A stretch of DNA of 64,000 bases from Cyclobacteriaceae bacterium (GTDB lineage: Bacteria > Bacteroidota > Bacteroidia > Cytophagales > Cyclobacteriaceae), in assembly GCA_020436165.1 (NCBI GenBank), contig JAGQYI010000029.1:62001-126000 (forward strand). Reading direction: 5' to 3'. The translations under genes were made by a program, and so were the position numbers. The notes under the pieces are model-generated. The model searched no databases. It was given only the letters and a program-made list of their open reading frames with translations, and was not told where the DNA came from. Positions 1-64,000 of the stretch are shown piece after piece. Each line of letters opens with the position of its first letter. The stretch's first letter is position 1.

Positions 1-1097
1 TGGAAGGCTTTATGCGCAAAGCGCAAATAAAAGCAGGCTACGATCCGGTTGTTACGCCACATATCGGGGGTAAAGAGCTTTATATTACCTCCGGGCATTA
101 TGAAAAGTATGGAGCCGACTCATTTCAACCAATAAACACACCACAAGAAGGAGAGGAGTTTATGCTCAAGCCAATGAACTGCCCTCATCACTGCGAGATT
201 TATAAAACAAAGCCTCGTTCGTATAAAGATTTGCCAATCCGTTACGCTGAATTCGGAACGGTTTACCGTTACGAGCAGCATGGTGAACTTCATGGTTTGA
301 CAAGGGTACGGGGCTTTACACAGGACGATGCGCATATTTTCTGCCGTCCTGATCAGGTAAAAGCAGAGTTTGAGAAAGTAATAGACCTGGTGCTTTATGT
401 ATTCGAAGCCCTAGGTTTTACGGACTATACAGCTCAAATATCGCTCAGGGACCCAGAAAATAAAGAAAAGTACATAGGTGCTGATGAATTGTGGGATCTG
501 GCTGAAAAGCAAATACAGGAAGCAGCAGATGAGAAGGGCTTGAAAACTGTTACTGAATTGGGCGAAGCTGCGTTTTATGGTCCCAAACTGGACTTTATGG
601 TAAAGGATGCTTTGGGCAGGAAATGGCAACTGGGAACCATTCAGGTAGATTATACTTTGCCGGAACGTTTTCAATTGGAATACATTGGTGCGGATAATAA
701 AAAGCATCGCCCTGTAATGATTCACAGGGCGCCATTTGGCTCTCTTGAGCGATTTATAGCTGTTTTAACAGAGCACTGTGCAGGTAATTTTCCGTTGTGG
801 TTAACTCCTGATCAGGTAGCAGTGCTGCCTATTTCCGAAAAGTACGCGGAATATGCCGAAGAAGTATTTAATCAATTGAAACAAAGCGATATACGAGGTG
901 TTTTTGACAATCGAGATGAGAAGATTGGGCGAAAAATACGCGATGCAGAAGTGATGAAAATACCTTTTATGGTTATTGTTGGCGAGAAGGAAAAACAGGA
1001 TGGGGTAATTTCTGTGAGAAGGCACGGAGAAGGTGACCTTGGCTCGATGAAACTGGAGGAATTTGTGTCTTTATTCAGAAAAGAAGCAACTATTTAA
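1..1097 (+). CDS. thrS: Threonyl-tRNA synthetase, 3' part (5' end outside window)
   Basis: This gene charges tRNA-Thr with threonine in the cytoplasm. Only the C-terminal part is present. The frame is open from base 1 and reads [20 protein letters not shown], so the ATG at base 12 is internal and not the start. The class II core is visible: motif 2 region ([20 protein letters not shown]), the zinc-ligand segment [11 protein letters not shown], motif 3 ([15 protein letters not shown]) and the anticodon-binding domain near the C-terminus ([20 protein letters not shown]). About 364 residues are seen, against roughly 640 for the whole E. coli enzyme, so the TGS and editing domains lie upstream of the window. 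It is followed by infC, rpmI and rplT, the classical thrS-infC-rpmI-rplT order. Confidence 0.97.
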
Positions 1098-1170
1098 AAC
1101 ATCCCTTTTTTTTCGATTAAATATTAATTTATTATAGAATTTGCGATATTTGCAACTTGTTTTAAACTAA

Positions 1171-1176
1171 AAGGAG
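1171..1176 (+). promoter_or_regulatory. Shine-Dalgarno site of infC
   Basis: AAGGAG sits six bases before the ATT at 1183. Clear Shine-Dalgarno sites are rare in this window, as is usual for Bacteroidota, so this one supports the ATT as the real infC start. Confidence 0.7.
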
Positions 1177-1182
1177 AAAACG

Positions 1183-1740
1183 ATTACAAAACAAAGATTT
1201 AAGGGGAGAAGACCGTACCAGGCTCGGGTTGAGGAACCCTATAGAATTAATGATCTGATAACAGCACAACATGTACGTGTTGTTGGAGAAAATATCAAGG
1301 TGGGAATTTATCCTATCAGCACTGCAATTAAAATGGCAGAAGAAGCGGGATTGGATTTGGTTGAAATATCACCAAAAGCTGAACCACCGGTTTGTAAAGT
1401 AATAGATTACTCTAAGTTTAAATACGAACAGAAGAAGAAGCAGAAGGAAATAAAGGCCAAAGCGCAAAAAACAGTTGTTAAAGAAATTCGTTTTGGGCCC
1501 AATACTGATGATCATGATTTTAACTTTAAGTTGAAACATGCGATGAATTTCCTTAAAGAGGGGGCGAAAGTTAGAGCGTATGTTCATTTTGTAGGACGTA
1601 CTATTGTATTTAAGGAAAGAGGAGAGATTTTGCTCCTCAAATTTGCTCAGGCGCTTGAAGAGTATGGTAAGGTAGAACAATTGCCAAAACTCGAAAAGAA
1701 GAGAATGTATGTAATTCTTGCGCCTAAGCCCAAAAAATAG
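1183..1740 (+). CDS. infC: Translation initiation factor IF-3 (ATT start)
   Basis: IF-3 binds the 30S subunit, checks start-codon pairing and prevents early joining of 50S. The first ATG/GTG-type codon in frame is the GTG at 1300, but that would remove the conserved N-terminal domain. Reading upstream from it without a stop gives an N-terminus ending in [20 protein letters not shown], ordinary IF-3 sequence, beginning at ATT 1183 behind AAGGAG. The resulting protein is 185 residues, normal for the family. The C-terminal domain is clear ([20 protein letters not shown]). An AUU start is the known basis of infC autoregulation in E. coli, because IF-3 discriminates against non-standard starts; the same feedback is inferred here. 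rpmI follows after 30 bp. Confidence 0.95.
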
Positions 1741-1770
1741 AAAGAATATAGTCGTATAAATAAAGTAAAA

Positions 1771-1965
1771 ATGCCAAAAGTTAAAACTAAATCTGGAGCT
1801 AAGAAAAGGTTTAAACTCACCGGAACAGGCAAGATTAAAAGAAAGCATGCTTTCAAAAGCCACATTCTGACTAAGAAAGAAACCAAGCAAAAGAGAAATC
1901 TTACGCACACTGGCCTTGTGGACAAAAGTGACGTAAGTAATGTTAAGGATATGCTTAACATTTAG
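1771..1965 (+). CDS. rpmI: 50S ribosomal protein L35
   Basis: L35 is a small basic protein of the large ribosomal subunit. The 64 residues begin [20 protein letters not shown] and contain [14 protein letters not shown], the family hallmark, and the length is normal. It lies between infC and rplT in the conserved operon. There is no Shine-Dalgarno site. Confidence 0.97.
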
Positions 1966-1988
1966 GTTTATTTATTGTTTAACCAGAG

Positions 1989-2025
1989 TATTGGCCCTAA
2001 GTATCGCTAATAGAGATCGCCAATA
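1989..2025 (+). promoter_or_regulatory. Hairpin between rpmI and rplT, possible L20 control element
   Basis: A perfect 7-bp stem, TATTGGC at 1989-1995 and GCCAATA at 2019-2025, encloses 23 bases and ends 21 bases before the rplT start. In E. coli and Bacillus, L20 represses this operon by binding RNA near here, so a control role is plausible. It does not have a T-tract and is not a terminator. The function is inferred from position only. Confidence 0.4.
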
Positions 2026-2046
2026 ATCAAAAAATGAAAATTAATT

Positions 2047-2391
2047 ATGCCAAGAAGTGTAAATTCAGTAGCATCTAGAGCCAGAAGGAAAAGGATGCTT
2101 AAAGCTGCCAAAGGATATTGGGGGCGCAGAAGTAATGTATGGACGGTAGCTAAAAATGCCGTTGAAAAGGGTTGGGGATATGCATACCGCGACCGTAAAG
2201 CAAAAAAACGTGATTTCAGAAAGCTTTGGATACAACGTATAAACGCGGGAGCTCGTGAAGAAGGTATGTCGTATTCTGCATTCATGGGTAAACTGAAAGG
2301 TGCTAAAATTGAGCTAAACCGAAAGGTGTTGGCCGACTTAGCCATGAATCACCCGGATGCGTTTAAAGCCATTGTTAAGAAATTAAAATAA
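2047..2391 (+). CDS. rplT: 50S ribosomal protein L20
   Basis: L20 is an rRNA-binding assembly protein of the 50S subunit and, in several bacteria, the feedback repressor of its own operon. The 114 residues begin [20 protein letters not shown] and include [26 protein letters not shown] and [17 protein letters not shown] segments, all typical. Length is normal. It is the last gene before a strong terminator. Confidence 0.98.
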
Positions 2392-2413
2392 TTATTACTA
2401 TAGACTGTATTCT

Positions 2414-2446
2414 AAACCCTTGGAGTTTTACTTCAAGGGTTTTTTA
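2414..2446 (+). terminator. Rho-independent terminator after rplT
   Basis: A 13-bp stem (2414-2426 with 2430-2442, one G-T pair) has a 3-base loop and runs into a T-tract. It closes the thrS-infC-rpmI-rplT operon. Confidence 0.9.
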
Positions 2447-2483
2447 TTAATTTTATGTGGGCAGTTAATTTTAATATTCTAGT

Positions 2484-5400
2484 ATTAAACATGTAGTTTA
2501 TCATATTGCACTATCATTTTTTGTTGCCTTTCCATTTTTTGGCATTGCACAGCAAATTCAACCTTTAAAGGATTATGTGCTTGAGGTGTGGTCCGCTGAT
2601 GAAGGTCTGCCCTCTAATAATCTGCGGCATATTGCAAAGGATACCAGAGGTTTCCTGTGGATATCCACTTTCAACGGGTGTGTTAGGTTCGATGGCAATA
2701 AGTTCAAAACGTTTGATACCAATAGCATTCCTGTAATTGCAACAAGTGCATTTTACTCGGTTACACCTAATAAGGATGGCAGCATGTTCTTGTCAACACA
2801 ATCGAGTGGTGTAATTGAATACAGCGATGGAGAGTTTAAGAAGGCTTTCAATGGTTTGAAAACCCCCAGTGCTATTCAATTGGTTTACACTGGCAATGAT
2901 AGAATATGGATTGCAAGCCGAAACGCAGGATTATACTTTCTGGATAGCAATGAGGTTAAAAGATATGATATACCGGAGTTTAATGACCAGAGCATTATGT
3001 GTTTTACAAGAGATGCTGATGGCTATACTTGGGTTGCAAGTGAAGGAGCCGGGGTAGCAAGAATTGAAAATGATGGATATACATTATTTACAACAAAGGA
3101 TGGATTAGCTTCAAACATTGTTAATGCACTTTTATACCACGATGGCTATGTTTATGCGGGTACTGAAAAGGGTTTATCTTTCTTTAATGGAAAAGAATGG
3201 ATCAATGATGACCGATTTAATGATATCAATATCAATGATATAGTAGCCGACTCTCAGAGTAATCTTTGGTTTGCAACAGGTATAGGGTTAGCGAGAGTAT
3301 CACACCCCAATGTGTTTGAGTTTATTGGTGAAAAAGATGGATTACCATCTCGGCAGGTGTCTTCAATAATTTTTGACGATGAAGGTAACGTTTGGCTTAC
3401 TACCAAAAGGGGAGGTCTTGCACAATTGAAACTAAGCAGTTTCAAAAATCTGAGCGTTTCGGATGGACTTTCGTATCAGGGTATAAATGTTATTTCAGAA
3501 GCCCCCAATGGAAATATTTTTATTGGGAGCGATAATGGAGAGTTGGATGTTTTGGATCAATCAAACAGACTTAGACAATTTGGGTTAAAAACTAACTTAA
3601 AGAACGTATCCATAAAGGATGTATTGGTTGAAGAAAATGGAACAATTTGGATTGCTACATATGAGGGACTGATCAAGAAAACATTAAGAGATGAGAAGCT
3701 TTTAACTGATAAGGATGGGTTGCTTTCTATTAAAACAAGGAGAATAATAAAAGATAGAAATGGGGTTATTTGGTTGGGCTCAAGAAACGGAGGGCTCAAT
3801 AGAATTTATTCAAATGGGAGAATAGAATCGATAGGCCCCAACGAAGGGTTGGGTTCGGATTTTGTTTTTAGCATAGATGAAAGTCCCAATGGAAGAATGG
3901 TGATTGGAACAGCAAATGGAGGATTAAATATTTTTGAAAAAGATGGAAGTATTTCTATCAATCATCCGGATTCAACAATTACCGGATTATCTATTTTCAA
4001 CGTTTACATTGAAAATGATAATTTGATGTGGTTGGCAACCAATATTGGTCTCTATTGTTTTCTCGAAAATAAGTTTTACCTAATAAACCCATCAAATGGA
4101 TTAAAGGCAGAGACCGTTTTTGATGTAATTGAAGATTCAAGAGGTGATTTGTGGATGACTTCAATATTGGGAGTGATTCGATTGAATAAAAATGAAGCCC
4201 TAAAATTTGTAAAGGGAGAGTCGTCAAAGATTAATTCGGTATTGTTGGATGACACCGATGGAATGATTAACAGAGAATGTACCGGAGCAACTCGCTCTTT
4301 ATTGCAATCAACGGGTAGAATCTGGATTCCTACATTAAAAGGTGTATCTATTTTGGATCCAGCTGAAGTTGTAGTTAATAAAAGGCCTCCCTCTGTGTAC
4401 ATTGAAGATATTACAGTTGATGATATAGCCATTGATCAATTTGTTTGTTGTACCTCCGGCCTTTCTTTTAGTATTGCTCCGGGACATAGAAATTATACAA
4501 TTGATTACACCTCAGTAAGCATGTATTCGCCTGGGAAAGTATCATTCAAATACATTTTGGAGGGCTTTGATGACGATTGGATTGATGCGGGTACCAGTCG
4601 TCAGGCAAAGTATACAAATTTGCCGTACGGTAGTTACACTTTTAAAGTTTTGGCAGCAAATAATGATGGTATTTGGAGCACAGAAAGCGCAAGTATTGGA
4701 TTAAACATTGAGCCATATTTCTACAAGACAAGAACTTTTATAGTTTTAATGGTAGTTGGATTTATCTTGTTTACAATCATTTTATACTTGTTTCAAACTT
4801 CTGCAGTGGAAGGTAGAAACCGGGAACTTACAAAGCTGAATAAAGAGTTGGATAGTTTTGCTTATACCGTTTCCCATGACCTGAAAGCGCCTCTAACTTC
4901 AATACAAGGATTACTGAATATTGCCAGGCTTGAAAAAGGAGAGAACGCACTTCAATATTATGATAAGATTGAAATGAGTGTGGATAAGCTTGATCATTTC
5001 ATCAAAGACATAATCGACTATTCAAGAAATTCAAGGGCAGCTGTAAAGAAAGAAAACATACGAATTCTGCCAATGGTAGAAGAAATGCTAGATGGGTTGT
5101 CCTACATTAATGGTAATAAAAAGATTAGGGTTGATTTAGAAATAGATGAAAACCTGGAGGTTAAATCTGATAGAAGTAGATTGGTATTTATACTTAATAA
5201 CTTAATTACAAACTCCCTCAGGTATTCAGATACAGAAAAGGCCGACCCAAATGTTAAAGTTCACGCTCATACGGAAAGCAATAAATTGCACATCACAATT
5301 AGCGATAATGGACAGGGAATTAAGAAGGAGCACCAATCTAAAATATTCGAAATGTTTTACAGAGCCAATGAAACCAGCAATGGTTCAGGGCTAGGCTTGT

Positions 5401-5507
5401 ACATAGTAAAAGAAAGCGTAGACAAGCTGAAAGGTAAAATTGAGCTAGAATCTGAATTTGGTGTAGGTACATCAGTGCATGTTATTCTTCCATACGAAAC
5501 AGTTTAA
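2484..5507 (+). CDS. Periplasmic propeller sensor histidine kinase (Y_Y_Y type)
   Basis: A one-pass sensor kinase that should sense a ligand outside the inner membrane and phosphorylate a separate regulator. Counting from GTG 2577 (976 residues): about fourteen propeller repeats with W(I/L)-T/S-x-G patterns fill residues 1-600; a Y_Y_Y domain follows (around 640-705, ending GSYTFKVLAANNDGIWS); one membrane helix lies near 720-740; the DHp box is FAYTVSHDLKAPLTS with His near 767; the ATPase has N box NNLITNSLRYS, G1 SDNGQGI and G2 GSGLGLYIV. There is no receiver or HTH domain, unlike the hybrid kinases of this family. A good signal peptide lies upstream in the same frame (KHVVYHIALSFFVAFPFFGI, then AQQ) but has no ATG, GTG or TTG; ATT 2484 would begin it. 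The ParA gene starts 5 bp after the stop. Confidence 0.85.
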   Translation: MKHVVYHIALSFFVAFPFFGIAQQIQPLKDYVLEVWSADEGLPSNNLRHIAKDTRGFLWISTFNGCVRFDGNKFKTFDTNSIPVIATSAFYSVTPNKDGSMFLSTQSSGVIEYSDGEFKKAFNGLKTPSAIQLVYTGNDRIWIASRNAGLYFLDSNEVKRYDIPEFNDQSIMCFTRDADGYTWVASEGAGVARIENDGYTLFTTKDGLASNIVNALLYHDGYVYAGTEKGLSFFNGKEWINDDRFNDININDIVADSQSNLWFATGIGLARVSHPNVFEFIGEKDGLPSRQVSSIIFDDEGNVWLTTKRGGLAQLKLSSFKNLSVSDGLSYQGINVISEAPNGNIFIGSDNGELDVLDQSNRLRQFGLKTNLKNVSIKDVLVEENGTIWIATYEGLIKKTLRDEKLLTDKDGLLSIKTRRIIKDRNGVIWLGSRNGGLNRIYSNGRIESIGPNEGLGSDFVFSIDESPNGRMVIGTANGGLNIFEKDGSISINHPDSTITGLSIFNVYIENDNLMWLATNIGLYCFLENKFYLINPSNGLKAETVFDVIEDSRGDLWMTSILGVIRLNKNEALKFVKGESSKINSVLLDDTDGMINRECTGATRSLLQSTGRIWIPTLKGVSILDPAEVVVNKRPPSVYIEDITVDDIAIDQFVCCTSGLSFSIAPGHRNYTIDYTSVSMYSPGKVSFKYILEGFDDDWIDAGTSRQAKYTNLPYGSYTFKVLAANNDGIWSTESASIGLNIEPYFYKTRTFIVLMVVGFILFTIILYLFQTSAVEGRNRELTKLNKELDSFAYTVSHDLKAPLTSIQGLLNIARLEKGENALQYYDKIEMSVDKLDHFIKDIIDYSRNSRAAVKKENIRILPMVEEMLDGLSYINGNKKIRVDLEIDENLEVKSDRSRLVFILNNLITNSLRYSDTEKADPNVKVHAHTESNKLHITISDNGQGIKKEHQSKIFEMFYRANETSNGSGLGLYIVKESVDKLKGKIELESEFGVGTSVHVILPYETV

Positions 5508-5512
5508 TCAAC

Positions 5513-6241
5513 ATGGTAATTTCAATTTACAACCACAAAGGAGGAACCGGTAAAACCACCACCACCGTTAACTTGGGTAGAATTATAAAGGATCAAGGGC
5601 ATTCAGTTCTACTAATTGACCTGGATCCACAAGCAAATCTTACCTACTCTTTAGGGGTCCATAAAACGGATGTTCATTCGGTTTATTTATCACCTGACCA
5701 TGTGGTGGAAACAGAGGAGGGGCTGCATATTCTACCCAATTATACCGCTCCCAAATTCATGGTAGATTATGAGTTTCCGTCTGAAACTGCGCTGCGAGAC
5801 GAGTTGGAAACGTATTTTACAAATTATGATTTTGTACTCATTGATTGTCCTCCGGCAATGAATTTAACGGTTGTAAATGCACTTTTGGCCTCTGACGGTA
5901 TTGTGCTTCCGGCTCTTTTGGATGTATTAAGTTTAGAAGCGCTTAATCAGGTTATTGCAGCCATTAAAGAGCTCTTAAAGGAGCATAAGCATTCACTTAA
6001 ATTTTCCGTTGTGTTACCCGTAATGGTGGATTCCAGACGGTTGCTTACAAACGAGGTAAAGAAATATATAGAAACGAGCTTTGAAACGCCCATTTTTGAA
6101 AATTACATTCGCATGAATGTAAAATTGGCCGAAGCTCCTTCTCATGGTAAAAGTGTGGTTGCCTATGCACCTAGCAGCAATGGAGCCAGCGATTACGAGA
6201 AAGTAGCTATAGAATTACTGGAATATATTAAAGGATTATGA
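5513..6241 (+). CDS. ParA/Soj-type ATPase
   Basis: A P-loop ATPase of the ParA/MinD superfamily, 242 residues, normal for chromosomal Soj-like proteins. The deviant Walker A is KGGTGKTT (residues 9-16), switch I is LIDLDPQANLTYSLG, and Walker B is FVLIDCPPAMN. There is no N-terminal HTH, so it is not the P1-ParA type. No parB lies beside it, which points to a cargo-positioning ATPase rather than chromosome partition. It starts 5 bp after the sensor kinase and is probably cotranscribed with it. Its last 6 bp overlap the end of cheR on the other strand. Relatives such as ParC of Vibrio and PpfA of Rhodobacter position chemotaxis clusters; that role here is an inference from location. Confidence 0.85.
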   Translation: MVISIYNHKGGTGKTTTTVNLGRIIKDQGHSVLLIDLDPQANLTYSLGVHKTDVHSVYLSPDHVVETEEGLHILPNYTAPKFMVDYEFPSETALRDELETYFTNYDFVLIDCPPAMNLTVVNALLASDGIVLPALLDVLSLEALNQVIAAIKELLKEHKHSLKFSVVLPVMVDSRRLLTNEVKKYIETSFETPIFENYIRMNVKLAEAPSHGKSVVAYAPSSNGASDYEKVAIELLEYIKGL

Positions 6242-7072
6242 TTTTGTTTTCTTGTAAATTCTTGTTTTAGAATCATATACCTCAAACATTTTTTTGCTTT
6301 CCTCTGGTAGTACATCGTAATAACCAAGTACCAAATAACCATTGGTTTCCAATGAATCGTATAGAAGTTTGATTACTTTCTTCTTGAGCTGTTCGTCAAA
6401 ATAGATCATCACATTTCTGCAAAAAACGATCTGAAATTTTTTCTGAACGCTATCCTGAACCAGATTGTGTTGATTAAAGTCGATATGCTTTTTGTATTTG
6501 TCTTTAACAATCATATGGCCGTTTTCAATTTTAAACATATCGTTAATTGTTTTGTGCGGCAGATAGTTAATAAGGCCTTTTTCGTATTTATCTGCAAGGG
6601 TGGTAGGGTATTTTCCTTCAATTGCCTTGGCAAGTGCCTTGGAGCTTAAGTCAGTAGCCCATGCTTTGGTTCTGTGAAGTACTTTTTTATCCTCAAGAAC
6701 CACTGCCATGGAATACACCTCTTCACCTGTAGAGCAGCCCGCATGCCATATATTAATATAGGAATGAGTCCTTGATTTGATGTCTTCTATTATTTCATCG
6801 TGCAGCTTAACCCAGAACTCAGGATTTCTGAATAGCTCTGTAAGATTAACTGTTAGGTCATCGATACAGCCTATAAAAAATTCCCTGTCTCTAAGAACCT
6901 TTCCCCATAAATCGAGGAGACTGCTCATTCCATTTTTGGTAATCAGCCGTGCAAAGCCTCGTTTTAAGGATTTGGTCTCGTAGTTTGTAAAGTCAATATC
7001 GTAGCGCGATTTTATTGCACCGGTAAGTGCCCTTAATTCCTCATCGCTTATTTCTTCATAGATTTTTTTCAT
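6236..7072 (-). CDS. cheR: Chemotaxis methyltransferase CheR
   Basis: CheR transfers methyl groups from S-adenosylmethionine to glutamates of chemoreceptors for adaptation. The 278 residues show the N-terminal helical domain ending TVNLTELFRNPEFW (around residues 75-87), the SAM-binding loop HAGCSTGEEVYS (110-121) and the later motif IVFCRNVMIYFD. Length and order are typical. It is the last gene of the leftward chemotaxis operon; its start overlaps the end of the cheC-like gene by 17 bp, a sign of translational coupling. The receptor in this operon ends in KFKLEK and has no NWETF-type CheR-docking pentapeptide. Confidence 0.95.
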   Translation of the reverse strand: MKKIYEEISDEELRALTGAIKSRYDIDFTNYETKSLKRGFARLITKNGMSSLLDLWGKVLRDREFFIGCIDDLTVNLTELFRNPEFWVKLHDEIIEDIKSRTHSYINIWHAGCSTGEEVYSMAVVLEDKKVLHRTKAWATDLSSKALAKAIEGKYPTTLADKYEKGLINYLPHKTINDMFKIENGHMIVKDKYKKHIDFNQHNLVQDSVQKKFQIVFCRNVMIYFDEQLKKKVIKLLYDSLETNGYLVLGYYDVLPEESKKMFEVYDSKTRIYKKTKS

Positions 7073-7697
7073 TCCCTACACTTTTAGCCACCACCTTGTC
7101 TTTCTGGGTATATGATTTAATCGCGTTCACAAAACTTTCATCAAGGCACCATAAAAATTCAGGAGAAATATCTCTCTCTCCGGATGAAAAGGATGTGCTA
7201 AAGTGAAGTAAGAAACTACCAGCTTCAGCATGATTCATAATATGGTCAATAGTTTCTTTTTTTGTTCCTTTAAAAAATTCGGGAACATACCCATGCATGT
7301 CCAGTTGAAAAAGGTTTGAGAACTGCGTAACCACGGCAGCTGTAATTATATTGTCCATTTCCATAAGCATACCTGTACCCATTTCTTCAAGGTGCTCTTT
7401 ATTTTCTAATATGCTCGCTGGAAAACTTAGTTTAAATAACCTTTCAGTATCTTCTTTGTCAAAAATGAGGTAACAATAACCTTTCATATCGCCTCTTATT
7501 TCGGTTGAAAGGACAGTTAATGGTTCCAATGATTTTTTAAACAACTCATTGTCGCAAATTCGTTCCAGCTTAAGGTCTTTGCCACTTATAAAAACCTTTT
7601 CCTGAGTAAAAAAGGAGAGAGAGTCGCCTGCTTTGGCTAGTCCTATGTTGACAATTTCTGTTGCTATGTCCTGTTCAATTTTATTGAATACTTCCAT
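7056..7697 (-). CDS. cheC: CheC-like CheY-P phosphatase
   Basis: CheC-family proteins remove phosphate from CheY-P. The 213 residues carry both family active-site pairs E-x-x-N: E14/N17 in the segment TEIVNIGLAKAGDSLS and E113/N116 in LMEMDNIITAAVVTQFSNLF. CheC of Thermotoga has two such sites, whereas CheX has one, so CheC is the better assignment. No cheD or cheZ is seen in the window, so this is the likely signal-termination enzyme of the operon. The gene lies 4 bp downstream of cheA and overlaps cheR. The C-terminal 40 residues (from about SFSSGERDISPEF) are less family-like. Confidence 0.8.
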   Translation of the reverse strand: MEVFNKIEQDIATEIVNIGLAKAGDSLSFFTQEKVFISGKDLKLERICDNELFKKSLEPLTVLSTEIRGDMKGYCYLIFDKEDTERLFKLSFPASILENKEHLEEMGTGMLMEMDNIITAAVVTQFSNLFQLDMHGYVPEFFKGTKKETIDHIMNHAEAGSFLLHFSTSFSSGERDISPEFLWCLDESFVNAIKSYTQKDKVVAKSVGNEKNL

Positions 7698-7701
7698 CGT
7701 A

Positions 7702-9567
7702 TTAACCTTTAACTGTTTCTCTAAAAAGATTCCTTAATATGTAGGCAATGTCTAATACCATACATACATTGCCATTGCCAAGTATGGTGGCACCACTAAA
7801 TAATTTGACCTTATCTAACGGTTTTGAAAGTGTTTTTTCCACTATTTCTTTTTGTTGCAATAATTTGTCTACCACCAAACCAATAAACTTCTCGTTGTAC
7901 GAAACAATGAGAACATCCATTTTGTGTTCGGTATCTTTTACTTTATCAAATCGTTTGAATAGGGCCCCATTGTGGTGCACATGATTTAGGTTTTCTACCT
8001 TGAAAAGGTCTGAAAGGAACACCACTGAAATTGTTTTATCGAGGTAATTGGCAATTAGGCCCCTGTTTGTTTTGTGGATGTCTTTTTTGCGTAACGAAAC
8101 AACAGCTTCTGTGTACGACAATGGGGCTGCATATTGCTGTTCAGCCATCTCAAATAGCAAAGCTCCTTTAACGGCCATCGAAGAGGGTAGGGAAAGAGAT
8201 ATTGTGGTTCCTTTTCCATATTCGGTTTTCACATCAATTTTACCGCCTATCGATTCTGTTGCTCTTTTAACCACATCCATGCCTACACCGCGGCCTGAAA
8301 CCTCAGTTATTTTTTCAGCATTGGAAAAGCCTGGTTCAAAAATTAGCATTAGAATATCCGTACGAGTCATTTGAGAGGCAAACGACTGCGAAACGATACC
8401 TTTCTCAATAGCTTTGGCCAAAATAGCTTCTGGATTTATACCATTTCCATCATCTGATATCTCAATAATAACCGTGTCTTTTTCGTTGGAGGCAGAAAGT
8501 GTAACAGTGCCCACTTCAGGCTTACCTTTCTTTTTTCGCTCTTCAGGAGATTCTATTCCATGGCTTACAGAGTTCCTTACCATATGCACGAGGGAATCGC
8601 TCATTATTTTCAAAACATTGCGGTCAATTTCAATTTCTGTTCCTTCGAGTTTGAGATTCACCTTTTTCTTTTCAATGGAGGCCACATCTCTGAGCACCCT
8701 ATGAAACTTATTGAACATAAAACCGACTTGCACCAGGCGGATGTCCATAACTCCATACTGAAGGTCGGATGTGATTCTGTGAAGTCGTGAAAAATCGCCT
8801 CCTCTTGAACCTTTTTCAATGTTTTTGGCTATTAAGCTGTCTTTTTCTATAATCAGCTCACCCACAAGGTTGAGCAGGCTATCTAGTTTTTTAACAGGTA
8901 TTTGCACCTGGTCTGAAAAGGATATTTTCGTGCTTGTTTCTTGCTTTTCTTCCTGTTCAGGTTCCTCTTTTGGCTCAGACTCAGGCTCTATTTCTTCCTG
9001 CTGCTCAGAGGTGATGTCTTCAGCTGTTTCAATTTGTTCCGGTTGGAGATCGGCTTCAACCGGAGTAGCTTCATCAGTATCTGTTCCCTCAAGTACAATC
9101 TCATTACCTTGCTCTTCTGGTTTGCCTTCGGCAATGTCGGGCAGGGGAGTATCATCCATTGGACTCTCATCCTGATCGGTTGTTCCTCTTACTTTTTTAA
9201 GATAAACTTCAAGTTTGGTGCGTATGCCCTTGTAACTAACTTTTGTACTGGTTTTAAGCGCATCAATGAGGGCTCCAAGTTTATCACAGGCCTTGAAAAG
9301 ATCGTTGAAGAGATCTTCGGAAAGGTTAATCCTGTTTGATTTTACTTCGCTAAAAATATCTTCCATTACATGGCTTAGTTCTGCAATTTCCACAAAGCCT
9401 AACCCCATCGCATTTCCTTTTAGCGTATGTGTTACCCTAAATATGTTATCAATAACAATATTGTCCTTAGGATTTTTTTCGAGTACAGTAAAGAGTTTAT
9501 CCAGCTCTTCGTGGTGTTCGAAGGCCTCCGCATAAAACATCTCTTTATATTCTTCTTCTTTGCTCAT
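7702..9567 (-). CDS. cheA: Chemotaxis histidine kinase CheA
   Basis: CheA autophosphorylates under receptor control and passes phosphate to CheY and CheB. The 621 residues contain an Hpt domain (FRVTHTLKGNAMGLGF, phospho-His47), then an acidic Glu/Gln-rich stretch at about 130-215 where the CheY-binding P2 domain would normally be, then P3 dimerisation helices (from QIPVKKLDSLLNLVGELI), the P4 ATPase (HMVRNSVSHGIESPEER, SDDGNGI, SGRGVGMDVV) and a C-terminal CheW-like P5 domain. There is no receiver domain. The apparent absence of a folded P2 is unusual and should slow phosphotransfer to CheY unless the linker substitutes. It lies 6 bp downstream of cheB and 4 bp upstream of the cheC-like gene. 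Confidence 0.95.
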   Translation of the reverse strand: MSKEEEYKEMFYAEAFEHHEELDKLFTVLEKNPKDNIVIDNIFRVTHTLKGNAMGLGFVEIAELSHVMEDIFSEVKSNRINLSEDLFNDLFKACDKLGALIDALKTSTKVSYKGIRTKLEVYLKKVRGTTDQDESPMDDTPLPDIAEGKPEEQGNEIVLEGTDTDEATPVEADLQPEQIETAEDITSEQQEEIEPESEPKEEPEQEEKQETSTKISFSDQVQIPVKKLDSLLNLVGELIIEKDSLIAKNIEKGSRGGDFSRLHRITSDLQYGVMDIRLVQVGFMFNKFHRVLRDVASIEKKKVNLKLEGTEIEIDRNVLKIMSDSLVHMVRNSVSHGIESPEERKKKGKPEVGTVTLSASNEKDTVIIEISDDGNGINPEAILAKAIEKGIVSQSFASQMTRTDILMLIFEPGFSNAEKITEVSGRGVGMDVVKRATESIGGKIDVKTEYGKGTTISLSLPSSMAVKGALLFEMAEQQYAAPLSYTEAVVSLRKKDIHKTNRGLIANYLDKTISVVFLSDLFKVENLNHVHHNGALFKRFDKVKDTEHKMDVLIVSYNEKFIGLVVDKLLQQKEIVEKTLSKPLDKVKLFSGATILGNGNVCMVLDIAYILRNLFRETVKG

Positions 9568-9573
9568 ATAGAT

Positions 9574-10608
9574 CTATGATAAACAACTTACAACAAAATT
9601 GCCCACTTCATGAATTGGTACTACACGATCAACTTTTCCACTTTTTATTGCCTCTTTAGGCATTCCGAAAACCACTGATGTGGCTTCATCCTGTGCGACT
9701 GTGAAACCTCCCATTTCTTTTATTCTTTTAATACCTTCTGTGCCATCGCGGCCCATTCCAGTTAAAACAATACCAATAGTTTTTCTGCCATAGGTACTTG
9801 CAACTGATTCCATGAGCCCGTCAATGGATGGGAAATTGAATTCTTTAAACCGCTTAGTGGTGAAATCGATAACAACCTCATTTACTTCATTCTTACGTAC
9901 GATCATATTTCTGCTTCCTGGTGAAATATATATGGAGCCTTTTTCAACTACCATATCTTTTTTACCCATTACTACATTTAATGGCGTCATTTTGTCGAGC
10001 CTCTTTACAAATGAGGGAACGAAATTTTCTGGCATATGCTGCGCAATTAAAACGGGAGTTACCAGGTTGCCGGGCAGTTTGGTTATTACTGCCTCCAGGG
10101 CTGATGGCCCTCCGGTTGATGACCCGATAACTACTACTTCGTAAGGTAAGTTATCAGAAAAAGTATGATCGTGTGTAATTGGTTTGACCTCACTTTTGCC
10201 AAGCTTGCTTATATCGGTTCTTGAGGCAATTACCACTTTACGAATAAGCTTTTGTTCAATATCCCGTATTCGTGTATTGTTTTTAGAAGGCTTATTCACG
10301 TAATCGAAAGCGCCTTCCTGCAATGCTTGAATAATGGGGTTGAGGTCTGTATTTCCTAATGAGCTTAGCAAGAGTATGGGTGTTGGTTTTTTTCTCATTA
10401 TTTGTTTAACACCATACAGGCCATCGTATTGGCCCATAATCATATCCATAACCACTACATCAGGGTTTAATTCAAGGGTTTTGTCAAGTGCTTCTTTGCC
10501 ATTTGCTGCTGTGCCCACCACATTTATATTACTATTCTGTTGCAGGATATCAGAGACAAGAAGCCTCATGACGCTTGAATCGTCAACTACAAGTACATTA
10601 ATTGCCAT
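9574..10608 (-). CDS. cheB: Chemotaxis methylesterase CheB
   Basis: CheB removes methyl groups (and deamidates glutamines) on receptors when phosphorylated by CheA. The 344 residues hold a receiver domain (DD at 9-10, phospho-Asp55 in VVVMDMIMG, Lys107 in VNKPSK), a linker at about 125-155, and the methylesterase with Ser164 (GSSTGGPS), His191 (AQHMPENF) and Asp288 (GMGRDGTEG). All catalytic residues are present. It sits between cheY and cheA, with 20 bp to cheY. Confidence 0.96.
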   Translation of the reverse strand: MAINVLVVDDSSVMRLLVSDILQQNSNINVVGTAANGKEALDKTLELNPDVVVMDMIMGQYDGLYGVKQIMRKKPTPILLLSSLGNTDLNPIIQALQEGAFDYVNKPSKNNTRIRDIEQKLIRKVVIASRTDISKLGKSEVKPITHDHTFSDNLPYEVVVIGSSTGGPSALEAVITKLPGNLVTPVLIAQHMPENFVPSFVKRLDKMTPLNVVMGKKDMVVEKGSIYISPGSRNMIVRKNEVNEVVIDFTTKRFKEFNFPSIDGLMESVASTYGRKTIGIVLTGMGRDGTEGIKRIKEMGGFTVAQDEATSVVFGMPKEAIKSGKVDRVVPIHEVGNFVVSCLS

Positions 10609-10628
10609 AGTTAAGCTGTGCTTTTCTT

Positions 10629-10994
10629 TTAGGCAAATGCTTTTTGGATAGCGGCAACTACCTGGTCTGAAGTAAAAGGCTTAAGAATGTAATCTTCTGC
10701 ACCCAGGGCAAGACCTTGTTGCACTACAGACTCCTGGCCCACTGCGCTTATCATAATTACTTTGGAATTAAGGTTTTCTTCCGATTTAATTACTTTAAGA
10801 ATATCCAGTCCGATCATATCGGGAAGAATATTGTCCAGTGTGATCAGATCTGGCTCTAGTTCGAGTGCCATATCAATGCCTGTTTCTCCATTTGCAGCCT
10901 GGCCTATAACTTCGTACCCGGCTGCCTGAACAGCATCGCTAATTAATGTACGCATGTACATGGAATCTTCAATAATCAGGATTCTAGGTTTCAT
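10629..10994 (-). CDS. cheY: Single-domain response regulator CheY
   Basis: A stand-alone receiver of 121 residues, carrying the signal from CheA to the motility machinery. Acidic residues are at 9-10 (IIEDSMYMR), the phospho-Asp is D54 (ITLDNILPDM), the switch Ser is S83 (MISAVGQ) and the conserved Lys is K105 (YILKPF). There is no output domain. It starts 3 bp after the cheW stop. No flagellar genes are seen in the window, so the effector (for example gliding motility or pili) is unknown. Confidence 0.92.
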   Translation of the reverse strand: MKPRILIIEDSMYMRTLISDAVQAAGYEVIGQAANGETGIDMALELEPDLITLDNILPDMIGLDILKVIKSEENLNSKVIMISAVGQESVVQQGLALGAEDYILKPFTSDQVVAAIQKAFA

Positions 10995-10997
10995 TTT

Positions 10998-11543
10998 CTA
11001 TATGTTTACTATTTTATTTAATTCTTCTATTTCCATTATTTTAAATATATCCAGAAGCATAATAAGCCTTTCACCATCTTTAACAACCCCCTTTATACAT
11101 TCTTTATCTAGTTCAGAAAATTGCATTATGTTATCGGCTTTATCAATTTCGGTAGAATAGGTTCTTAGGGTATTGGGAACTTCTGTAACAAGTATTCCTA
11201 CTTTGAATTGTTCACTTGCAATAACAAGCGTATAGGATCCAGGTGCTTTGTTTTTTTTATTAACCAGGTTAAGCCGTTCTTCCATGTCCATAATGGCAAT
11301 TATGTTGCCCCTTATGTTGGCCACTCCTTTAATGTAAGCAGGAGTTTGTGGAATTTTGGCAATACCGGGCGTTAAAACAACTTCTTTTATATCGTCAATG
11401 GGAAGTGCGTATTCTTCGCCAGCCAGCTTAAATACAATGAGCTGAATGCGCGTGCCACTTTTGGCAGCAGTTTCCTGCGCATTCGACACTTCTTTCTTGA
11501 TTTCTTCAAGGGTTACCTCCTGTACTTCCTTTTTTTCTTCCAT
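10998..11543 (-). CDS. cheW: Chemotaxis coupling protein CheW
   Basis: CheW couples receptors to CheA in the signalling array. The 181 residues have a charged N-terminal extension of about 30 residues, followed by the CheW domain: LIVFKLAGEEYALPIDDIKE, then ANIRGNIIAIMDMEERLNL, then LVIASEQFKVGILVTEVPNT and ERLIMLLDIFKIM. It lies between the receptor gene and cheY with short spacings, so it belongs to the same operon. Confidence 0.95.
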   Translation of the reverse strand: MEEKKEVQEVTLEEIKKEVSNAQETAAKSGTRIQLIVFKLAGEEYALPIDDIKEVVLTPGIAKIPQTPAYIKGVANIRGNIIAIMDMEERLNLVNKKNKAPGSYTLVIASEQFKVGILVTEVPNTLRTYSTEIDKADNIMQFSELDKECIKGVVKDGERLIMLLDIFKIMEIEELNKIVNI

Positions 11544-11562
11544 TTTTAAGGTTTTTTGAGGT

Positions 11563-13857
11563 TTATTTTTCGAGTTTGAATTTGCTTACCGTGTCAAGTA
11601 ATTGGCGTGCCACATCGGCAAGATCCTTACTTGTAGCAGATACTTCGTCCATTCCTTCGCTCATGTCTTTGGACGATGCCGCCAGCTGTTCAGTACCTGA
11701 GGCAGTTTCTTCAGAAACAACTACGATTTTTTCAATATTCTTAACCGTATTGTTGATAGAATCTTCCTGATCTCGGGTAGAAGTCATTATTTCGTCAGAC
11801 AAGGCAAAAGTTTGTTCACTGGAGCTATCAATAATCTTAAATGCTTCTTCCGCTTCTTTAGAAGCTTTGTTTCCAGACTTAACACTTACCTCCATTTCTC
11901 CAATAGCTTTGCTCGCTGAGCTTACATCTTTCTGAACCTCATTGATAACTTTTTCAATTTCCTGAGCACTGTTTCTTGAATCTTCAGCTAGTTTTCGAAT
12001 TTCTTCGGCAACCACTGCAAATCCTCTACCTGCATCACCGGCTCTTGCTGCTTCAATAGCTGCATTCAAGGCCAATAGGTTTGTTTGTGAAGCAATGTCG
12101 GTAATTACGTTAAGCGTTCTTGCTATCTCTTCAGATCGTTTAGTAAGCACATCAATTGATTCTGAGGTAACACCTGCGGATTGAAGAATACCTTCCATAC
12201 TTTCTACCACCGAACTCATGGTAGATACACCTTCCTTAGAGCTGTTTCTTCCTTCTTCAGCTGCTTTATTAATGGCCTGGGCCTTACTGGCAACTTCCTG
12301 AGCCGATTTGAGTATATCTTCTATTAGTTTCGAAGCTTCGTCTATCTGTTGGGCCTGGTCCTGTGCTCCTTCAGCCATTTGTTGTATGGCAGAGGACATT
12401 TCACCTGTACTGGCTTTCATTTGCTCCCCTTTGGTTGTCATTTCTTCCGAAGACGCTGCAACAACACCTGAAATATTCAATATTTCATTAAGAGGTTCTA
12501 CTATCGCATCGAGTAGGTTATTTATGGATTCACTCATTAATTTATAGTCACCTGAAGCTTTGGCCACATCAAGTCGTGCAGTTAGGTCTCCTTCATTACT
12601 AGCTAGTGTAACTACTTTGTTTATTTCGTCCACAATATTTTTTACCTCTGTTATATCGTTGGCGATTTTTATAACCTTGTAAACCACACCTTCTTCATTG
12701 AGCACAGGCGTGTACGATGCGCTTAGCCAAATCGGGCTACCGTCTTTTTTTACTCTTTTGTACTCGCTGGTTTGTGTACGTCCATTGGCCAGGTCTTTCC
12801 AGAATTGGTGGTACTCGTTTGTTTTAGCGTATTCAGGTTCAACAAATATTCTGTGGTGCTTTCCTGTAATTTCGCCTAGATCATAACCCATTGCACTACA
12901 GAAATTTTGATTTGCAGTGATAATGGTGCCATCTGGCTCAAATTCTATGGATGCCCAAGCCGCATCAACTGCCGATTTGACCGCGTTGGAATTTGTCCTG
13001 TCTTCAATAGCCTGTGTTACATCACTGGCTATTTTTATAACCTTAACAACTTTCCCGTTTTTATCCTTAACAGGAGTGTATGAAGCATTCAGGTATACAT
13101 AATTTCCGTTGGTATGAACTCGTTTAAACTCTCCGGTCTTAATTTCTCCTTTGGCCAAATCTTCCCAGAATTTCTTGTAATCGTTGGTTTTAATGTATTC
13201 TTTATCACAGAATATTCTATGGTGCTTACCCAAAATTTCTTCAGCGCTGTTATATCCCATAGTGCTCAGGAAATTCTGGTTTACTTCTATAACTTCACCG
13301 GTGGGGGTAAATTCTATGTAGGCCCATCCTAAATTGACAACATTCATTAAAGCTTCTCCATCATCTTTTGCCTCCATTAGGTCGGTAATATCATAACGGA
13401 TACCGATATAGGAATCGGGTTTGCCATCTTCGCCAAGAATAGGTGCTATGTACGCATCTACCCAATAATGTGAACCATCCTTACGTCTGTTTTTGATGTT
13501 GCCCTGAAACATTTGCCCCTTGCCAATTGTAGACCAAACCTCTTTGAAAACAGATTTAGGCATGTCTGGGTGTCGGACAATATTATGATTCTGACCCATT
13601 AACTCATCACGTGTATACTGAGCAACCTCACAGAATTTGTCGTTTACGTAGGTTATGAAACCCTTTTTATCAGTCATGGAAATAAGGCAGGATTCATCCA
13701 GAACCTTATTTTTGAGGTCCAATTCTTTTAATTTTTCAACAACGTCTTTTGGCAGTTTATTGCCATTAGAGGAAGATGTTACTTTCTTTTCCTCTTTAAC
13801 GGGGGCATTCTTTTCTTCAGCTTCTGCAGTTGATTTTACGTTTTTTCCAAGTACCAT
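11563..13857 (-). CDS. Soluble methyl-accepting chemotaxis protein with three PAS domains
   Basis: A 764-residue chemoreceptor without any hydrophobic membrane helix, so it should be cytoplasmic. An Ala/Glu/Lys-rich N-terminus of about 45 residues precedes PAS1 (about 50-165, containing [17 protein letters not shown], the Aer-type pattern often linked to FAD), PAS2 (170-288) and PAS3 (295-408), the last two similar to each other (GKHHRIF, EY, FW). A short HAMP-like region follows, then the signalling coiled coil with the hairpin tip [20 protein letters not shown] (about 590-610). The C-terminus KFKLEK does not have a CheR/CheB tether. It probably senses an internal redox, light or small-molecule signal. 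Cofactor binding is inferred only. Confidence 0.93.
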
Positions 13858-13863
13858 TTCTTT

Positions 13864-15258
13864 TTACATTTTAGTTATTTCTTTATTTCTGTCAACTTGA
13901 ATGGAGTGAAACTCCTCTTCTTCGGCATAATCCATGATTTGATGGATTACGTCATCAAGATTTTTTGCACATTGAACAATCCTTGAAAGGATTTCATCAT
14001 TGTATGGATCATTTATGTCGTTTAGGTTAAATATGTTTGCCAGCCCAAGAATACGTGCTACAGGAGCTCGTGCCATATGAGCCTGTAGCCACGCAATTCT
14101 GGTAAGTTGTTCATTTTGGCGTTCGAGTTTTTGAAGTTGCAGCTTTGATTCTGTTATATTATGACCTATAACGATTAGGGCTTTTCTTCTTCCGTCATCA
14201 TGGAAGAGCGGATATTTTTTGACGATGAATTCAAAATCCCTTACAGTCTCACTTATTTCTGTTGGTTCGCCAACCAACCAGGTAGCCTCATCGTTTTTAT
14301 ATGCTGCCATATAAAAGTCCTTTAGCTCAGGACGCTCTTTCGCCATTTCCAAATCTGTTTTGCCCTGCCATTGATAGTTCTGTATTTGAAAGAGGTCTTT
14401 GGCCGCCTTATTAATTGTCAGCCACTTGCCCTCACCATCTTTTAATAAGATAGGTTCTGAGATAGACTCTATAAGCGCAGCAAGTTGTTCATAGGCAGAT
14501 TTTAATTTGAGCTCTGTTTTCTTTCGTTGATGAATATCAATGGCAGTGAGTGATATTCCTGCGATTTTATTTTGATTGTCCGACACAGGATAATAGGTTA
14601 CAAGGTACCATCTCTTATCACCGTTGTTGTAAAAATCCACCTCTTGCTCCAGTTTTATTTCCTTACCTGTAAAAGATATAGCTAGGTTGTTATCAAAATG
14701 ATTTAAGATGTGCTTGAACTTAAATGTAGCGTGACCATCAACAGAGTTTACGTTTGCTCCTCTTTTAATGCCTGGAACTTTAGAACTAGCCTGATTATAG
14801 GTAAGTAGGGTATAGTCCTTATTTATAAAAAACTGAAAACCCTGAGAGTTTTCGAAAAGAGTTGCAATCCTGTTGACCGTTTCATAAAACTGTTGCTCTT
14901 CTTTGTGTTTACGGTCTGTTATGCTTAATCTAAAAGAATAATATCTTATGGGTTTTCCAGTTGAATCCAATTCAGGTTTAATAAAATTTTCAACCCAATA
15001 CAGTGTGCCGTCTTTTGCCCGGTTACATATTTCGCCTCTCCAAACATTGCCTCTGCTAATCGTTTGCCACATTTCTTTAAAGAACTCTTCCGTGTGATAA
15101 CCTGAATTGATTATCCTATGGTTTTGACCAATAAGTTCTTCCCGCGTATATTTTGAAGTATCGCAGAATTTATCGTTTACATAAATTATATTCCCTTCTT
15201 GGTCTGTTACGGATACAATACTATTATCCTCCAGAAAATCATAATAGAACTTATTCAT
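13864..15258 (-). CDS. PAS-PAS-PAS protein with a histidine-kinase DHp segment but no ATPase domain
   Basis: The first gene of the chemotaxis operon encodes 464 residues: PAS1 at about 5-120 ([16 protein letters not shown]), a second PAS-like domain at 130-240, a third at 250-365 ([20 protein letters not shown]), then a helix with the DHp-like box [16 protein letters not shown] near 395-410. The protein ends about 45 residues later, in DYAEEEEF and a short tail. In full-length kinases of this Bacteroidota type an HATPase domain would follow, but here there is only the stop and then the MCP 6 bp away. The candidate phospho-His is in AHMARAP. It may be a decayed kinase, a phosphotransfer partner of CheA, or a receptor-associated sensor. 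No membrane helix is seen. Confidence 0.8.
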
Positions 15259-15391
15259 CAGCTAAAAATTCATCTGATTACAATCGATGGTATGGCAATG
15301 ATGGCTTTGAGTAGTTCGCTATGAATAAACTATTATGGCGGTGTATTGTAGGTTGTTTTCATGGGTGAAAAGATTAAGTTTAACGTTAGGT

Positions 15392-15577
15392 TTATTTTCT
15401 ATTAATATTCTTATCTCGGAGAGATATAAGGAAATTTTCTATGATTTCTTTGGATTCCTGAATAAACCTTTTATCTTTTCTTGTACCTTTTTTTACCGCT
15501 CTTACTGTACTAATAGAGCTGTTTGTAACAAATGCCAACATAGATGAAGGAATATCAGGTGGAATATTCATATTCAT
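15392..15577 (-). CDS. Small HTH-like regulator (Cro-like position)
   Basis: A 61-residue protein with MNMNIPPDIPSSMLAFVTNS followed by SISTVRAVKKGTRKDKRFI, which reads as a short helix-turn-helix (T-x-x-S-x-S-T-V-R-A-V-x-x-G-x-R). The rest is a basic helix ending in DKNINRK. It is divergent from the CI-like gene at 15684, with two palindromic sites in the 106-bp gap, and 133 bp from the chemotaxis operon. The family is not one I can name. The HTH reading rests on pattern only. An alternative start is the second ATG at 15571. Confidence 0.55.
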   Translation of the reverse strand: MNMNIPPDIPSSMLAFVTNSSISTVRAVKKGTRKDKRFIQESKEIIENFLISLRDKNINRK

Positions 15578-15624
15578 ACCTTATATTTCTTTTGTATTGT
15601 GTTAAAAATTTGACACAAGGTACG

Positions 15625-15634
15625 GAAAATTTTC
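15625..15634. promoter_or_regulatory. Palindromic operator 1 (GAAAATTTTC)
   Basis: A perfect 10-bp palindrome in the gap between the small HTH gene and the CI-like gene. Its centre lies 29 bp from that of the second copy, roughly three helical turns. Probable binding site of one or both flanking regulators. Confidence 0.55.
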
Positions 15635-15650
15635 TAAATCCAAAACATAA

Positions 15651-15666
15651 ATAGAAAATTTTCTAT
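15651..15666. promoter_or_regulatory. Palindromic operator 2 (ATAGAAAATTTTCTAT)
   Basis: A perfect 16-bp palindrome with the same GAAAATTTTC core as operator 1. It ends 17 bases before the ATG at 15684, where a bound repressor would block transcription or translation start of the CI-like gene. Confidence 0.6.
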
Positions 15667-15683
15667 TTCAGCAAAACAATAGA

Positions 15684-16526
15684 ATGAAAATAGTTGACCG
15701 ATTAAAATTATTTATTGAGGCGAAAGGGATAAGTCTAAATGAGTTTGACAAGAGCATAGGTGTTTCCAGTGGTTATATTGGCAAGCACGTAAGAGGAGAA
15801 GGCTCTATTGGCAGTCATATTCTTGAAAAAATATTCGCTGTTTACCCTGAATTAAGTGTTCGCTGGTTGCTAACCGGTGAAGGTGAAATGCTCGAAAAAG
15901 ATGGAGATAGTCTGTCAGAAAGAGAATCAAAAGAGTCGGTAAGTTATTCATTTACCTCAGACATTACAGCTTTAAAAGTTGATGAAAAACTGTTAGCTGG
16001 CATCGTTAAGAAGCTGAACTTACCTTTGGATCTAAAGGAGGTGGATCCTGATTTAACCGAATTAGAAGAATTGGATTTGTCGAAGGAACTTCTTTCAAAA
16101 AGCTCAAATTTACTGGTAAAATATTCAGGGGATGAAATGACTCCTGCAATTCCACCGGGAGTTTTGTTATTTCTTGAAAAAATTTCTTTTTCGAATACAA
16201 AGGAGCTTAATCTGAACATGGTTTATCTTATTACAATGGAGAGTGGAATTTCCTTGGGCAGGCTCATTAATAGCGGTAAAGCAGAAATAATGCTTCGAAG
16301 AGACAATCCGGATAAGCTGAGTTTTCCTGATATTCAATTAAAGACTTCTGCGATTTCCACCATCTGGTGCGTTAAAGGATTTATCCTTTCTCAAATTACC
16401 TATAATTTGCTTTTCAATGATTTTATGGTTTCGGTAACCGGATTGGAAAGAAGAATTTCTTCACTTTTAAAAGAAGTTCGAAAGCTTAAATCTGATTTAA
16501 AAGACTTTCAGGGAGATAATTTATAA
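15684..16526 (+). CDS. CI-like transcriptional repressor, HTH plus degenerate S24 domain
   Basis: A 280-residue regulator. Residues 1-70 form an XRE-like DNA-binding domain (VDRLKLFIEAKGISLNEFDK, SIGVSSGYIGKHVRGEGSIG, then WLLTGEGEML, a typical end of phage-type repressors). A variable linker leads to a C-terminal S24/LexA-like domain from about residue 142 (LLVKYSGDEMTPAIPPGVLL). In LexA-type proteins the segment reads GDSMxP with a catalytic Ser; here residue 151 is Glu. The expected catalytic Lys also seems lost (SLGRLIN around 190-196 where VKRL is usual). Self-cleavage is therefore unlikely and the domain may serve only for dimerisation. A coiled tail (RRISSLLKEVRKLKSDLK) ends the protein. 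It overlaps the next gene's stop by 6 bp. Confidence 0.8.
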   Translation: MKIVDRLKLFIEAKGISLNEFDKSIGVSSGYIGKHVRGEGSIGSHILEKIFAVYPELSVRWLLTGEGEMLEKDGDSLSERESKESVSYSFTSDITALKVDEKLLAGIVKKLNLPLDLKEVDPDLTELEELDLSKELLSKSSNLLVKYSGDEMTPAIPPGVLLFLEKISFSNTKELNLNMVYLITMESGISLGRLINSGKAEIMLRRDNPDKLSFPDIQLKTSAISTIWCVKGFILSQITYNLLFNDFMVSVTGLERRISSLLKEVRKLKSDLKDFQGDNL

Positions 16527-17810
16527 AACTGAAGCAGTTCGTGGTGTGCTCAGAAGTTGGTAGAAAGCCTGCCAATGTTCCTTGTCGGTTACCCCAAATG
16601 AATTAACGAAGTCCTTGATCATCTTTTCTCCCAAACTGTAGTTGATTACATAGCTTCTGTAGGTAGTATAAAAACTCAATCGTTGTTTTGCCCTTTCTTT
16701 TGAAAAAAGCAGGTATTTCATTAAATCGCTTTCTGCTTCTTCCGGGTCAATACTTCCCTGTAAATATTCACGGGCAATAGCAATTTCTGCAAAGTTGAGT
16801 TTTTTGCGAAGCGCTTGAATTTTATAGTACTCATCAGCCAGATTGGGGTCTATTCCAGCCAACGGAAACAATACGCTTTTCTCATATTCCACTCTTTCGT
16901 CACCAGGAAATGCCATTTCAATTCCAAAATTCGCACTTCCTTCGGCAGTAAATGATTGCGGGCTGAACAAGGGATAAACCATATACTCAACCCAGCCTTT
17001 GTCTTTAACCAGGCTTTTTTCGAGCATTACATTAAACACATGATGCCCCGGGTATCCTTCATGGCAAGCAAGGTCGATAGCTCGTTCTATGTATATGGGC
17101 AGGTCGGTATTTATCTGTATTAAACTATGGTAGTTTCCCTGGTACCAATTGTACCCGCTCCAAGGTTGGTTGGTAACATAACTCAACTCAAACCTTTCCT
17201 CTTTTGGTAATTCTATCTTTTCCTTCACACGATTTCTCGCTTCCGAGATTGCGGTGTCGAACACCTTACTTAGCTTGTCAGGTGGAATAATGAATTGCTT
17301 GCTGTATTGGAGATACCGTTGGTTAAGAGGGCCCTCTCCGGGAATAAGTAAATTAATTGAGTCAACAAGTGCATCAAAATAGCTTAGGGGAGCTTGAGGC
17401 GGTGTAGCATCGTATAATTTTTGAGCTTCCATATCAAACGGTAAACGTTTGCCCGACATAATGTCTAATCGAGTTGCCACTGCCTCAAGCTGTTTAACTA
17501 AAAAGTTTCTTCGAAGCTTCATTTCTTTCTGGCAGGTTTGTGGGTCAATTGCATCAATTTTGTGCAATAAGTTATTAGCCTTCCACTTTAGCTCTTCATA
17601 AGGAAAATCGCCCTGAACCTTTTCTTTGGGTTGCCATTTTTGCGGGCCGTAATACGCATCTACAAAACTGTCGTCATACTGGCCAACTTGTAAGCACAGT
17701 TTTACATAACTTTCTGCAACGTCATCGATGGTTTCTTTATTTGGTCTCTCTTTGTTTACACAACCGATAGCCGATAGTAAAACCATAAAACCTAAAAGCG
17801 ATTTAGTCAT
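16521..17810 (-). CDS. DUF885-like metallopeptidase lipoprotein
   Basis: A predicted lipoprotein hydrolase. I chose ATG 17810 because it gives MTKSLLGFMVLLSAIGC, a signal peptide with lipobox SAIGC; a start at 17831 only adds 7 polar residues. The mature protein is mostly helical and contains ACHEGYPGHHVFNV (around residues 246-256), matching the HExxPGHH-type zinc motif of DUF885 proteins, and a downstream Glu-containing segment FTAEGSANFGIEMAFPGDER that may supply further ligands. At about 429 residues it is shorter than typical DUF885 proteins (about 550-600). The substrate is unknown; a peptide is likely. It lies 24 bp downstream of the beta-barrel gene start-to-end and probably shares its transcript. 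Confidence 0.65.
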   Translation of the reverse strand: MTKSLLGFMVLLSAIGCVNKERPNKETIDDVAESYVKLCLQVGQYDDSFVDAYYGPQKWQPKEKVQGDFPYEELKWKANNLLHKIDAIDPQTCQKEMKLRRNFLVKQLEAVATRLDIMSGKRLPFDMEAQKLYDATPPQAPLSYFDALVDSINLLIPGEGPLNQRYLQYSKQFIIPPDKLSKVFDTAISEARNRVKEKIELPKEERFELSYVTNQPWSGYNWYQGNYHSLIQINTDLPIYIERAIDLACHEGYPGHHVFNVMLEKSLVKDKGWVEYMVYPLFSPQSFTAEGSANFGIEMAFPGDERVEYEKSVLFPLAGIDPNLADEYYKIQALRKKLNFAEIAIAREYLQGSIDPEEAESDLMKYLLFSKERAKQRLSFYTTYRSYVINYSLGEKMIKDFVNSFGVTDKEHWQAFYQLLSTPRTASVL

Positions 17811-17834
17811 TCGATTTGTCTCTAAAAACATTAG

Positions 17835-18524
17835 TTACCTGGAACTGAACAGCACTCCAACAGAAAGCTCCAATCCTGTGTAATCCAGTTTAGCCTCACC
17901 ATATTCAACACTTTCTTCATATAGGTTGCCAGAGCCATCCACTCCTTTAACGGTTCCTTTTAAATTAAGGTTAGCACCTCCAATATAATAATTTGCACCT
18001 AAAGTAATGCCGAACTGTCTGTTGATATATTGAATGAACTCAACCCCGAATTCATATCCATATCCAAGTGTATTATCAAATTCAAAGTCAGAATTAACAA
18101 TTTCCAGCTGCAGATTTTTGCGCAATGCTCTGTCAATTGCTCCATAGTTCAGTTTGGTTCCCAAATTATAAAAAGCAAAACCACCTCCTTTAAACAATAG
18201 GGATGTGGTTTTATTTCCTACATGTAAAACAGCCTCAAGGGGTACCATTAAATTAAAGAAAGGGCCAACCATAGCTTCCTTGCTTTCAAAAGGCACACCT
18301 GTAATGTTCATTCCACTCATTCTGTAAAGAGACCCGCCAATGTCTATTGTAAACGTGTTGTTTCCTAAAATAGAAACGCCTCGTATTGATAAAGGACTAA
18401 TTGGGGCAGAGAAATAGCCATTCCTGGGAAGAAAAAAAGAAGCTGAAACCCCAATATCCTGTGATAGTGAGGTAATTGAAATAGAAGAAAAAATCAGAAG
18501 AAGTGTTACAATGGATTTGTTCAT
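17835..18524 (-). CDS. Small outer-membrane beta-barrel protein, unknown role
   Basis: Start ATG 18524 gives a signal peptide MNKSIVTLLLIFSSISITSL ending SQD; the upstream ATG at 18545 adds only MLEIYHT. The 229-residue product has alternating hydrophobic strands with Gly/Tyr/Asn turns and a final strand ending GLELSVGVLFSSR, typical of an outer-membrane barrel of 8-10 strands. It resembles generic Bacteroidota barrel proteins of the PorT/OmpW-like kind, but I cannot name the family. It is followed within 24 bp by the DUF885-like gene and is divergent from the amidohydrolase gene (162-bp gap). Confidence 0.7.
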   Translation of the reverse strand: MNKSIVTLLLIFSSISITSLSQDIGVSASFFLPRNGYFSAPISPLSIRGVSILGNNTFTIDIGGSLYRMSGMNITGVPFESKEAMVGPFFNLMVPLEAVLHVGNKTTSLLFKGGGFAFYNLGTKLNYGAIDRALRKNLQLEIVNSDFEFDNTLGYGYEFGVEFIQYINRQFGITLGANYYIGGANLNLKGTVKGVDGSGNLYEESVEYGEAKLDYTGLELSVGVLFSSR

Positions 18525-18685
18525 GGTATGATAAATTTCCAACAATGATAAGGCTTATGCATAATTAGGCAAGGATGTACTTATTTCGATTCTCAAATTC
18601 ACTTTCTAATTTCAACCAAAACTCTTTTACCTCTAACAATTTAAACTCAACTTTATAACTTGTTGTATACTATCAGCTATTTGAT

Positions 18686-20404
18686 ATGAAGAAAGTACTT
18701 GCGTTAGTTATTTTGGCCGGAACGGGTTTGATTAGTTGTACAGGTTCTAACAACGAGCAAGCCGACTCAATTTTTTATAATGGAACAATCTACACGATGG
18801 ATGAAAACAGCCCTCAAGTAGAAGCAGTAGCGGTAAAAGATGGTAAGATACTGTTTGCAGGAGACCTTTCTTCAGTAAAAAAACTTGAAGGCGACTCAAC
18901 AGAAATGATTGACCTGAAAGGATATACCATGACTCCCGGTTTCATTGAGTCTCATGGACATTTTATGGGTATGGGCTTTAACAAACTTGAACTTGACTTG
19001 CTGAATACCACCAGCTACGAAGAGATCATAGAAAAAGTGAAAGAGGCCGCTGAGAAGGCGCAGCCTGGAGACTGGATCACAGGAAGGGGATGGCATCAGA
19101 GCAAATGGGACAGCATTCCTGGCCCGGTGTACAAGGGATTTCCCGTACACAATAGATTAAGCGCAGTATCACCTAATAATCCTGTTTTTTTACGTCATGC
19201 AAGTGGACATGGTGGTTTGGCAAATGCCAAAGCAATGGAAATAGCAGGAGTGAACCAGCTTTCAGTGGAGAAGCTTCAAAAAGAATATGAAGGGGGAGAA
19301 ATCATTCGGGACGAATTGGGGAACCCAACGGGGATTTTTACAGAAACTACTACAGAGCTTATTGCTTCTCACATACCACCGGCAGATGACGCCAAATACT
19401 ACGAAGCGTTTGAAAAAGCCGTGGAGAATTGTCATGTAAATGGAATCACCAGCTTTGTTGACGCAGGAATTGACGGAAGAACAATTGCTCTTTACAAGAA
19501 GGCAAAATCCAATGGCGATTTAGGCGTTCGCATGTATGCCATGCTGGATGGGGGTGATCGTGATTTACTGGAGGAATGGTACAAAAGGGGGCCTGAAATA
19601 GATTCGGTAGATCATATGCTCACTATTCGTTCGATCAAGCTTTACAGTGACGGAGCATTGGGTTCAAGAGGGGCATGGCTATTGGACGACTATTTGGACA
19701 GGCCAGGTTGGACAGGCAACCAAATAATGCCAATAAAGTACATAGGAAAGGTTGCCAATGAAGGCCTTGAATATGGTTTCCAGGTTTGTACCCACGCAAT
19801 CGGGGATAGGGCCAACAGAGAAGTGCTCGATGAATACGAAGCTGCTTTTAATGCTCACCCGCAAGTTAAAGACCCAAGATTTAGAATTGAGCATGCGCAA
19901 CATATTGATCGGGCTGATTTGGGCAGGTTTGCAAAGCTTCATGTAATTGCTGCCATGCAGGCTATTCATATGAGTTCAGACCGGCCATGGGCCATTGACC
20001 GATTGGGCGAGAAACGAATTAAGGAAGGAGCCTATATGTGGCAGAGTTTGCTAAAATCCGGAGCGGTGGTGGTTAACGGAACAGATGTTCCTGTGGAACC
20101 TGTCAATCCGATTGCATGCTTTTATGCATCGGTTACCCGCAAGACATTAAAAGGAACTCCGGAAGGAGGTTATGAACCCGAAGAAAGAATGACTCGGAAG
20201 CAAGCGCTTAAATCGTATACTCTGAACGGTGCATATGGCGAGTTTACAGAAGATATAAAGGGTTCTATTGAAAAAGGAAAGCTTGCAGATTTTACTGTTT
20301 TTTCGCAAGATATACTTACAGTAGATGAGCACAAACTTTTAGATACGGAAGTTGAAATGACAGTTTTGGGTGGTAAAACAGTATTTAAAAACGAGAACTA
20401 CTAG
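18686..20404 (+). CDS. Amidohydrolase lipoprotein, YtcJ-like
   Basis: A metal-dependent hydrolase of the amidohydrolase superfamily acting on an amide or similar bond outside the cytoplasm. The 572 residues begin with a lipoprotein signal, MKKVLALVILAGTGLISC. The beta-sandwich part reads FYNGTIYTMDENSPQVEAVA and KDGKILFAGD; the first metal motif is ESHGHFMGMG (about residues 92-101); later metal and catalytic positions are in VCTHAIGDRANREVLD, RIEHAQHID and VVNGTDVPVEPVNP; the C-terminus has GSIEKGKLADFTVFS. This pattern is that of YtcJ-like (formamide deformylase-like) enzymes. The substrate is not predictable. A 49-residue membrane protein and a D-amino-acid enzyme follow on the same strand. 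Confidence 0.85.
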   Translation: MKKVLALVILAGTGLISCTGSNNEQADSIFYNGTIYTMDENSPQVEAVAVKDGKILFAGDLSSVKKLEGDSTEMIDLKGYTMTPGFIESHGHFMGMGFNKLELDLLNTTSYEEIIEKVKEAAEKAQPGDWITGRGWHQSKWDSIPGPVYKGFPVHNRLSAVSPNNPVFLRHASGHGGLANAKAMEIAGVNQLSVEKLQKEYEGGEIIRDELGNPTGIFTETTTELIASHIPPADDAKYYEAFEKAVENCHVNGITSFVDAGIDGRTIALYKKAKSNGDLGVRMYAMLDGGDRDLLEEWYKRGPEIDSVDHMLTIRSIKLYSDGALGSRGAWLLDDYLDRPGWTGNQIMPIKYIGKVANEGLEYGFQVCTHAIGDRANREVLDEYEAAFNAHPQVKDPRFRIEHAQHIDRADLGRFAKLHVIAAMQAIHMSSDRPWAIDRLGEKRIKEGAYMWQSLLKSGAVVVNGTDVPVEPVNPIACFYASVTRKTLKGTPEGGYEPEERMTRKQALKSYTLNGAYGEFTEDIKGSIEKGKLADFTVFSQDILTVDEHKLLDTEVEMTVLGGKTVFKNENY

Positions 20405-20407
20405 GTT

Positions 20408-20557
20408 ATGGATGTATGGGTTATTATCTTATTTGTAGTTGTTGTACTTCATTTTATAGCCGGTTTTGGCTATTTGATGTATAAGCTTTCTCCAAAAAAG
20501 AAGGACGATTCAGCCAATAATGACAAGCTTGATCAAAGCCAATCGGATCCTAAATGA
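20408..20557 (+). CDS. Small single-pass membrane protein, 49 residues
   Basis: ATG 20408 opens 49 codons encoding MDVWVIILFVVVVLHFIAGF (a strong membrane helix), then GYLMYKLSPKKKDD and a hydrophilic, Asn/Asp/Gln/Ser-rich tail ending SQSDPK. The positive cluster KLSPKKK after the helix predicts the C-terminus inside. The stop overlaps the next gene's start (ATGA at 20554-20557), and the start follows the amidohydrolase stop by 3 bp, so the three genes look translationally linked. The function is unknown. It is short, but the overlap, the amphipathic layout and the lack of other coding content support it as real. Confidence 0.65.
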   Translation: MDVWVIILFVVVVLHFIAGFGYLMYKLSPKKKDDSANNDKLDQSQSDPK

Positions 20558-21648
20558 AAGTTCTTGAGATAACGAAACCTACCCTTGTTATTAATGAAGC
20601 TACAGCCAGGGCCAATATTCGAAAAATGGCTGAAAAAGCGAGACGGAGTAATGTAGAATTTGTCCCGCATTTTAAAACACATCAATCTAGGGAGGTTGGT
20701 GAATGGTTCAGAAAAGAAGGTGTAACTAAAATTACTGTTTCATCTGTTTCAATGGCAACGTATTTTGCCAATGCCGGGTGGAATAACATTACCATAGCTT
20801 TTCCCCTAAACCTGGCAGAGATTGATAAAATAGAACAACTTGCAAGCAAAATCGGGTTGACTCTTTTAGTAGTTGATAAAAGTGGGGTAGAGAAGTTGTC
20901 TCAAATCAAATCTGCTTTGTCAATTTATATTGAAATAGACGCTGGCTATCACCGCAGTGGAGTTGAGTGCGATAACGTAACATCCATTAAAGAAATTATC
21001 TCTTCTATTACAGCAACTAAGCACCAATTCAAAGGTTTTTACTGCCATTCGGGGAATAGCTACTATGCCAGGAGCAAAGCTGAAGTAAAGCATCTTTACA
21101 ACGAGGTGCAAGGTAAACTGACACTGCTTGCTCAAACATTTAAGGAGTTTAAGCCACAAATAGCCATTGGAGATACTCCCACTTGTAGTATAGTTGATGA
21201 GTTTGAAGGAGTTCACAGTATTCATCCTGGCAATTTTGTGTATTACGATGTTACACAAACTGAAATAGGCTCTTGTTCATTTGAGGATATAAGTACCACA
21301 CTTTTGTGCCCTGTAGTAATGAAAAATAAGGAGAGGAATGAACTGGTGATTTATGGAGGAGGTGTCCATCTTTCTAAAGAACAGTTGCTCTTAGATGGAG
21401 CTGTGATTTACGGGTTGGTTTCTGAGTCAAATGGCAAAAACTTCGTTAAACCTGTTTCAGGAACATATCTGAAATCCCTTTCACAAGAACATGGGGTAAT
21501 TTCTGCAAGTAAAGATTTTTTTGAACGTGTTCAGGTTGGTGATATAGTCTCCATTATTCCTGTTCATTCTTGTATGATGGTGGATTGCATGCAGCATGCA
21601 ATTACATCAGAAGGGAAACCAATCTCCATTATGGATAAGAGAAACTGA
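20554..21648 (+). CDS. PLP enzyme, D-serine dehydratase/D-threonine aldolase-like
   Basis: A fold-III PLP enzyme related to alanine racemase that acts on D-hydroxy-amino acids. The 364 residues contain the PLP-lysine motif VPHFKTHQS (K41), the YIEIDAGYHRSG barrel segment, HSGNSY and GDTPTC in the barrel, and a C-terminal metal-site motif IPVHSCMMVDCMQH, as in DSD1-type enzymes where His and Cys bind zinc. This separates it from plain alanine racemases. It is cytoplasmic (no signal). It starts inside the stop of the small membrane protein. D-serine dehydratase versus D-threonine aldolase cannot be decided from sequence alone. Confidence 0.8.
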   Translation: MKVLEITKPTLVINEATARANIRKMAEKARRSNVEFVPHFKTHQSREVGEWFRKEGVTKITVSSVSMATYFANAGWNNITIAFPLNLAEIDKIEQLASKIGLTLLVVDKSGVEKLSQIKSALSIYIEIDAGYHRSGVECDNVTSIKEIISSITATKHQFKGFYCHSGNSYYARSKAEVKHLYNEVQGKLTLLAQTFKEFKPQIAIGDTPTCSIVDEFEGVHSIHPGNFVYYDVTQTEIGSCSFEDISTTLLCPVVMKNKERNELVIYGGGVHLSKEQLLLDGAVIYGLVSESNGKNFVKPVSGTYLKSLSQEHGVISASKDFFERVQVGDIVSIIPVHSCMMVDCMQHAITSEGKPISIMDKRN

Positions 21649-21712
21649 AAATAATATTCTTCCCGATTTTGATTTTAGCCTGCTTTAAACGGTGTTTCTA
21701 AGCCACTATTCT

Positions 21713-21720
21713 TACATTTG
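21713..21720 (+). promoter_or_regulatory. Candidate -7 box (TACATTTG)
   Basis: TACATTTG fits the Bacteroidota -7 consensus TAnnTTTG and lies 23 bases before the ATG of the M49-like gene. It indicates a separate promoter for that gene. Confidence 0.45.
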
Positions 21721-21743
21721 ATACTGTATTAAACGCAGTAAAA

Positions 21744-23402
21744 ATGAAACACAAATTACCGGTTTACACGCTTGCTCTTTTGCTTGCATTGGGAGTGTCG
21801 TGTACAACTTCAACTAGGGAAGAAAATAACAATGCACATGAAAATCAACCAACTATGTCAATACAGGACAAACTGAATGAGTACGCAGAATTTACATTGA
21901 CAACCGATGTTTCTAAACTATCAGACAATCAAAAAAAGATGATCCCATTATTGATCGATGCTGCCAAAATAATGGATGATCTATTCTGGAAGGAAGCATA
22001 CGGTAGTAAAGCAGAATTAATGCAGGAGATACCCGATGAGGCCACTCGTAAATTTGCCGAAATAAATTATGGCCCATGGGACAGGCTTAGAAATGACGAA
22101 CCTTTTGTAGAAGGTGTTGGGCCTAAACCTGCAGGCGCAAATTTTTATCCTACGGATATGACCAAAGAAGAGTTTGAAGCCTTTGATGAGGATAGCAAAA
22201 CAAGTTTATATACATTGATAAAACGCGATGAAGAGGGCCAGCTTTATACTGTTTGGTACCATAATGCATTTGCGGAACAGGTTAATAAGGCAGCTTCGCT
22301 TTTGCGACAGGCAGCAGAATTAGCCGATGATGAAGACTTTGCCGGCTATCTGAATATGAGAGCTGATGCGCTTCAGTCGGACGACTATTTTGCAAGCGAC
22401 ATGGCCTGGATGGATATGAAATCTAACCACATAGACTTTGTAGTTGGCCCAATTGAGAATTACGAGGATAAGCTCTTTAACTACAAGGCTGCCCATGAGG
22501 CGTATGTACTTGTAAAGGACATGGACTGGAGTAAACGATTGGCAAAATACATTTCTTTCCTTCCAGAATTGCAGGAAGGCCTGCCGGTAGATGAAAAATA
22601 CAAATCAGAAAACCCGGGAACAGATTCTGATCTTAATGCGTACGATGTAATTTACTATGCTGGCGACTGCAACGCAGGTAGTAAGACCATTGCCATCAAT
22701 CTTCCTAATGATGAACGTGTGCAACTGGAAAAGGGAACGCGAAGATTACAGTTGAAAAATGCCATGCAAGCTAAATTCGACAAAATCATGGTGCCAATAG
22801 CCGGTCTTTTGATTGACGAGTCACAACGCTCGCACGTAACTTTTGATGCCTTTTTTGCCAATACCATGTTTCATGAAGTAGCACATGGCTTAGGAATTAA
22901 AAACACGATCAATGGAAAAGGAACTGTTCGCAAGGCCTTAAAGGAACGATTCTCTGCTCTTGAGGAAGGTAAAGCGGATATTTTAGGTTTGTATATGGTT
23001 ACTCAACTGACTGAAAAAGGAGAGTTGGATGGTGACCTGATAGATTACTATACTACCTTCCTGGCGGGTATATTCCGATCTGTTCGATTTGGAGCTTCCA
23101 GTGCTCATGGCAAGGCCAATATGGTACGTTTTAACTACTTTAAGGAGAAAGGTGCATTTAGTTACGATGCTGAGAAAGGTACCTATAAAGTAAATTATGA
23201 GAATTTCAGAGAGGCAATGTATTCACTTTCTGCCAAGATACTCACCTTGCAAGGGAATGGCGACTATGAAGGCGTAGGTCAATTGTTTGATGAAATGGGC
23301 GTTATAAAGCCCGATCTTCAAAAAGATTTGGATAGGGTTAGTGCGGCTGGAATTCCCAGGGATATTGTTTTCAAGCAAGGAGTACAGGTACTCGGGCTTT
23401 AA
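21744..23402 (+). CDS. M49-like zinc peptidase lipoprotein (dipeptidyl-peptidase III relative)
   Basis: A 552-residue lipoprotein with signal MKHKLPVYTLALLLALGVSC. The zinc motif is MFHEVAHGLGIKN (His377, Glu378, His381) and a second ligand segment is EEGKADILGLYMV (about 406-418), as in the M49-related proteins common in Bacteroidota. Classical DPP III has HELLGH with one extra residue between the histidines; this protein has the shorter HExxH form. The likely role is cleavage of short peptides at the cell surface or in the periplasm. It has its own promoter candidate upstream and a strong terminator downstream, so it is a single transcription unit. Confidence 0.75.
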   Translation: MKHKLPVYTLALLLALGVSCTTSTREENNNAHENQPTMSIQDKLNEYAEFTLTTDVSKLSDNQKKMIPLLIDAAKIMDDLFWKEAYGSKAELMQEIPDEATRKFAEINYGPWDRLRNDEPFVEGVGPKPAGANFYPTDMTKEEFEAFDEDSKTSLYTLIKRDEEGQLYTVWYHNAFAEQVNKAASLLRQAAELADDEDFAGYLNMRADALQSDDYFASDMAWMDMKSNHIDFVVGPIENYEDKLFNYKAAHEAYVLVKDMDWSKRLAKYISFLPELQEGLPVDEKYKSENPGTDSDLNAYDVIYYAGDCNAGSKTIAINLPNDERVQLEKGTRRLQLKNAMQAKFDKIMVPIAGLLIDESQRSHVTFDAFFANTMFHEVAHGLGIKNTINGKGTVRKALKERFSALEEGKADILGLYMVTQLTEKGELDGDLIDYYTTFLAGIFRSVRFGASSAHGKANMVRFNYFKEKGAFSYDAEKGTYKVNYENFREAMYSLSAKILTLQGNGDYEGVGQLFDEMGVIKPDLQKDLDRVSAAGIPRDIVFKQGVQVLGL

Positions 23403-23421
23403 AAGCAAGCCTTAAATAGTT

Positions 23422-23466
23422 AAAGGGATAAGCTGGCCTATAAAGCCCTGCTTATCCCTTTTTTCT
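23422..23466 (+). terminator. Rho-independent terminator after the M49-like gene
   Basis: AAAGGGATAAGC (23422-23433) pairs with GCTTATCCCTTT (from 23450), followed by a T-rich tract. A strong 12-bp stem. Confidence 0.92.
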
Positions 23467-23587
23467 TTAAAAAGCGTTCTACCGCTTATCAAAAAATGCA
23501 ACTATTCGGAAAGTTGATGCGTCTTGCTAATAGGATTTCATGTCTTTAGATATGAAATTTACAATGTCAAAGATTCAACAACCACTC

Positions 23588-26083
23588 ATGAAATTCAACC
23601 TTATTAACCCTATTGCCCTGTCACTCCTTTTGTTGTCGGTTAATGTTTATGCAACAAATGGAGGTGGTGAGACTCCGGCAAAGAAAACCATTGAAGCAGT
23701 TCGCATAGATTCAAAACCAAAGATAGACGGTATTTTGGATGACGAAGTGTATGAAACCGCCAAGCCTTTTGAAGGCGACTTTTTTCAAATGTCTCCAGAT
23801 AACGGAGCTCCTTCTGCGTACAAAACCAAAGTGTATGTGGTTTATACAGATTATGGTTTATACATAGGGGCTCAGATGTTTGATCCTGAGCCGAATACCA
23901 TTCCTAAAGAATTAGGTATTCGCGATGACATGGACAAGAACGTAGATATGTTTGGAATCGTAGTTGATCCTGTTAATAAGGGACAGAATGCGTTTTATTA
24001 TATAGTTACGGCCGCAGGAGTACAAGGCGATGCGGTTGCTTCAAGTAACGATGACGACTGGAACTGGGATGCCGTTTGGAACAGCGCAGTTTCTTTTAAT
24101 GACGAGGGGTGGGCAGTTGAAATGGAAATTCCTTATTCTGCTATTCGTTTCCCTAAACATAGCTCTGGTGACTGGGGAATTAATTTTTATCGGGTCTCTA
24201 AACGTTTGAACGAAGAAGCTACCTGGAATTTTGTAGATCAGGAGGTGAGCGGTTTTATTAATCAGGCTGGTACATTAAAAGGTCTTGAAAACATTGAACC
24301 TCCTTTACGGCTATCTTTCAGCCCGTATTTATCCGGTGCAGTGTCTTACGATGGCGCTTCCAATTCTTACAACGCCTCGTATGCTGCGGGAATGGATGTG
24401 AAATGGGGGCTTAGCGAGAGTTTTACCATGGACATGAGCCTGATACCTGATTTTAGCCAGGTACAGCAAGATGACCAGGTACTTAATTTAAGCCCGTTTG
24501 AAGTACAATTTGATGAAAACAGGCCATTCTTTACCGAAGGGACCGAATTGTTCACTAAAGGTAACATCTTCTATTCGCGAAGGGTAGGACAATCAAGAGG
24601 TTATGTGAATGAAGACGATCTGGATTCAACGGAAGAAGTTGAATCTGTTCCGTCTACCGCTCCCTTATTGAATGCGATGAAGATTTCGGGAAGAACAGCC
24701 AAAGGAACCGGTATTGGTCTTTTTAATGCTGTAACAAGAGAAACAAATGCTGTAATTAAAAATACGGAAACAGGAGCTACCCATGAGTACCTGATTGATC
24801 CATTAAGCAATTTTAATGTTTTTGTGGTCGATCAAAACCTTAAGAACAATTCTAATTTTGGGGTTATTAATACAAATGTTACGCGTGAAGGCCCTGGACG
24901 GGATGCGAATGTAACATTGGGACAATTAAGGCTTCGTGATAAAACCAATACCTGGAGTTTCTTTACGGAAGGAGGGTATAGTCATGTGGCTACTTACGAT
25001 GAAGGAGAGCAACAAAATAAAAACGGGTTCAGAAGCAAAATTTCGTTCTCGAAAGTTTCCGGTAAATTCAATTTTACTTTAGGAACTTCACAGGAGAGCG
25101 ATACTTGGGACATCAATGACATGGGCTATTTACGTGCTCCCAATGAATTCAATGTCTACTCTTATTTTAGCTACAATATCTATAAACCTTTTTCGGTCTT
25201 CAATAGATTGAATTCCTGGTTTAATATTAATCACGAGCAACTCTATGCTCCCAGAACATTTACTGAGTTCAATGTAAATGGAGGTGCTTGGTTACAATTC
25301 AAGAACTTTTACAGTATCGAAACAGGACTTAGTGCACGCCCTGTGGACTCTTACGATTATTTTGAAGCAAGAGAACCCGGAAGAAAGTACTGGATTGGCC
25401 CTAATTACGATTTTTATGTTTGGGGAGGTACTGATACCCGTAAGGCTTTTAGAATAAATGGATTTGTTGGTATGTGGTTTAGAAATGCCGACAATGCTAA
25501 ACTGTATTTTTCCAGATTGCGACCCAGCTACCGAGTGAACAATAAGCTGAGCGTAGATTATGAGTTTTATGTTGAAAGGGGATATAATACAAAAGGGTAT
25601 GCTGACAAGGTGTATGACTCAAATGATGAGCTGGAGTCCATTATTTTTGGTAATAGGGAACAAAATACACTTGAGAACATATTAAGTGTTAATTATACGT
25701 TCAACAATAAAATGGGCCTTACCTTCCGTTTAAGACATTACTGGAGCTGGGTTGAGTACAAAGAATTTTATAACCTGGAAGAAGATGGAACGTTGGGGCC
25801 AACTAATTTTAATGGTTTTAATTCAGCCGATGGACATTCTCCGTATAACAGGAGTTATAATGCTTTTACAGTAGATTTTGTGTACTCATGGCAGATTGGT
25901 CCGGGTAGTTTTGTTAAGTTCAATTGGAAAGATGCCATTTTCACTGAATCGGAAGATGTAGAACATAGTTATACTGAAAATATCGGTTCTACTTTGAGAG
26001 ATAATCATCTGAACACAGTATCGCTTAAGCTTATCTACTACCTGGATATTTCGTACTTTAAACGGCTTCATAAAAATGGCTAA
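23588..26083 (+). CDS. DUF5916 outer-membrane protein with CBM9-like N-terminal domain
   Basis: A large secreted barrel protein. I prefer ATG 23588 because it begins MKFNLINPIALSLLLLSVNV with cleavage near VYA-TN; ATGs at 23540, 23552 and 23564 are also in frame and would give an 847-residue form. After a short linker, a CBM9-like beta-sandwich runs to about residue 230 (RIDSKPKIDGILDDEVYETA, FGIVVDPVNKGQNAFYYI, WAVEMEIPYSAIRFP). The DUF5916 barrel follows, starting near RLSFSPYLSG and including PDFSQVQQDDQVLNLSPFEV and FFTEGTELF, with repeated membrane strands to the end. The role is unknown; the family is widespread in Bacteroidota and may handle glycans or peptides. The next gene is an S46 peptidase on the same strand. 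Confidence 0.88.
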   Translation: MKFNLINPIALSLLLLSVNVYATNGGGETPAKKTIEAVRIDSKPKIDGILDDEVYETAKPFEGDFFQMSPDNGAPSAYKTKVYVVYTDYGLYIGAQMFDPEPNTIPKELGIRDDMDKNVDMFGIVVDPVNKGQNAFYYIVTAAGVQGDAVASSNDDDWNWDAVWNSAVSFNDEGWAVEMEIPYSAIRFPKHSSGDWGINFYRVSKRLNEEATWNFVDQEVSGFINQAGTLKGLENIEPPLRLSFSPYLSGAVSYDGASNSYNASYAAGMDVKWGLSESFTMDMSLIPDFSQVQQDDQVLNLSPFEVQFDENRPFFTEGTELFTKGNIFYSRRVGQSRGYVNEDDLDSTEEVESVPSTAPLLNAMKISGRTAKGTGIGLFNAVTRETNAVIKNTETGATHEYLIDPLSNFNVFVVDQNLKNNSNFGVINTNVTREGPGRDANVTLGQLRLRDKTNTWSFFTEGGYSHVATYDEGEQQNKNGFRSKISFSKVSGKFNFTLGTSQESDTWDINDMGYLRAPNEFNVYSYFSYNIYKPFSVFNRLNSWFNINHEQLYAPRTFTEFNVNGGAWLQFKNFYSIETGLSARPVDSYDYFEAREPGRKYWIGPNYDFYVWGGTDTRKAFRINGFVGMWFRNADNAKLYFSRLRPSYRVNNKLSVDYEFYVERGYNTKGYADKVYDSNDELESIIFGNREQNTLENILSVNYTFNNKMGLTFRLRHYWSWVEYKEFYNLEEDGTLGPTNFNGFNSADGHSPYNRSYNAFTVDFVYSWQIGPGSFVKFNWKDAIFTESEDVEHSYTENIGSTLRDNHLNTVSLKLIYYLDISYFKRLHKNG

Positions 26084-26108
26084 GTAGGTTTTAGCGTCTT
26101 CGAATTAC

Positions 26109-26116
26109 TATATTTA
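26109..26116 (+). promoter_or_regulatory. Candidate -7 box (TATATTTA)
   Basis: TATATTTA, one mismatch from TAnnTTTG, lies 23 bases before the S46 peptidase ATG in the 56-bp gap after the DUF5916 gene. Confidence 0.35.
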
Positions 26117-26139
26117 CATAAAACAATTCGAACAATCTT

Positions 26140-28188
26140 ATGAAGCTTATTTCTACACTTTTTGCAGTTACCTTTTCTGCTACAACGCTGTTTGCTCAGG
26201 TACTGTTTGATCCGGATACCGTTAAACCAGGCCAGTTTGACTACGGTAAAATGTGGACGTTTGACAATCCACCACTTGACTACTTTGAGCAAACCTACAA
26301 TTTCAGACCCACTGATGAGTGGATGGAAGCCGTGAGGCTTTCAACTGTTCGCCTTCCCGGCTGTACCGGTTCGTTTATATCACCCGATGGGCTTATAATG
26401 ACCAACCACCATTGCTCCAGAGGAGCAGCTGTGCTAAGTACTACTCCGGAAGAAGCCGTGCTTGAAAAAGGTTATTTAGCCGAAACATTGGAGCAGGAAC
26501 GAAAGCTAAAAAACTTCTATGTTGATCAGCTTAGGGAAATAGCCGACATAACAGAGGAGGTTAAATCGCTTATGAAAGGTGGGATTGCTGAAACTGATGC
26601 TTTTGATAAGGTTAAAAACGAATATGCTGCAAAGGAAGATTGGAAAGGATTAACCCTTCAGGTATTAACGTTTTACAGTGGGGGAAAATACTCTCTTTAT
26701 GGATTTAAGCGCTACTCAGATATTCGTTTGGTATTTATACCTGAAGAACAGCTAGGCTTCTTTGGTGGCGATCCTGATAACTTCACATATCCAAGATATG
26801 ATCTTGACTGCTCGTTTTTACGGGCATACGATGAAAATGGTGAACCTATGAATACAAGTGATAACTACTTTAAATTCAACCCTAATGGGATATTCGAAGA
26901 TGAATTGGTTTTTGTTATCGGGAATCCGGGAAGTACAGGCAGGTACCGAACCATGGCACAGTTGAACTTTGATAAGGAATACTTTCTACCGGTGTCCTTA
27001 GCTTTCTTTAGAGATCGCATCAATCTGTTGCACACGTATAATTCAACCGCTCACAGCGATAGTGTTGAAAATGTAATCTTTTCCCTTTCAAATGCGAACA
27101 AATCGTACGGTGGACGCTTGGAAGGATTATACAATGGCTATTTTATGACGCGTAAGACAAAACTCGAGGATATGAATAAGCAAGCTGTGCTTGCCAGGGA
27201 AGGAGAGAATATGTGGGACGAAATAGAAAAGAATATGGATAAGCTTTCAGCCTATGCTGCCGAAGCTCGCTTCCTGAATCCGTATACCAATTATCCCATC
27301 AACGGACATGTTATGATTCTGATTCACCAGTTAAATAACTATAAAGTAGCACTTGAATCAAATGATGAATCTAAAATAGAAGCTGCGGCAAAGGATATTG
27401 AAAAAACCGTGGCCAAAGTAAACAAAGAGGTAGATGGAACCATTTTTGGGATGGTGTTGAAAGAATTGAGGGATTATTCAACTTCTAACGATTATGTTAT
27501 TTCCTACTTGGATGGAGCATCTCCATTGGAGAAAGCTTCTTGGGTATTGGACAATTCATCCATTTTACAAGGTAAGAAATTGCCTAAATCAGTAAAATCT
27601 TTTGCTTCGAGCAAGGATCCATTGATTGAAGCATCAGAGCTGTTTGTTACTAAATACATTGAAGCTGCAGGCCAATCAAGGGCGATCAATCAGGCAAATA
27701 AAGCATTGGAAGAAAAAATAATAAATGCTCAGTTTGCCGTTTCAGGTTCACAGTCACCACCGGATGCAACCTTTTCCTTACGTATAGCCGATGGTAGGGT
27801 AAAGGGATATGGCTATAATGGCACTCAGGCTCCTTATCAAACCACTTACTTTGGTATGTACGATCGCTACTATTCCAATAATGGGCAAGCGCCCTGGTCG
27901 TTGCCACAGCGCTGGTTAAACCCACCAGCAGGGCTGTTAAAATCACCGCTAAACTTTGTAGCTACGTTTGATACTATAGGTGGTAATTCAGGCAGTCCTG
28001 TTATTAATAAGAATAGGGAAGTGGTTGGTCTTAATTTTGATTCTAACCTGGAGCGCTTACCTGTTCGAAGCATTATGTATGATCCGAACTATGGTAGATC
28101 GGTAGGTGTGCAAATGGGTGGTATTTATGCGGCTCTAAAATATATTTATAAAGCGGATAGATTACTTGAGGAATTAGATGTTGAATAA
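26140..28188 (+). CDS. S46 family dipeptidyl-peptidase (DPP7/DPP11-like)
   Basis: A periplasmic serine exopeptidase that removes dipeptides from the N-terminus of peptides. The 682 residues start with a signal peptide (MKLISTLFAVTFSATTLFAQ). The chymotrypsin-like catalytic parts are all present: His in IMTNHHCSRG (about 88-94), an Asp-containing segment DNFTYPRYDLDCSFLRAYD, and Ser617 in TIGGNSGSPVINK. The helical lid that contacts the peptide N-terminus lies between them. In DPP11 an Arg, and in DPP7 a Gly, at the FDxN position after the Ser loop sets P1 specificity; here it reads LNFDSNLER, a Ser, so the substrate preference is not clear. It ends at a bidirectional terminator shared with the AraC gene. 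Confidence 0.92.
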   Translation: MKLISTLFAVTFSATTLFAQVLFDPDTVKPGQFDYGKMWTFDNPPLDYFEQTYNFRPTDEWMEAVRLSTVRLPGCTGSFISPDGLIMTNHHCSRGAAVLSTTPEEAVLEKGYLAETLEQERKLKNFYVDQLREIADITEEVKSLMKGGIAETDAFDKVKNEYAAKEDWKGLTLQVLTFYSGGKYSLYGFKRYSDIRLVFIPEEQLGFFGGDPDNFTYPRYDLDCSFLRAYDENGEPMNTSDNYFKFNPNGIFEDELVFVIGNPGSTGRYRTMAQLNFDKEYFLPVSLAFFRDRINLLHTYNSTAHSDSVENVIFSLSNANKSYGGRLEGLYNGYFMTRKTKLEDMNKQAVLAREGENMWDEIEKNMDKLSAYAAEARFLNPYTNYPINGHVMILIHQLNNYKVALESNDESKIEAAAKDIEKTVAKVNKEVDGTIFGMVLKELRDYSTSNDYVISYLDGASPLEKASWVLDNSSILQGKKLPKSVKSFASSKDPLIEASELFVTKYIEAAGQSRAINQANKALEEKIINAQFAVSGSQSPPDATFSLRIADGRVKGYGYNGTQAPYQTTYFGMYDRYYSNNGQAPWSLPQRWLNPPAGLLKSPLNFVATFDTIGGNSGSPVINKNREVVGLNFDSNLERLPVRSIMYDPNYGRSVGVQMGGIYAALKYIYKADRLLEELDVE

Positions 28189-28210
28189 TTAGAAGTGTTT
28201 CTTTTCTTGA

Positions 28211-28244
28211 TAAAAGCCCTGTAAAAACAGGGCTTTTATTTTAG
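28211..28244. terminator. Bidirectional terminator between S46 peptidase and AraC genes
   Basis: TAAAAGCCCTG (28211-28221) pairs with CAGGGCTTTTA (28228-28238), 11 bp with a 6-base loop. T-tracts are present on both sides, so it can serve both convergent genes. Confidence 0.93.
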
Positions 28245-28248
28245 CATA

Positions 28249-29175
28249 TTACTCACTGATTTCTGTGATTTGCCATGCTTTAGGAGTCATGCCTACTTCT
28301 TGCTTAAATGCTTTTACAAAATGGGAGAGGTTTTCAAAACCACATGAAAAGCAAACGCTAGTTATACTAATGTTGGGCGACCTAAGCTCTCTTTTCGCAA
28401 GCTTAATTCGTTCTTTAAGAATATATTGGGATGGGGTTTCACCCATAGCTTCTTTAAATTTCTTAAAGAAGCTTGCCCTGCTCATGCAGGCTTTATCAGC
28501 CAATTTAGTTAGGTCAATTCTAGACCTCAGGTTGGTTTTAATATGCTGTATAGCTGCGGCAAGTGCATTGTTGGCGGATAACTTGTTATAAGAAGACTCA
28601 AACAAAACCCTTGCTTGTGTTTGCATAAGTCTAATGAGCATCTCCCTTAAGGTAAGCTCCACCATTAAATCTTTTACCTTACCTTTTTCGCTTTGGGTTA
28701 TTTGTACAATGCGATTAATGGTGCCTGCCAGCTCCTCATTATTGATCATATGAAAAATAGAAGCATCAATCTCCCAACCACTCCAGCTGGAGTCTTTGGG
28801 GTGGTACTCATTTAGTATTTCTATGGTCTTTTTAATTACATCATCCGAAATGGTAAGTGCCAGGCATTGGGTAGGGCTGCGTGATCTGGCCTCAGGAAAA
28901 TCAATGGTCATTAATTCACCGGGAGGGATAATAACAGACTCACCCGGTAAGTAATCGAATGTGGCTTTCTCGGGTAGTTTCATAATCTTCTTACCCGTAA
29001 GCATACTGGTAAGAACAAAATGATCGAACATAAGTTCTACATTCTCAGCTACTTGATGTGTTTCAAATAGATTGAGTTCGCACGTATCAAACGAATGAGC
29101 CGTTCTGTTTTCCACTAATGTGAATAACGATCTTTCCTCCCGTGCTCTAAATGGTTCAATCAGATGTCTTCTCAC
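28249..29175 (-). CDS. AraC-family transcriptional regulator
   Basis: A 308-residue regulator. Residues 1-200 form an AraC-type N-terminal ligand or cupin-like domain (FDYLPGESVIIPPGELMTID). The C-terminal two HTH motifs start near residue 205: RIDLTKLADKACMSRASFFK, then FKEAMGETPSQYILKERIKL, and ITSVCFSCGFENLSHFVKAF. It is divergent from the aldehyde dehydrogenase gene across 190 bp that contain a tandem repeat suitable for AraC binding, so it probably controls that gene and perhaps itself. AraC regulators with this type of N-terminus are commonly found beside alcohol or aldehyde metabolism genes. Confidence 0.92.
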   Translation of the reverse strand: MRRHLIEPFRAREERSLFTLVENRTAHSFDTCELNLFETHQVAENVELMFDHFVLTSMLTGKKIMKLPEKATFDYLPGESVIIPPGELMTIDFPEARSRSPTQCLALTISDDVIKKTIEILNEYHPKDSSWSGWEIDASIFHMINNEELAGTINRIVQITQSEKGKVKDLMVELTLREMLIRLMQTQARVLFESSYNKLSANNALAAAIQHIKTNLRSRIDLTKLADKACMSRASFFKKFKEAMGETPSQYILKERIKLAKRELRSPNISITSVCFSCGFENLSHFVKAFKQEVGMTPKAWQITEISE

Positions 29176-29273
29176 CTAAAAGAGGGTTGTTTGATTTCGA
29201 ATATATAACTATTTGATCGAAAATAATTGAAGCTGAGACGATTAATCCTTGCAGAAATATACAATTTAAAAAT

Positions 29274-29312
29274 ATTTAGACGCTCAGCAAACTGATTTAG
29301 ACGCTGAGCAAA
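29274..29312. promoter_or_regulatory. Tandem 18-bp repeat, probable AraC operator
   Basis: ATTTAGACGCTCAGCAAA (29274-29291) and ATTTAGACGCTGAGCAAA (29295-29312) differ at one base and start exactly 21 bp apart, two helical turns, the usual arrangement of AraC half-sites. The single difference turns GCTCAGC into its own reverse complement GCTGAGC. The repeats lie 54 bp before the aldehyde dehydrogenase ATG. Confidence 0.7.
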
Positions 29313-29365
29313 ATATTTGGAAAATAATAAAATCAGTTTTAAAGAATTAACATAAAAACTATACC

Positions 29366-30889
29366 ATGGAAACACTGATCGAAGAACAAAAAGTGGTCAA
29401 AAGACCTGAATTTAAGCAACGCTATGAGCATTTCATAGGAGGACAATGGGTTAAACCCAGCAGTGGTGAATATTTTGATAATATTAGCCCAATTGATGGC
29501 AAACCATTTACACAGGCTGCCAGAGGAAACAAAGAAGACATTAATAAGGCTTTGGACGCTGCACATGCAGCTTTCCCAAAATGGTCTACTACTGCTGCGG
29601 CAGTTCGTAGCAATGTGCTGTTAAAAATCGCGGATATTATTGAGGAGAACCTTGAATATCTTGCCAGAGTAGAAACTATTGACAACGGTAAGGCGCTTCG
29701 CGAAACACGCGCTGCAGACCTGCCTTTATGTGTAGACCATTTCCGCTATTTTGCGGGCGCTATTCGTGCTGATGAAAGCACTATGTCGGAACACGATGCT
29801 ACCACGGTAAGCATCAACTTGCAAGAGCCACTAGGTGTGGTTGGGCAAATTATTCCCTGGAACTTCCCATTACTTATGGCAACATGGAAAATTGCACCTG
29901 CATTGGCAGCAGGCTGCTGCACGGTTGTAAAGCCAGCCGAGCAAACGCCTACCAGTATAATGGCACTAATGGAGTTAATTCAGGATGTGGTACCTGCAGG
30001 TGTGCTTAATGTAGTTACTGGTTTTGGAGTTGAAGCAGGTAAGCCATTGGCTACTTCACCAAGAGTGGCTAAAGTGGCCTTTACAGGCGAAACCACCACG
30101 GGTAGATTGATCATGCAATATGCCTCTGAAAACCTTATTCCGGTTACAATGGAACTAGGAGGTAAGTCTCCTAACATTTTTATGCCTAGCATAGCAGATA
30201 AAGACGATGCTTTCTTTGACAAGTGTGTGGAAGGTGCTGTAATGTTTGCTTTGAACCAAGGTGAGGTTTGTACGTGTCCATCACGTATTTTGGTACACGA
30301 GTCTATTTACGACAAGTTTATGGAGCGTGTGGTTGAACGTACTAAAGCCATAAAAATGGGCAATCCATTGGCAGAAGATACCATGATGGGAGCTCAGGCT
30401 TCAAACGATCAGTACGAAAAAATACTTTCGTACATGGATATTGGAAAGCAAGAAGGCGCTGAAGTGCTTTGCGGTGGTGCACCAGCAAAACTTAATTCAG
30501 GGTTAGAAGAAGGTTATTACATACAGCCAACCATATTGAAAGGGCACAACAAAATGCGTGTGTTCCAGGAAGAAATATTTGGCCCTGTTACTTCAGTAAC
30601 AACTTTCAAAACAGTTGAAGAAGCTATTGAAATTGCCAATGATACCTTGTACGGACTAGGTGCCGGCCTTTGGACACGCGATGCGCATGAAATTTACACC
30701 ATACCACGCGCCATTCAGGCGGGTCGTGTTTGGGTAAACTGCTACCATGCATACCCTGCACATGCTCCATTTGGTGGATATAAAAAATCTGGTTTTGGTA
30801 GAGAAACACATAAAATGATGTTGAACCACTACCGAAATACCAAAAACATGTTGATCTCTTACGATCAGAATAAACTAGGATTCTTTTAA
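29366..30889 (+). CDS. NAD(P)-dependent aldehyde dehydrogenase
   Basis: Oxidises an aldehyde to the acid in the cytoplasm. The 507 residues show the whole family signature: [20 protein letters not shown], cofactor binding in [14 protein letters not shown], the general base Glu in [11 protein letters not shown], the nucleophile Cys302 in [11 protein letters not shown] and EEIFGPV near the C-terminus. The pattern NQGEVCTC and the DUF779 neighbour match the acetaldehyde dehydrogenase AldB/ExaC group. Transcription is probably controlled by the divergent AraC gene. A terminator-like hairpin separates it from the DUF779 gene. Confidence 0.94.
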
Positions 30890-30921
30890 TCGGCCACTAC
30901 CGGTTTTTGTTTGGATTAGTA

Positions 30922-30950
30922 GGGGCACCCTTGGGGTGCCTTTATTTTTA
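30922..30950 (+). terminator. Rho-independent terminator between aldehyde dehydrogenase and DUF779 genes
   Basis: GGCACCC (30924-30930) pairs with GGGTGCC (30934-30940) around a 3-base loop, followed by TTTATTTTTA. It may partly attenuate the downstream gene, which has no obvious promoter of its own. Confidence 0.8.
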
Positions 30951-30961
30951 ATGTGTACAAA

Positions 30962-31339
30962 ATGAAAAAAGTAGAAAGAATTTCAGCTACCAAAGAAGCA
31001 ATTAAAGTTATTGCAACGCTTCGTAAGCGGTTTGGCCCTTTAATGTTCCACCAAAGTGGTGGGTGCTGCGATGGCTCGCAGCCCATGTGCTTTGAAGATG
31101 GCGACTTTAAAGTAGGAAATAGCGATATACAATTGGGCGAGATTGATGGATGCCCTTTTTATATGTCACGCGACCAGTACGAATACTGGAAACACACCCA
31201 TTTAACCCTGGACATTACACCCGGCAGAGGCTCCAGCTTTTCGCTGGAAATACCTATGGGTATTCGGTTTATTATTAAATCACGCTTACTAACCGATGAA
31301 GAGTACAATGCGCTAAAGGAGCAGGGGGTGTTGGAGTAG
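30962..31339 (+). CDS. DUF779 protein
   Basis: A 125-residue protein of the DUF779 family, which is regularly found beside aldehyde dehydrogenase genes, as here. Conserved features are FHQSGGCCDGSQPMCFEDGD (with Cys residues that could bind a metal) and GCPFYMSRDQYEYWKHTHLT, with a C-terminal strand GSSFSLEIPMGIRF. I chose ATG 30962 over GTG 30953. Its biochemical function is not established. The ATG is only 12 bases from the end of the terminator hairpin and T-tract. Confidence 0.88.
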   Translation: MKKVERISATKEAIKVIATLRKRFGPLMFHQSGGCCDGSQPMCFEDGDFKVGNSDIQLGEIDGCPFYMSRDQYEYWKHTHLTLDITPGRGSSFSLEIPMGIRFIIKSRLLTDEEYNALKEQGVLE

Positions 31340-31382
31340 TTTTTTTAGAGAATAAGTATTAGGTTGTATTGGAGTCAAAATC

Positions 31383-31403
31383 TGGTCTGTGGGATACAGA
31401 CCA
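31383..31403. repeat. Perfect 8-bp hairpin in intergenic DNA
   Basis: TGGTCTGT and ACAGACCA are separated by GGGAT. There is no T-tract, so it is not an obvious terminator. The surrounding 31340-31493 holds no gene that I can see, but has a second short hairpin (TTGCGC/GCGCAA, about 31425-31444). Confidence 0.4.
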
Positions 31404-31493
31404 AGGTTTTGGAGTATGAAATCGTTGCGCAGTTCGGAGCGCAAACTTATCAAGCTACAAAGCCGTTTATTAATTGTTTTATGTTTTAAATAT

Positions 31494-31533
31494 ACCGCAA
31501 CGCGAGCAATGCTTTATACCACGTGTTGTGGGT
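31494..31533. repeat. attC-like imperfect hairpin, left end of cassette
   Basis: ACCGCAACGCG (31494-31504) pairs with CACGTGTTGTGGGT (31520-31533) through G-C, A-T and two G-T pairs with one bulged base. A single bulged base in a hairpin with GTT/AAC core bases is like an integron attC site, but the classical RYYYAAC/GTTRRRY cores are not met in full. Confidence 0.4.
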
Positions 31534-32587
31534 AGTACTTCACTTATTATTTTCAATTATCCGTATTGTATTTGTCACAGAATATGTGGCTTCTAAACAT
31601 ATACCGGCATCAATCTTGTTTGCAGTTCGTCTATGTTGTAAATCCACTGATAAATCTATTGCTGCTCTTAAATACTTTCTGAGAGCAGATTTTGATTTTC
31701 CTGATAACTCATTCTCTACATATATTTCCAATCTTCTTTTTGCATCAGTTTGACTTGGATTTACTTCATCTATCAATTCATGTTTATCGCTGTCAAATAA
31801 TATCTGTCCGAGTGTGATAAAAATCTCTCTACAAAGCAGTCCAATTTGCTGAAAGTCCTCCTCATTATTTGCAAGTCCTAATTGTTTATTTGTCTTTCCT
31901 AGAACTCTATCAACTCTATCCCATCCAGTTAAAGGAATCTCATCTCGTGAAATTTCTTTTGTATCCACAATGGACTTAAGCACTTGCTTAAACAGATCTG
32001 TGATATATTTTCGCCTTTCTTTGTATGAGCCGTAATGTTCCTTATAATAATGATACCATTCCCATAAGTCTTCAAAATCCAGTTTGAAGTCAATTTCAAA
32101 GCTAGTTATCAACTTATCTGTTTGCTTTTTAAGTATTATATATTCATCATTCTTCTCTTGTATTGTATTTAATCCTGTGCCTATTCTAATCAGTAATGAT
32201 TTAAGAATAAGTAAGTCACACAAAAGTTCTTTTTTAGGACTAATCGATTGACCATTATCATCCTCAAAAGACAAAGAATTAATTGATTCATTAATTGTCT
32301 TATCATTTTCTTTGATAACAGTTAATAGTCTATCACGCTCATAATGCAATAAATAATCAATTGTCTTACAAACTTTTGGATTAGCACTAATTTTCAAAAT
32401 ACATTTAGAGGTAGGCCCTACAAGAAAGTGGTCTTCAAATTCTTCTATCTGTTCATATTTTATACCAGATAAAAGCATTGCTAAATCAGCATTATTAGCA
32501 TCTCTCAAGTAATTTATGATATTTTCGCTAATCTCAATCACGTTTAGTTTTTATCAAGACGGTAATTTTCAGGGTATTACCCACAAC
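31525..32587. mobile_element. Candidate single-gene mobile cassette bounded by inverted repeats
   Basis: GTTGTGGGTAGTAC (31525-31538) and GTATTACCCACAAC (32574-32587) are inverted repeats with one mismatch in 14. They enclose exactly one ORF: the left repeat ends one base before its stop codon and the right lies 32 bp before its start. No transposase or integrase is present, and no target duplication is seen. The best reading is an integron-like or other ORF cassette. This is an inference from layout. Confidence 0.45.
31540..32541 (-). CDS. Unknown protein in IR-bounded cassette, possibly defence-related
   Basis: A 333-residue soluble protein starting at GTG 32541. It is mainly helical by eye, charged and Leu/Ile-rich, with no signal or membrane segment. 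The C-terminal 90 residues (DFQQIGLLCREIFITLGQIL, then EVNPSQTDAKRRLEIYVENE, KSALRKYLRAAIDLSVDLQH, RRTANKIDAGICLEAT) resemble a helical domain that I associate with abortive-infection or HEPN-like proteins, but no canonical RxxxxxH motif can be fixed. The gene is more AT-rich and less patterned than its neighbours and lies alone on the minus strand between inverted repeats, which suggests transfer. Function is not assigned. Confidence 0.6.
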   Translation of the reverse strand: MIEISENIINYLRDANNADLAMLLSGIKYEQIEEFEDHFLVGPTSKCILKISANPKVCKTIDYLLHYERDRLLTVIKENDKTINESINSLSFEDDNGQSISPKKELLCDLLILKSLLIRIGTGLNTIQEKNDEYIILKKQTDKLITSFEIDFKLDFEDLWEWYHYYKEHYGSYKERRKYITDLFKQVLKSIVDTKEISRDEIPLTGWDRVDRVLGKTNKQLGLANNEEDFQQIGLLCREIFITLGQILFDSDKHELIDEVNPSQTDAKRRLEIYVENELSGKSKSALRKYLRAAIDLSVDLQHRRTANKIDAGICLEATYSVTNTIRIIENNK

Positions 32588-32614
32588 TAGTGTATAAACG
32601 GCACTAGCCGTTGT
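32583..32614. repeat. attC-like hairpin, right end of cassette
   Basis: ACAACTAGTG (32583-32592) pairs with CACTAG and TTGT in 32602-32614, with a 3-base bulge. An alternative fold uses AACGGC and GCCGTT within 32597-32612. The region 32615-32727 before the TfoX gene is AT-rich with repeated TTATAAAC and holds no gene that I can see. Confidence 0.35.
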
Positions 32615-32727
32615 AAGTGTTTATAAACAATTATAAACATTTGTAGTTGTATAAAGAATAGAAATAATTGAATTAAGTCTCTTTTCGAAATGAGCTCTAA
32701 AGTTATTTTTTATTTTAGATACCCATT

Positions 32728-33060
32728 ATGGCCTACACCCAAGATTTCTTCAACTTTGTAAATGAGCAGCTCTCAGAATTTGGTGTATTTGATACGCGCA
32801 AAATGTTTGGAGGCATCGGGTATTATAAGGAGGGAGTGATGTTTGCCCTTTTGGGCAATGATCAATTCTGCCTTAAAGCAGACGAAACAACTATTTCTCA
32901 GTTTGAAACGTATGGAATGAAAGCGTTTATGTCGAGCGAGAAAAACAAAGGATTGCCTTACTGGCAAGTACCTGTGGAAATACTGGAAGATAAGCACGAA
33001 TTAGCCCTTTGGGCTAAAAAAGCATTTGAAATAGCCATCAAAACCAAAAAGAAGAAATAG
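32728..33060 (+). CDS. TfoX/Sxy N-terminal domain protein
   Basis: A 110-residue protein with only the TfoX N-terminal domain: FGVFDTRKMFGGIGYYKEGV, then MFALLGNDQFCLKADETT and LPYWQVPVEILEDKHELALW. In Gammaproteobacteria TfoX/Sxy activates competence genes, but short one-domain relatives are widespread and of unknown function, so a competence role should not be assumed. It is followed after 1 bp by a VOC protein and probably shares its transcript. Confidence 0.88.
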   Translation: MAYTQDFFNFVNEQLSEFGVFDTRKMFGGIGYYKEGVMFALLGNDQFCLKADETTISQFETYGMKAFMSSEKNKGLPYWQVPVEILEDKHELALWAKKAFEIAIKTKKKK

Positions 33061-33061
33061 C

Positions 33062-33445
33062 ATGGATGCACAATCAAACAACATTAACTGGTTTGAGATA
33101 CCCGTAGCCGATATGGACAGGGCACGCAAGTTTTACGAAACCATTTTTGACTTTATCATGGAAACCCAGGATCTGGGGAATTTTCAACTGGCCTTTTTCC
33201 CTGGGGGCATGACATCACCACATGCCACAGGAGCATTAGCGCAAAGCGCTGCTCATAAACCAAGCCCGGATGGCACCATTGTATACCTAAATGCAAACCC
33301 TGCATTAGATGACGTTATAGGAAGGGTAGAAGCTGCCGGTGGCAAAGTGGTAGTGCCCAAAACCCAAATCACAGAGGAAATAGGCTTCATGGCTTTTTTT
33401 GAAGATACGGAAGGCAATCGGGTGGCTCTTCATTCGCAGAATTAA
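33062..33445 (+). CDS. VOC/glyoxalase-like protein
   Basis: A 127-residue single-module protein of the vicinal oxygen chelate fold: INWFEIPVADMDRARKFYET at the start, then GGMTSPHATGALAQ, DGTIVYLNANPALDDVIGRV, and GFMAFFEDTEGNRVALHS at the end, where the Glu and His of such folds usually bind a metal. No specific substrate can be assigned; glyoxalase I, dioxygenases and antibiotic resistance proteins share this fold. It starts 1 bp after the TfoX-like gene. Confidence 0.88.
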   Translation: MDAQSNNINWFEIPVADMDRARKFYETIFDFIMETQDLGNFQLAFFPGGMTSPHATGALAQSAAHKPSPDGTIVYLNANPALDDVIGRVEAAGGKVVVPKTQITEEIGFMAFFEDTEGNRVALHSQN

Positions 33446-33468
33446 TAATCCACTTACCTGCTATTAGT

Positions 33469-33975
33469 ATGAAAGTATCAATCATTACATTTCTTATTAG
33501 TTTTTGTTTACTGTTTTCTAATTCAGAAACCTATGCGCAATCAGCGCTTGATAAACGGTTAGATACACTTTTAAGCTATACGGTTCCTGTTATAAAACAG
33601 GATGAATTGGCACGTATACTTGCGAATAAGAATATAACTCTGCTCGATACACGTACACAATCAGAGTATGATGTGAGTCATCTGAAAGGTGCCAAATTTA
33701 TTGATTACGATGCTTTTGCCCCTGAAATGGTAGCTGGAATGGATAAGAATGAACCGGTGGTGGTTTATTGTTCGGTAGGTTACAGAAGTGAGAAAATTGG
33801 TGAAAAGCTAAAGGAATTGGGATTTTCAAATGTTCAAAATCTTTACGGAGGAATTTTTGAATGGAAGAACCATGATCATGTAGTAGTTAACGATAATAAC
33901 ACACCAACCGATAGTGTGCATGTGTATGACGCTGATTGGGGGCAATATTTGCACAAGGGTATTAAGATTCATTAA
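33469..33975 (+). CDS. Exported rhodanese-like protein
   Basis: A 168-residue rhodanese-domain protein with signal peptide MKVSIITFLISFCLLFSNSE, cleavage near TYAQ-S. The domain includes ITLLDTRTQSEYDVSHLKGA and the active loop VVVYCSVGYRSEKI with the catalytic Cys101, then NLYGGIFEWKNHDHVVV. It probably moves sulfane sulfur or has a related role in the periplasm. A decayed copy of its C-terminal half lies at 35607-35822, beyond the beta-barrel gene, so an ancestral tandem pair was probably present. Confidence 0.9.
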   Translation: MKVSIITFLISFCLLFSNSETYAQSALDKRLDTLLSYTVPVIKQDELARILANKNITLLDTRTQSEYDVSHLKGAKFIDYDAFAPEMVAGMDKNEPVVVYCSVGYRSEKIGEKLKELGFSNVQNLYGGIFEWKNHDHVVVNDNNTPTDSVHVYDADWGQYLHKGIKIH

Positions 33976-34275
33976 ACTCAAGCTTAAAAACCTTTATTTG
34001 CTTTTCTTGTTCTCCTCAATTTTTCTTTAGGTCTTTGTAGACCCCTGCACAAATAGGATTACCACAAGAAGGAAAATCTAGCTTCGTAAAATATCGGTTG
34101 AGATAAAACTTTCAATTGAAAAATAAAGAGCAGTAAGAATTATGTAGTTGATGTTTTGAAATAAATGGAGGTAACGCTAGAAACCACTCCCATTTAGCTT
34201 TTATTCAAATTAAACAAGTATAACTTGATGTAAAGAGTCAACGAATCAAAATTATTTTTGAGGATCAACGTATTA
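33976..34275. other. Intergenic 300 bp without a recognised gene
   Basis: AT-rich, with a small GTCT-TTGT-AGAC hairpin near 34033 and a 12-bp palindrome TTTCAATTGAAA near 34110. I see no ORF with convincing coding character. It separates the rhodanese gene from the convergent beta-barrel gene. Confidence 0.5.
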
Positions 34276-35499
34276 CTAAAAAAGCTTGTAGCCTAGCATA
34301 ATTGACAAGTTTTTATAGCTTGAAAACCAATACGAATAGTTTCCCAAAAGATTAATATTTGATTGATATCGCACCTCGAAACTTAATTTTTCCTTCAATG
34401 TACAACCAATGCCCAGTGATACATTTTTTGTTGGTTTAATATCCAGAGAACTAACCAATGAACCATCTTCTCTGTTGAATGTAATGCTTGAATTGTTACT
34501 CAAATTCATTATGTAAGAAGCATTTGAAAAAATCTTAAAGCCACTCTTCAAAAAGATCGAATATCTTAAACCTACCGGAATTTGAATAGACTGATAGTCT
34601 ACTTTTGAAATCAGTTTTCCTCCAACTAGTAGAGAATATTCTTCTGATTTTTCAGAATTAAAATATTGATAGGAAGGCTCAGTAATTATTGCCCATTTGT
34701 TCTTGTTGAAGGGTAAAATGATCTCAGCCTCAACCCCAAACCTATAATTTATATTACTGCCAAAATTTGTGTCTCTTAAATTGCTTATAGAGTTATCAAT
34801 TGATAAACTGCTAAGGTTGACACCCGCTTTTAAAGCTAAATTAAAATAATCTCTTTTTTTTGTTTCAAATATTTCATTTTCAGAACCCGTACAAATATTG
34901 AATTTACTAAAAAACCTTTCTAAATCCTTTTCAAAATAGCCTATTCTTGTTACATCATTAACTGTAATACCCTGGCATTTAAGTTCAGTTAAGAGTTGCT
35001 GCTTATATAAATTATTCTCTACTATTTTATTTGAATTAGCAAGATAACGTCTGTACACCAATTGGGTTACCGCAGAAGTATCTACTTTGTAGAAAAAGCG
35101 AGTGATACTTTTATCCTGATAAAGATATAAAGATGCTTTTCCTTCTATGAGTACTTTGAGAAACAAAGTTTCTTCATCAAAAACAGGGTTTCTTTCGTGG
35201 CTCAATTCATCTATTTGATTACCCGAAATATCTATTTTTACACTATACCTTACATATTTGGAGTACCCATAAATTCCAAATTCTTTAATACCATCTATCT
35301 TAGCTTCCTCTACAGGAGCAGCTTCTGATAGTTTATATTGAAAAACAGATGGATTATTTCTCCAATCAACATTTTTAATTAAACAATCAATCTTTTGGTC
35401 AGATTCATTTACGAAATATCCTTTTTCAAAAGTAATCTGTGCATGCGATTGTAAACTCAGTAGAGCAGCAAGGGTTGTTATTACAATGTAATATCTCAT
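34276..35499 (-). CDS. Outer-membrane beta-barrel protein (PorT-like C-terminus), unknown role
   Basis: A 407-residue exported protein. The signal peptide is MRYYIVITTLAALLSLQSHA, cleaved before QITFEKG. Residues 20-190 form a beta-rich domain with the pattern KGYFVNESDQKIDCLIKNVD and DKSITRFFYKVD, known from many unnamed Bacteroidota proteins. From about residue 215 a barrel of alternating strands follows (FNLALKAGVNLSSLSIDNSI to LSIMLGYKLF), the usual outer-membrane barrel ending in an aromatic. It interrupts what looks like a former tandem of rhodanese genes and is oriented against them, which suggests insertion. The promoter is not clear. Confidence 0.7.
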   Translation of the reverse strand: MRYYIVITTLAALLSLQSHAQITFEKGYFVNESDQKIDCLIKNVDWRNNPSVFQYKLSEAAPVEEAKIDGIKEFGIYGYSKYVRYSVKIDISGNQIDELSHERNPVFDEETLFLKVLIEGKASLYLYQDKSITRFFYKVDTSAVTQLVYRRYLANSNKIVENNLYKQQLLTELKCQGITVNDVTRIGYFEKDLERFFSKFNICTGSENEIFETKKRDYFNLALKAGVNLSSLSIDNSISNLRDTNFGSNINYRFGVEAEIILPFNKNKWAIITEPSYQYFNSEKSEEYSLLVGGKLISKVDYQSIQIPVGLRYSIFLKSGFKIFSNASYIMNLSNNSSITFNREDGSLVSSLDIKPTKNVSLGIGCTLKEKLSFEVRYQSNINLLGNYSYWFSSYKNLSIMLGYKLF

Positions 35500-35606
35500 C
35501 TAAGAATAAACTTTAAGTCTTTTTAAAACTATAGCAATAGTAAAAAAAGTTCTTAATTTATTATTAGTATTTAAGTTAAGAAATGTTGTGAGATAAACAC
35601 TTTACA

Positions 35607-35822
35607 GTGGCTTACTCAGTGGTGTAATGCTACGAAAAAATTGGTGAGAAATTATAGCAGCTGGGCTTTAAATGTGTTGAGAATCTCTACGGGGGAATAT
35701 TTGAGAGGAAAAATCACAATCACGTGGTAGTAAATGATCAAAACGTTCCAACGGATTCTGTGCATACCTACAATTTAGACTGGGGACAGTATTTAACAAA
35801 AGGTATCAAAATCCCTCACTAG
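35607..35822 (+). pseudogene. Decayed second rhodanese copy (C-terminal half)
   Basis: Translating from 35634 gives EKIGEKL, a TAG stop at 35655-35657, then QLGFKCVENLYGGIFERKNH and NHVVVNDQNVPTDSVHTYNL, ending GIKIPH and a stop at 35822. This aligns without gaps to residues 108-168 of the intact rhodanese at 33469. Upstream, 35607-35633 resembles the active-site region but has no Cys loop and contains a stop. The 5' half is gone. No start codon or signal is left, so this is a pseudogene. Confidence 0.9.
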
Positions 35823-35926
35823 ATATTATAATTAGTGGTATAAACCAGACTACCTTTCTGGAAAAATTTAAGACGCTCTCATAGCACAAAGCTCTTTTTA
35901 GTTTCATGATATGACAATTATAAATC

Positions 35927-35942
35927 ATTGATAATCAGTAGA
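35927..35942 (+). promoter_or_regulatory. 16-bp motif ATTGATAATCAGTAGA, copy 1
   Basis: The motif begins 110 bp before the ATG of the NagB/PIG-L gene. An identical copy lies 117 bp before the SusC ATG. The nearly equal distances suggest a shared control or promoter element, though similar AT-rich motifs can recur by chance in these genomes. Confidence 0.4.
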
Positions 35943-36036
35943 ATGATTCCTGTATCGATTATGATTTAGGCTTATTTTTCGTTTTAAGTGACTTTATTAA
36001 ACTTGTTGGAGTTCACTTCAAATTTCACGAGCCGTT

Positions 36037-37911
36037 ATGAAACTAAACATTTATGAAAATGCAATGGAAGGAGCAATTGTCATTGCCAGGCGTATTGCGT
36101 CTCTAATTAAGCAAAAGCAAAAGGAAGATAAAATGGCGATATTGGGCCTTGCAACTGGTTCTTCGCCCATAGAGGTGTATAACGAGCTGGTTCGGTTGCA
36201 TAAAGAGGAAGGTCTTAGCTTCAAAAACGTTGTAAGCTTTAATCTTGATGAATATTATCAGCTAAAGCCTGAGGCGCTCCAGAGCTACCATAAATTTATG
36301 GACGACTATCTTTTCAATCATATTGATATAGACAGAGCAAATGTTTTTGTGCCTGATGGATTGGTTCCTGTTAAGGAAGTAGAGGCTTATTGTAAGGAAT
36401 ACGATCATCTAATTGAGGAAAAAGGAGGAATAGACCTTCAATTACTAGGAATCGGAAGAACAGGGCACATTGGCTTCAATGAACCGGGTTCTACTATTGA
36501 TTCTGCCACTCGTTTAGTCACATTGGATAAGATTACCCGCATGGACGCTGCAAAAGATTTTTATAGTCAATATAGGGTGCCCAAACAAGCCATAACAATG
36601 GGCATTAATGCCATCATGCATGCCAAAGAGGTTTATTTAATGGCTTGGGGTATTGGTAAGGCAGAAATAGTACAAAAGGCGTTGGAAGGTTCGATTTCTC
36701 AGCTTGTTCCAGCCTCTTTTTTACAGCGCCATCCGAATATCAATTATGCATTAGATGCAGCTGCAGCTTCAGAATTGGCAAGTGTTAAAACACCGTGGCT
36801 TGTAGGGCCCGTAAAATGGGACAAAAAGCAAATGAAGAAAGCTGTGGTTTGGCTTTGCCATAAAGTGAACAAGCCTGTTCTAAAGCTTACCAATGAAGAT
36901 TATGCAGAAAATGGAATGAATGAGTTGCTAACTGAACAAGGATCTGCTTACGATATTAACATCAATGTTTTTAATCAGTTGCAACATACCATTACAGGCT
37001 GGCCTGGGGGTAAGCCTTCTTCAGATGATTCACAGCGGCCGGAACGGAACAGTCCTTACCCTAAGCGTGTTCTTATTTTCAGCCCTCATCCTGATGATGA
37101 TGTAATTTCAATGGGCGGGACTCTGCTACGCCTTGTTGATCAGGGCCATGATGTTCATGTGGCGTACCAGGTGTCTGGTAATCTGGCAGTGTTTGACGAT
37201 TATGCATTCAGTTATCTGGATTTATCCATTGATCTGAACAATAAATTTGGAGATACTTCAGAAAATTTAGCGGAATTAAAATCCAATATTCTGAAACTTA
37301 TGGATGGTGAGCTCATAGATGAAAAAATCGTAGCTCAATACAGAATCCTTAAAGGACTGATACGAAGAAATGAAGCTAAAACTGCATGTAGATATTGCCG
37401 TGTAAAAGATGAGAATGTCCATTTTATGGATTTGCCATTTTATGAAACCGGTACAATTAAAAAGAAAACGTTGGGGGAAAAAGACATACAACTAACGGCA
37501 GATTTGATCAACAGAATAAAGCCGCATCAGCTATTTGTTGCCGGAGACTTGTCAGATCCTCATGGTACGCACCGTGTTTGCTTTGAAGCAGTTAAAAAGG
37601 CACTGAAAAAGCTGAAAAAAGAATCTTGGTCGAAAGATTGCAGAGTTTGGATGTATAGAGGGGCATGGCAGGAGTGGGAGACAGGTGAAATTGAAATGGC
37701 CGTTCCGATAAGCCCTGAAGAACTCTTACGTAAACGAAAGGCGATCTTCAAACATCAGTCTCAAAAAGATGGAGTGTTGTTTCCTGGTGACGATTCGCGT
37801 GAATTCTGGCAGAGGGCAGAAGATAGGAACAGAACTACTGCTAAAGCATATGATAAGTTGGGTATGGCAGAGTATGAAGCAATGGAAGCCTTTGTTGAGT
37901 ATAAGTTCTGA
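36037..37911 (+). CDS. Fusion of glucosamine-6-phosphate deaminase-like and PIG-L deacetylase-like domains
   Basis: A 624-residue cytoplasmic protein. Residues 1-260 are NagB-like: GLATGSSPIEVYNELVRLHK, the catalytic Asp71 in FNLDEYYQL, and LLGIGRTGHIGFNEPGSTID. E. coli NagB has GNDGH, whose Asp141 takes part in ring opening; here the aligned residue is Thr142, while His144 and Glu149 are kept. From about residue 345 a PIG-L/LmbE domain follows with zinc-site motifs FSPHPDDDVISMGG and DLSDPHGTHRVCF. PIG-L enzymes remove N-acetyl groups from GlcNAc derivatives, so one protein may deacetylate and then deaminate GlcNAc-6-phosphate. Such fusions are known in Bacteroidota, but the joint reaction is inferred. 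No nagA is seen in the window. Confidence 0.88.
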   Translation: MKLNIYENAMEGAIVIARRIASLIKQKQKEDKMAILGLATGSSPIEVYNELVRLHKEEGLSFKNVVSFNLDEYYQLKPEALQSYHKFMDDYLFNHIDIDRANVFVPDGLVPVKEVEAYCKEYDHLIEEKGGIDLQLLGIGRTGHIGFNEPGSTIDSATRLVTLDKITRMDAAKDFYSQYRVPKQAITMGINAIMHAKEVYLMAWGIGKAEIVQKALEGSISQLVPASFLQRHPNINYALDAAAASELASVKTPWLVGPVKWDKKQMKKAVVWLCHKVNKPVLKLTNEDYAENGMNELLTEQGSAYDININVFNQLQHTITGWPGGKPSSDDSQRPERNSPYPKRVLIFSPHPDDDVISMGGTLLRLVDQGHDVHVAYQVSGNLAVFDDYAFSYLDLSIDLNNKFGDTSENLAELKSNILKLMDGELIDEKIVAQYRILKGLIRRNEAKTACRYCRVKDENVHFMDLPFYETGTIKKKTLGEKDIQLTADLINRIKPHQLFVAGDLSDPHGTHRVCFEAVKKALKKLKKESWSKDCRVWMYRGAWQEWETGEIEMAVPISPEELLRKRKAIFKHQSQKDGVLFPGDDSREFWQRAEDRNRTTAKAYDKLGMAEYEAMEAFVEYKF

Positions 37912-38046
37912 ATGTGTATATCTACTTTTTACTATCTAAATAGTTTAATATTGACAAACATTGTTTTAAGATTGTTAGCGGCTGAAAGCTTTTAGTTTCT
38001 CAACAACCACCTATACCAGTTATAAATACACTTACAAAATACACTT

Positions 38047-39528
38047 ATGTTTTATTCTAAAAATTATTCAAAACTGGCTGCCTTCGCAATACTCCTGTTA
38101 ACTTTTTCATGTCAACAGGAGCAAAAAATAAAACGGTATGACGACCAGCTTTTTGCTGATTACGATCAATATAAAGAGCAGAGTCTGAAAAACAGGAGAA
38201 TTAAGCATAGCCAATTGCAGCCATTGATCGATAAGCTAAGGTCTAAAGAAGGAATAGAGATTACACCATTGGGGAAATCGATAGAGGGTAGGGAAATTTC
38301 AATGATTTCTATGGGGGAAGGAGATATAGATATTCTTCTTTGGTCGCAAATGCATGGTAATGAGCCAACAGCTACAATGGCCATTTTCGATATTCTTAAT
38401 TTTTTAACTGCATCGGATACATATGATGCACAAAGGCAGGCTTTGTTAAAAAATGCCAGAATACATTTTATACCAATGCTTAATCCGGATGGAGCCCAAA
38501 AGTTTAAAAGGAGAAATGCTTTGAATATTGATATTAACCGTGATGCGTTACGTTTACAAAGCCCTGAAGGAAGAATTTTGAAACGTGTTCGCGATAGCCT
38601 TAATGCAGATTTTGGTTTCAATTTACACGACCAGAGTATTTATTACAATGCAGAAAGGACAGAAAAACCGGCTACTCTATCTTATTTAGCCACAGCATTT
38701 GACTATGATAAATCAGTAAATGAGGTGAGAGAAAAATCGATGCAGGTCATTGGCTTCATGAATGACATAGTGCAGAAATATGCTCCAGGCCAGGTAGGCA
38801 GATATTCAGATGATTTTGAACCCAGGGCTTTTGGAGATAATATCCAAAAATGGGGAACAAGTCTGATTCTGATTGAATCTGGTGGATACAAAAATGATAC
38901 TGAAAAGCAGTTTATTAGAAAGTTAAATTACATTTCAATACTATCTGCTCTTTTTGGGATTGCCGATAATAGCTATGCGTTGATCAACCCGGATGAGTAT
39001 GAAAAAATACCCTTTAATGATAGAAAGCTATTTGATTTGAAAATTGAAAAGATGAACTACGAATTGAATGGTAAGACATATGTGTTGGATGTGGGTATAG
39101 ATCTAAATGAGGTTGATAATGAGGACCATACTTCATTTTATTCAATTGGTAAAGTGGAAGATATAGGTGATTTATCCACGTATTATGGGTACCAAACCAT
39201 TGATGCAACCGGCTTAGATTATCAGCAGGGTAGAACATATTTACTCTCAGATGATGATGATTTATCATCTATTTCGTTTAGTGGATTACTTAATGATGGT
39301 TTTGTTGCTGTCTCAACAGATATGGCTTCGGATTCACTGGCATTTAATTCCTACCCAATAAACTTTGTTAAAAAAGATGCCGGTTTTACGACCCGTTTAG
39401 ATTTAGGTCAGAACGCAACTTTTTTGTTAAAAAATGGAGATTCTTTGGCCTACGTTATACTTAATGGTTTTGTTTACGTGCCAGGAAATAGTACGGACTT
39501 CATTAAAAATGGTATTGTAAATAAATAG
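38047..39528 (+). CDS. M14 zinc carboxypeptidase lipoprotein
   Basis: A 493-residue lipoprotein with signal MFYSKNYSKLAAFAILLLTF and lipobox TFSC. All M14 catalytic positions are visible: His103 and Glu106 (WSQMHGNEPTAT), the Arg in DINRDA (R165), His194 in FNLHDQ, and the general base Glu278 in ILIESGGY. The C-terminal 150 residues are a beta-rich accessory region. M14 enzymes such as MpaA cut the gamma-D-Glu to diaminopimelate bond in murein peptides. The neighbours (S66 carboxypeptidase 4 bp downstream, SusCD and dipeptide epimerase) fit this. A protein-peptide substrate is also possible. Confidence 0.88.
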   Translation: MFYSKNYSKLAAFAILLLTFSCQQEQKIKRYDDQLFADYDQYKEQSLKNRRIKHSQLQPLIDKLRSKEGIEITPLGKSIEGREISMISMGEGDIDILLWSQMHGNEPTATMAIFDILNFLTASDTYDAQRQALLKNARIHFIPMLNPDGAQKFKRRNALNIDINRDALRLQSPEGRILKRVRDSLNADFGFNLHDQSIYYNAERTEKPATLSYLATAFDYDKSVNEVREKSMQVIGFMNDIVQKYAPGQVGRYSDDFEPRAFGDNIQKWGTSLILIESGGYKNDTEKQFIRKLNYISILSALFGIADNSYALINPDEYEKIPFNDRKLFDLKIEKMNYELNGKTYVLDVGIDLNEVDNEDHTSFYSIGKVEDIGDLSTYYGYQTIDATGLDYQQGRTYLLSDDDDLSSISFSGLLNDGFVAVSTDMASDSLAFNSYPINFVKKDAGFTTRLDLGQNATFLLKNGDSLAYVILNGFVYVPGNSTDFIKNGIVNK

Positions 39529-39532
39529 TCTC

Positions 39533-40588
39533 ATGAATCGCAGAAAATTTGTTCGATCATCCATGCTTGCTTCCGGAGTGGCTATGCTGCCATTTACTAA
39601 AGGAAATGCAAGTGAATACACTAAGGAAAAAAAGATAATCAAACCAAAACGCCTTGCGAAAGGAGATACAGTTGGGCTTATTGCCCCTTCAAGTGGGGTC
39701 GATCGGACAACTTTTGAACGTACGTTGGAGCACATAGATACCTTAGGATTCAAGGCTTTTTATACGGATCGGTTAAGAGTACAGAAAGGTTTTTTGGCAG
39801 GTACCGATAAATTAAGGGCCGAAGATGTAAATACAATGTTTGCTAATGATCAAGTGAATGGAATTGTTTGCGTTAGGGGAGGCTACGGTAGTGCCAGAAT
39901 TCTTGATATGATTGATTACGATCTGATAAAGAACAACCCCAAGCCTCTTATTGGATACAGTGACATTACGGCTTTGCTGTATGGTATTTATCAACAAACC
40001 GGGTTGATTGGTTTTCACGGCCCTGTAGGAGTTTCATCCGTTAGCCCTTTTAATGAAGAGGTCTTTGATAAGCTACTTATTCAGGGCGAGCGTAATTTTG
40101 AAATCCATAGACCCTCTGAATGGGATGAGTTTAAAGAAGACCCCTATAAAAGTTTTGTGATTAACCCGGGAGTTGCAAAAGGGCAGCTTATTGGCGGAAA
40201 CCTGAGTGTAATGGTTTCACTTGTGGGAACACCGTTTGACATTGACTTCTCTGACAAGATTGTTTTTATGGAAGAGGTACATGAAAGCCCTTACAGGGTA
40301 GACAGAATGCTTACCCAATTATTGCAATCTGGCAAATTTGAGAAAGCTGCGGGAATAGCGTTGGGAATATTCAGAGACTGTGATTACGAACCTGATGACA
40401 AAGGATACGACTTATCTCTTTCGCTTTATGAAGTACTTATGGACAGGTTTGCGCAGCTGAAAATACCTGTAATGTATGGCTTGCCTTATGGCCATATTAA
40501 ACAAAATGCAACCTTACCATTTGGTGGATATGCAGAACTTGATACCTCTAGGCAAGCCCTAACGATTACCGAATCTCCTGTTTTGTAA
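39533..40588 (+). CDS. LD-carboxypeptidase, S66 family
   Basis: This family removes the terminal D-Ala from murein tetrapeptides. The 351 residues begin MNRRKFVRSSMLASGVAMLP, a twin-arginine-like signal (RRKFV), so it should be exported, unlike the cytoplasmic E. coli LdcA. The substrate-binding segment is CVRGGYGSARILDMIDYD, the nucleophile Ser143 is in LIGYSDITAL, a Glu is in FMEEVHESPYRVDRM (about 247-249) and His321 is in GLPYGHIKQN. The Ser-Glu-His triad therefore appears complete. It follows the M14 gene by 4 bp and is likely cotranscribed. A weak terminator follows. Confidence 0.92.
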   Translation: MNRRKFVRSSMLASGVAMLPFTKGNASEYTKEKKIIKPKRLAKGDTVGLIAPSSGVDRTTFERTLEHIDTLGFKAFYTDRLRVQKGFLAGTDKLRAEDVNTMFANDQVNGIVCVRGGYGSARILDMIDYDLIKNNPKPLIGYSDITALLYGIYQQTGLIGFHGPVGVSSVSPFNEEVFDKLLIQGERNFEIHRPSEWDEFKEDPYKSFVINPGVAKGQLIGGNLSVMVSLVGTPFDIDFSDKIVFMEEVHESPYRVDRMLTQLLQSGKFEKAAGIALGIFRDCDYEPDDKGYDLSLSLYEVLMDRFAQLKIPVMYGLPYGHIKQNATLPFGGYAELDTSRQALTITESPVL

Positions 40589-40590
40589 TC

Positions 40591-40630
40591 AAGCCAATTA
40601 ATAATATTTTATTTGGACTTTTTTATTTTT
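40591..40630 (+). terminator. Weak terminator after the S66 gene
   Basis: AAGCCAA (40591-40597) pairs with TTGG-A-CTT (40613-40620) with one bulge, then a long T-rich tract. It would separate the peptidase genes from susC. Confidence 0.5.
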
Positions 40631-40706
40631 TGCCAAATATCCGACTGATTGTATCTAGTTTGACTACTGTTGTTTTTATATGACTTATATTTTTCTTTTT
40701 TAAGAT

Positions 40707-40722
40707 ATTGATAATCAGTAGA
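40707..40722 (+). promoter_or_regulatory. 16-bp motif ATTGATAATCAGTAGA, copy 2
   Basis: Identical to the motif at 35927, here 117 bp before the susC start, within a 235-bp gene-free leader. Possible shared regulatory element. Confidence 0.4.
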
Positions 40723-40823
40723 TAATAATAATTTAAAGAAAAACTAATGACCATTTTTATGAATTGTATGACTATGGTATTATTGATACATCTAAAAAAT
40801 ATGTTTTAGTTAATCCTTAATCT

Positions 40824-43800
40824 ATGAAGAAACATGTTACTCTATTTGTGACTTCGTTCATCATGCTATTGACACTAAGCGTTTTTGCTCAAGAGCGCTC
40901 GGTTAATGGTAAGGTGTCAGACGAAGATGGAAACCCCGTACCCGGGGTAAATGTGGTGGTCAAGGGATCATCAACAGGCGCGGTTACCGATATAGATGGT
41001 AATTACAAGTTAAATGTGCCCAATGAATCATCTTTGGTGTTTTCGTTTATTGGATATGAGACCCAAACCATTTTGGTAGGCAATCAATCAGTTATAAATG
41101 TAACACTTAAACCGGATGTGGTTTCTCTTTCTGAGGTTGTTGTAACTGCATTTGGTATATCCAGGGAAAAGAAAGCTTTAGGATATTCTGTTGAGCAAGT
41201 AAGTAGTGACGAGATTACATCTAGTGGTCAAACCAATATTGTAAATGCCCTACAAGGAAGAGTTGCAGGTGTTACTATCAGGAATTCAAGTGGAACACCT
41301 GGTTCTGGAGCAGATATTATAATCAGGGGTATTTCTTCTCTTGATCCAGGAAGAAGTAACAGACCATTATATGTTATTGATGGTATCGAAATGAGTGATG
41401 ATGTAGATGCATTGCCTATTTTACCAAGTGCAGGTAGTAATGCTACCTCTTCTATGTCTCAGGCAAGTGTGAGTAACCGGGCAATAGATATCGACCCCGA
41501 TGATATTGAATCAATGACCATTTTAAAGGGTGCTCAGGCAACCGCCCTTTATGGTATCAGGGCTGCAAACGGGGCCATCATAATAACTACTAAAAAAGGT
41601 CAAAAAGGTGCTCCTCAAGTTGACTTATACTATAGTGGTGGTTGGTCGAATGTAAATAAGACACCAACTGTTCAGCGATCCTATATTGATGGTCGTTTTA
41701 ATACGTATGTAAAACGTGACGGGTACGTTTGGGATACCTGGGGAGCTCCTGTGTATTCAGGTGAGCCAGATCCAACACATGACATTTATAAAGAGTTTTT
41801 TGTAAAAGGTACAGAGCAAGGGTTTGGTGGCAGTGTGGCAGGAGCCAATGACATATTTAACTACCGTTTTTCGATTGATAGGTTTTACCAGACAGGAGTT
41901 ATACCTAATACCGATTGGGGAAAAACTAACTTTAGCTTATCTACTGGTGTAAAAATTGGAAAGAAATTGGAAGCTAACGCTACACTTAAATATGCCAATA
42001 CAGGTGGAAATAAACCTCATGTTGGAGATAAATCCATTCTAAGTGATTTAAGTTACGTGTCGCCAGTAGCGGATGTAACACATTACGATGTGCCTTATAC
42101 CTACAATGGAAATGCATTTGCTGGTATTATAGACCATCCACTGTACCTTGCCGATGTCAATAGTTATGTAGATAATGTAAACCGTTACATATCTGGTATT
42201 GGTCTTAAATACTCATTAAATGATCATATTTCGATAAACTACAAACTTGGTTCTGATATCTACAGCGATTTACGAACACGTATTGTCAATGCTGAAACAG
42301 ATGAAGGTTCTAAGGTACATGGGTTTGTAATTGAGCAAAGCAATAATAGCTCGTCAGTTACTTCTAACATTTTTGCTCAGTTGAATTATAATCTTCCAGG
42401 TGAAATAAGCCTTACAGGTGTGGTTGGTCAGTATACCTATATAAGTAACAAAAAATACATCAGTACAAGAGGTGAAGACCTTGTGTTGGATGATTTCTAC
42501 AACTTAAATAATACCGTTAACTTGTTTCAGGATAACAGTGATATTAAATACAGAAATGCTGCTGTGTATGGTGAATTAACTGCCGGGTACAAAAATTATC
42601 TGTTTTTAACTGTTACTGGTCGAAATGACTGGTCATCTACATTACCAAAACAAAATAATTCATACTTTTTCCCATCCGTTAGCGTCTCATGGGTTGCTTC
42701 CGATATGTTCAAGCTTCCTGAATTTATAACCTTTGCCAAGATACGCAGTTCATATGCTGTTATCGGTAAAGATGCTTCACCTTATAAAACAGGCCGTTAC
42801 TTTGAAAAGGCTGCTAATTTTCCATTTGGTGACGCTTTAGGTTTTAAGCAATCTACGCTAATTGGGGATGAAAACCTTAAACCTGAGTTTACTAAAACTT
42901 TTGAAGTTGGAACTGATTTAAGGTTTATGAATAATAGAGTAGGTATTGACTTTACCTATTATAAAAACAACTTAACAGATATGATTCTTTCAGTTCCCAT
43001 AAGTAATGCTACTGGTGCTGCTCGTTTTGTTACCAATGCTGGCTCAATGACTAATTATGGAATTGAAATAACTGCCACAGGAACACCAATTAAGGTCAAC
43101 GATTTTAACTGGAATGTGAATCTCAACTGGACAAAGCAGCAAGGTAAGGTTGTTGATATTTCTGAAGGGATCGAGGACATAGAATTGTACTCAGCTTTTG
43201 GTATCACCAATAAATATGTTATTGATGGTAAAATTGGTGATTTGTATGGGTACAAATATATGCGTGCTCCTGATGGACAATTACTAATAGACTCAAATGG
43301 ATTCCCAGAAGTTAATTGGGATAGTCTTCAATTAGCAGGTAACGCATTTCCTGATTGGACGGCAGGTATGACAAATACCTTTAGTTACAAGGGTATTGAG
43401 CTATCTGTATTATTGGAATGGAAACAAGGGGGTAAAGCGATAGATATGGGAAGAAGGAACAGTATGAGAAATGGCCAGCTTAAAGAAACGGAAAGAAGAT
43501 TTGAAGAAGTAGTTTTCAATGGGGTGGTTCTAAATGCTGATTCTACTTATTCGCCTAATACTACACCAGTTCAAATTACACCTGCCTTTTATCGATCGAC
43601 TACGTATTACAATTATGCGGCAGAGGTTCTTTTAGAAGATGCTTCCTGGTTTAGGATTCGAAATATAAGTCTGGCTTATTCACTGCCAGCAAGCTTGTTT
43701 TCAAAAATATTTATCAAATCGGCCAAGGTCTCGTTTACAGCTAATAATGTTTTCTTAAACACTCCTTTTAAAGGGTATGATCCGGAAACAAATTATTTCG

Positions 43801-43886
43801 GTAGTGGAAGCAATATTTATGGGTATACAGGGCTTAAAACACCTGCTACACGTAGTTATTCATTTAGGTTAAATATTGGTTTTTAA
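40824..43886 (+). CDS. SusC/RagA-type TonB-linked outer-membrane receptor
   Basis: A 1020-residue TonB-dependent importer. The signal peptide is MKKHVTLFVTSFIMLLTLSV with cleavage near FAQ-E. The carboxypeptidase-regulatory-like repeat follows (NGKVSDEDGNPVPGVNVVVK, to about residue 100), then the TonB box region (LSEVVVTAFGISREKKALGY), the plug domain (about 120-250, with ILKGAQATALYGIRAANGAI and ITTKKG) and a long 22-stranded barrel ending in FRLNIGF. It pairs with the SusD lipoprotein 12 bp downstream. The substrate of SusCD pairs cannot be read from sequence; here the M14, S66 and epimerase neighbours point to peptides of murein type rather than a glycan. No glycoside hydrolase or sigma/anti-sigma pair lies beside it. 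Confidence 0.96.
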   Translation: MKKHVTLFVTSFIMLLTLSVFAQERSVNGKVSDEDGNPVPGVNVVVKGSSTGAVTDIDGNYKLNVPNESSLVFSFIGYETQTILVGNQSVINVTLKPDVVSLSEVVVTAFGISREKKALGYSVEQVSSDEITSSGQTNIVNALQGRVAGVTIRNSSGTPGSGADIIIRGISSLDPGRSNRPLYVIDGIEMSDDVDALPILPSAGSNATSSMSQASVSNRAIDIDPDDIESMTILKGAQATALYGIRAANGAIIITTKKGQKGAPQVDLYYSGGWSNVNKTPTVQRSYIDGRFNTYVKRDGYVWDTWGAPVYSGEPDPTHDIYKEFFVKGTEQGFGGSVAGANDIFNYRFSIDRFYQTGVIPNTDWGKTNFSLSTGVKIGKKLEANATLKYANTGGNKPHVGDKSILSDLSYVSPVADVTHYDVPYTYNGNAFAGIIDHPLYLADVNSYVDNVNRYISGIGLKYSLNDHISINYKLGSDIYSDLRTRIVNAETDEGSKVHGFVIEQSNNSSSVTSNIFAQLNYNLPGEISLTGVVGQYTYISNKKYISTRGEDLVLDDFYNLNNTVNLFQDNSDIKYRNAAVYGELTAGYKNYLFLTVTGRNDWSSTLPKQNNSYFFPSVSVSWVASDMFKLPEFITFAKIRSSYAVIGKDASPYKTGRYFEKAANFPFGDALGFKQSTLIGDENLKPEFTKTFEVGTDLRFMNNRVGIDFTYYKNNLTDMILSVPISNATGAARFVTNAGSMTNYGIEITATGTPIKVNDFNWNVNLNWTKQQGKVVDISEGIEDIELYSAFGITNKYVIDGKIGDLYGYKYMRAPDGQLLIDSNGFPEVNWDSLQLAGNAFPDWTAGMTNTFSYKGIELSVLLEWKQGGKAIDMGRRNSMRNGQLKETERRFEEVVFNGVVLNADSTYSPNTTPVQITPAFYRSTTYYNYAAEVLLEDASWFRIRNISLAYSLPASLFSKIFIKSAKVSFTANNVFLNTPFKGYDPETNYFGSGSNIYGYTGLKTPATRSYSFRLNIGF

Positions 43887-43898
43887 CAAAAAGGAATC

Positions 43899-45314
43899 AT
43901 GAAAAGAAAATATAGATTTTACGGATACAGTTTACTTATTGTTTATTTACTTACAATAACGAGCTGCGATAAATTTTTGGATGTTAATAACGATCCTACC
44001 AAGGTACAGGAAGACCAGGCAAGGCTTAATGTACTTTTGCCAACAGCTATTGAAGCAACGTCTGCGTCACACTATTCCAGCGTTTTTACAGCCGCACGGG
44101 TAACACACCAAGTGGATCATGTTGCAGGCTACTATACTGAGTTTAGGATGGAGAGTAATTGGTCAAGAATTTACCTTGAGACTCTTAATACATTGGATTT
44201 AATGGTAAGCAAGGCGGATGACGAAGGATCTCCCTACTATGCAGGAATTGCGAGAACACTTGAGGCAATAAACCTTGGGTTACTTACTGATACCTGGGAA
44301 GATGCTCCTTTTACTGAGGCTTTGCGTGGTTCAGATAATATTACTCCAGCTTATGACAGTCAAGAGGCTATTTACAACGCTATTTTCTCTTATCTTGATG
44401 ACGCAATAGGTTATTTAGGCCAGAGCGAGTCGTTTAATGTACCGGGAGCTGACGATATGATCTATGATGGTGATTTGAGTAAATGGTTGAAATTGGCCCA
44501 TTCCCTGAAAGCTCGCTACATGTTACACTTAATGGCTAAGGGTACTTATTCCGCATCTGAAATCCTTGCGGAGGTAGATGCAGGATTTGCCTCCAACGAT
44601 GATAATTTCGAATTGTTTTACAACGATGTTAATCTTAATCCACTTTATAATGGCGTTGCATTGTCCAATGAAACTGGTAACCTAACCATAACTCATGGTA
44701 AGTATTTGGTAGATGTAATGAATGGAACATTGTATGGACTTTTTGACCCTCGTCTTCCAATAATTGCTGATACCACCGGAAGCGGTGGCACCTCTTACGA
44801 AGGACTTGCATCGTATGACCCAGGTAGTCCACCACATACATGTGAACTATCACGAAATGCCTGGTATTCGTCCATAAATGCTCCAATCATTATGATGAGT
44901 TATTCCGAATTGAAATTTATAGAAGCGGAAGTTGCGTTATCAAGCGATGTTCCAAGAGCTGATGCTGCTTATCTTGAAGGAATTTCCTCTAATATGGATA
45001 TGTTAGGGGTAGCAAGTGTGGATAGAGATGCTTACTTGACAGATCCGTCAGTTGCTTTGGGGGGTACACCAGATATAGAACACATTATGAAAGAAAAATA
45101 TGTGGCTTTATTCCTGAATTTTGAAGTTTGGAACGACATGAGAAGGCATCATTTTGATCCCAGCGTATACGTTGGATTTGTTGAACCAAATTTAGATGGA
45201 CGTTCTGAGCCAGCAGAAAGGGCCTTGTATCCGACAACTGAACAAAATAGGAATGAGTCAAGTCTTAGTTCTCATCAAAGGGATTTTACAGCCTCAATGT
45301 GGAAAGACCAGTAA
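43899..45314 (+). CDS. SusD/RagB-family lipoprotein
   Basis: The substrate-capturing lid lipoprotein on the outer face of the SusC barrel. The 471 residues begin MKRKYRFYGYSLLIVYLLTI with lipobox TSCDKF, followed by FLDVNNDPTKVQEDQ, a typical SusD start. The helical TPR-like core reads YYAGIARTLEAINLGLLTDT, WEDAPFTEALRGSDNITPAY and DDAIGYLG; MMSYSELKFIEAEVAL and the C-terminal WNDMRRHHFDPS are typical of the SusD-like 2 group. It is 12 bp after susC and 27 bp before the next lipoprotein gene. Confidence 0.95.
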   Translation: MKRKYRFYGYSLLIVYLLTITSCDKFLDVNNDPTKVQEDQARLNVLLPTAIEATSASHYSSVFTAARVTHQVDHVAGYYTEFRMESNWSRIYLETLNTLDLMVSKADDEGSPYYAGIARTLEAINLGLLTDTWEDAPFTEALRGSDNITPAYDSQEAIYNAIFSYLDDAIGYLGQSESFNVPGADDMIYDGDLSKWLKLAHSLKARYMLHLMAKGTYSASEILAEVDAGFASNDDNFELFYNDVNLNPLYNGVALSNETGNLTITHGKYLVDVMNGTLYGLFDPRLPIIADTTGSGGTSYEGLASYDPGSPPHTCELSRNAWYSSINAPIIMMSYSELKFIEAEVALSSDVPRADAAYLEGISSNMDMLGVASVDRDAYLTDPSVALGGTPDIEHIMKEKYVALFLNFEVWNDMRRHHFDPSVYVGFVEPNLDGRSEPAERALYPTTEQNRNESSLSSHQRDFTASMWKDQ

Positions 45315-45341
45315 TTAGTTTTAATTAAAGGATTCAATAAA

Positions 45342-45779
45342 ATGAAAATACTTAAATATTTATTTGCGATAAGTGCTCTAATGTTTGTGTTGTCTTCATG
45401 TTACAAGGAAGAATATTTTCTAGATGACAATACAACTTCTAATGGTCGCCATTTTCCTGTTTTACAAACAGTTGTGGTAGATAATGAGCCGGAAACCGGA
45501 TTTACTGAGGGAAGTACAGTTGAAATTGTAGTTCATTATTTTTCAGTTGATCCAATACTTCAATATGAATTATATGAAACTGTAGGAGCAGGAAGTGAAG
45601 CACTTTACTCAACTACTCCATATAAGTATACATATGACCCAGATACTCAAAGTGAAGTGGTAACGCTCAATTATGTGGTACCTGCAGGTAGCTCTGGAGA
45701 AGGTATTGGACTGAACGTTGTGATAGTAAATGAAAACGGTTTGGTAGCTAATAAGTCGACTTCAATTGATGTCAACTAA
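45342..45779 (+). CDS. Small surface lipoprotein of the SusCD operon
   Basis: A 145-residue lipoprotein with signal MKILKYLFAISALMFVLSSC. The mature part is beta-rich and acidic with an Ig-like fold impression (GFTEGSTVEIVVHYFSVDPI, then EVVTLNYVVPAGSSG). It lies 27 bp after susD and before a strong hairpin. By position it is an auxiliary binding protein (SusE/F-like role), but the sequence does not match a family I can name. Confidence 0.75.
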   Translation: MKILKYLFAISALMFVLSSCYKEEYFLDDNTTSNGRHFPVLQTVVVDNEPETGFTEGSTVEIVVHYFSVDPILQYELYETVGAGSEALYSTTPYKYTYDPDTQSEVVTLNYVVPAGSSGEGIGLNVVIVNENGLVANKSTSIDVN

Positions 45780-45787
45780 TTATTATT

Positions 45788-45824
45788 AAGAATATTAGGG
45801 CTGTAAAAGGCCCTAGTATTCTTT
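45788..45824 (+). terminator. Terminator-like hairpin after the SusCD operon
   Basis: GAATATTAGGGC (45790-45801) pairs with GCCCTAGTATTC (45810-45821) with one mismatch. The T-tract is weak (TTTAATGG, then TGTTTTTG). It separates the operon from the epimerase gene. Confidence 0.7.
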
Positions 45825-45840
45825 AATGGTTGTTTTTGTC

Positions 45841-45858
45841 ATAGCTTGCAAAAGCTAT
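45841..45858. repeat. Hairpin with GCAA loop upstream of the epimerase gene
   Basis: ATAGCTT and AAGCTAT enclose GCAA, a GNRA-type loop. The rest of 45859-45990 holds no gene. Purpose unknown. Confidence 0.3.
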
Positions 45859-45990
45859 ATGACTAATTATGATTGTTTGGCTGCCTAAAGTGTCCATTCT
45901 ATAAAATTGTATTCCAACTAATCGTTAATGTGACGAAACCTTTTGATAAGAGGTTGATGTAGGGTACTAAAGAACTGAGTAAGCCGAGAA

Positions 45991-47043
45991 ATGAAACTAG
46001 TACTTCATACTTATGACCTTAAACTAAAGCACAAGTTTAAGATAGCACATGATTCCCGAACGGTTCAGAAAACGCTAATAGTAGAACTTAATCATGGCGC
46101 TCATTCAGGGTTCGGAGAAGCTACTGCCAGTAATTATTACAAGGTTTCAATTGATGTAATGATTTCCGAACTGGAAGCCAACAGAAAGCTTATCGAGTCC
46201 TACAATTTTGAAAAACCTGAGGAGTTTTGGAAAAAGCTCAAGGTCTATATTGGTAATTCATTTGTACTATCTGCCTTAGATGTTGCAATTCACGATCTTT
46301 ATGCTAAAGCAAAAGGCAAATCGCTTCGTGAGCTCTGGGGATTGTCAAATCACTTTTTTCCTACCTCAAATTATACCATTGGCATTGATACGATTGAAAA
46401 TATGGCTGCCAAGCTGAAGGAGTTTCCCTGGCCGAAGTATAAAATAAAATTGGGCACCAAAGAGGATATCAAAATTATAAGGGAATTAAGAAAGCTTACA
46501 GATGCTGTTTTCAGAGTTGATGCCAATTGTGGATGGTCAGTTGAAGAAACTCTTGAAAATGCCAGAATGCTAAAGGAGCTTAATGTAGAATTTATTGAAC
46601 AACCTTTGGCAGCTGGTAATTGGGAAGGTATGAGTATCCTGCACAAGAAGTCGGAATTGCCCATTTTTGCGGATGAAAGTTGTATCAACGAACAGGATAT
46701 AAATAAATGTGTCGGTCATTTTCACGGGGTTAATATAAAGCTCATGAAGTGTGGTGGTTTTACACCGGCAAAACGAATGATACAGAATGCCAGAAACCAG
46801 GGAATGAAGGTTATGGTTGGCTGCATGACCGAGTCATCAGTAGGTATTTCTGCAGTTGCTCAACTGCTTCCTATGTTGGATTATGTAGATATGGATGGTT
46901 TTTTGCTCTTAGAGAACGATATCGCTGAGGGGCCTAAATTAATAAACAATAAAATCGTGGTTCCTCAGGGTGAAGGTATTGGAGTAAATCGTCTTTTTAC
47001 TGCTGCTGCAAACAAACTGGAAAATGTAACTACGGGAAGCTAA
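45991..47043 (+). CDS. Dipeptide epimerase, L-Ala-D/L-Glu type (enolase superfamily)
   Basis: Epimerises the second residue of a dipeptide, classically L-Ala-D-Glu from murein to L-Ala-L-Glu, so that ordinary peptidases can use it. The 350 residues show the KxK catalytic pair K151/K153 (KYKIKLG), metal ligands Asp177 (VDANCGW), Glu203 (EQPL) and Asp228 (FADES), and the opposite base Lys250 (VNIKLMKCGG). The DxD motif (D300, D302 in YVDMDGFLLL), which in this family holds the substrate amino group, is present and supports a dipeptide substrate over other enolase-family reactions. There is no signal, so it is cytoplasmic. It follows the SusCD operon and is separated from it by a hairpin. Its end overlaps the convergent gene by 4 bp. 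Confidence 0.92.
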   Translation: MKLVLHTYDLKLKHKFKIAHDSRTVQKTLIVELNHGAHSGFGEATASNYYKVSIDVMISELEANRKLIESYNFEKPEEFWKKLKVYIGNSFVLSALDVAIHDLYAKAKGKSLRELWGLSNHFFPTSNYTIGIDTIENMAAKLKEFPWPKYKIKLGTKEDIKIIRELRKLTDAVFRVDANCGWSVEETLENARMLKELNVEFIEQPLAAGNWEGMSILHKKSELPIFADESCINEQDINKCVGHFHGVNIKLMKCGGFTPAKRMIQNARNQGMKVMVGCMTESSVGISAVAQLLPMLDYVDMDGFLLLENDIAEGPKLINNKIVVPQGEGIGVNRLFTAAANKLENVTTGS

Positions 47044-48008
47044 AGATCCTCAGGACGGTGCGCAAGTTGCGTGTTGATTAAACCACAGTCTATATTTTTA
47101 TGAAAATAATCGAAAACCTGGCGGTCAAAAGTACTTTGATTTAAATCCTTTGAATTGTTAAGAATTGTTTCCTTGATATTTTCATAATCAAAAGGGTTCT
47201 CTTGCCTTACAAGGATATTTTTTTTCGAAATCGCCTCTTTTTTGTTATTGAGTGAAGAAGAAGTTCCCATTAATAGTTGAGGAGTGGTAGCAAAACCAAC
47301 ATTCAGAACATGAAATTCATATTCATTGAAATTCACGTTCTTCAAAACCATATATAAAGCACCATCTTCCAACCAAACAGACTCACTAATATAGCTGTGT
47401 CCTAATGTTTTTGATTTTACCAGTATGGATTCATCTGAATCACAAGATATTGTAAAAGGAACCTTCACAACGGCTCCGCTTTTATCGGTTTTTAGATAAT
47501 ACCGATAGTATGAACCCAGATAGTATTTTTTAATAAGTGCATCTGATCCTGCATGTTTACTAACTGCTGCTATAACAGGTTGTTTCCCCGATTTCCATTC
47601 TTCCCAGTTATTATAATCAACGTTCAGGAAAGTAAGCAAAACATTTATTTTTTTATCTTTTGGTATTGACTCTTCCTGCCAATAGCTTTGAAGTGTTTTG
47701 CCACTTATCCAATTGTAGGTTCTGTATTTTGGAATATGTTTTAAATAGGACGTAAACTCTGATACGGTTTGCAACGAATGTCTTTCAAAAACACGATCCA
47801 GCTCGTTTGTGCCAATTAGTACATTGTCTTCGATTAGGAAGGGAGCGTTAATTACATTTTCAGTTACTTTTCTATTGATCTGTTTGGCAATATTCATGAA
47901 AGTCGTTCTGGTCAATTTGGACCAGTCAACATTCCCGTTTTGTCTTCTAACAATAGGTTGAATAACAGGAGAGTTCTCAATTTCAGATTTTATTCTCTTT
48001 GGAAGCAT
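47040..48008 (-). CDS. Unknown protein, 322 residues
   Basis: I do not recognise this gene. It has no signal peptide or membrane helix. Residues 50-140 are helical and charged (TNELDRVFERHSLQTVSEFT, then SGKTLQSYWQEESIPKDKKI), perhaps a DNA-binding or adaptor part; the segment KTDKSGAVVKVPFTISCDSD to VLNVGFATTP is beta-rich. The start at 48008 is reasonable. The gene is convergent with the epimerase, ends 4 bp inside it, and lies 106 bp from the membrane protein gene upstream on the same strand. Confidence 0.7.
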   Translation of the reverse strand: MLPKRIKSEIENSPVIQPIVRRQNGNVDWSKLTRTTFMNIAKQINRKVTENVINAPFLIEDNVLIGTNELDRVFERHSLQTVSEFTSYLKHIPKYRTYNWISGKTLQSYWQEESIPKDKKINVLLTFLNVDYNNWEEWKSGKQPVIAAVSKHAGSDALIKKYYLGSYYRYYLKTDKSGAVVKVPFTISCDSDESILVKSKTLGHSYISESVWLEDGALYMVLKNVNFNEYEFHVLNVGFATTPQLLMGTSSSLNNKKEAISKKNILVRQENPFDYENIKETILNNSKDLNQSTFDRQVFDYFHKNIDCGLINTQLAHRPEDL

Positions 48009-48114
48009 TTACTCAGTTCAGAATATCTAAGATATGACAAAGATCTGACTAAGTCAAAGATGTGAAATCTCTTTTATTTGCAATGAGTAATTCATAGTAG
48101 ATTTATTGCTTCCG

Positions 48115-48585
48115 CTAACGCAATGTTACATCAATAACATCCTTAGAATTCCTGATCTCTGGATGGTGTATCTGACGACCGCTATTGCTTACTGTATAAC
48201 CAACAAATGCTGACCCAATGGCCAGAATAAGCACTACGATATACATGTAGAATAGCTTTCGTTTCTTTTTAAGTTGCAAATAATAAGTTACTATGGCTGT
48301 AAATGAAAGAATAACAACAATAGCAAAAAATGCACGTGAATACTCTTCATGCATATGAATCATCGTTTCACTAAAATTACCAGCTTTTTTAGCTAGTTTT
48401 TCAGCTCCTTCACCGGTAAGCTGCGCAAGAATGGCTGTAAGTCCACTAAAAATAAAGATGCCTAACGCAGTTATTTTTACCAGATCTTTCTTAAAACTTA
48501 GCCCTGCAATGAGTACAAATAGGCCTATTAGAACTCCTGTAATGGGAATATGATTAACAAGCAGATGAATTTGCGAACTGTCCAC
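48115..48585 (-). CDS. Small four-helix membrane protein linked to the metal efflux operon
   Basis: A 156-residue integral membrane protein with about four hydrophobic helices: HIPITGVLIGLFVLIAGLSF, VKITALGIFIFSGLTAILAQ, AFFAIVVILSFTAIVTYYL and YMYIVVLILAIGSAFVGYTV. Several His residues (HLLVNHIP, MIHMHEEY, IHHPEIR) could bind metal. It is 4 bp after the adaptor gene and belongs to the same operon. A DUF2231-like family is possible, but I am not sure. A role in metal handling is inferred from context. Confidence 0.7.
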   Translation of the reverse strand: MDSSQIHLLVNHIPITGVLIGLFVLIAGLSFKKDLVKITALGIFIFSGLTAILAQLTGEGAEKLAKKAGNFSETMIHMHEEYSRAFFAIVVILSFTAIVTYYLQLKKKRKLFYMYIVVLILAIGSAFVGYTVSNSGRQIHHPEIRNSKDVIDVTLR

Positions 48586-48589
48586 GTCA

Positions 48590-49753
48590 TTAGTATATTA
48601 AGTTAAAAGCTCCCTCAGTTAATACTATATCTGTTGGTTTAAAATCGTTCACATTTTTTATCTCAATCCATCCGTTTTGATTTTTTCCCGGTATCACTTC
48701 TTTCTTAGTGAATACTTCTTCGTTTTCATTCTCGCTTTGTTTTATCAGCGCGTAATAGGCGTTCTCTGCATTTATTACAGCGGTTTCCGGCAGGGCAGGA
48801 GCACTTTCGCTATCAATGGCAATTTGTGCTTCTACATACATGCCCGGCACAAATAGGTTCGACAGGGATTCGTCTTTGAGGTGCCCGTGAACATTCACAA
48901 TTCTGTTTTCGTCTTCTACGGTTTTGCCTACCAGGTGAACTTCGGCATCGTACCATTTGGTGCTGGCATCTGGCAGCTGAAATTTGATGTTCTGGCCCAC
49001 CTTTACTTTTTGAATATCTTTTTCATAAACGTTTAGTTCCAGATGAATATGATCCGAGTTTATTAGTTCAACAGCTACATCCGTAGGATTCAAATACATT
49101 CCTTTAGTTGCATTTACTTTGGTTACGTATCCGGCAATGGGGGCGTAAATCACAATGCTTGTTTGAAGATTTGAACCAGATATTTTAGCAGGGTCAATGT
49201 TTATAAGTCGTAGTTTCTTTTTCAACGACTCGTACATGGCCAGGGTGACATTGTAATCCGTTTGTGCCTTCAGGTAATTCTTTTGCGAAGCAATATTGTC
49301 CTTTGCCAGTGTTTGCTGACGTTCGTAATCGGCTTTTAAATACGCAAGCTTATTCTTGGTTTCCAGAAAATCCTGTTGCATTTGCACGTACTCCGGGTTG
49401 CCTAATGTAAACAACATCTGACCCTTTTTTACCTTTTGGCCAGGTAATAAGCTTATGCTTTCTACAAAGCCACCATAATAGGTGCTAACAGATGCTTTGT
49501 TTTCAGGTGGAACATCAATCATGCCATTGGCATGAACAGTAGATGAAAACTCTTTTTCTGCTAGCGAACCCAGCTTCATGCCAGACGATTCAAATTGCTT
49601 TTTAGTAATTACAACCTGATCAGATTCTGCGTTGGCGGTAGCCTCTTTAGTAGAATCGTTTTCTGAGCCACATGATTCCAGTAGTACAGAAAAGCCTATA
49701 AGTAGGAATAGTTTGGAGGCGTATTTTACCAATGATTTATTGCGTAGTTGCAT
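48590..49753 (-). CDS. czcB: RND efflux periplasmic adaptor (CzcB-type)
   Basis: A membrane-fusion protein that links the RND pump to the outer-membrane channel. The 387 residues start with a lipoprotein signal (lipobox LLESCGS near residue 28). The biotinyl-lipoyl half motifs flank a coiled-coil hairpin: GFVESISLLPGQKVKKGQML, then QQDFLETKNKLAYLKADYER, and IVIYAPIAGYVTKVNATKGM. The beta-barrel part includes VKVGQNIKFQLP and GHLKDESLSNLFVPGMYVEA. It lies between the outer-membrane factor and the small membrane protein in the order czcA-czcC-czcB. Confidence 0.9.
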   Translation of the reverse strand: MQLRNKSLVKYASKLFLLIGFSVLLESCGSENDSTKEATANAESDQVVITKKQFESSGMKLGSLAEKEFSSTVHANGMIDVPPENKASVSTYYGGFVESISLLPGQKVKKGQMLFTLGNPEYVQMQQDFLETKNKLAYLKADYERQQTLAKDNIASQKNYLKAQTDYNVTLAMYESLKKKLRLINIDPAKISGSNLQTSIVIYAPIAGYVTKVNATKGMYLNPTDVAVELINSDHIHLELNVYEKDIQKVKVGQNIKFQLPDASTKWYDAEVHLVGKTVEDENRIVNVHGHLKDESLSNLFVPGMYVEAQIAIDSESAPALPETAVINAENAYYALIKQSENENEEVFTKKEVIPGKNQNGWIEIKNVNDFKPTDIVLTEGAFNLIY

Positions 49754-49757
49754 CTTC

Positions 49758-50954
49758 TTAATTCATTAAATAGTTGATCTCCAGAACAGTTTGATTATAG
49801 TTGTATAGATTTTCCAAATAAGTCATTTCTATACTTTTAGCATTATCCAGCGACAAAATGTACTGAACAAAGTCAATTTCACCATTTTGAAATGCCTTGG
49901 TTGCTGTATGTATCAACTCTGAGGAAAGTGTCTTACCATTCTGGACGTAATAATTTATAGCTTCTTCGTATTTTGTTAATTCGGTTTCCAATTGGCGATA
50001 CCTGGTTATTAACTCTTGTTTGTAATTAAGCGCTTCACTTTGAACTGCTTCTGTTTCCAGTTTAGCAGCATTTATTTTCGACTTTTGCGCACCAAAGAAG
50101 AGTGGAATTCCTATTCCGGCTTGAAAACCCTGATATACTTTAGAGTCCATGCCATTATTTGTTCCTTGAAAATAATTGAGATTGATATCGGGAAGCAATT
50201 TTTGTTTCTCAATACTTACCTTACTTTCTGATAGACTTACAGCTCCCTGGTAATAAAGCAATCCGGGGTGTCTTAGTGTATCTATGCTGGTAGGTTCCAG
50301 TTTGTCAAGATTTGATTCTGTTACTACAAATGCACTATCCAATTGCATCCATTTGTTTAACTCCAGGTGCCCCTTGGTTATATTTTCCTTTATTTGCAAG
50401 AGCATTAAACCAACCTCTTTTTGTTTGGAGGTAGCCGTTAATTTTTCCAGATAGTTGGTTTCACCTACTTCATATCTGCGAGATGCTGCAATTGAGAACT
50501 GCTTATACAAACTGTCGAGGTAATGGTAATTAGCGGCCACATTTTGCCAGTAAACAAGTGTATTATATGCTTTTGAAACCTCTTTTCTTAGCAATTGTTC
50601 ATTTATCTGAAACTCTTGTTCTTTCAAAAATACCTGGGCCTTATTGGCGTTACGTTGTGCCCCATAAACGGTAGGGAATTGCAACGACTGACTAATTCCC
50701 CAAACTCCTATTGGTAATCCGTTTTCTGCAATATTGTTTTCATCGTAATGGTAGTAAACTTCTGTTTTGTCAATGTCGAAGGCGGTTCCAACCATTTTTC
50801 TCGCGTGCTCAACCTGAGTAGAAGAGGCTCTTAGTCCTGCATTGTTTTTTAATGCCAGATCAATGGCTGTTTCCAGGGTAATTTCTTTTGGCTGTGCAAG
50901 AGCAATAACTGGCAGTGAGAGTAATAGTATAAATAAGATATTGGCTCTTTTCAT
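49758..50954 (-). CDS. czcC: TolC-like outer-membrane factor (CzcC-type)
   Basis: The outer-membrane channel subunit of the metal efflux system. I chose ATG 50954, which gives MKRANILFILLLSLPVIALA and cleavage before QPKEITLE; an earlier ATG at 51014 would overlap czcA by 59 bp and precede the signal with a hydrophilic stretch. The 398-residue product has the two-fold repeat of long helices (ALKNNAGLRASSTQVEHARK, RRYEVGETNYLEKLTATSKQ, then the second repeat ending SLDNAKSIEMTYLENLYNYN). It starts 1 bp after the czcA stop and ends 4 bp before czcB. Confidence 0.9.
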   Translation of the reverse strand: MKRANILFILLLSLPVIALAQPKEITLETAIDLALKNNAGLRASSTQVEHARKMVGTAFDIDKTEVYYHYDENNIAENGLPIGVWGISQSLQFPTVYGAQRNANKAQVFLKEQEFQINEQLLRKEVSKAYNTLVYWQNVAANYHYLDSLYKQFSIAASRRYEVGETNYLEKLTATSKQKEVGLMLLQIKENITKGHLELNKWMQLDSAFVVTESNLDKLEPTSIDTLRHPGLLYYQGAVSLSESKVSIEKQKLLPDINLNYFQGTNNGMDSKVYQGFQAGIGIPLFFGAQKSKINAAKLETEAVQSEALNYKQELITRYRQLETELTKYEEAINYYVQNGKTLSSELIHTATKAFQNGEIDFVQYILSLDNAKSIEMTYLENLYNYNQTVLEINYLMN

Positions 50955-50955
50955 G

Positions 50956-53900
50956 TTAATTAGCATTAGTCTTTCCTTTTCGGTCGAAAATGGCATAGAG
51001 AACAGGTAAAACAATCATTGTAAGCAGGGTAGAGGTAATAAGTCCTCCTATTACTACAGTTGCCAGTGGACGCTGTACTTCGGCTCCTGCTGAGGTGGAG
51101 ATGGCCATTGGTAAAAAGCCAAGAGCAGCCGCACCTGCTGTAAGCAGCACGGGTCGCAGACGTTCTTGTGTACCCACAATTATTCTTCTGTTTATATCGA
51201 GCAGTCCATGTGCTTTAAGCTCTTTAAAATGCTCGATAAGCACAATACCATTGAGCACAGCAATACCAAACAGCGCTATAAAGCCAACTCCTGCAGAAAT
51301 ACTAAACGGCAGATCGCGTAAATAAAGTAAAAGTACTCCGCCAACAGCAGCCAAAGGAATAGCCGTATAGATCATAAGTGCATCTTTTACCGAACCAAAA
51401 GCAAAATAGAGGAGTACAAAGATGAGCAAAAGCGCAATTGGAACAGCCACCATTAAACGGGCCCTGGCACTGTTCAGGTTTTCGAACTGACCCCCATAGG
51501 TAATTGAATAGCCCGTTGGCAACTCAATTTGTGTATTAATTATTTGCTGCACATCCTTTACAACCGATTCAAGGTCGCGGTTACGCACGTTAACACCCAC
51601 TACAATTCTGCGCTTCGTATCGTCACGGGATATTTTTGCCGGGCCCTTGGTATATGTAATGGCTGCCAGTTCACTTAAAGGTAAGGCTGATCCATTGGGC
51701 AGCATAACGGACGCATTTTCGATGTTCTGAATGTCCTTGCGATGTGCATCATCATAGCGCAACACAAGATCGAATTGCTTTTCCCCTTCAAACACAGTGC
51801 CTGCAGGCAAACCGGCAAATCCCATGCTTATAATTTTGTTAACATCAGCTATGTTTAGGCCATATTTGGCGATTTTCTGCCGATTGTATTTAACACTCAT
51901 CTGTGGCAATCCTGCTACCTTTTCAACAGTTATATCTGATGCACCTGGTACGTTTCTGATTGCCTTTTCTATTTCCTGTGCTTTTTTGTTCAACACATCC
52001 AGGTCTTCTCCAAATATTTTAATGGCCAGGTCTGCACGAACACCCGTAATTAGCTCGTTAAAGCGCATTTCAATAGGTTGTGTGAACTCATAGTCTATAC
52101 CGGGAATTTCGGAAAGCGCTTCTTTGAATTTGTCAGCCAGTTCATCCTTCGATTTTGCGGTTGTCCACTCACTTTTAGGCTTCATGGTTATAATAACATC
52201 ACTTTCCTCCATTGACATCGGATCCGTAGGCACCTCGGCAGCACCAATGCGGCTTACCACATCTTTTACTTCAGGAAACGTTTTTAAGATGCGTTCCATT
52301 CGAGTAGTAGTTTCAATGGTTTTTTGGAGTGAGGTTCCTGTTTTCAATACAGGTTGTATAACAAAGTCGCCTTCATCGAGTGTTGGTACGAACTCGCCTC
52401 CCATGCGTGAGAAGATAAATATGGCCACCAGTAAAACAGTCACAGCCAGGCTAATTACCAATCGCTTTTGGCGCAATGCCCAGGTTATCGATGGTTTGTA
52501 TAAGCTACCCAGCCATCCCATTAACCGTTTTGAAATTGTTTTTTTGTTAGGGTCAACAGGTGTGATAAAAAGTGATGAAACCACCGGTACATAGGTAAAC
52601 CCAAGTATCATAGTGCCTGTAAGTGCAAAGACAAACACCAGCGCCATTGGGGTAAACATTTTGCCTTCAACTCCGGTCAGTGAAAGTATTGGAATAAAAA
52701 CGATAATGATAATGATCTGACCAAAAATAGCAGAACGCATCATTTTCGTGGTTCCTGCATAGGTGATTTTATCGATTACTCCCTGTTTCTCTTCTTTGGG
52801 TAAATGGAGGATTTTATCTCGTTCGGAGGTTATTCTGAACGCAATAAACTCAACAATAATTACAGCACCATCTATGATGATACCAAAGTCAATTGCACCA
52901 AGGCTCATCAGGTTGGCATCAACCCCAAAAATGTACATAAGGGAGAGGGCAAACAAAAGCGATAATGGAATAACAGATGCAACAACAAGACCTGAGCGCA
53001 GATTACCCAGCAATAGTACAACCACGAAAATTACAATCAGGAATCCCAAAATCAGGTTTTCGGAAATGGTAGCAGTTGTCTTTCCAATCAACTCATTTCT
53101 ATCTAAAAAACCATTTATATGAAGGCCTTCGGGTAGGGATTTTTGAATTTCGCTAACCCGTTCTTTAACACGTTTGATTGTTGCCTGCGAGTTGGCATCT
53201 TTAAGCATCATTACCTGCCCCAGTACTTTTTCTCCCTCACCATTGGCTGTAATAGCGCCAAATCGGGTAGCATGGCCAAACCCGACAGATGCGATATCCC
53301 CTATGTAAATGGGTATGCCTTCGCGGTTGGTAACAACAATATTGCGGATATTATCAAGTGAACTTACAAGACCTTCTCCACGAATAAAATAGCTTTCGTT
53401 GGTCTTTTCAATATAGCCTCCACCTGCAATGCTATTGTTCTTTTCCAGAGCATCGAACACCTCTGAAAGTGATATTTTAACCGCTCTTAATCGTTCCGGG
53501 TTAATAGCTACTTCATACTGCTTTAGATATCCGCCCCACGTATTTACTTCTACAACACCCTTAATACCGGAAAGTTGTCTGCGTACAACCCAATCCTGAA
53601 TGGTCCGAAGATCTGTAATTGTGTATTTGTCTTTATATGCAGGGTCAACATCAATGATATATTGATATATTTCACCCAAGCCCGTTGAAACAGGACCCAT
53701 AAATGGCGAACCAAAACCTGTTGGTATGTTCTCCTGGGCAGTCTTTATTTTTTCGGCTATTAGCTGACGCGGGAGGTAGGTTCCCATATTGTCCTCAAAA
53801 ACAATGGTAACTACTGACAGCCCAAATTTGGATATAGAGCGAATTTCCTTAACTCCAGGCAGGTTGGCCATTTCCAACTCCACTGGGTAAGTAAGGTACT

Positions 53901-54087
53901 TTTCTACGTCTTCTGTGGCAAGGTTGCGGGAAGTAGTAATAACCTGAACCTGATTATTGGTAACATCGGGTACTGCTCCAATAGGAATTTGAGTTAAGGA
54001 ATAGATGCCAAACCCAATTATTCCGGCCGTAAAAAGAAAAATTATTAGTTTGTGATGTATACTGTAATTTATTATTCGCTCTAACAT
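50956..54087 (-). CDS. czcA: Heavy-metal efflux RND pump (CzcA-type)
   Basis: A 1043-residue inner-membrane RND transporter with 12 predicted helices and two large periplasmic loops. The family signature of the helix 4 proton relay is DFGIIIDGAVIIVEF (about residues 398-412) with both Asp and the Glu, as in CzcA-like pumps for divalent cations (Zn, Co, Cd); CusA-type Cu/Ag pumps carry a different sequence here. Other typical segments are IPIGAVPDVTNNQVQVITTS near the start, GGEFVPTLDEGDFVIQPVLK, and RLRPVLLTAGAAALGFLPMA near the end. It is the first gene of the leftward operon. No metal-responsive regulator is adjacent. Confidence 0.95.
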   Translation of the reverse strand: MLERIINYSIHHKLIIFLFTAGIIGFGIYSLTQIPIGAVPDVTNNQVQVITTSRNLATEDVEKYLTYPVELEMANLPGVKEIRSISKFGLSVVTIVFEDNMGTYLPRQLIAEKIKTAQENIPTGFGSPFMGPVSTGLGEIYQYIIDVDPAYKDKYTITDLRTIQDWVVRRQLSGIKGVVEVNTWGGYLKQYEVAINPERLRAVKISLSEVFDALEKNNSIAGGGYIEKTNESYFIRGEGLVSSLDNIRNIVVTNREGIPIYIGDIASVGFGHATRFGAITANGEGEKVLGQVMMLKDANSQATIKRVKERVSEIQKSLPEGLHINGFLDRNELIGKTTATISENLILGFLIVIFVVVLLLGNLRSGLVVASVIPLSLLFALSLMYIFGVDANLMSLGAIDFGIIIDGAVIIVEFIAFRITSERDKILHLPKEEKQGVIDKITYAGTTKMMRSAIFGQIIIIIVFIPILSLTGVEGKMFTPMALVFVFALTGTMILGFTYVPVVSSLFITPVDPNKKTISKRLMGWLGSLYKPSITWALRQKRLVISLAVTVLLVAIFIFSRMGGEFVPTLDEGDFVIQPVLKTGTSLQKTIETTTRMERILKTFPEVKDVVSRIGAAEVPTDPMSMEESDVIITMKPKSEWTTAKSKDELADKFKEALSEIPGIDYEFTQPIEMRFNELITGVRADLAIKIFGEDLDVLNKKAQEIEKAIRNVPGASDITVEKVAGLPQMSVKYNRQKIAKYGLNIADVNKIISMGFAGLPAGTVFEGEKQFDLVLRYDDAHRKDIQNIENASVMLPNGSALPLSELAAITYTKGPAKISRDDTKRRIVVGVNVRNRDLESVVKDVQQIINTQIELPTGYSITYGGQFENLNSARARLMVAVPIALLLIFVLLYFAFGSVKDALMIYTAIPLAAVGGVLLLYLRDLPFSISAGVGFIALFGIAVLNGIVLIEHFKELKAHGLLDINRRIIVGTQERLRPVLLTAGAAALGFLPMAISTSAGAEVQRPLATVVIGGLITSTLLTMIVLPVLYAIFDRKGKTNAN

Positions 54088-54236
54088 ACAGCAGGCTAAA
54101 AAAAGGCTTTATAATTAGTTTACGCTGTAAAATTAGGCTATCAAAATCTCTTCTTATGCCAACTTAGTCACACGAAAAAGTTAAATAAGTTTTTGATGTA
54201 GTACGGTTTTAAATTAAGGTGATAAATGCTATCCTA

Positions 54237-55241
54237 CTAGTCCTTTTCAACCATTGAGCCATCTGAATATTTTGCAAACCTTCCTTTATCTCTGGGATGC
54301 ACAAATTCGTGGTTGGGCCAGGGCCAACCGCCAAACTGCGTTTGCTGATAATCGAGCATTGTTTGCTGAATTTCGGCCTGGTTGTTCATTACAAAGGGGC
54401 CATATTGAGCTACAGGCTCATTAATGGGCTTGCCTTGAAGTAGCAATATATTAGCTTCACCTCCTTTGCATTCTATCATTACATTCTGATTCGGTTCCAG
54501 ATCAATAGCATTTCCTGCCTTGACTTCTTCATTGGCAATTGTTATTGAGCCTCCTTCATAGAAATACAGTGAACGGTTTACCATACTGCCAGCCTTGGGA
54601 AGCATCCATTTTGCGCCTTCCTGTAGTTTAATCGTCCAAATGGCTACCTCGTTAGCAGGATTTGCAGCCCATGAATCAGGTGGAGAAGTTAGAGCTTTAT
54701 GCTCTAAATAATCGCCAGATATTAAGGTAATCTGTACCTTGTCTAATTCGATTATAGGTAAATTTTCACTCCAAAGCATGGCATAATGTGGTTCGGCAAA
54801 TTTCTTTTCTTTGGGTAGGTTCAGCCATAGTTGAAACAGTTCCAGAGGATTGTCCTTATTTTCATTGAGCAATGGAAACATCTCGGAGTGCTGCACACCC
54901 TTTCCTGCTGTCATCCATTGCACATCGCCATTTCCAAAGCGTCCTGTGGCTCCCATCGAATCTGCATGATCTATCAATCCTGTACGTACGTAGGTTACAG
55001 TTTCGAAACCACGGTGGGGGTGAGCAGGAAAACCCGGCACCTTGCTTCCATGATACATTCTCCAGCCATCCTTTACGGTAAAGTCCTGGCCTATGGTACG
55101 ACCTTCCAAAGAAGCATCAGGGCCCATATGTTCATTACCATTAGGGTAATAATCTTCATGATGCACACAGAATAAAAAAGGGTCTTTGGTTTCCCATTGA
55201 AAACCCAGGGGCCTAATGCTAAGTATGGGTGAATCATTCAT
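54237..55241 (-). CDS. Pirin-family cupin protein
   Basis: A 334-residue bicupin protein. The N-terminal cupin carries the Fe-binding pattern FPAHPHRGFETVTYVRTGLI, then GNGDVQWMTAGKGVQHSEMF, with three His and one Glu. The second cupin ends with an extra C-terminal stretch (FGGWPWPNHEFVHPRDKGRF). Bacterial pirins include quercetinases and redox regulators, but the role is usually unknown. It is monocistronic and lies 149 bp from czcA and 206 bp from the divergent XdhC gene. Confidence 0.92.
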   Translation of the reverse strand: MNDSPILSIRPLGFQWETKDPFLFCVHHEDYYPNGNEHMGPDASLEGRTIGQDFTVKDGWRMYHGSKVPGFPAHPHRGFETVTYVRTGLIDHADSMGATGRFGNGDVQWMTAGKGVQHSEMFPLLNENKDNPLELFQLWLNLPKEKKFAEPHYAMLWSENLPIIELDKVQITLISGDYLEHKALTSPPDSWAANPANEVAIWTIKLQEGAKWMLPKAGSMVNRSLYFYEGGSITIANEEVKAGNAIDLEPNQNVMIECKGGEANILLLQGKPINEPVAQYGPFVMNNQAEIQQTMLDYQQTQFGGWPWPNHEFVHPRDKGRFAKYSDGSMVEKD

Positions 55242-55447
55242 AGTTATTAGTGATTTTCTTATGTAACAAATAACCGAATTATTAGTTAAAAAGTTTAAAC
55301 ATTAAAGATTCATTTGAGCATGACCGAAGGTGCATTGGGTATAAATACTTTTTTTCACCTTCATAAATTCATTTTTTAATTAACTTAGGTATGAGTATAG
55401 CGGCCTTCTATGTAGTTATTAAAATGATTTTTTCTGTTGTATAATAT

Positions 55448-56614
55448 ATGAAAGAGTTAAGCAAAATTCTTGAAGCCTACCACAAAACAGATTTTAGCAA
55501 GCAAAAAGCTGCGCTTGCAACAGTAGTCCGCGTTATTGGTTCATCTTATCGCAGCCCGGGTGCACGCATGTACCTAACAGAAGATGGGCATTGGGTGGGC
55601 TCTATCAGTGGCGGATGCCTGGAAGGTGATGCGCTAAGAAAATCAAGAGTTGTCATGCAGGAGGGTATACCTAAAGTGATAACCTATGATACTTCTGAAG
55701 AAAACAATTCGCTGGGAGCAGGTCTTGGTTGCGAAGGAATAATACATGTTTTGCTGGTGCCCCTAAAGCAAGAAAGTGAAATAATGGGACAATTAAGGTG
55801 GATTGATTACCAGGAAAAAGAAACAGCAATGGCAACAATTGTTCAAGCTGACTCTGTCTTTGGTTTGTCTCCCGGAGATCAAATAGTGCTGGATGCAGAT
55901 AGAAAGAGTAATGCCTTTACTGATGCAATAACCGATGGTCTTGAAAAGGTATTATCGCGTAGAAAGTCCTTTACGCAAAACCACACGAATGAGAAGGGAT
56001 CTATTGAAGTGTTCTATGAATTGTTTGAACCCTCTGTGAGCCTGATGTTGTTTGGAGGTGGTTATGATGCACAGCCTTTATCTAAACTAGCCCATGAAAT
56101 AGGCTTTCAGGTGTCGGTGGTGGATGATTGTGTGGCGCATTTAATTCCCGCCAATTTCCCTGACGCTGCTTTAATAGGCTGTAAATCAGAAGCAATTGAT
56201 GAAAATGTCTATATAAAACCCTATTCTGCTGCAGTTTTGATGTATCATAGTTACAAGTATGATTATAATGCACTCAAAGCACTAATTCAATCAAGTGCCA
56301 TTTATATAGGAATTTTGGGTCCTAAGAAAAAAGGAGATAAAATGATTGACCAGTTAAGGAAAGAAGGCGTTGAGTTGACAGATTTTGATTTGAAGCGCAT
56401 TCATTATCCCATAGGTTTGGATATAGGGGCGGATACACCAGAAGAGATTGCACTTTCAATTATTGCTGAGATTAAATCTGTTTTTTCAGGAAGAAAGGGT
56501 GGTATGTTGCGATATAGAGGATCTTCGATACATGATAAAGACGAGAAAACAGAAGAAGTTTTTAAACAGGTATACAGCAACGAACGAGCCATGCAAATCT
56601 CTGAAATTGAGTAA
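55448..56614 (+). CDS. XdhC-family molybdenum cofactor insertion/storage protein
   Basis: XdhC proteins bind molybdenum cofactor and deliver it to xanthine-dehydrogenase-type enzymes. The 388 residues have the N-terminal XdhC/CoxI domain (ATVVRVIGSSYRSPGARMYL, SISGGCLEGDALRKSRVV) and the C-terminal Rossmann part (LMLFGGGYDAQPLSKLAHEI, at about 200; then GILGPKKKGDKM and GLDIGADTPEEIALSIIAEI). It overlaps the start of the MobA-like gene by 8 bp. No molybdenum hydroxylase gene is seen in the window. Confidence 0.92.
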   Translation: MKELSKILEAYHKTDFSKQKAALATVVRVIGSSYRSPGARMYLTEDGHWVGSISGGCLEGDALRKSRVVMQEGIPKVITYDTSEENNSLGAGLGCEGIIHVLLVPLKQESEIMGQLRWIDYQEKETAMATIVQADSVFGLSPGDQIVLDADRKSNAFTDAITDGLEKVLSRRKSFTQNHTNEKGSIEVFYELFEPSVSLMLFGGGYDAQPLSKLAHEIGFQVSVVDDCVAHLIPANFPDAALIGCKSEAIDENVYIKPYSAAVLMYHSYKYDYNALKALIQSSAIYIGILGPKKKGDKMIDQLRKEGVELTDFDLKRIHYPIGLDIGADTPEEIALSIIAEIKSVFSGRKGGMLRYRGSSIHDKDEKTEEVFKQVYSNERAMQISEIE

Positions 56615-57212
56615 TACGATTGCACTTATATTAGCTGCTGGTAACTCATCGCGACTGGGAAGCCCCAAGCAGCTTCTGCCATACAAGGGTACAACCCTGT
56701 TAAACAATCTAATTGAAGAAATTTATAAGAGTAAAGTTTCCGGATTATATGTAGTTCTTGGAGCGCTTAAAGAGCAGATTTTACCTACCTTGCCATCGGA
56801 AATTGAAAAATTAGAATCAATTACCAATCCGGGCTGGTCATCGGGAATGGGCTCCAGTATAAAAGTTGGCGTTAACTACATTCTTAAATGCAACCCTTTA
56901 GTAAATAGCATCATCATAACAGTATCCGATCAACCTTTTGTAACCGCAAGTGTGTTCAATTCTCTTATGAATAAAGCAATTTCAGAACCTGCAAAGTCAA
57001 TAGTTGCATGTCAATATGGAAAGGATATGTACGGAGTTCCTGTTTTGTTCAAAAAAGAGCTATTTAACGAGCTACTATCGATCGAAGACAACACAGGGGC
57101 TAAACAGCTCATTCGTGAGAATAAGCCGATTACCACATTTGTAAAGTTTCCTGAAGGAGCGATTGATATTGATACAGAAGACGATCTTCATAAAATATTA
57201 CCGGAAATGTAA
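56607..57212 (+). CDS. MobA-like nucleotidyltransferase (MocA/CTP:molybdopterin type)
   Basis: Adds a nucleotide (CMP or GMP) to molybdopterin. The open frame extends upstream to 56448 inside XdhC, but the domain starts at LSNTIALILAAGNSSRLGSP, and the only sensible start nearby is TTG 56607, giving 201 residues, normal for the family, and an 8-bp overlap with the XdhC stop. The P-loop-like motif is AAGNSSRLGSPKQLL, the metal Asp is in ITVSDQPFVT, and GVPVLFKKELFNELLSIEDN with EGAIDIDTEDDLHKI complete the pattern. The pairing with XdhC fits a MocA-type cytidylyltransferase for hydroxylases. Confidence 0.85.
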   Translation: MSNTIALILAAGNSSRLGSPKQLLPYKGTTLLNNLIEEIYKSKVSGLYVVLGALKEQILPTLPSEIEKLESITNPGWSSGMGSSIKVGVNYILKCNPLVNSIIITVSDQPFVTASVFNSLMNKAISEPAKSIVACQYGKDMYGVPVLFKKELFNELLSIEDNTGAKQLIRENKPITTFVKFPEGAIDIDTEDDLHKILPEM

Positions 57213-57241
57213 ATTTCTATAACCATTATTGTAAACACTCG

Positions 57242-57249
57242 TATATTCG
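57242..57249 (+). promoter_or_regulatory. Candidate -7 box of the ABC exporter operon (TATATTCG)
   Basis: TATATTCG, one mismatch from TAnnTTTG, lies 42 bases before the ATG of the ATP-binding gene, in the 79-bp gap after the MobA-like gene. Confidence 0.4.
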
Positions 57250-57291
57250 TAGTAACAACTCAAATAAAGGTCAACTCGTTAACAACAACCT

Positions 57292-57984
57292 ATGATTAAA
57301 CTCGAAAACCTCCATAAATCCTATGGAGTAGGTAAACAAAAGCTTCATGTACTCAAAGGACTTGACATCACGATAGATGAGGGAGAATTTGTTTCTATTA
57401 TGGGGTCTTCCGGTTCTGGAAAATCGACCCTTCTAAATATTCTGGGAATCCTTGATAAGTATGATGAGGGGAATTATTTCCTGGCCGACACCTTAATGAA
57501 GAACCTTTCGGAGAAGAAAGGCGCCTACTACCGTAACAAATTTTTAGGTTTTGTATTTCAATCGTTCAACCTGCTATCGTTTAAAAATGCGATGGAAAAT
57601 GTGGCGTTGCCGCTCTATTATCAAAAAGTAAGTAGGAAAAAGCGCAACAAAATAGCCATGGAATACCTTGAAATGGTGGGCCTTAAGGACTGGGCAACAC
57701 ACATGCCAAGCGAATTGTCAGGAGGGCAAAAACAACGCGTAGCAATTGCCCGGGCACTTATTTCCGATCCTAAGGTTATTTTGGCTGATGAACCTACAGG
57801 GGCGCTTGATACCACCACTTCGTACGAAGTGATGGAAATCTTTAAGCGGGTGAACGATTCAGGCAAAACCCTCATTATTGTTACACACGAACACGACATA
57901 GCCGAAATGACCAATCGTGTAATTCATTTGAAAGACGGGTTGATCGTGGACGCAGAGGAAGACATTGCTGCTACTGTAAACTAA
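57292..57984 (+). CDS. ABC transporter ATP-binding protein (MacB/LolD-type)
   Basis: The ATPase of a MacB-like exporter. The 230 residues have Walker A GSSGSGKST (38-46), the Q loop in FVFQSFNLLSF, the signature LSGGQKQRVAIARAL, Walker B VILADEPTGAL and the H-loop VTHEHD. Such separate ATPase subunits drive the MacB-type mechanotransmission cycle. It is followed by three permease genes and an adaptor, all on the same strand with small gaps. Confidence 0.95.
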   Translation: MIKLENLHKSYGVGKQKLHVLKGLDITIDEGEFVSIMGSSGSGKSTLLNILGILDKYDEGNYFLADTLMKNLSEKKGAYYRNKFLGFVFQSFNLLSFKNAMENVALPLYYQKVSRKKRNKIAMEYLEMVGLKDWATHMPSELSGGQKQRVAIARALISDPKVILADEPTGALDTTTSYEVMEIFKRVNDSGKTLIIVTHEHDIAEMTNRVIHLKDGLIVDAEEDIAATVN

Positions 57985-57989
57985 TCAGC

Positions 57990-59237
57990 ATGTTTGAGCT
58001 AGATAAGTGGCAGGAGATTTTCTATACCATGAAGCAGAATAAGCTGCGTTCGGCCATTACCGCCTTTAATGTAGCCTGGGGTATCTTCATACTTATTATT
58101 TTAATGGGCTTCGGCAGTGGGTTTCAAAATGGGGTAGAGCATCAGTTTGATGACGATGCCACCAACTCTATCTGGATACGGCCCGGCCAAACCAGTAAAC
58201 CCTACAACGGAATTAAACCAGGCAGGGACATTCAGTTTACAAACCAGGATTACGATGCGATAAAGCAAATTCCCGGAATTGAATACATAACAGGACGCTA
58301 TTATTTAACCGGAGAATTTACGGTTCATTACAAAGACAACCTGTCTTTTTTTAATGTTCGATCTTGTCACCCTGATCACCAATACCTTGAAAGAACCATT
58401 ATTACCAAGGGTCGGTTCATTAACGATACAGATCAGGCCGAAAAACGTAAAGTAGCTGTAATTGGAGAAAAGGTAATAAAGGTCCTTTTTGGCCATGAAG
58501 ACCCTATAGGTAAGTACATTGATGTAAATGGCATACAGTATAAGGTGGTTGGTACTTTTAAGGACGAAGGCTCAGAGTTTGAACAAAAGGTTATTTACAT
58601 ACCTATTTCCACTGCTCAAATTGCTTATGGTGGCAGTAATAGAGTGCATATTATCATGGTTACAGTTGGAAATGCCAACGTAGCCGAATCTAAAATTATT
58701 GAAGGCAAAATACTTGATTACCTGAGCACAAAACACAACTTTGACCCTACCGATAAAAAGGCGGTACGTATTTTCAATGCAGTTGAAAACTATACGCAGT
58801 TTATTAACTTGTTTAAAGGTATCCGGCTTTTCCTGTTTATTGTAGGTGTGTTTACTTTAATAGCAGGTGTAGTTGGAGTAAGTAATATTATGCTAATTGT
58901 GGCAAAAGAACGCACCAAAGAAGTGGGTGTTCGAAAGGCAATTGGTGCAACTCCAGGCTCAATAATAGGTTTGTTTTTGCAGGAAAGCATGTTTATAACC
59001 TTAGTAGCTGGTTATATTGGGCTCGTGGCTGGGTTTTCATTTATCGAAACGGGAACACTTTCCAGTTTAATGGAAGGTTTTGGTTTTCCCATGGACTTCT
59101 TTATTCGTCCTCAGGTGAACTTATCCGGTGCTATTGCAGCAACCCTGGTATTGGCTGTATTTGGTAGTCTGGCTGGATTTTTTCCTGCCCGTACTGCAGC
59201 CAAAGTTGAACCAATTGAAGCGTTAAAAGACGAATAA
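57990..59237 (+). CDS. MacB-like ABC permease, copy 1
   Basis: A 415-residue permease. One N-terminal helix (AFNVAWGIFILIILMGFGSG) is followed by the MacB periplasmic core domain (about 50-280) and three C-terminal helices with the FtsX-type signature VVGVSNIMLIVAKERTKEVG and the coupling loop VRKAIGATPGSI, ending FFPARTAAKVEPIEALKDE. It begins MFELDKWQEIFYTMKQNKLR, identical to the next gene over its first 21 residues. Copies 1 and 2 look like a recent tandem duplication. Confidence 0.93.
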   Translation: MFELDKWQEIFYTMKQNKLRSAITAFNVAWGIFILIILMGFGSGFQNGVEHQFDDDATNSIWIRPGQTSKPYNGIKPGRDIQFTNQDYDAIKQIPGIEYITGRYYLTGEFTVHYKDNLSFFNVRSCHPDHQYLERTIITKGRFINDTDQAEKRKVAVIGEKVIKVLFGHEDPIGKYIDVNGIQYKVVGTFKDEGSEFEQKVIYIPISTAQIAYGGSNRVHIIMVTVGNANVAESKIIEGKILDYLSTKHNFDPTDKKAVRIFNAVENYTQFINLFKGIRLFLFIVGVFTLIAGVVGVSNIMLIVAKERTKEVGVRKAIGATPGSIIGLFLQESMFITLVAGYIGLVAGFSFIETGTLSSLMEGFGFPMDFFIRPQVNLSGAIAATLVLAVFGSLAGFFPARTAAKVEPIEALKDE

Positions 59238-59238
59238 T

Positions 59239-60489
59239 ATGTTTGAACTGGATAAATGGCAGGAAATTTTCTACACCATGAAGCAGAACAAGCTGCGTTC
59301 AATTATAACTGCTTTTAATGTGGCCTGGGGTATTTTTATCCTTATTATTTTAATGGGTTTTGGTAGTGGTTTCCAGAATGGAGTTGAACACCAGTTTGAT
59401 GGCGATGCCACTAATTCAATCTGGGTAAGCCCTGGCCAAACCAGCAAACCTTATAACGGTATCAAACCTGGCAGAAATATTCAGTTTACTGACGAGGACT
59501 ATGAAGCCATTAAGAGAATTCCAGGTGTAGAGCATATATCCGGTCGCTATTTTCTTACAGGTGAGTTTACGGTTCATTATAAGGACAAACTTTCGTTTTT
59601 TAGCGTGGTATCCTGTCATCACGATTACGTGTACCTTGAAAAAGCACAGGTTACCAGTGGTAGGTTTATAAACGATATTGACCAAAAAGAAAAGCGTAAA
59701 GTGGCAGTAATAGGTGCCAACGTTGTAGAAGTACTTTTTGGAAGGGAAGACCCGCTTGGAAAATACATTGATGTAAATGGCATTCAATACAAGGTTATTG
59801 GCACTTTTAAAGACGATGCTGGAAGTGATTGGGACCAAAAAAGAATATACATTCCCCTTTCAACAGCTCAGATAGCTTATGGAGGAGGTAATAAAATCCA
59901 TAACATATCCCTAACTGTAGGCAATGCCAGTGAAGCGGAATCTAAAATTATTGAAAGTAAAATACTTAACTATTTGAGTACAAAACACAACTTCGATCCA
60001 ACCGATAGTAAAGCACTCCGAATTTTTAATGCCGTAGAGAACTACATGCAGTTCATTAACTTGTTTACAGGAATTCGGATATTTCTTTTTATTGTAGGCG
60101 TTTTTACCCTAATAGCTGGTGTGGTGGGCGTGAGCAATATCATGCTTATTGTAGCCAAAGAACGAACCAAGGAGATTGGAGTGCGTAAAGCAATAGGAGC
60201 CACTCCAGGCTCAATAATAGGTTTGTTTTTACAGGAAAGTATGTTTTTAACCATAATTGCCGGCTATATTGGGCTGGTAGCCGGTTTTTCATTTATAGAA
60301 TCAGGAACGCTCTCCAGTTTAATGGAGGGATTTGGCTTCCCGATGGATTTCTTCCGACATCCTCAGGTAAGCTTAACAGGTGCCATTGCAGCAACGCTGG
60401 TGTTGGCATTATTTGGGAGTTTGGCCGGTTTTTTCCCGGCTCGCACTGCCGCAAAAGTAGAACCAATTGAAGCACTTAAAGACGAATAA
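59239..60489 (+). CDS. MacB-like ABC permease, copy 2
   Basis: A 416-residue paralogue of the preceding gene, starting 1 bp after its stop. The two proteins are highly alike in the helices and in the C-terminal half (VSNIMLIVAKERTKEIGVRK) and differ most in the periplasmic core, where this copy carries DAGSDWDQKR in place of EGSEFEQK. The domain layout is the same. MacB-type transporters need two permease chains, so copies 1 and 2 could form a heterodimer. Confidence 0.93.
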   Translation: MFELDKWQEIFYTMKQNKLRSIITAFNVAWGIFILIILMGFGSGFQNGVEHQFDGDATNSIWVSPGQTSKPYNGIKPGRNIQFTDEDYEAIKRIPGVEHISGRYFLTGEFTVHYKDKLSFFSVVSCHHDYVYLEKAQVTSGRFINDIDQKEKRKVAVIGANVVEVLFGREDPLGKYIDVNGIQYKVIGTFKDDAGSDWDQKRIYIPLSTAQIAYGGGNKIHNISLTVGNASEAESKIIESKILNYLSTKHNFDPTDSKALRIFNAVENYMQFINLFTGIRIFLFIVGVFTLIAGVVGVSNIMLIVAKERTKEIGVRKAIGATPGSIIGLFLQESMFLTIIAGYIGLVAGFSFIESGTLSSLMEGFGFPMDFFRHPQVSLTGAIAATLVLALFGSLAGFFPARTAAKVEPIEALKDE

Positions 60490-60490
60490 A

Positions 60491-61738
60491 ATGTTTGATT
60501 TAGATAAATGGCAGGAAATATTTATGACCATTGGTAAGAACAAGCTCAGGACTTTTCTTACGGTGTTTGGTATTGGATGGGGCATATTTATGATTATTAT
60601 CCTATTGGGTGCCGGAAAGGGTCTTCAAAATGGTGTTGAACGTGATTTTTCTACCTGGGCGACCAATGCGGGTTTTTTCTGGTCAAATAGAACGGCTATT
60701 TCGTATGGTGGTTTTCAGCCAGGAAGGCGCATCACCTTTACAAATAAGGATACCGAAATGATGCGAAAAAGAGTTTCGGGTCTTGAATATCTGGCCCCGC
60801 GCAACCAATTGCAGGGTTTTGGAGGAGGTAATAATGTGGCTTATAATAACAAGACCGGAAATTTCTCAGTTTACGGAGACTATCCTGATTACATTAAGAT
60901 CCAACGGGTTAAAATAAGTGAAGGCCGCTACCTGAATGAAAAAGATATTCAAGACGAGCGTAAAATTGTTGTAATTGGCCGTAATGTTAAAGACGTTCTT
61001 TTCGAAGATGAGGACCCGATAGGTAAATATTTGAAAATCAGTGGAGTAAACTTTCAGGTAGTGGGGGTATTTGATTCTAAAAGAACAGGCGATCAGGCTG
61101 ATAGGGATACCCAATCAGTATTTGTTCCGTTTACCACATTTCAAAAAGCATTTAATTATGGCAACACAGTGGGATGGTACGGTTATTCGGTAAAAGAAGG
61201 ATATGATGTAAGCAAGGTAGAAGACCAGATAATTACCATGCTGCAAAAGGAACATAGCATCCATCCGCTGGATGTAGATGCTATTGGCCATTTCAATCTC
61301 CGTCAGGAATACGAAGAAATGTCTGGCTTGTTTACAGGTATCAACCTTTTTACATGGTTTGTCGGCATAAGCACTCTCTTGGCCGGGGTAATTGGTGTAA
61401 GTAATATTATGCTCATTATTATAAAAGAACGAACCAAGGAAATAGGAATTAGAAAGGCGCTGGGAGCCACCCCGTTTTCTATAATTTCGCTTATTATTCA
61501 GGAGTCTATATTTCTTACGGCAATTGGCGGTTACGTAGCACTTGTGATTGGCGTATTTCTTATTGAAGCTATTGGAAATGCAATGCCTAGTGATGGAATT
61601 ATGGGAGCTCCTGAAGTAGATATGAAAGTGGCAATTGGGGCACTTGGCCTTCTAATTATTGGTGGAGCTCTTGCCGGTATAATGCCTGCTCGAAAAGCAG
61701 CAGCCATTAGTCCCATAGAAGCCATTCATAATGAATAA
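60491..61738 (+). CDS. MacB-like ABC permease, copy 3 (divergent)
   Basis: A 415-residue permease. I chose ATG 60491, which follows the preceding stop by 1 bp and gives MFDLDKWQEIFMTIGKNKLR, matching the other copies; an upstream ATG at 60467 would overlap copy 2. It has the same layout, but the periplasmic core is different (SNRTAISYGGFQPGRRITFT), and the C-terminus is VEALIGNA-like, ending KAAAISPIEAIHNE. It is clearly older than the copy 1/copy 2 split. Confidence 0.92.
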   Translation: MFDLDKWQEIFMTIGKNKLRTFLTVFGIGWGIFMIIILLGAGKGLQNGVERDFSTWATNAGFFWSNRTAISYGGFQPGRRITFTNKDTEMMRKRVSGLEYLAPRNQLQGFGGGNNVAYNNKTGNFSVYGDYPDYIKIQRVKISEGRYLNEKDIQDERKIVVIGRNVKDVLFEDEDPIGKYLKISGVNFQVVGVFDSKRTGDQADRDTQSVFVPFTTFQKAFNYGNTVGWYGYSVKEGYDVSKVEDQIITMLQKEHSIHPLDVDAIGHFNLRQEYEEMSGLFTGINLFTWFVGISTLLAGVIGVSNIMLIIIKERTKEIGIRKALGATPFSIISLIIQESIFLTAIGGYVALVIGVFLIEAIGNAMPSDGIMGAPEVDMKVAIGALGLLIIGGALAGIMPARKAAAISPIEAIHNE

Positions 61739-61803
61739 GTTTAAATTAATCAATTGAATATCAGTTATATAAACTCAAAGAACAACACAATAAATAAAGT
61801 ATT

Positions 61804-62889
61804 ATGAAACGAATTTTAATCATCTTCCTTGTCCTATTGGCTGTAGCAAGTTTTGCAGGAACTGGCTATTACCTTTATAAAAAATCTGAAAAACCCCCGG
61901 TTATTTACGAAACAAATAGTCCGTTCTATACAGATATAGAAAGAAAAACGGTGGCTACTGGCTCCATAGTTCCTCGTAAGGAAATTGACATTAAATCTCA
62001 GGTTTCTGGGGTTATCGATAAAATTTATCTGGAAGCAGGTGAACATGTTAATTCTGGTGATATTGTTGCCAAGGTTCGAATTATACCCAATGTAGTGGCG
62101 CTTAATAATGCAGAGGTTCGTATTAAAACAGCTAAAATCAATTTCAAGAATGCGGAGAAAGAATTGAATAGACAGAAGGAACTTTTTGAGCAACAGGTAA
62201 TTTCTGAATTTGATTACAACCAGTACCTTTTGTCGTATAATTTGGCGCAGCAGGAAGTGGAAGCAGCTGAAGACAACATGGATCTGATAAAGGAAGGCGC
62301 TTCTAAAAAGGAAGGTATGGCTTCGAACCTTGTGAGAGCAACCAGCTCAGGAATGATTCTGGATGTTCCTGTAAAAGAGGGCTCCTTCGTAATTGAATCT
62401 AATACCTTCAACGATGGAACTACCATTGCCTCCATTGCCAACATGAACGAAATGATTTTTGAAGGTAAGGTAGATGAGGCTGAAGTGGGAAAACTGAGAG
62501 AAGGAATGAATCTGGTGCTTAAAGTAGGCGCCTTGGACTCGGTAACATTTGATGCCAAGCTGGAGTACATTTCGCCCAAAGGTGTGGAAGACCAGGGGGC
62601 CATTAAATTTGAAATCAAGGCTGCTGTTGCGTTAGATAAGGATAATTTTCTCAGGGCCGGTTACTCATCTAATGCCGATATTGTGCTTGACAAAGCAGAT
62701 AGTGTTTTGGCTATCAAAGAAAGTGACATGAAGTTTGATGAAGAAGATAAGCCATACGTTGAGATTATGACTGGAGAGCAACAGTTTGAAAAAAGAGATA
62801 TTAAAACGGGTATTTCAGATGGGATAAATATTCAAATTCTGGAAGGACTTAAAGAGGGAGATAAGTACAAAAAGCAGCAGATTGATTAA
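61804..62889 (+). CDS. Periplasmic adaptor (HlyD/MacA-type) of the ABC exporter
   Basis: A 361-residue membrane-fusion protein anchored by an N-terminal helix (MKRILIIFLVLLAVASFAGT, then GYYLYKK). It has paired lipoyl half motifs (IDIKSQVSGVIDKIYLEAGE and SSGMILDVPVKEGSFVIES) flanking a coiled coil with KNAEKELNRQKELFEQQVIS, then beta-barrel segments (MIFEGKVDEAEVGKLREGMN). It completes a MacA-MacB-like exporter. No TolC gene lies in this operon; the channel would come from elsewhere. Confidence 0.92.
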   Translation: MKRILIIFLVLLAVASFAGTGYYLYKKSEKPPVIYETNSPFYTDIERKTVATGSIVPRKEIDIKSQVSGVIDKIYLEAGEHVNSGDIVAKVRIIPNVVALNNAEVRIKTAKINFKNAEKELNRQKELFEQQVISEFDYNQYLLSYNLAQQEVEAAEDNMDLIKEGASKKEGMASNLVRATSSGMILDVPVKEGSFVIESNTFNDGTTIASIANMNEMIFEGKVDEAEVGKLREGMNLVLKVGALDSVTFDAKLEYISPKGVEDQGAIKFEIKAAVALDKDNFLRAGYSSNADIVLDKADSVLAIKESDMKFDEEDKPYVEIMTGEQQFEKRDIKTGISDGINIQILEGLKEGDKYKKQQID

Positions 62890-62897
62890 TAATAGAA

Positions 62898-63140
62898 ATG
62901 AATTGCTCCAGTAAAAAGGTATGCTACAGCTCACCTGAAGAAGTAAGAGAAGCGTTGTTACAGGCTCGTTCCAAATACAGGAACGGGCCTGTATCTTTTT
63001 ATAAGTGTGAATTTTGTGGCGCGTTTCATCTCACCTCAAAAGGCAATTTGGACGAAAGTGTGCTTTCTGATGAAAATATTAAAAGAATAGAAAGGGAGAG
63101 CGAAGCAAGGACCTGGGAAGAACGATTTAAAAAGAAATAA
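62898..63140 (+). CDS. Small zinc-ribbon-like protein
   Basis: An 80-residue cytoplasmic protein. The segment FYKCEFCGAFHLTSKG has a CxxC plus His that, with the N-terminal Cys residues (MNCSSKKVCY), could bind one zinc. The rest is helical and charged, ending EERFKKK. It lies 8 bp after the adaptor gene and probably shares its transcript. The function is unknown. Confidence 0.7.
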   Translation: MNCSSKKVCYSSPEEVREALLQARSKYRNGPVSFYKCEFCGAFHLTSKGNLDESVLSDENIKRIERESEARTWEERFKKK

Positions 63141-63166
63141 GAGCTACTATTTTTCGAATGCAAATC

Positions 63167-63186
63167 GAACCGATTTTGCTCGGTTC
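63167..63186. repeat. Short hairpin after the zinc-ribbon gene
   Basis: GAACCG and CGGTTC enclose an 8-base loop. There is no T-tract after it on the plus strand, so termination is uncertain. Confidence 0.3.
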
Positions 63187-63231
63187 CGCTGGTATAAAAA
63201 CGTAACTTAGTACTAATCAAAAACAATTCAT

Positions 63232-64000
63232 ATGAAGTATAGATTTATTGCATTTGCGCTAAGCGCCCTATTTGTTATTTCCTGCTCTTCTCTGAAGGAA
63301 GAGGAAGAAAAGGAACAAGGTGTTTTTCCTTACGAGATTCACCAGACAAGGCTTGATAATGGTTTGAATGTTGTAACAGTGCCATACAATAGCCCCGGAC
63401 TGGCCGCTTTTTACATTGTTGTGAGGGCCGGTTCCAGAAATGAAATTGAACCAGGGAAAACAGGTTTTGCACACTTTTTTGAGCACATGATGTTCAGGGG
63501 TACTGAAAAGTACTCAAAAGAAAAGTACAGCGAAGAGTTAAAAGCAATTGGTGCTGCAGCCAATGCCAATACATGGTGGGACAGAACGGTGTACCACATG
63601 ACCGGTAATGCCAATATGCTGGACAAAATGTTCGAGTTGGAATCGGATCGCTTTATGAATTTGAAATACTCAGAGGCCGACTTTAAAGTGGAAGCAGGCG
63701 CTGTAAAAGGTGAGTATACTAAAAATTATGCAAGCCCGTACATGAAATTGTATGAGAAAACGTACAATACTGCCTTTAAAACGCATACGTATTCTCACAC
63801 CACTATGGGTTTTTGGGAAGATGTTGTGGATATGCCCAACCAATACGAGTATTCACTTAAGTTTTTCGACAGGTTTTACAAACCTGAATACTGTACTATC
63901 ATAGTAGTTGGTGATGTTACACCTGAAAAAGTTGATGCTCTTGCCAAGGAATATTTTGGTAAGTGGAAACACGGGAGTTATACGCAAGAGATTCCAGTGG
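63232..64000 (+). CDS. M16-family zinc metallopeptidase lipoprotein, 5' part (3' end outside window)
   Basis: The open frame runs from ATG 63232 to the window end without a stop. It begins with a lipoprotein signal (MKYRFIAFALSALFVISCSS) followed by an acidic stretch. The M16 inverted zinc motif is GFAHFFEHMMFRGTEKYS (HxxEH), followed about 75 residues later by a Glu-containing segment (KVEAGAVKGEYTKNYASPYM), the usual third ligand region. The rest (LKFFDRFYKPEYCTIIVVGD) is typical of the first M16 half. The full protein is probably 450-950 residues. It is likely a periplasmic or surface peptidase. Confidence 0.9.
   Translation, partial: MKYRFIAFALSALFVISCSSLKEEEEKEQGVFPYEIHQTRLDNGLNVVTVPYNSPGLAAFYIVVRAGSRNEIEPGKTGFAHFFEHMMFRGTEKYSKEKYSEELKAIGAAANANTWWDRTVYHMTGNANMLDKMFELESDRFMNLKYSEADFKVEAGAVKGEYTKNYASPYMKLYEKTYNTAFKTHTYSHTTMGFWEDVVDMPNQYEYSLKFFDRFYKPEYCTIIVVGDVTPEKVDALAKEYFGKWKHGSYTQEIPV

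Follow-up and report, generated by a model that had tools for sequence, protein, structure and literature searches.

The window, a 64,000-nucleotide stretch from a Cyclobacteriaceae genome, carries seven genes in a single-strand block (36037–47043, + strand), all seven open reading frames lying where an earlier note on this DNA had placed them. The block begins with a NagB–PIG-L fusion (glucosamine-6-phosphate deaminase-like plus GlcNAc-PI de-N-acetylase-like; 36037–37911), followed by an M14 zinc carboxypeptidase that is probably a lipoprotein (38047–39528) and an S66 LD-carboxypeptidase with a twin-arginine-type signal (39533–40588). A SusC-type TonB-dependent outer-membrane transporter (40824–43886) and a SusD-type surface lipoprotein (43899–45314) come next, together with a small lipoprotein that may serve the pair as an accessory cargo binder (45342–45779), and the block closes with a dipeptide epimerase, probably of the L-Ala-D/L-Glu type (45991–47043). 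An eighth gene, absent from the earlier account, is part of the locus: it occupies 47040–48008 on the minus strand, convergent with and abutting the epimerase gene, and probably encodes a local regulator or sensor.

The intergenic gaps along the seven genes are, in order, 135, 4, 235, 12, 27 and 211 bp, marking M14–S66 and SusC–SusD–lipoprotein as tight groups; all seven do share one strand, but by gap lengths the block is not a single tight operon. No Bacteroidetes-type promoter pattern was found in four gaps of the block. Pfam assigns none of the seven genes to a family of glycoside hydrolases or polysaccharide lyases, and the block is not a polysaccharide utilisation locus in the sense of SusCD plus CAZymes.

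Importer and enzymes of the block

SusC matches TIGR04056 at 670 bits (cut-off 368) and the SusC/RagA signature TIGR04057 at 60 bits (cut-off 46), and SusD matches the SusD-like_2 family PF12771 at 192 bits (cut-off 27), with an invariant Cys23. The SusD model (pLDDT 80) has as its nearest solved fold, judged by VIA-align, BT2259 (Z 36.8, RMSD 3.0 over 410 residues), with BT2263 next (Z 33.8). By sequence and modelled fold the pair is a SusCD importer, with a predicted role in transport. The small lipoprotein, recognized by a lipobox read from its sequence, has no Pfam family match; homologues lie directly 3' of SusD in loci L106, L107, L058, L109 and L184–L188.

Both peptidases retain their catalytic residues. 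The M14 enzyme (PF00246, 53 bits, cut-off 21.6) has the zinc-binding and catalytic set in the form HxxE, NR, H, E (His103, Glu106, Asn164–Arg165, His194 and Glu277), invariant among 32 relatives; its sequence matches include no solved murein-specific M14. The S66 enzyme matches both domains of its family (PF02016 and PF17676), and Ser143 (in GxSD), Glu247 and His321, the probable triad by comparison with LdcA and the alignment, are invariant in 15 relatives. Read by eye, the N-terminal signals are twin-arginine-like for S66 (MNRRKFVRSS...) and lipoprotein-like for M14, and most relatives also carry export-type N termini. Searching the genome contigs with the S66 protein returned six loci only, all distant. 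The possibility that it is an MccF-like peptide-antibiotic immunity enzyme was dropped, as the context gives it no support.

The epimerase, of the enolase superfamily (MR_MLE_N and MR_MLE_C domains), has the DxD motif at residues 300/302, invariant in 59 relatives, as are KxK (151/153), Asp177, Asp228 and Lys250, metal ligands among them. Arg23, kept in 52 of the 59, aligns with Arg24 of the E. coli Ala-Glu epimerase (1jpd), an arginine that would contact the Glu part of the substrate. This alignment, and the identity of the nearest solved proteins, 3iji, 3ijl and 3ijq from B. thetaiotaomicron (E = 8e-61 for 3iji), make hydrophobic- or cationic-dipeptide specificity less likely than the L-Ala-D/L-Glu type to which the enzyme probably belongs. 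Scores against curated equivalogs fall below cut-off both for the epimerase (PRK15129, 139 against 343; NF041118, 134 against 500; DgcA, 219 against 400) and for S66 (LdcA, PRK11253, 189 against 378), and the two specificities are therefore probable rather than proven.

Neighbourhoods of related importers and epimerases

The gene content around related importers was surveyed in loci chosen by SusD similarity only: 26 nearly all from the same family (L041 belongs to a different family in the order), 20 from the rest of the phylum, drawn after the family set, and 20 more distant SusDs as controls. A strict murein-peptide gene lies within six genes of SusD in 16 of the 26 (mostly same-family) loci and in 8 of the 20 phylum loci, compared with 1 of 20 controls (Fisher P = 6e-5 and 0.01, respectively, both overstated because related loci are not independent). 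The scored list of murein genes was lengthened in the course of reading the family loci, which makes their count partly post hoc; the later-drawn phylum set is the cleaner test. Close SusD orthologues with no murein gene nearby (10 of 26 and 9 of 20) indicate that cargo may vary inside the clade. In a SusD tree the window protein falls in a 25-row clade (SH-aLRT 90) holding 12 murein-linked, 5 S13-linked and 8 unlinked members and none of the controls.

Co-occurrence across Bacteroidota, whose absence had been named beforehand as counting against the reading, was thus found in several arrangements, and with murein enzymes beyond the window set: LysA, DadA, MurQ, amidase, VanX-like, S13, NlpC/P60 and a DgcN-like/epimerase pair. 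S66 adjoins SusCD in L105, L108, L110, L117 and L124. The order in L117 is SusC–SusD–lipoprotein–S66–amidase–M14–DUF1611–epimerase, with L108, L124 and L105 alike, and L122 has LysA and a D-aminoacylase in addition, on the opposite strand. Outside the order, epimerase and KBL adjoin SusCD in L189, L190 and L194, and L198 and L191 combine SusCD with an SH3-NlpC/P60 protein (classified for L198), a class-A beta-lactamase-like protein, an amidase and S13; in other families of the phylum, S13, amidase, NlpC/P60, D-aminoacylase or epimerase/M14 stand beside the orthologous SusCD.

Two genomes of the same genus (L038 and L039) have the order SusC–SusD–lipoprotein–DadA–epimerase–LysA, one of them with SusC beyond the contig end. 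The LysA of this operon scores over its curated cut-off, and a locus LysA is a second copy alongside the biosynthetic one in genomes G004, G001 and G197. LysA, DadA, MurQ and amidase are absent from the window block itself; a distant DadA-like protein and the biosynthetic LysA are encoded elsewhere in that genome.

Of 58 epimerase loci, 25 have M14 within three genes of the epimerase; the same distance takes in S66 in 9, LysA in 7, DadA in 4 and a BioF/KBL-like enzyme in 21, and 13 loci have none of these. Gene arrangement varies among them (M14 may be divergent or co-directional; S66–epimerase–KBL–LysA; SusCD–DadA–epimerase–LysA), so this is not a single inherited block. The clearest example is L065, where one run holds NagB–PIG-L, a kinase-like BadF/NagK-like gene, MurQ (324 bits, cut-off 302), Amidase_2, M14, VanX-like M15, DadA, epimerase and LysA; L070 groups DadA, amidase, M14, epimerase and a VanX-like gene.

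Some orthologous SusCD operons lack the window-type epimerase and carry instead a DgcN-like DUF1611 gene and an epimerase of another subgroup. The DUF1611 gene, of about 360 codons and preceding the epimerase, had been a candidate NlpC/P60 until its family match proved to be DUF1611/DgcN-like; the match to DgcN is weak (132–145 bits, cut-off 480). Because two distinct D-Glu solutions are exchanged at one operon position, D-Glu is probably a substrate part that the locus has to handle. These operons resemble the DgcN–DgcA D-glutamate pathway in pairing the two genes, but their DgcN matches are far under cut-off, and neither the window genome nor the two same-genus genomes yielded a DUF1611 gene.

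A conserved partner gene at 47040–48008

Homologues of the minus-strand gene, 37–49% identical, stand beside SusC in L105–L108, L117, L122 and L124; the L110 copy is 3' of the lipoprotein, and that of L066 adjoins the epimerase. Eight further murein-linked SusCDs have an adjacent copy (L105–L108, L110, L117, L122 and L124), and there are none at the 20 control SusD loci. The gene is rare: of 390 genomes in the order, 5 have it, two of them as a diverged copy next to a different, amine-related SusCD. The diverged homologue of L206 adjoins another SusCD, together with genes that resemble amine oxidase and aminotransferase. As the gene also occurs outside murein loci, it supports a role in regulating SusCD, not murein in itself.

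The AlphaFold model (pLDDT 76) has a helical N-terminal part and, over residues ~152–270, a small β-barrel of ligand size. The structural comparison bears mainly on the barrel: Foldseek gave no match below E = 0.006 and returned small β-barrels only. VIA-align matches at Z 11 include designed barrels and Cap15; these are generic barrels, and kinship to them was discarded. A ligand-sensing local regulator or sensor is the probable function and our best guess.

Murein peptides as the predicted cargo

We read the block, at a probability of about three in four, as a SusCD nutrient locus directed at murein's peptide moiety. Co-location with murein enzymes, conserved in many genera, supports the scavenging of murein peptides that the earlier note proposed, the cargo being a prediction from gene content. 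As the same type of importer adjoins differing cell-wall-peptide enzymes in many Bacteroidota, the locus is probably dedicated to feeding on cell-wall peptides. Murein-derived peptides would be captured by SusD together with the small lipoprotein and imported by SusC, energized by TonB. The S66 enzyme, with its predicted Tat export, would cleave tetrapeptides between diaminopimelate (mDAP) and the terminal D-Ala, and the M14 enzyme, probably a lipoprotein, would make a further cut, most likely at the γ-D-Glu–mDAP bond in the manner of E. coli MpaA. The L-Ala-D-Glu product would cross the inner membrane through a permease encoded outside the locus and be converted by the epimerase to L-Ala-L-Glu, open to ordinary dipeptidases; NagB–PIG-L may handle the amino-sugar side, and 47040–48008 would sense or regulate.

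The enzyme classes and chemistry are those of E. coli MpaA, LdcA and YcjG (M14, S66 and Ala-Glu epimerase). In E. coli the murein peptide pathway is cytoplasmic and supplied by AmpG and peptide permeases, whereas the S66 and M14 enzymes of the block have export signals, SusCD is attached and AmpG was not found. TIGR00901 has no match in the window genome (G000, 95% complete), G061, G115 or G283, and matches below cut-off in G004 and G197; peptide trimming ahead of inner-membrane uptake therefore makes sense.

The locus might instead encode a general peptide importer of the RagAB or BT2261–2264 kind, with M14 and S66 incidental and murein one peptide source of many. The nearest solved SusD folds, BT2259 and BT2263 of the BT2261–2264 complex, fit such an importer, as do the breadth of the M14 family and the close SusDs accompanied only by S13 and an S9 peptidase. 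We consider it unlikely, however, given neighbours specific to D-Glu, D-Ala and diaminopimelate (epimerase, DgcN-like, DadA, LysA and VanX-like) and others, MurQ and amidase, that act on murein itself, substrates that proteins do not supply. The B. thetaiotaomicron BT2261–2264 complex carries general peptides and resembles the window locus in SusD fold (Z 33–34) and in adding small lipoproteins to SusC/SusD, but its SusD is only 20% identical to that of the window, and we know of no murein enzymes encoded with it. Porphyromonas gingivalis RagAB, a SusCD-type importer implicated in protein and peptide uptake (PMC11817032), takes protein-derived oligopeptides and is not known to carry murein peptides.

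The source of the peptides may be other bacteria or wall turnover in the cell itself, and a locus serving mainly to recapture the cell's own murein fragments has slightly poorer odds than a general importer. With no AmpG match, periplasmic fragments would be lost unless another route exists, and the S66–M14 pair of L067 lacks export signals, as expected of a cytoplasmic recycling set; yet SusCD handles outside material at the outer membrane, and periplasmic fragments need no such importer unless shed first. Least probable by far is other D-Glu-rich cargo (poly-γ-glutamate or non-ribosomal peptides) served by the epimerase or racemase: a D-Glu or dipeptide epimerase is common to many locus variants and M14 enzymes can act on γ-glutamyl bonds, but the LysA, VanX-like, amidase, MurQ and LD-carboxypeptidase neighbours indicate murein, not poly-Glu.

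Extending murein-peptide feeding from this locus to the phylum is more tentative, at a little under even odds. On this extension, the Bacteroidota-wide SusD clade would be a dedicated outer-membrane importer of murein peptides, coupled to interchangeable gene sets: Ala-Glu epimerase, or a DgcN-like protein with an epimerase, for D-Glu; DadA and VanX-like for D-Ala; and LysA for diaminopimelate. In some lineages it would be under the control of a new family of 47040-type sensors binding a murein fragment in the small β-barrel. SusCDs are almost always interpreted as glycan importers, and their counts serve to predict polysaccharide diets; a clade feeding on cell-wall peptides would alter such predictions. 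It would also open bacterial necromass and D-amino-acid pools to Bacteroidota, and give gut or marine members a way to clear muropeptides sensed by hosts.

The earlier note suggested a new cargo class for SusCD. A single mention, in a 2023 study of the Urechidicola symbiont of Idas mussels (PMC10199937), of a predicted SusCD cluster in which murein genes predominate means that the idea is not entirely new; what stands is that the searchable literature, which excludes most subscription papers, yielded no functional study linking SusCD to murein peptides. The symbiont cluster shares with ours SusCD pairs, nagB, an L-Ala-D/L-Glu epimerase, bioF and a DD-carboxypeptidase, but it also has ampG, murQ, ampD and glycoside hydrolases and is treated as a glycan locus; M14, S66, LysA and a 47040-type regulator are not among the genes named, and cargo is neither claimed nor tested (PMC10199937).

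The NagB–PIG-L fusion proposed earlier matches NF002557 at 1,020 bits (cut-off 384). As proof of murein use it was set aside, being a common gene and weak on its own. MurQ and a kinase-like gene lie elsewhere in the window genome (G000:C15), and NagB–PIG-L homologues with MurQ adjoin other SusCDs in L126 and L129.

Companions of M14 and the epimerase

The class-A β-lactamase-like domain occurs both joined to M14 and on its own. Among the gene loci compared in relatives' genomes, the SusCD operons of L108, L117 and L124 each encode it together with M14 in one fusion protein (L108:4846–7329, confirmed by Pfam; L117:4818–7484; L124:12348–14840). The unfused protein adjoins SusCDs in L122, L187, L188, L191, L192 and L198. 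This class-A β-lactamase-like protein may be a murein-peptide hydrolase instead of a resistance gene.

A BioF/KBL-like PLP enzyme of ~355 aa lies three genes or fewer from the dipeptide epimerase in 21 of the 58 loci gathered around the latter (for example, L042:10509–11573).

A second kind of SusCD with amino-sugar genes

Two relatives carry NagB–PIG-L and MurQ beside a SusCD of a second kind (L126:2490–9952 and L129:4325–12553), whose SusD is ~435 aa long. MurQ and a NagK-like gene also sit close to SusD in L140, a control locus from the 20 more distant SusDs. The SusCDs of L126, L129 and L140 are candidate MurNAc/amino-sugar systems.

Other genes of the window

The rhodanese-like gene at 33469–33975 has a degraded copy of its C-terminal end within the non-coding DNA 5′ of NagB–PIG-L (35660–35830), with an OMP gene (34276–35499) lying between the two; as read from the sequence, this suggests a local duplication. 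A lipoprotein amidohydrolase is followed by a fold-III PLP enzyme at 18686–21648, the latter weakly similar to 3-hydroxy-D-aspartate aldolase (60 bits against a cut-off of 690), and the two possibly represent additional D-amino-acid use within the same window.

Adjoining the main locus on the reverse strand, translations of 48590–54087 reveal heavy-metal RND efflux genes of CzcCBA/CusCBA type, in which we saw no connection with that locus. Further on, two very similar FtsX-like ABC permease ORFs stand in tandem (57990–59237 and 59239–60489) with a third such ORF after them; the pair (57990–60489) is the product of a recent duplication.
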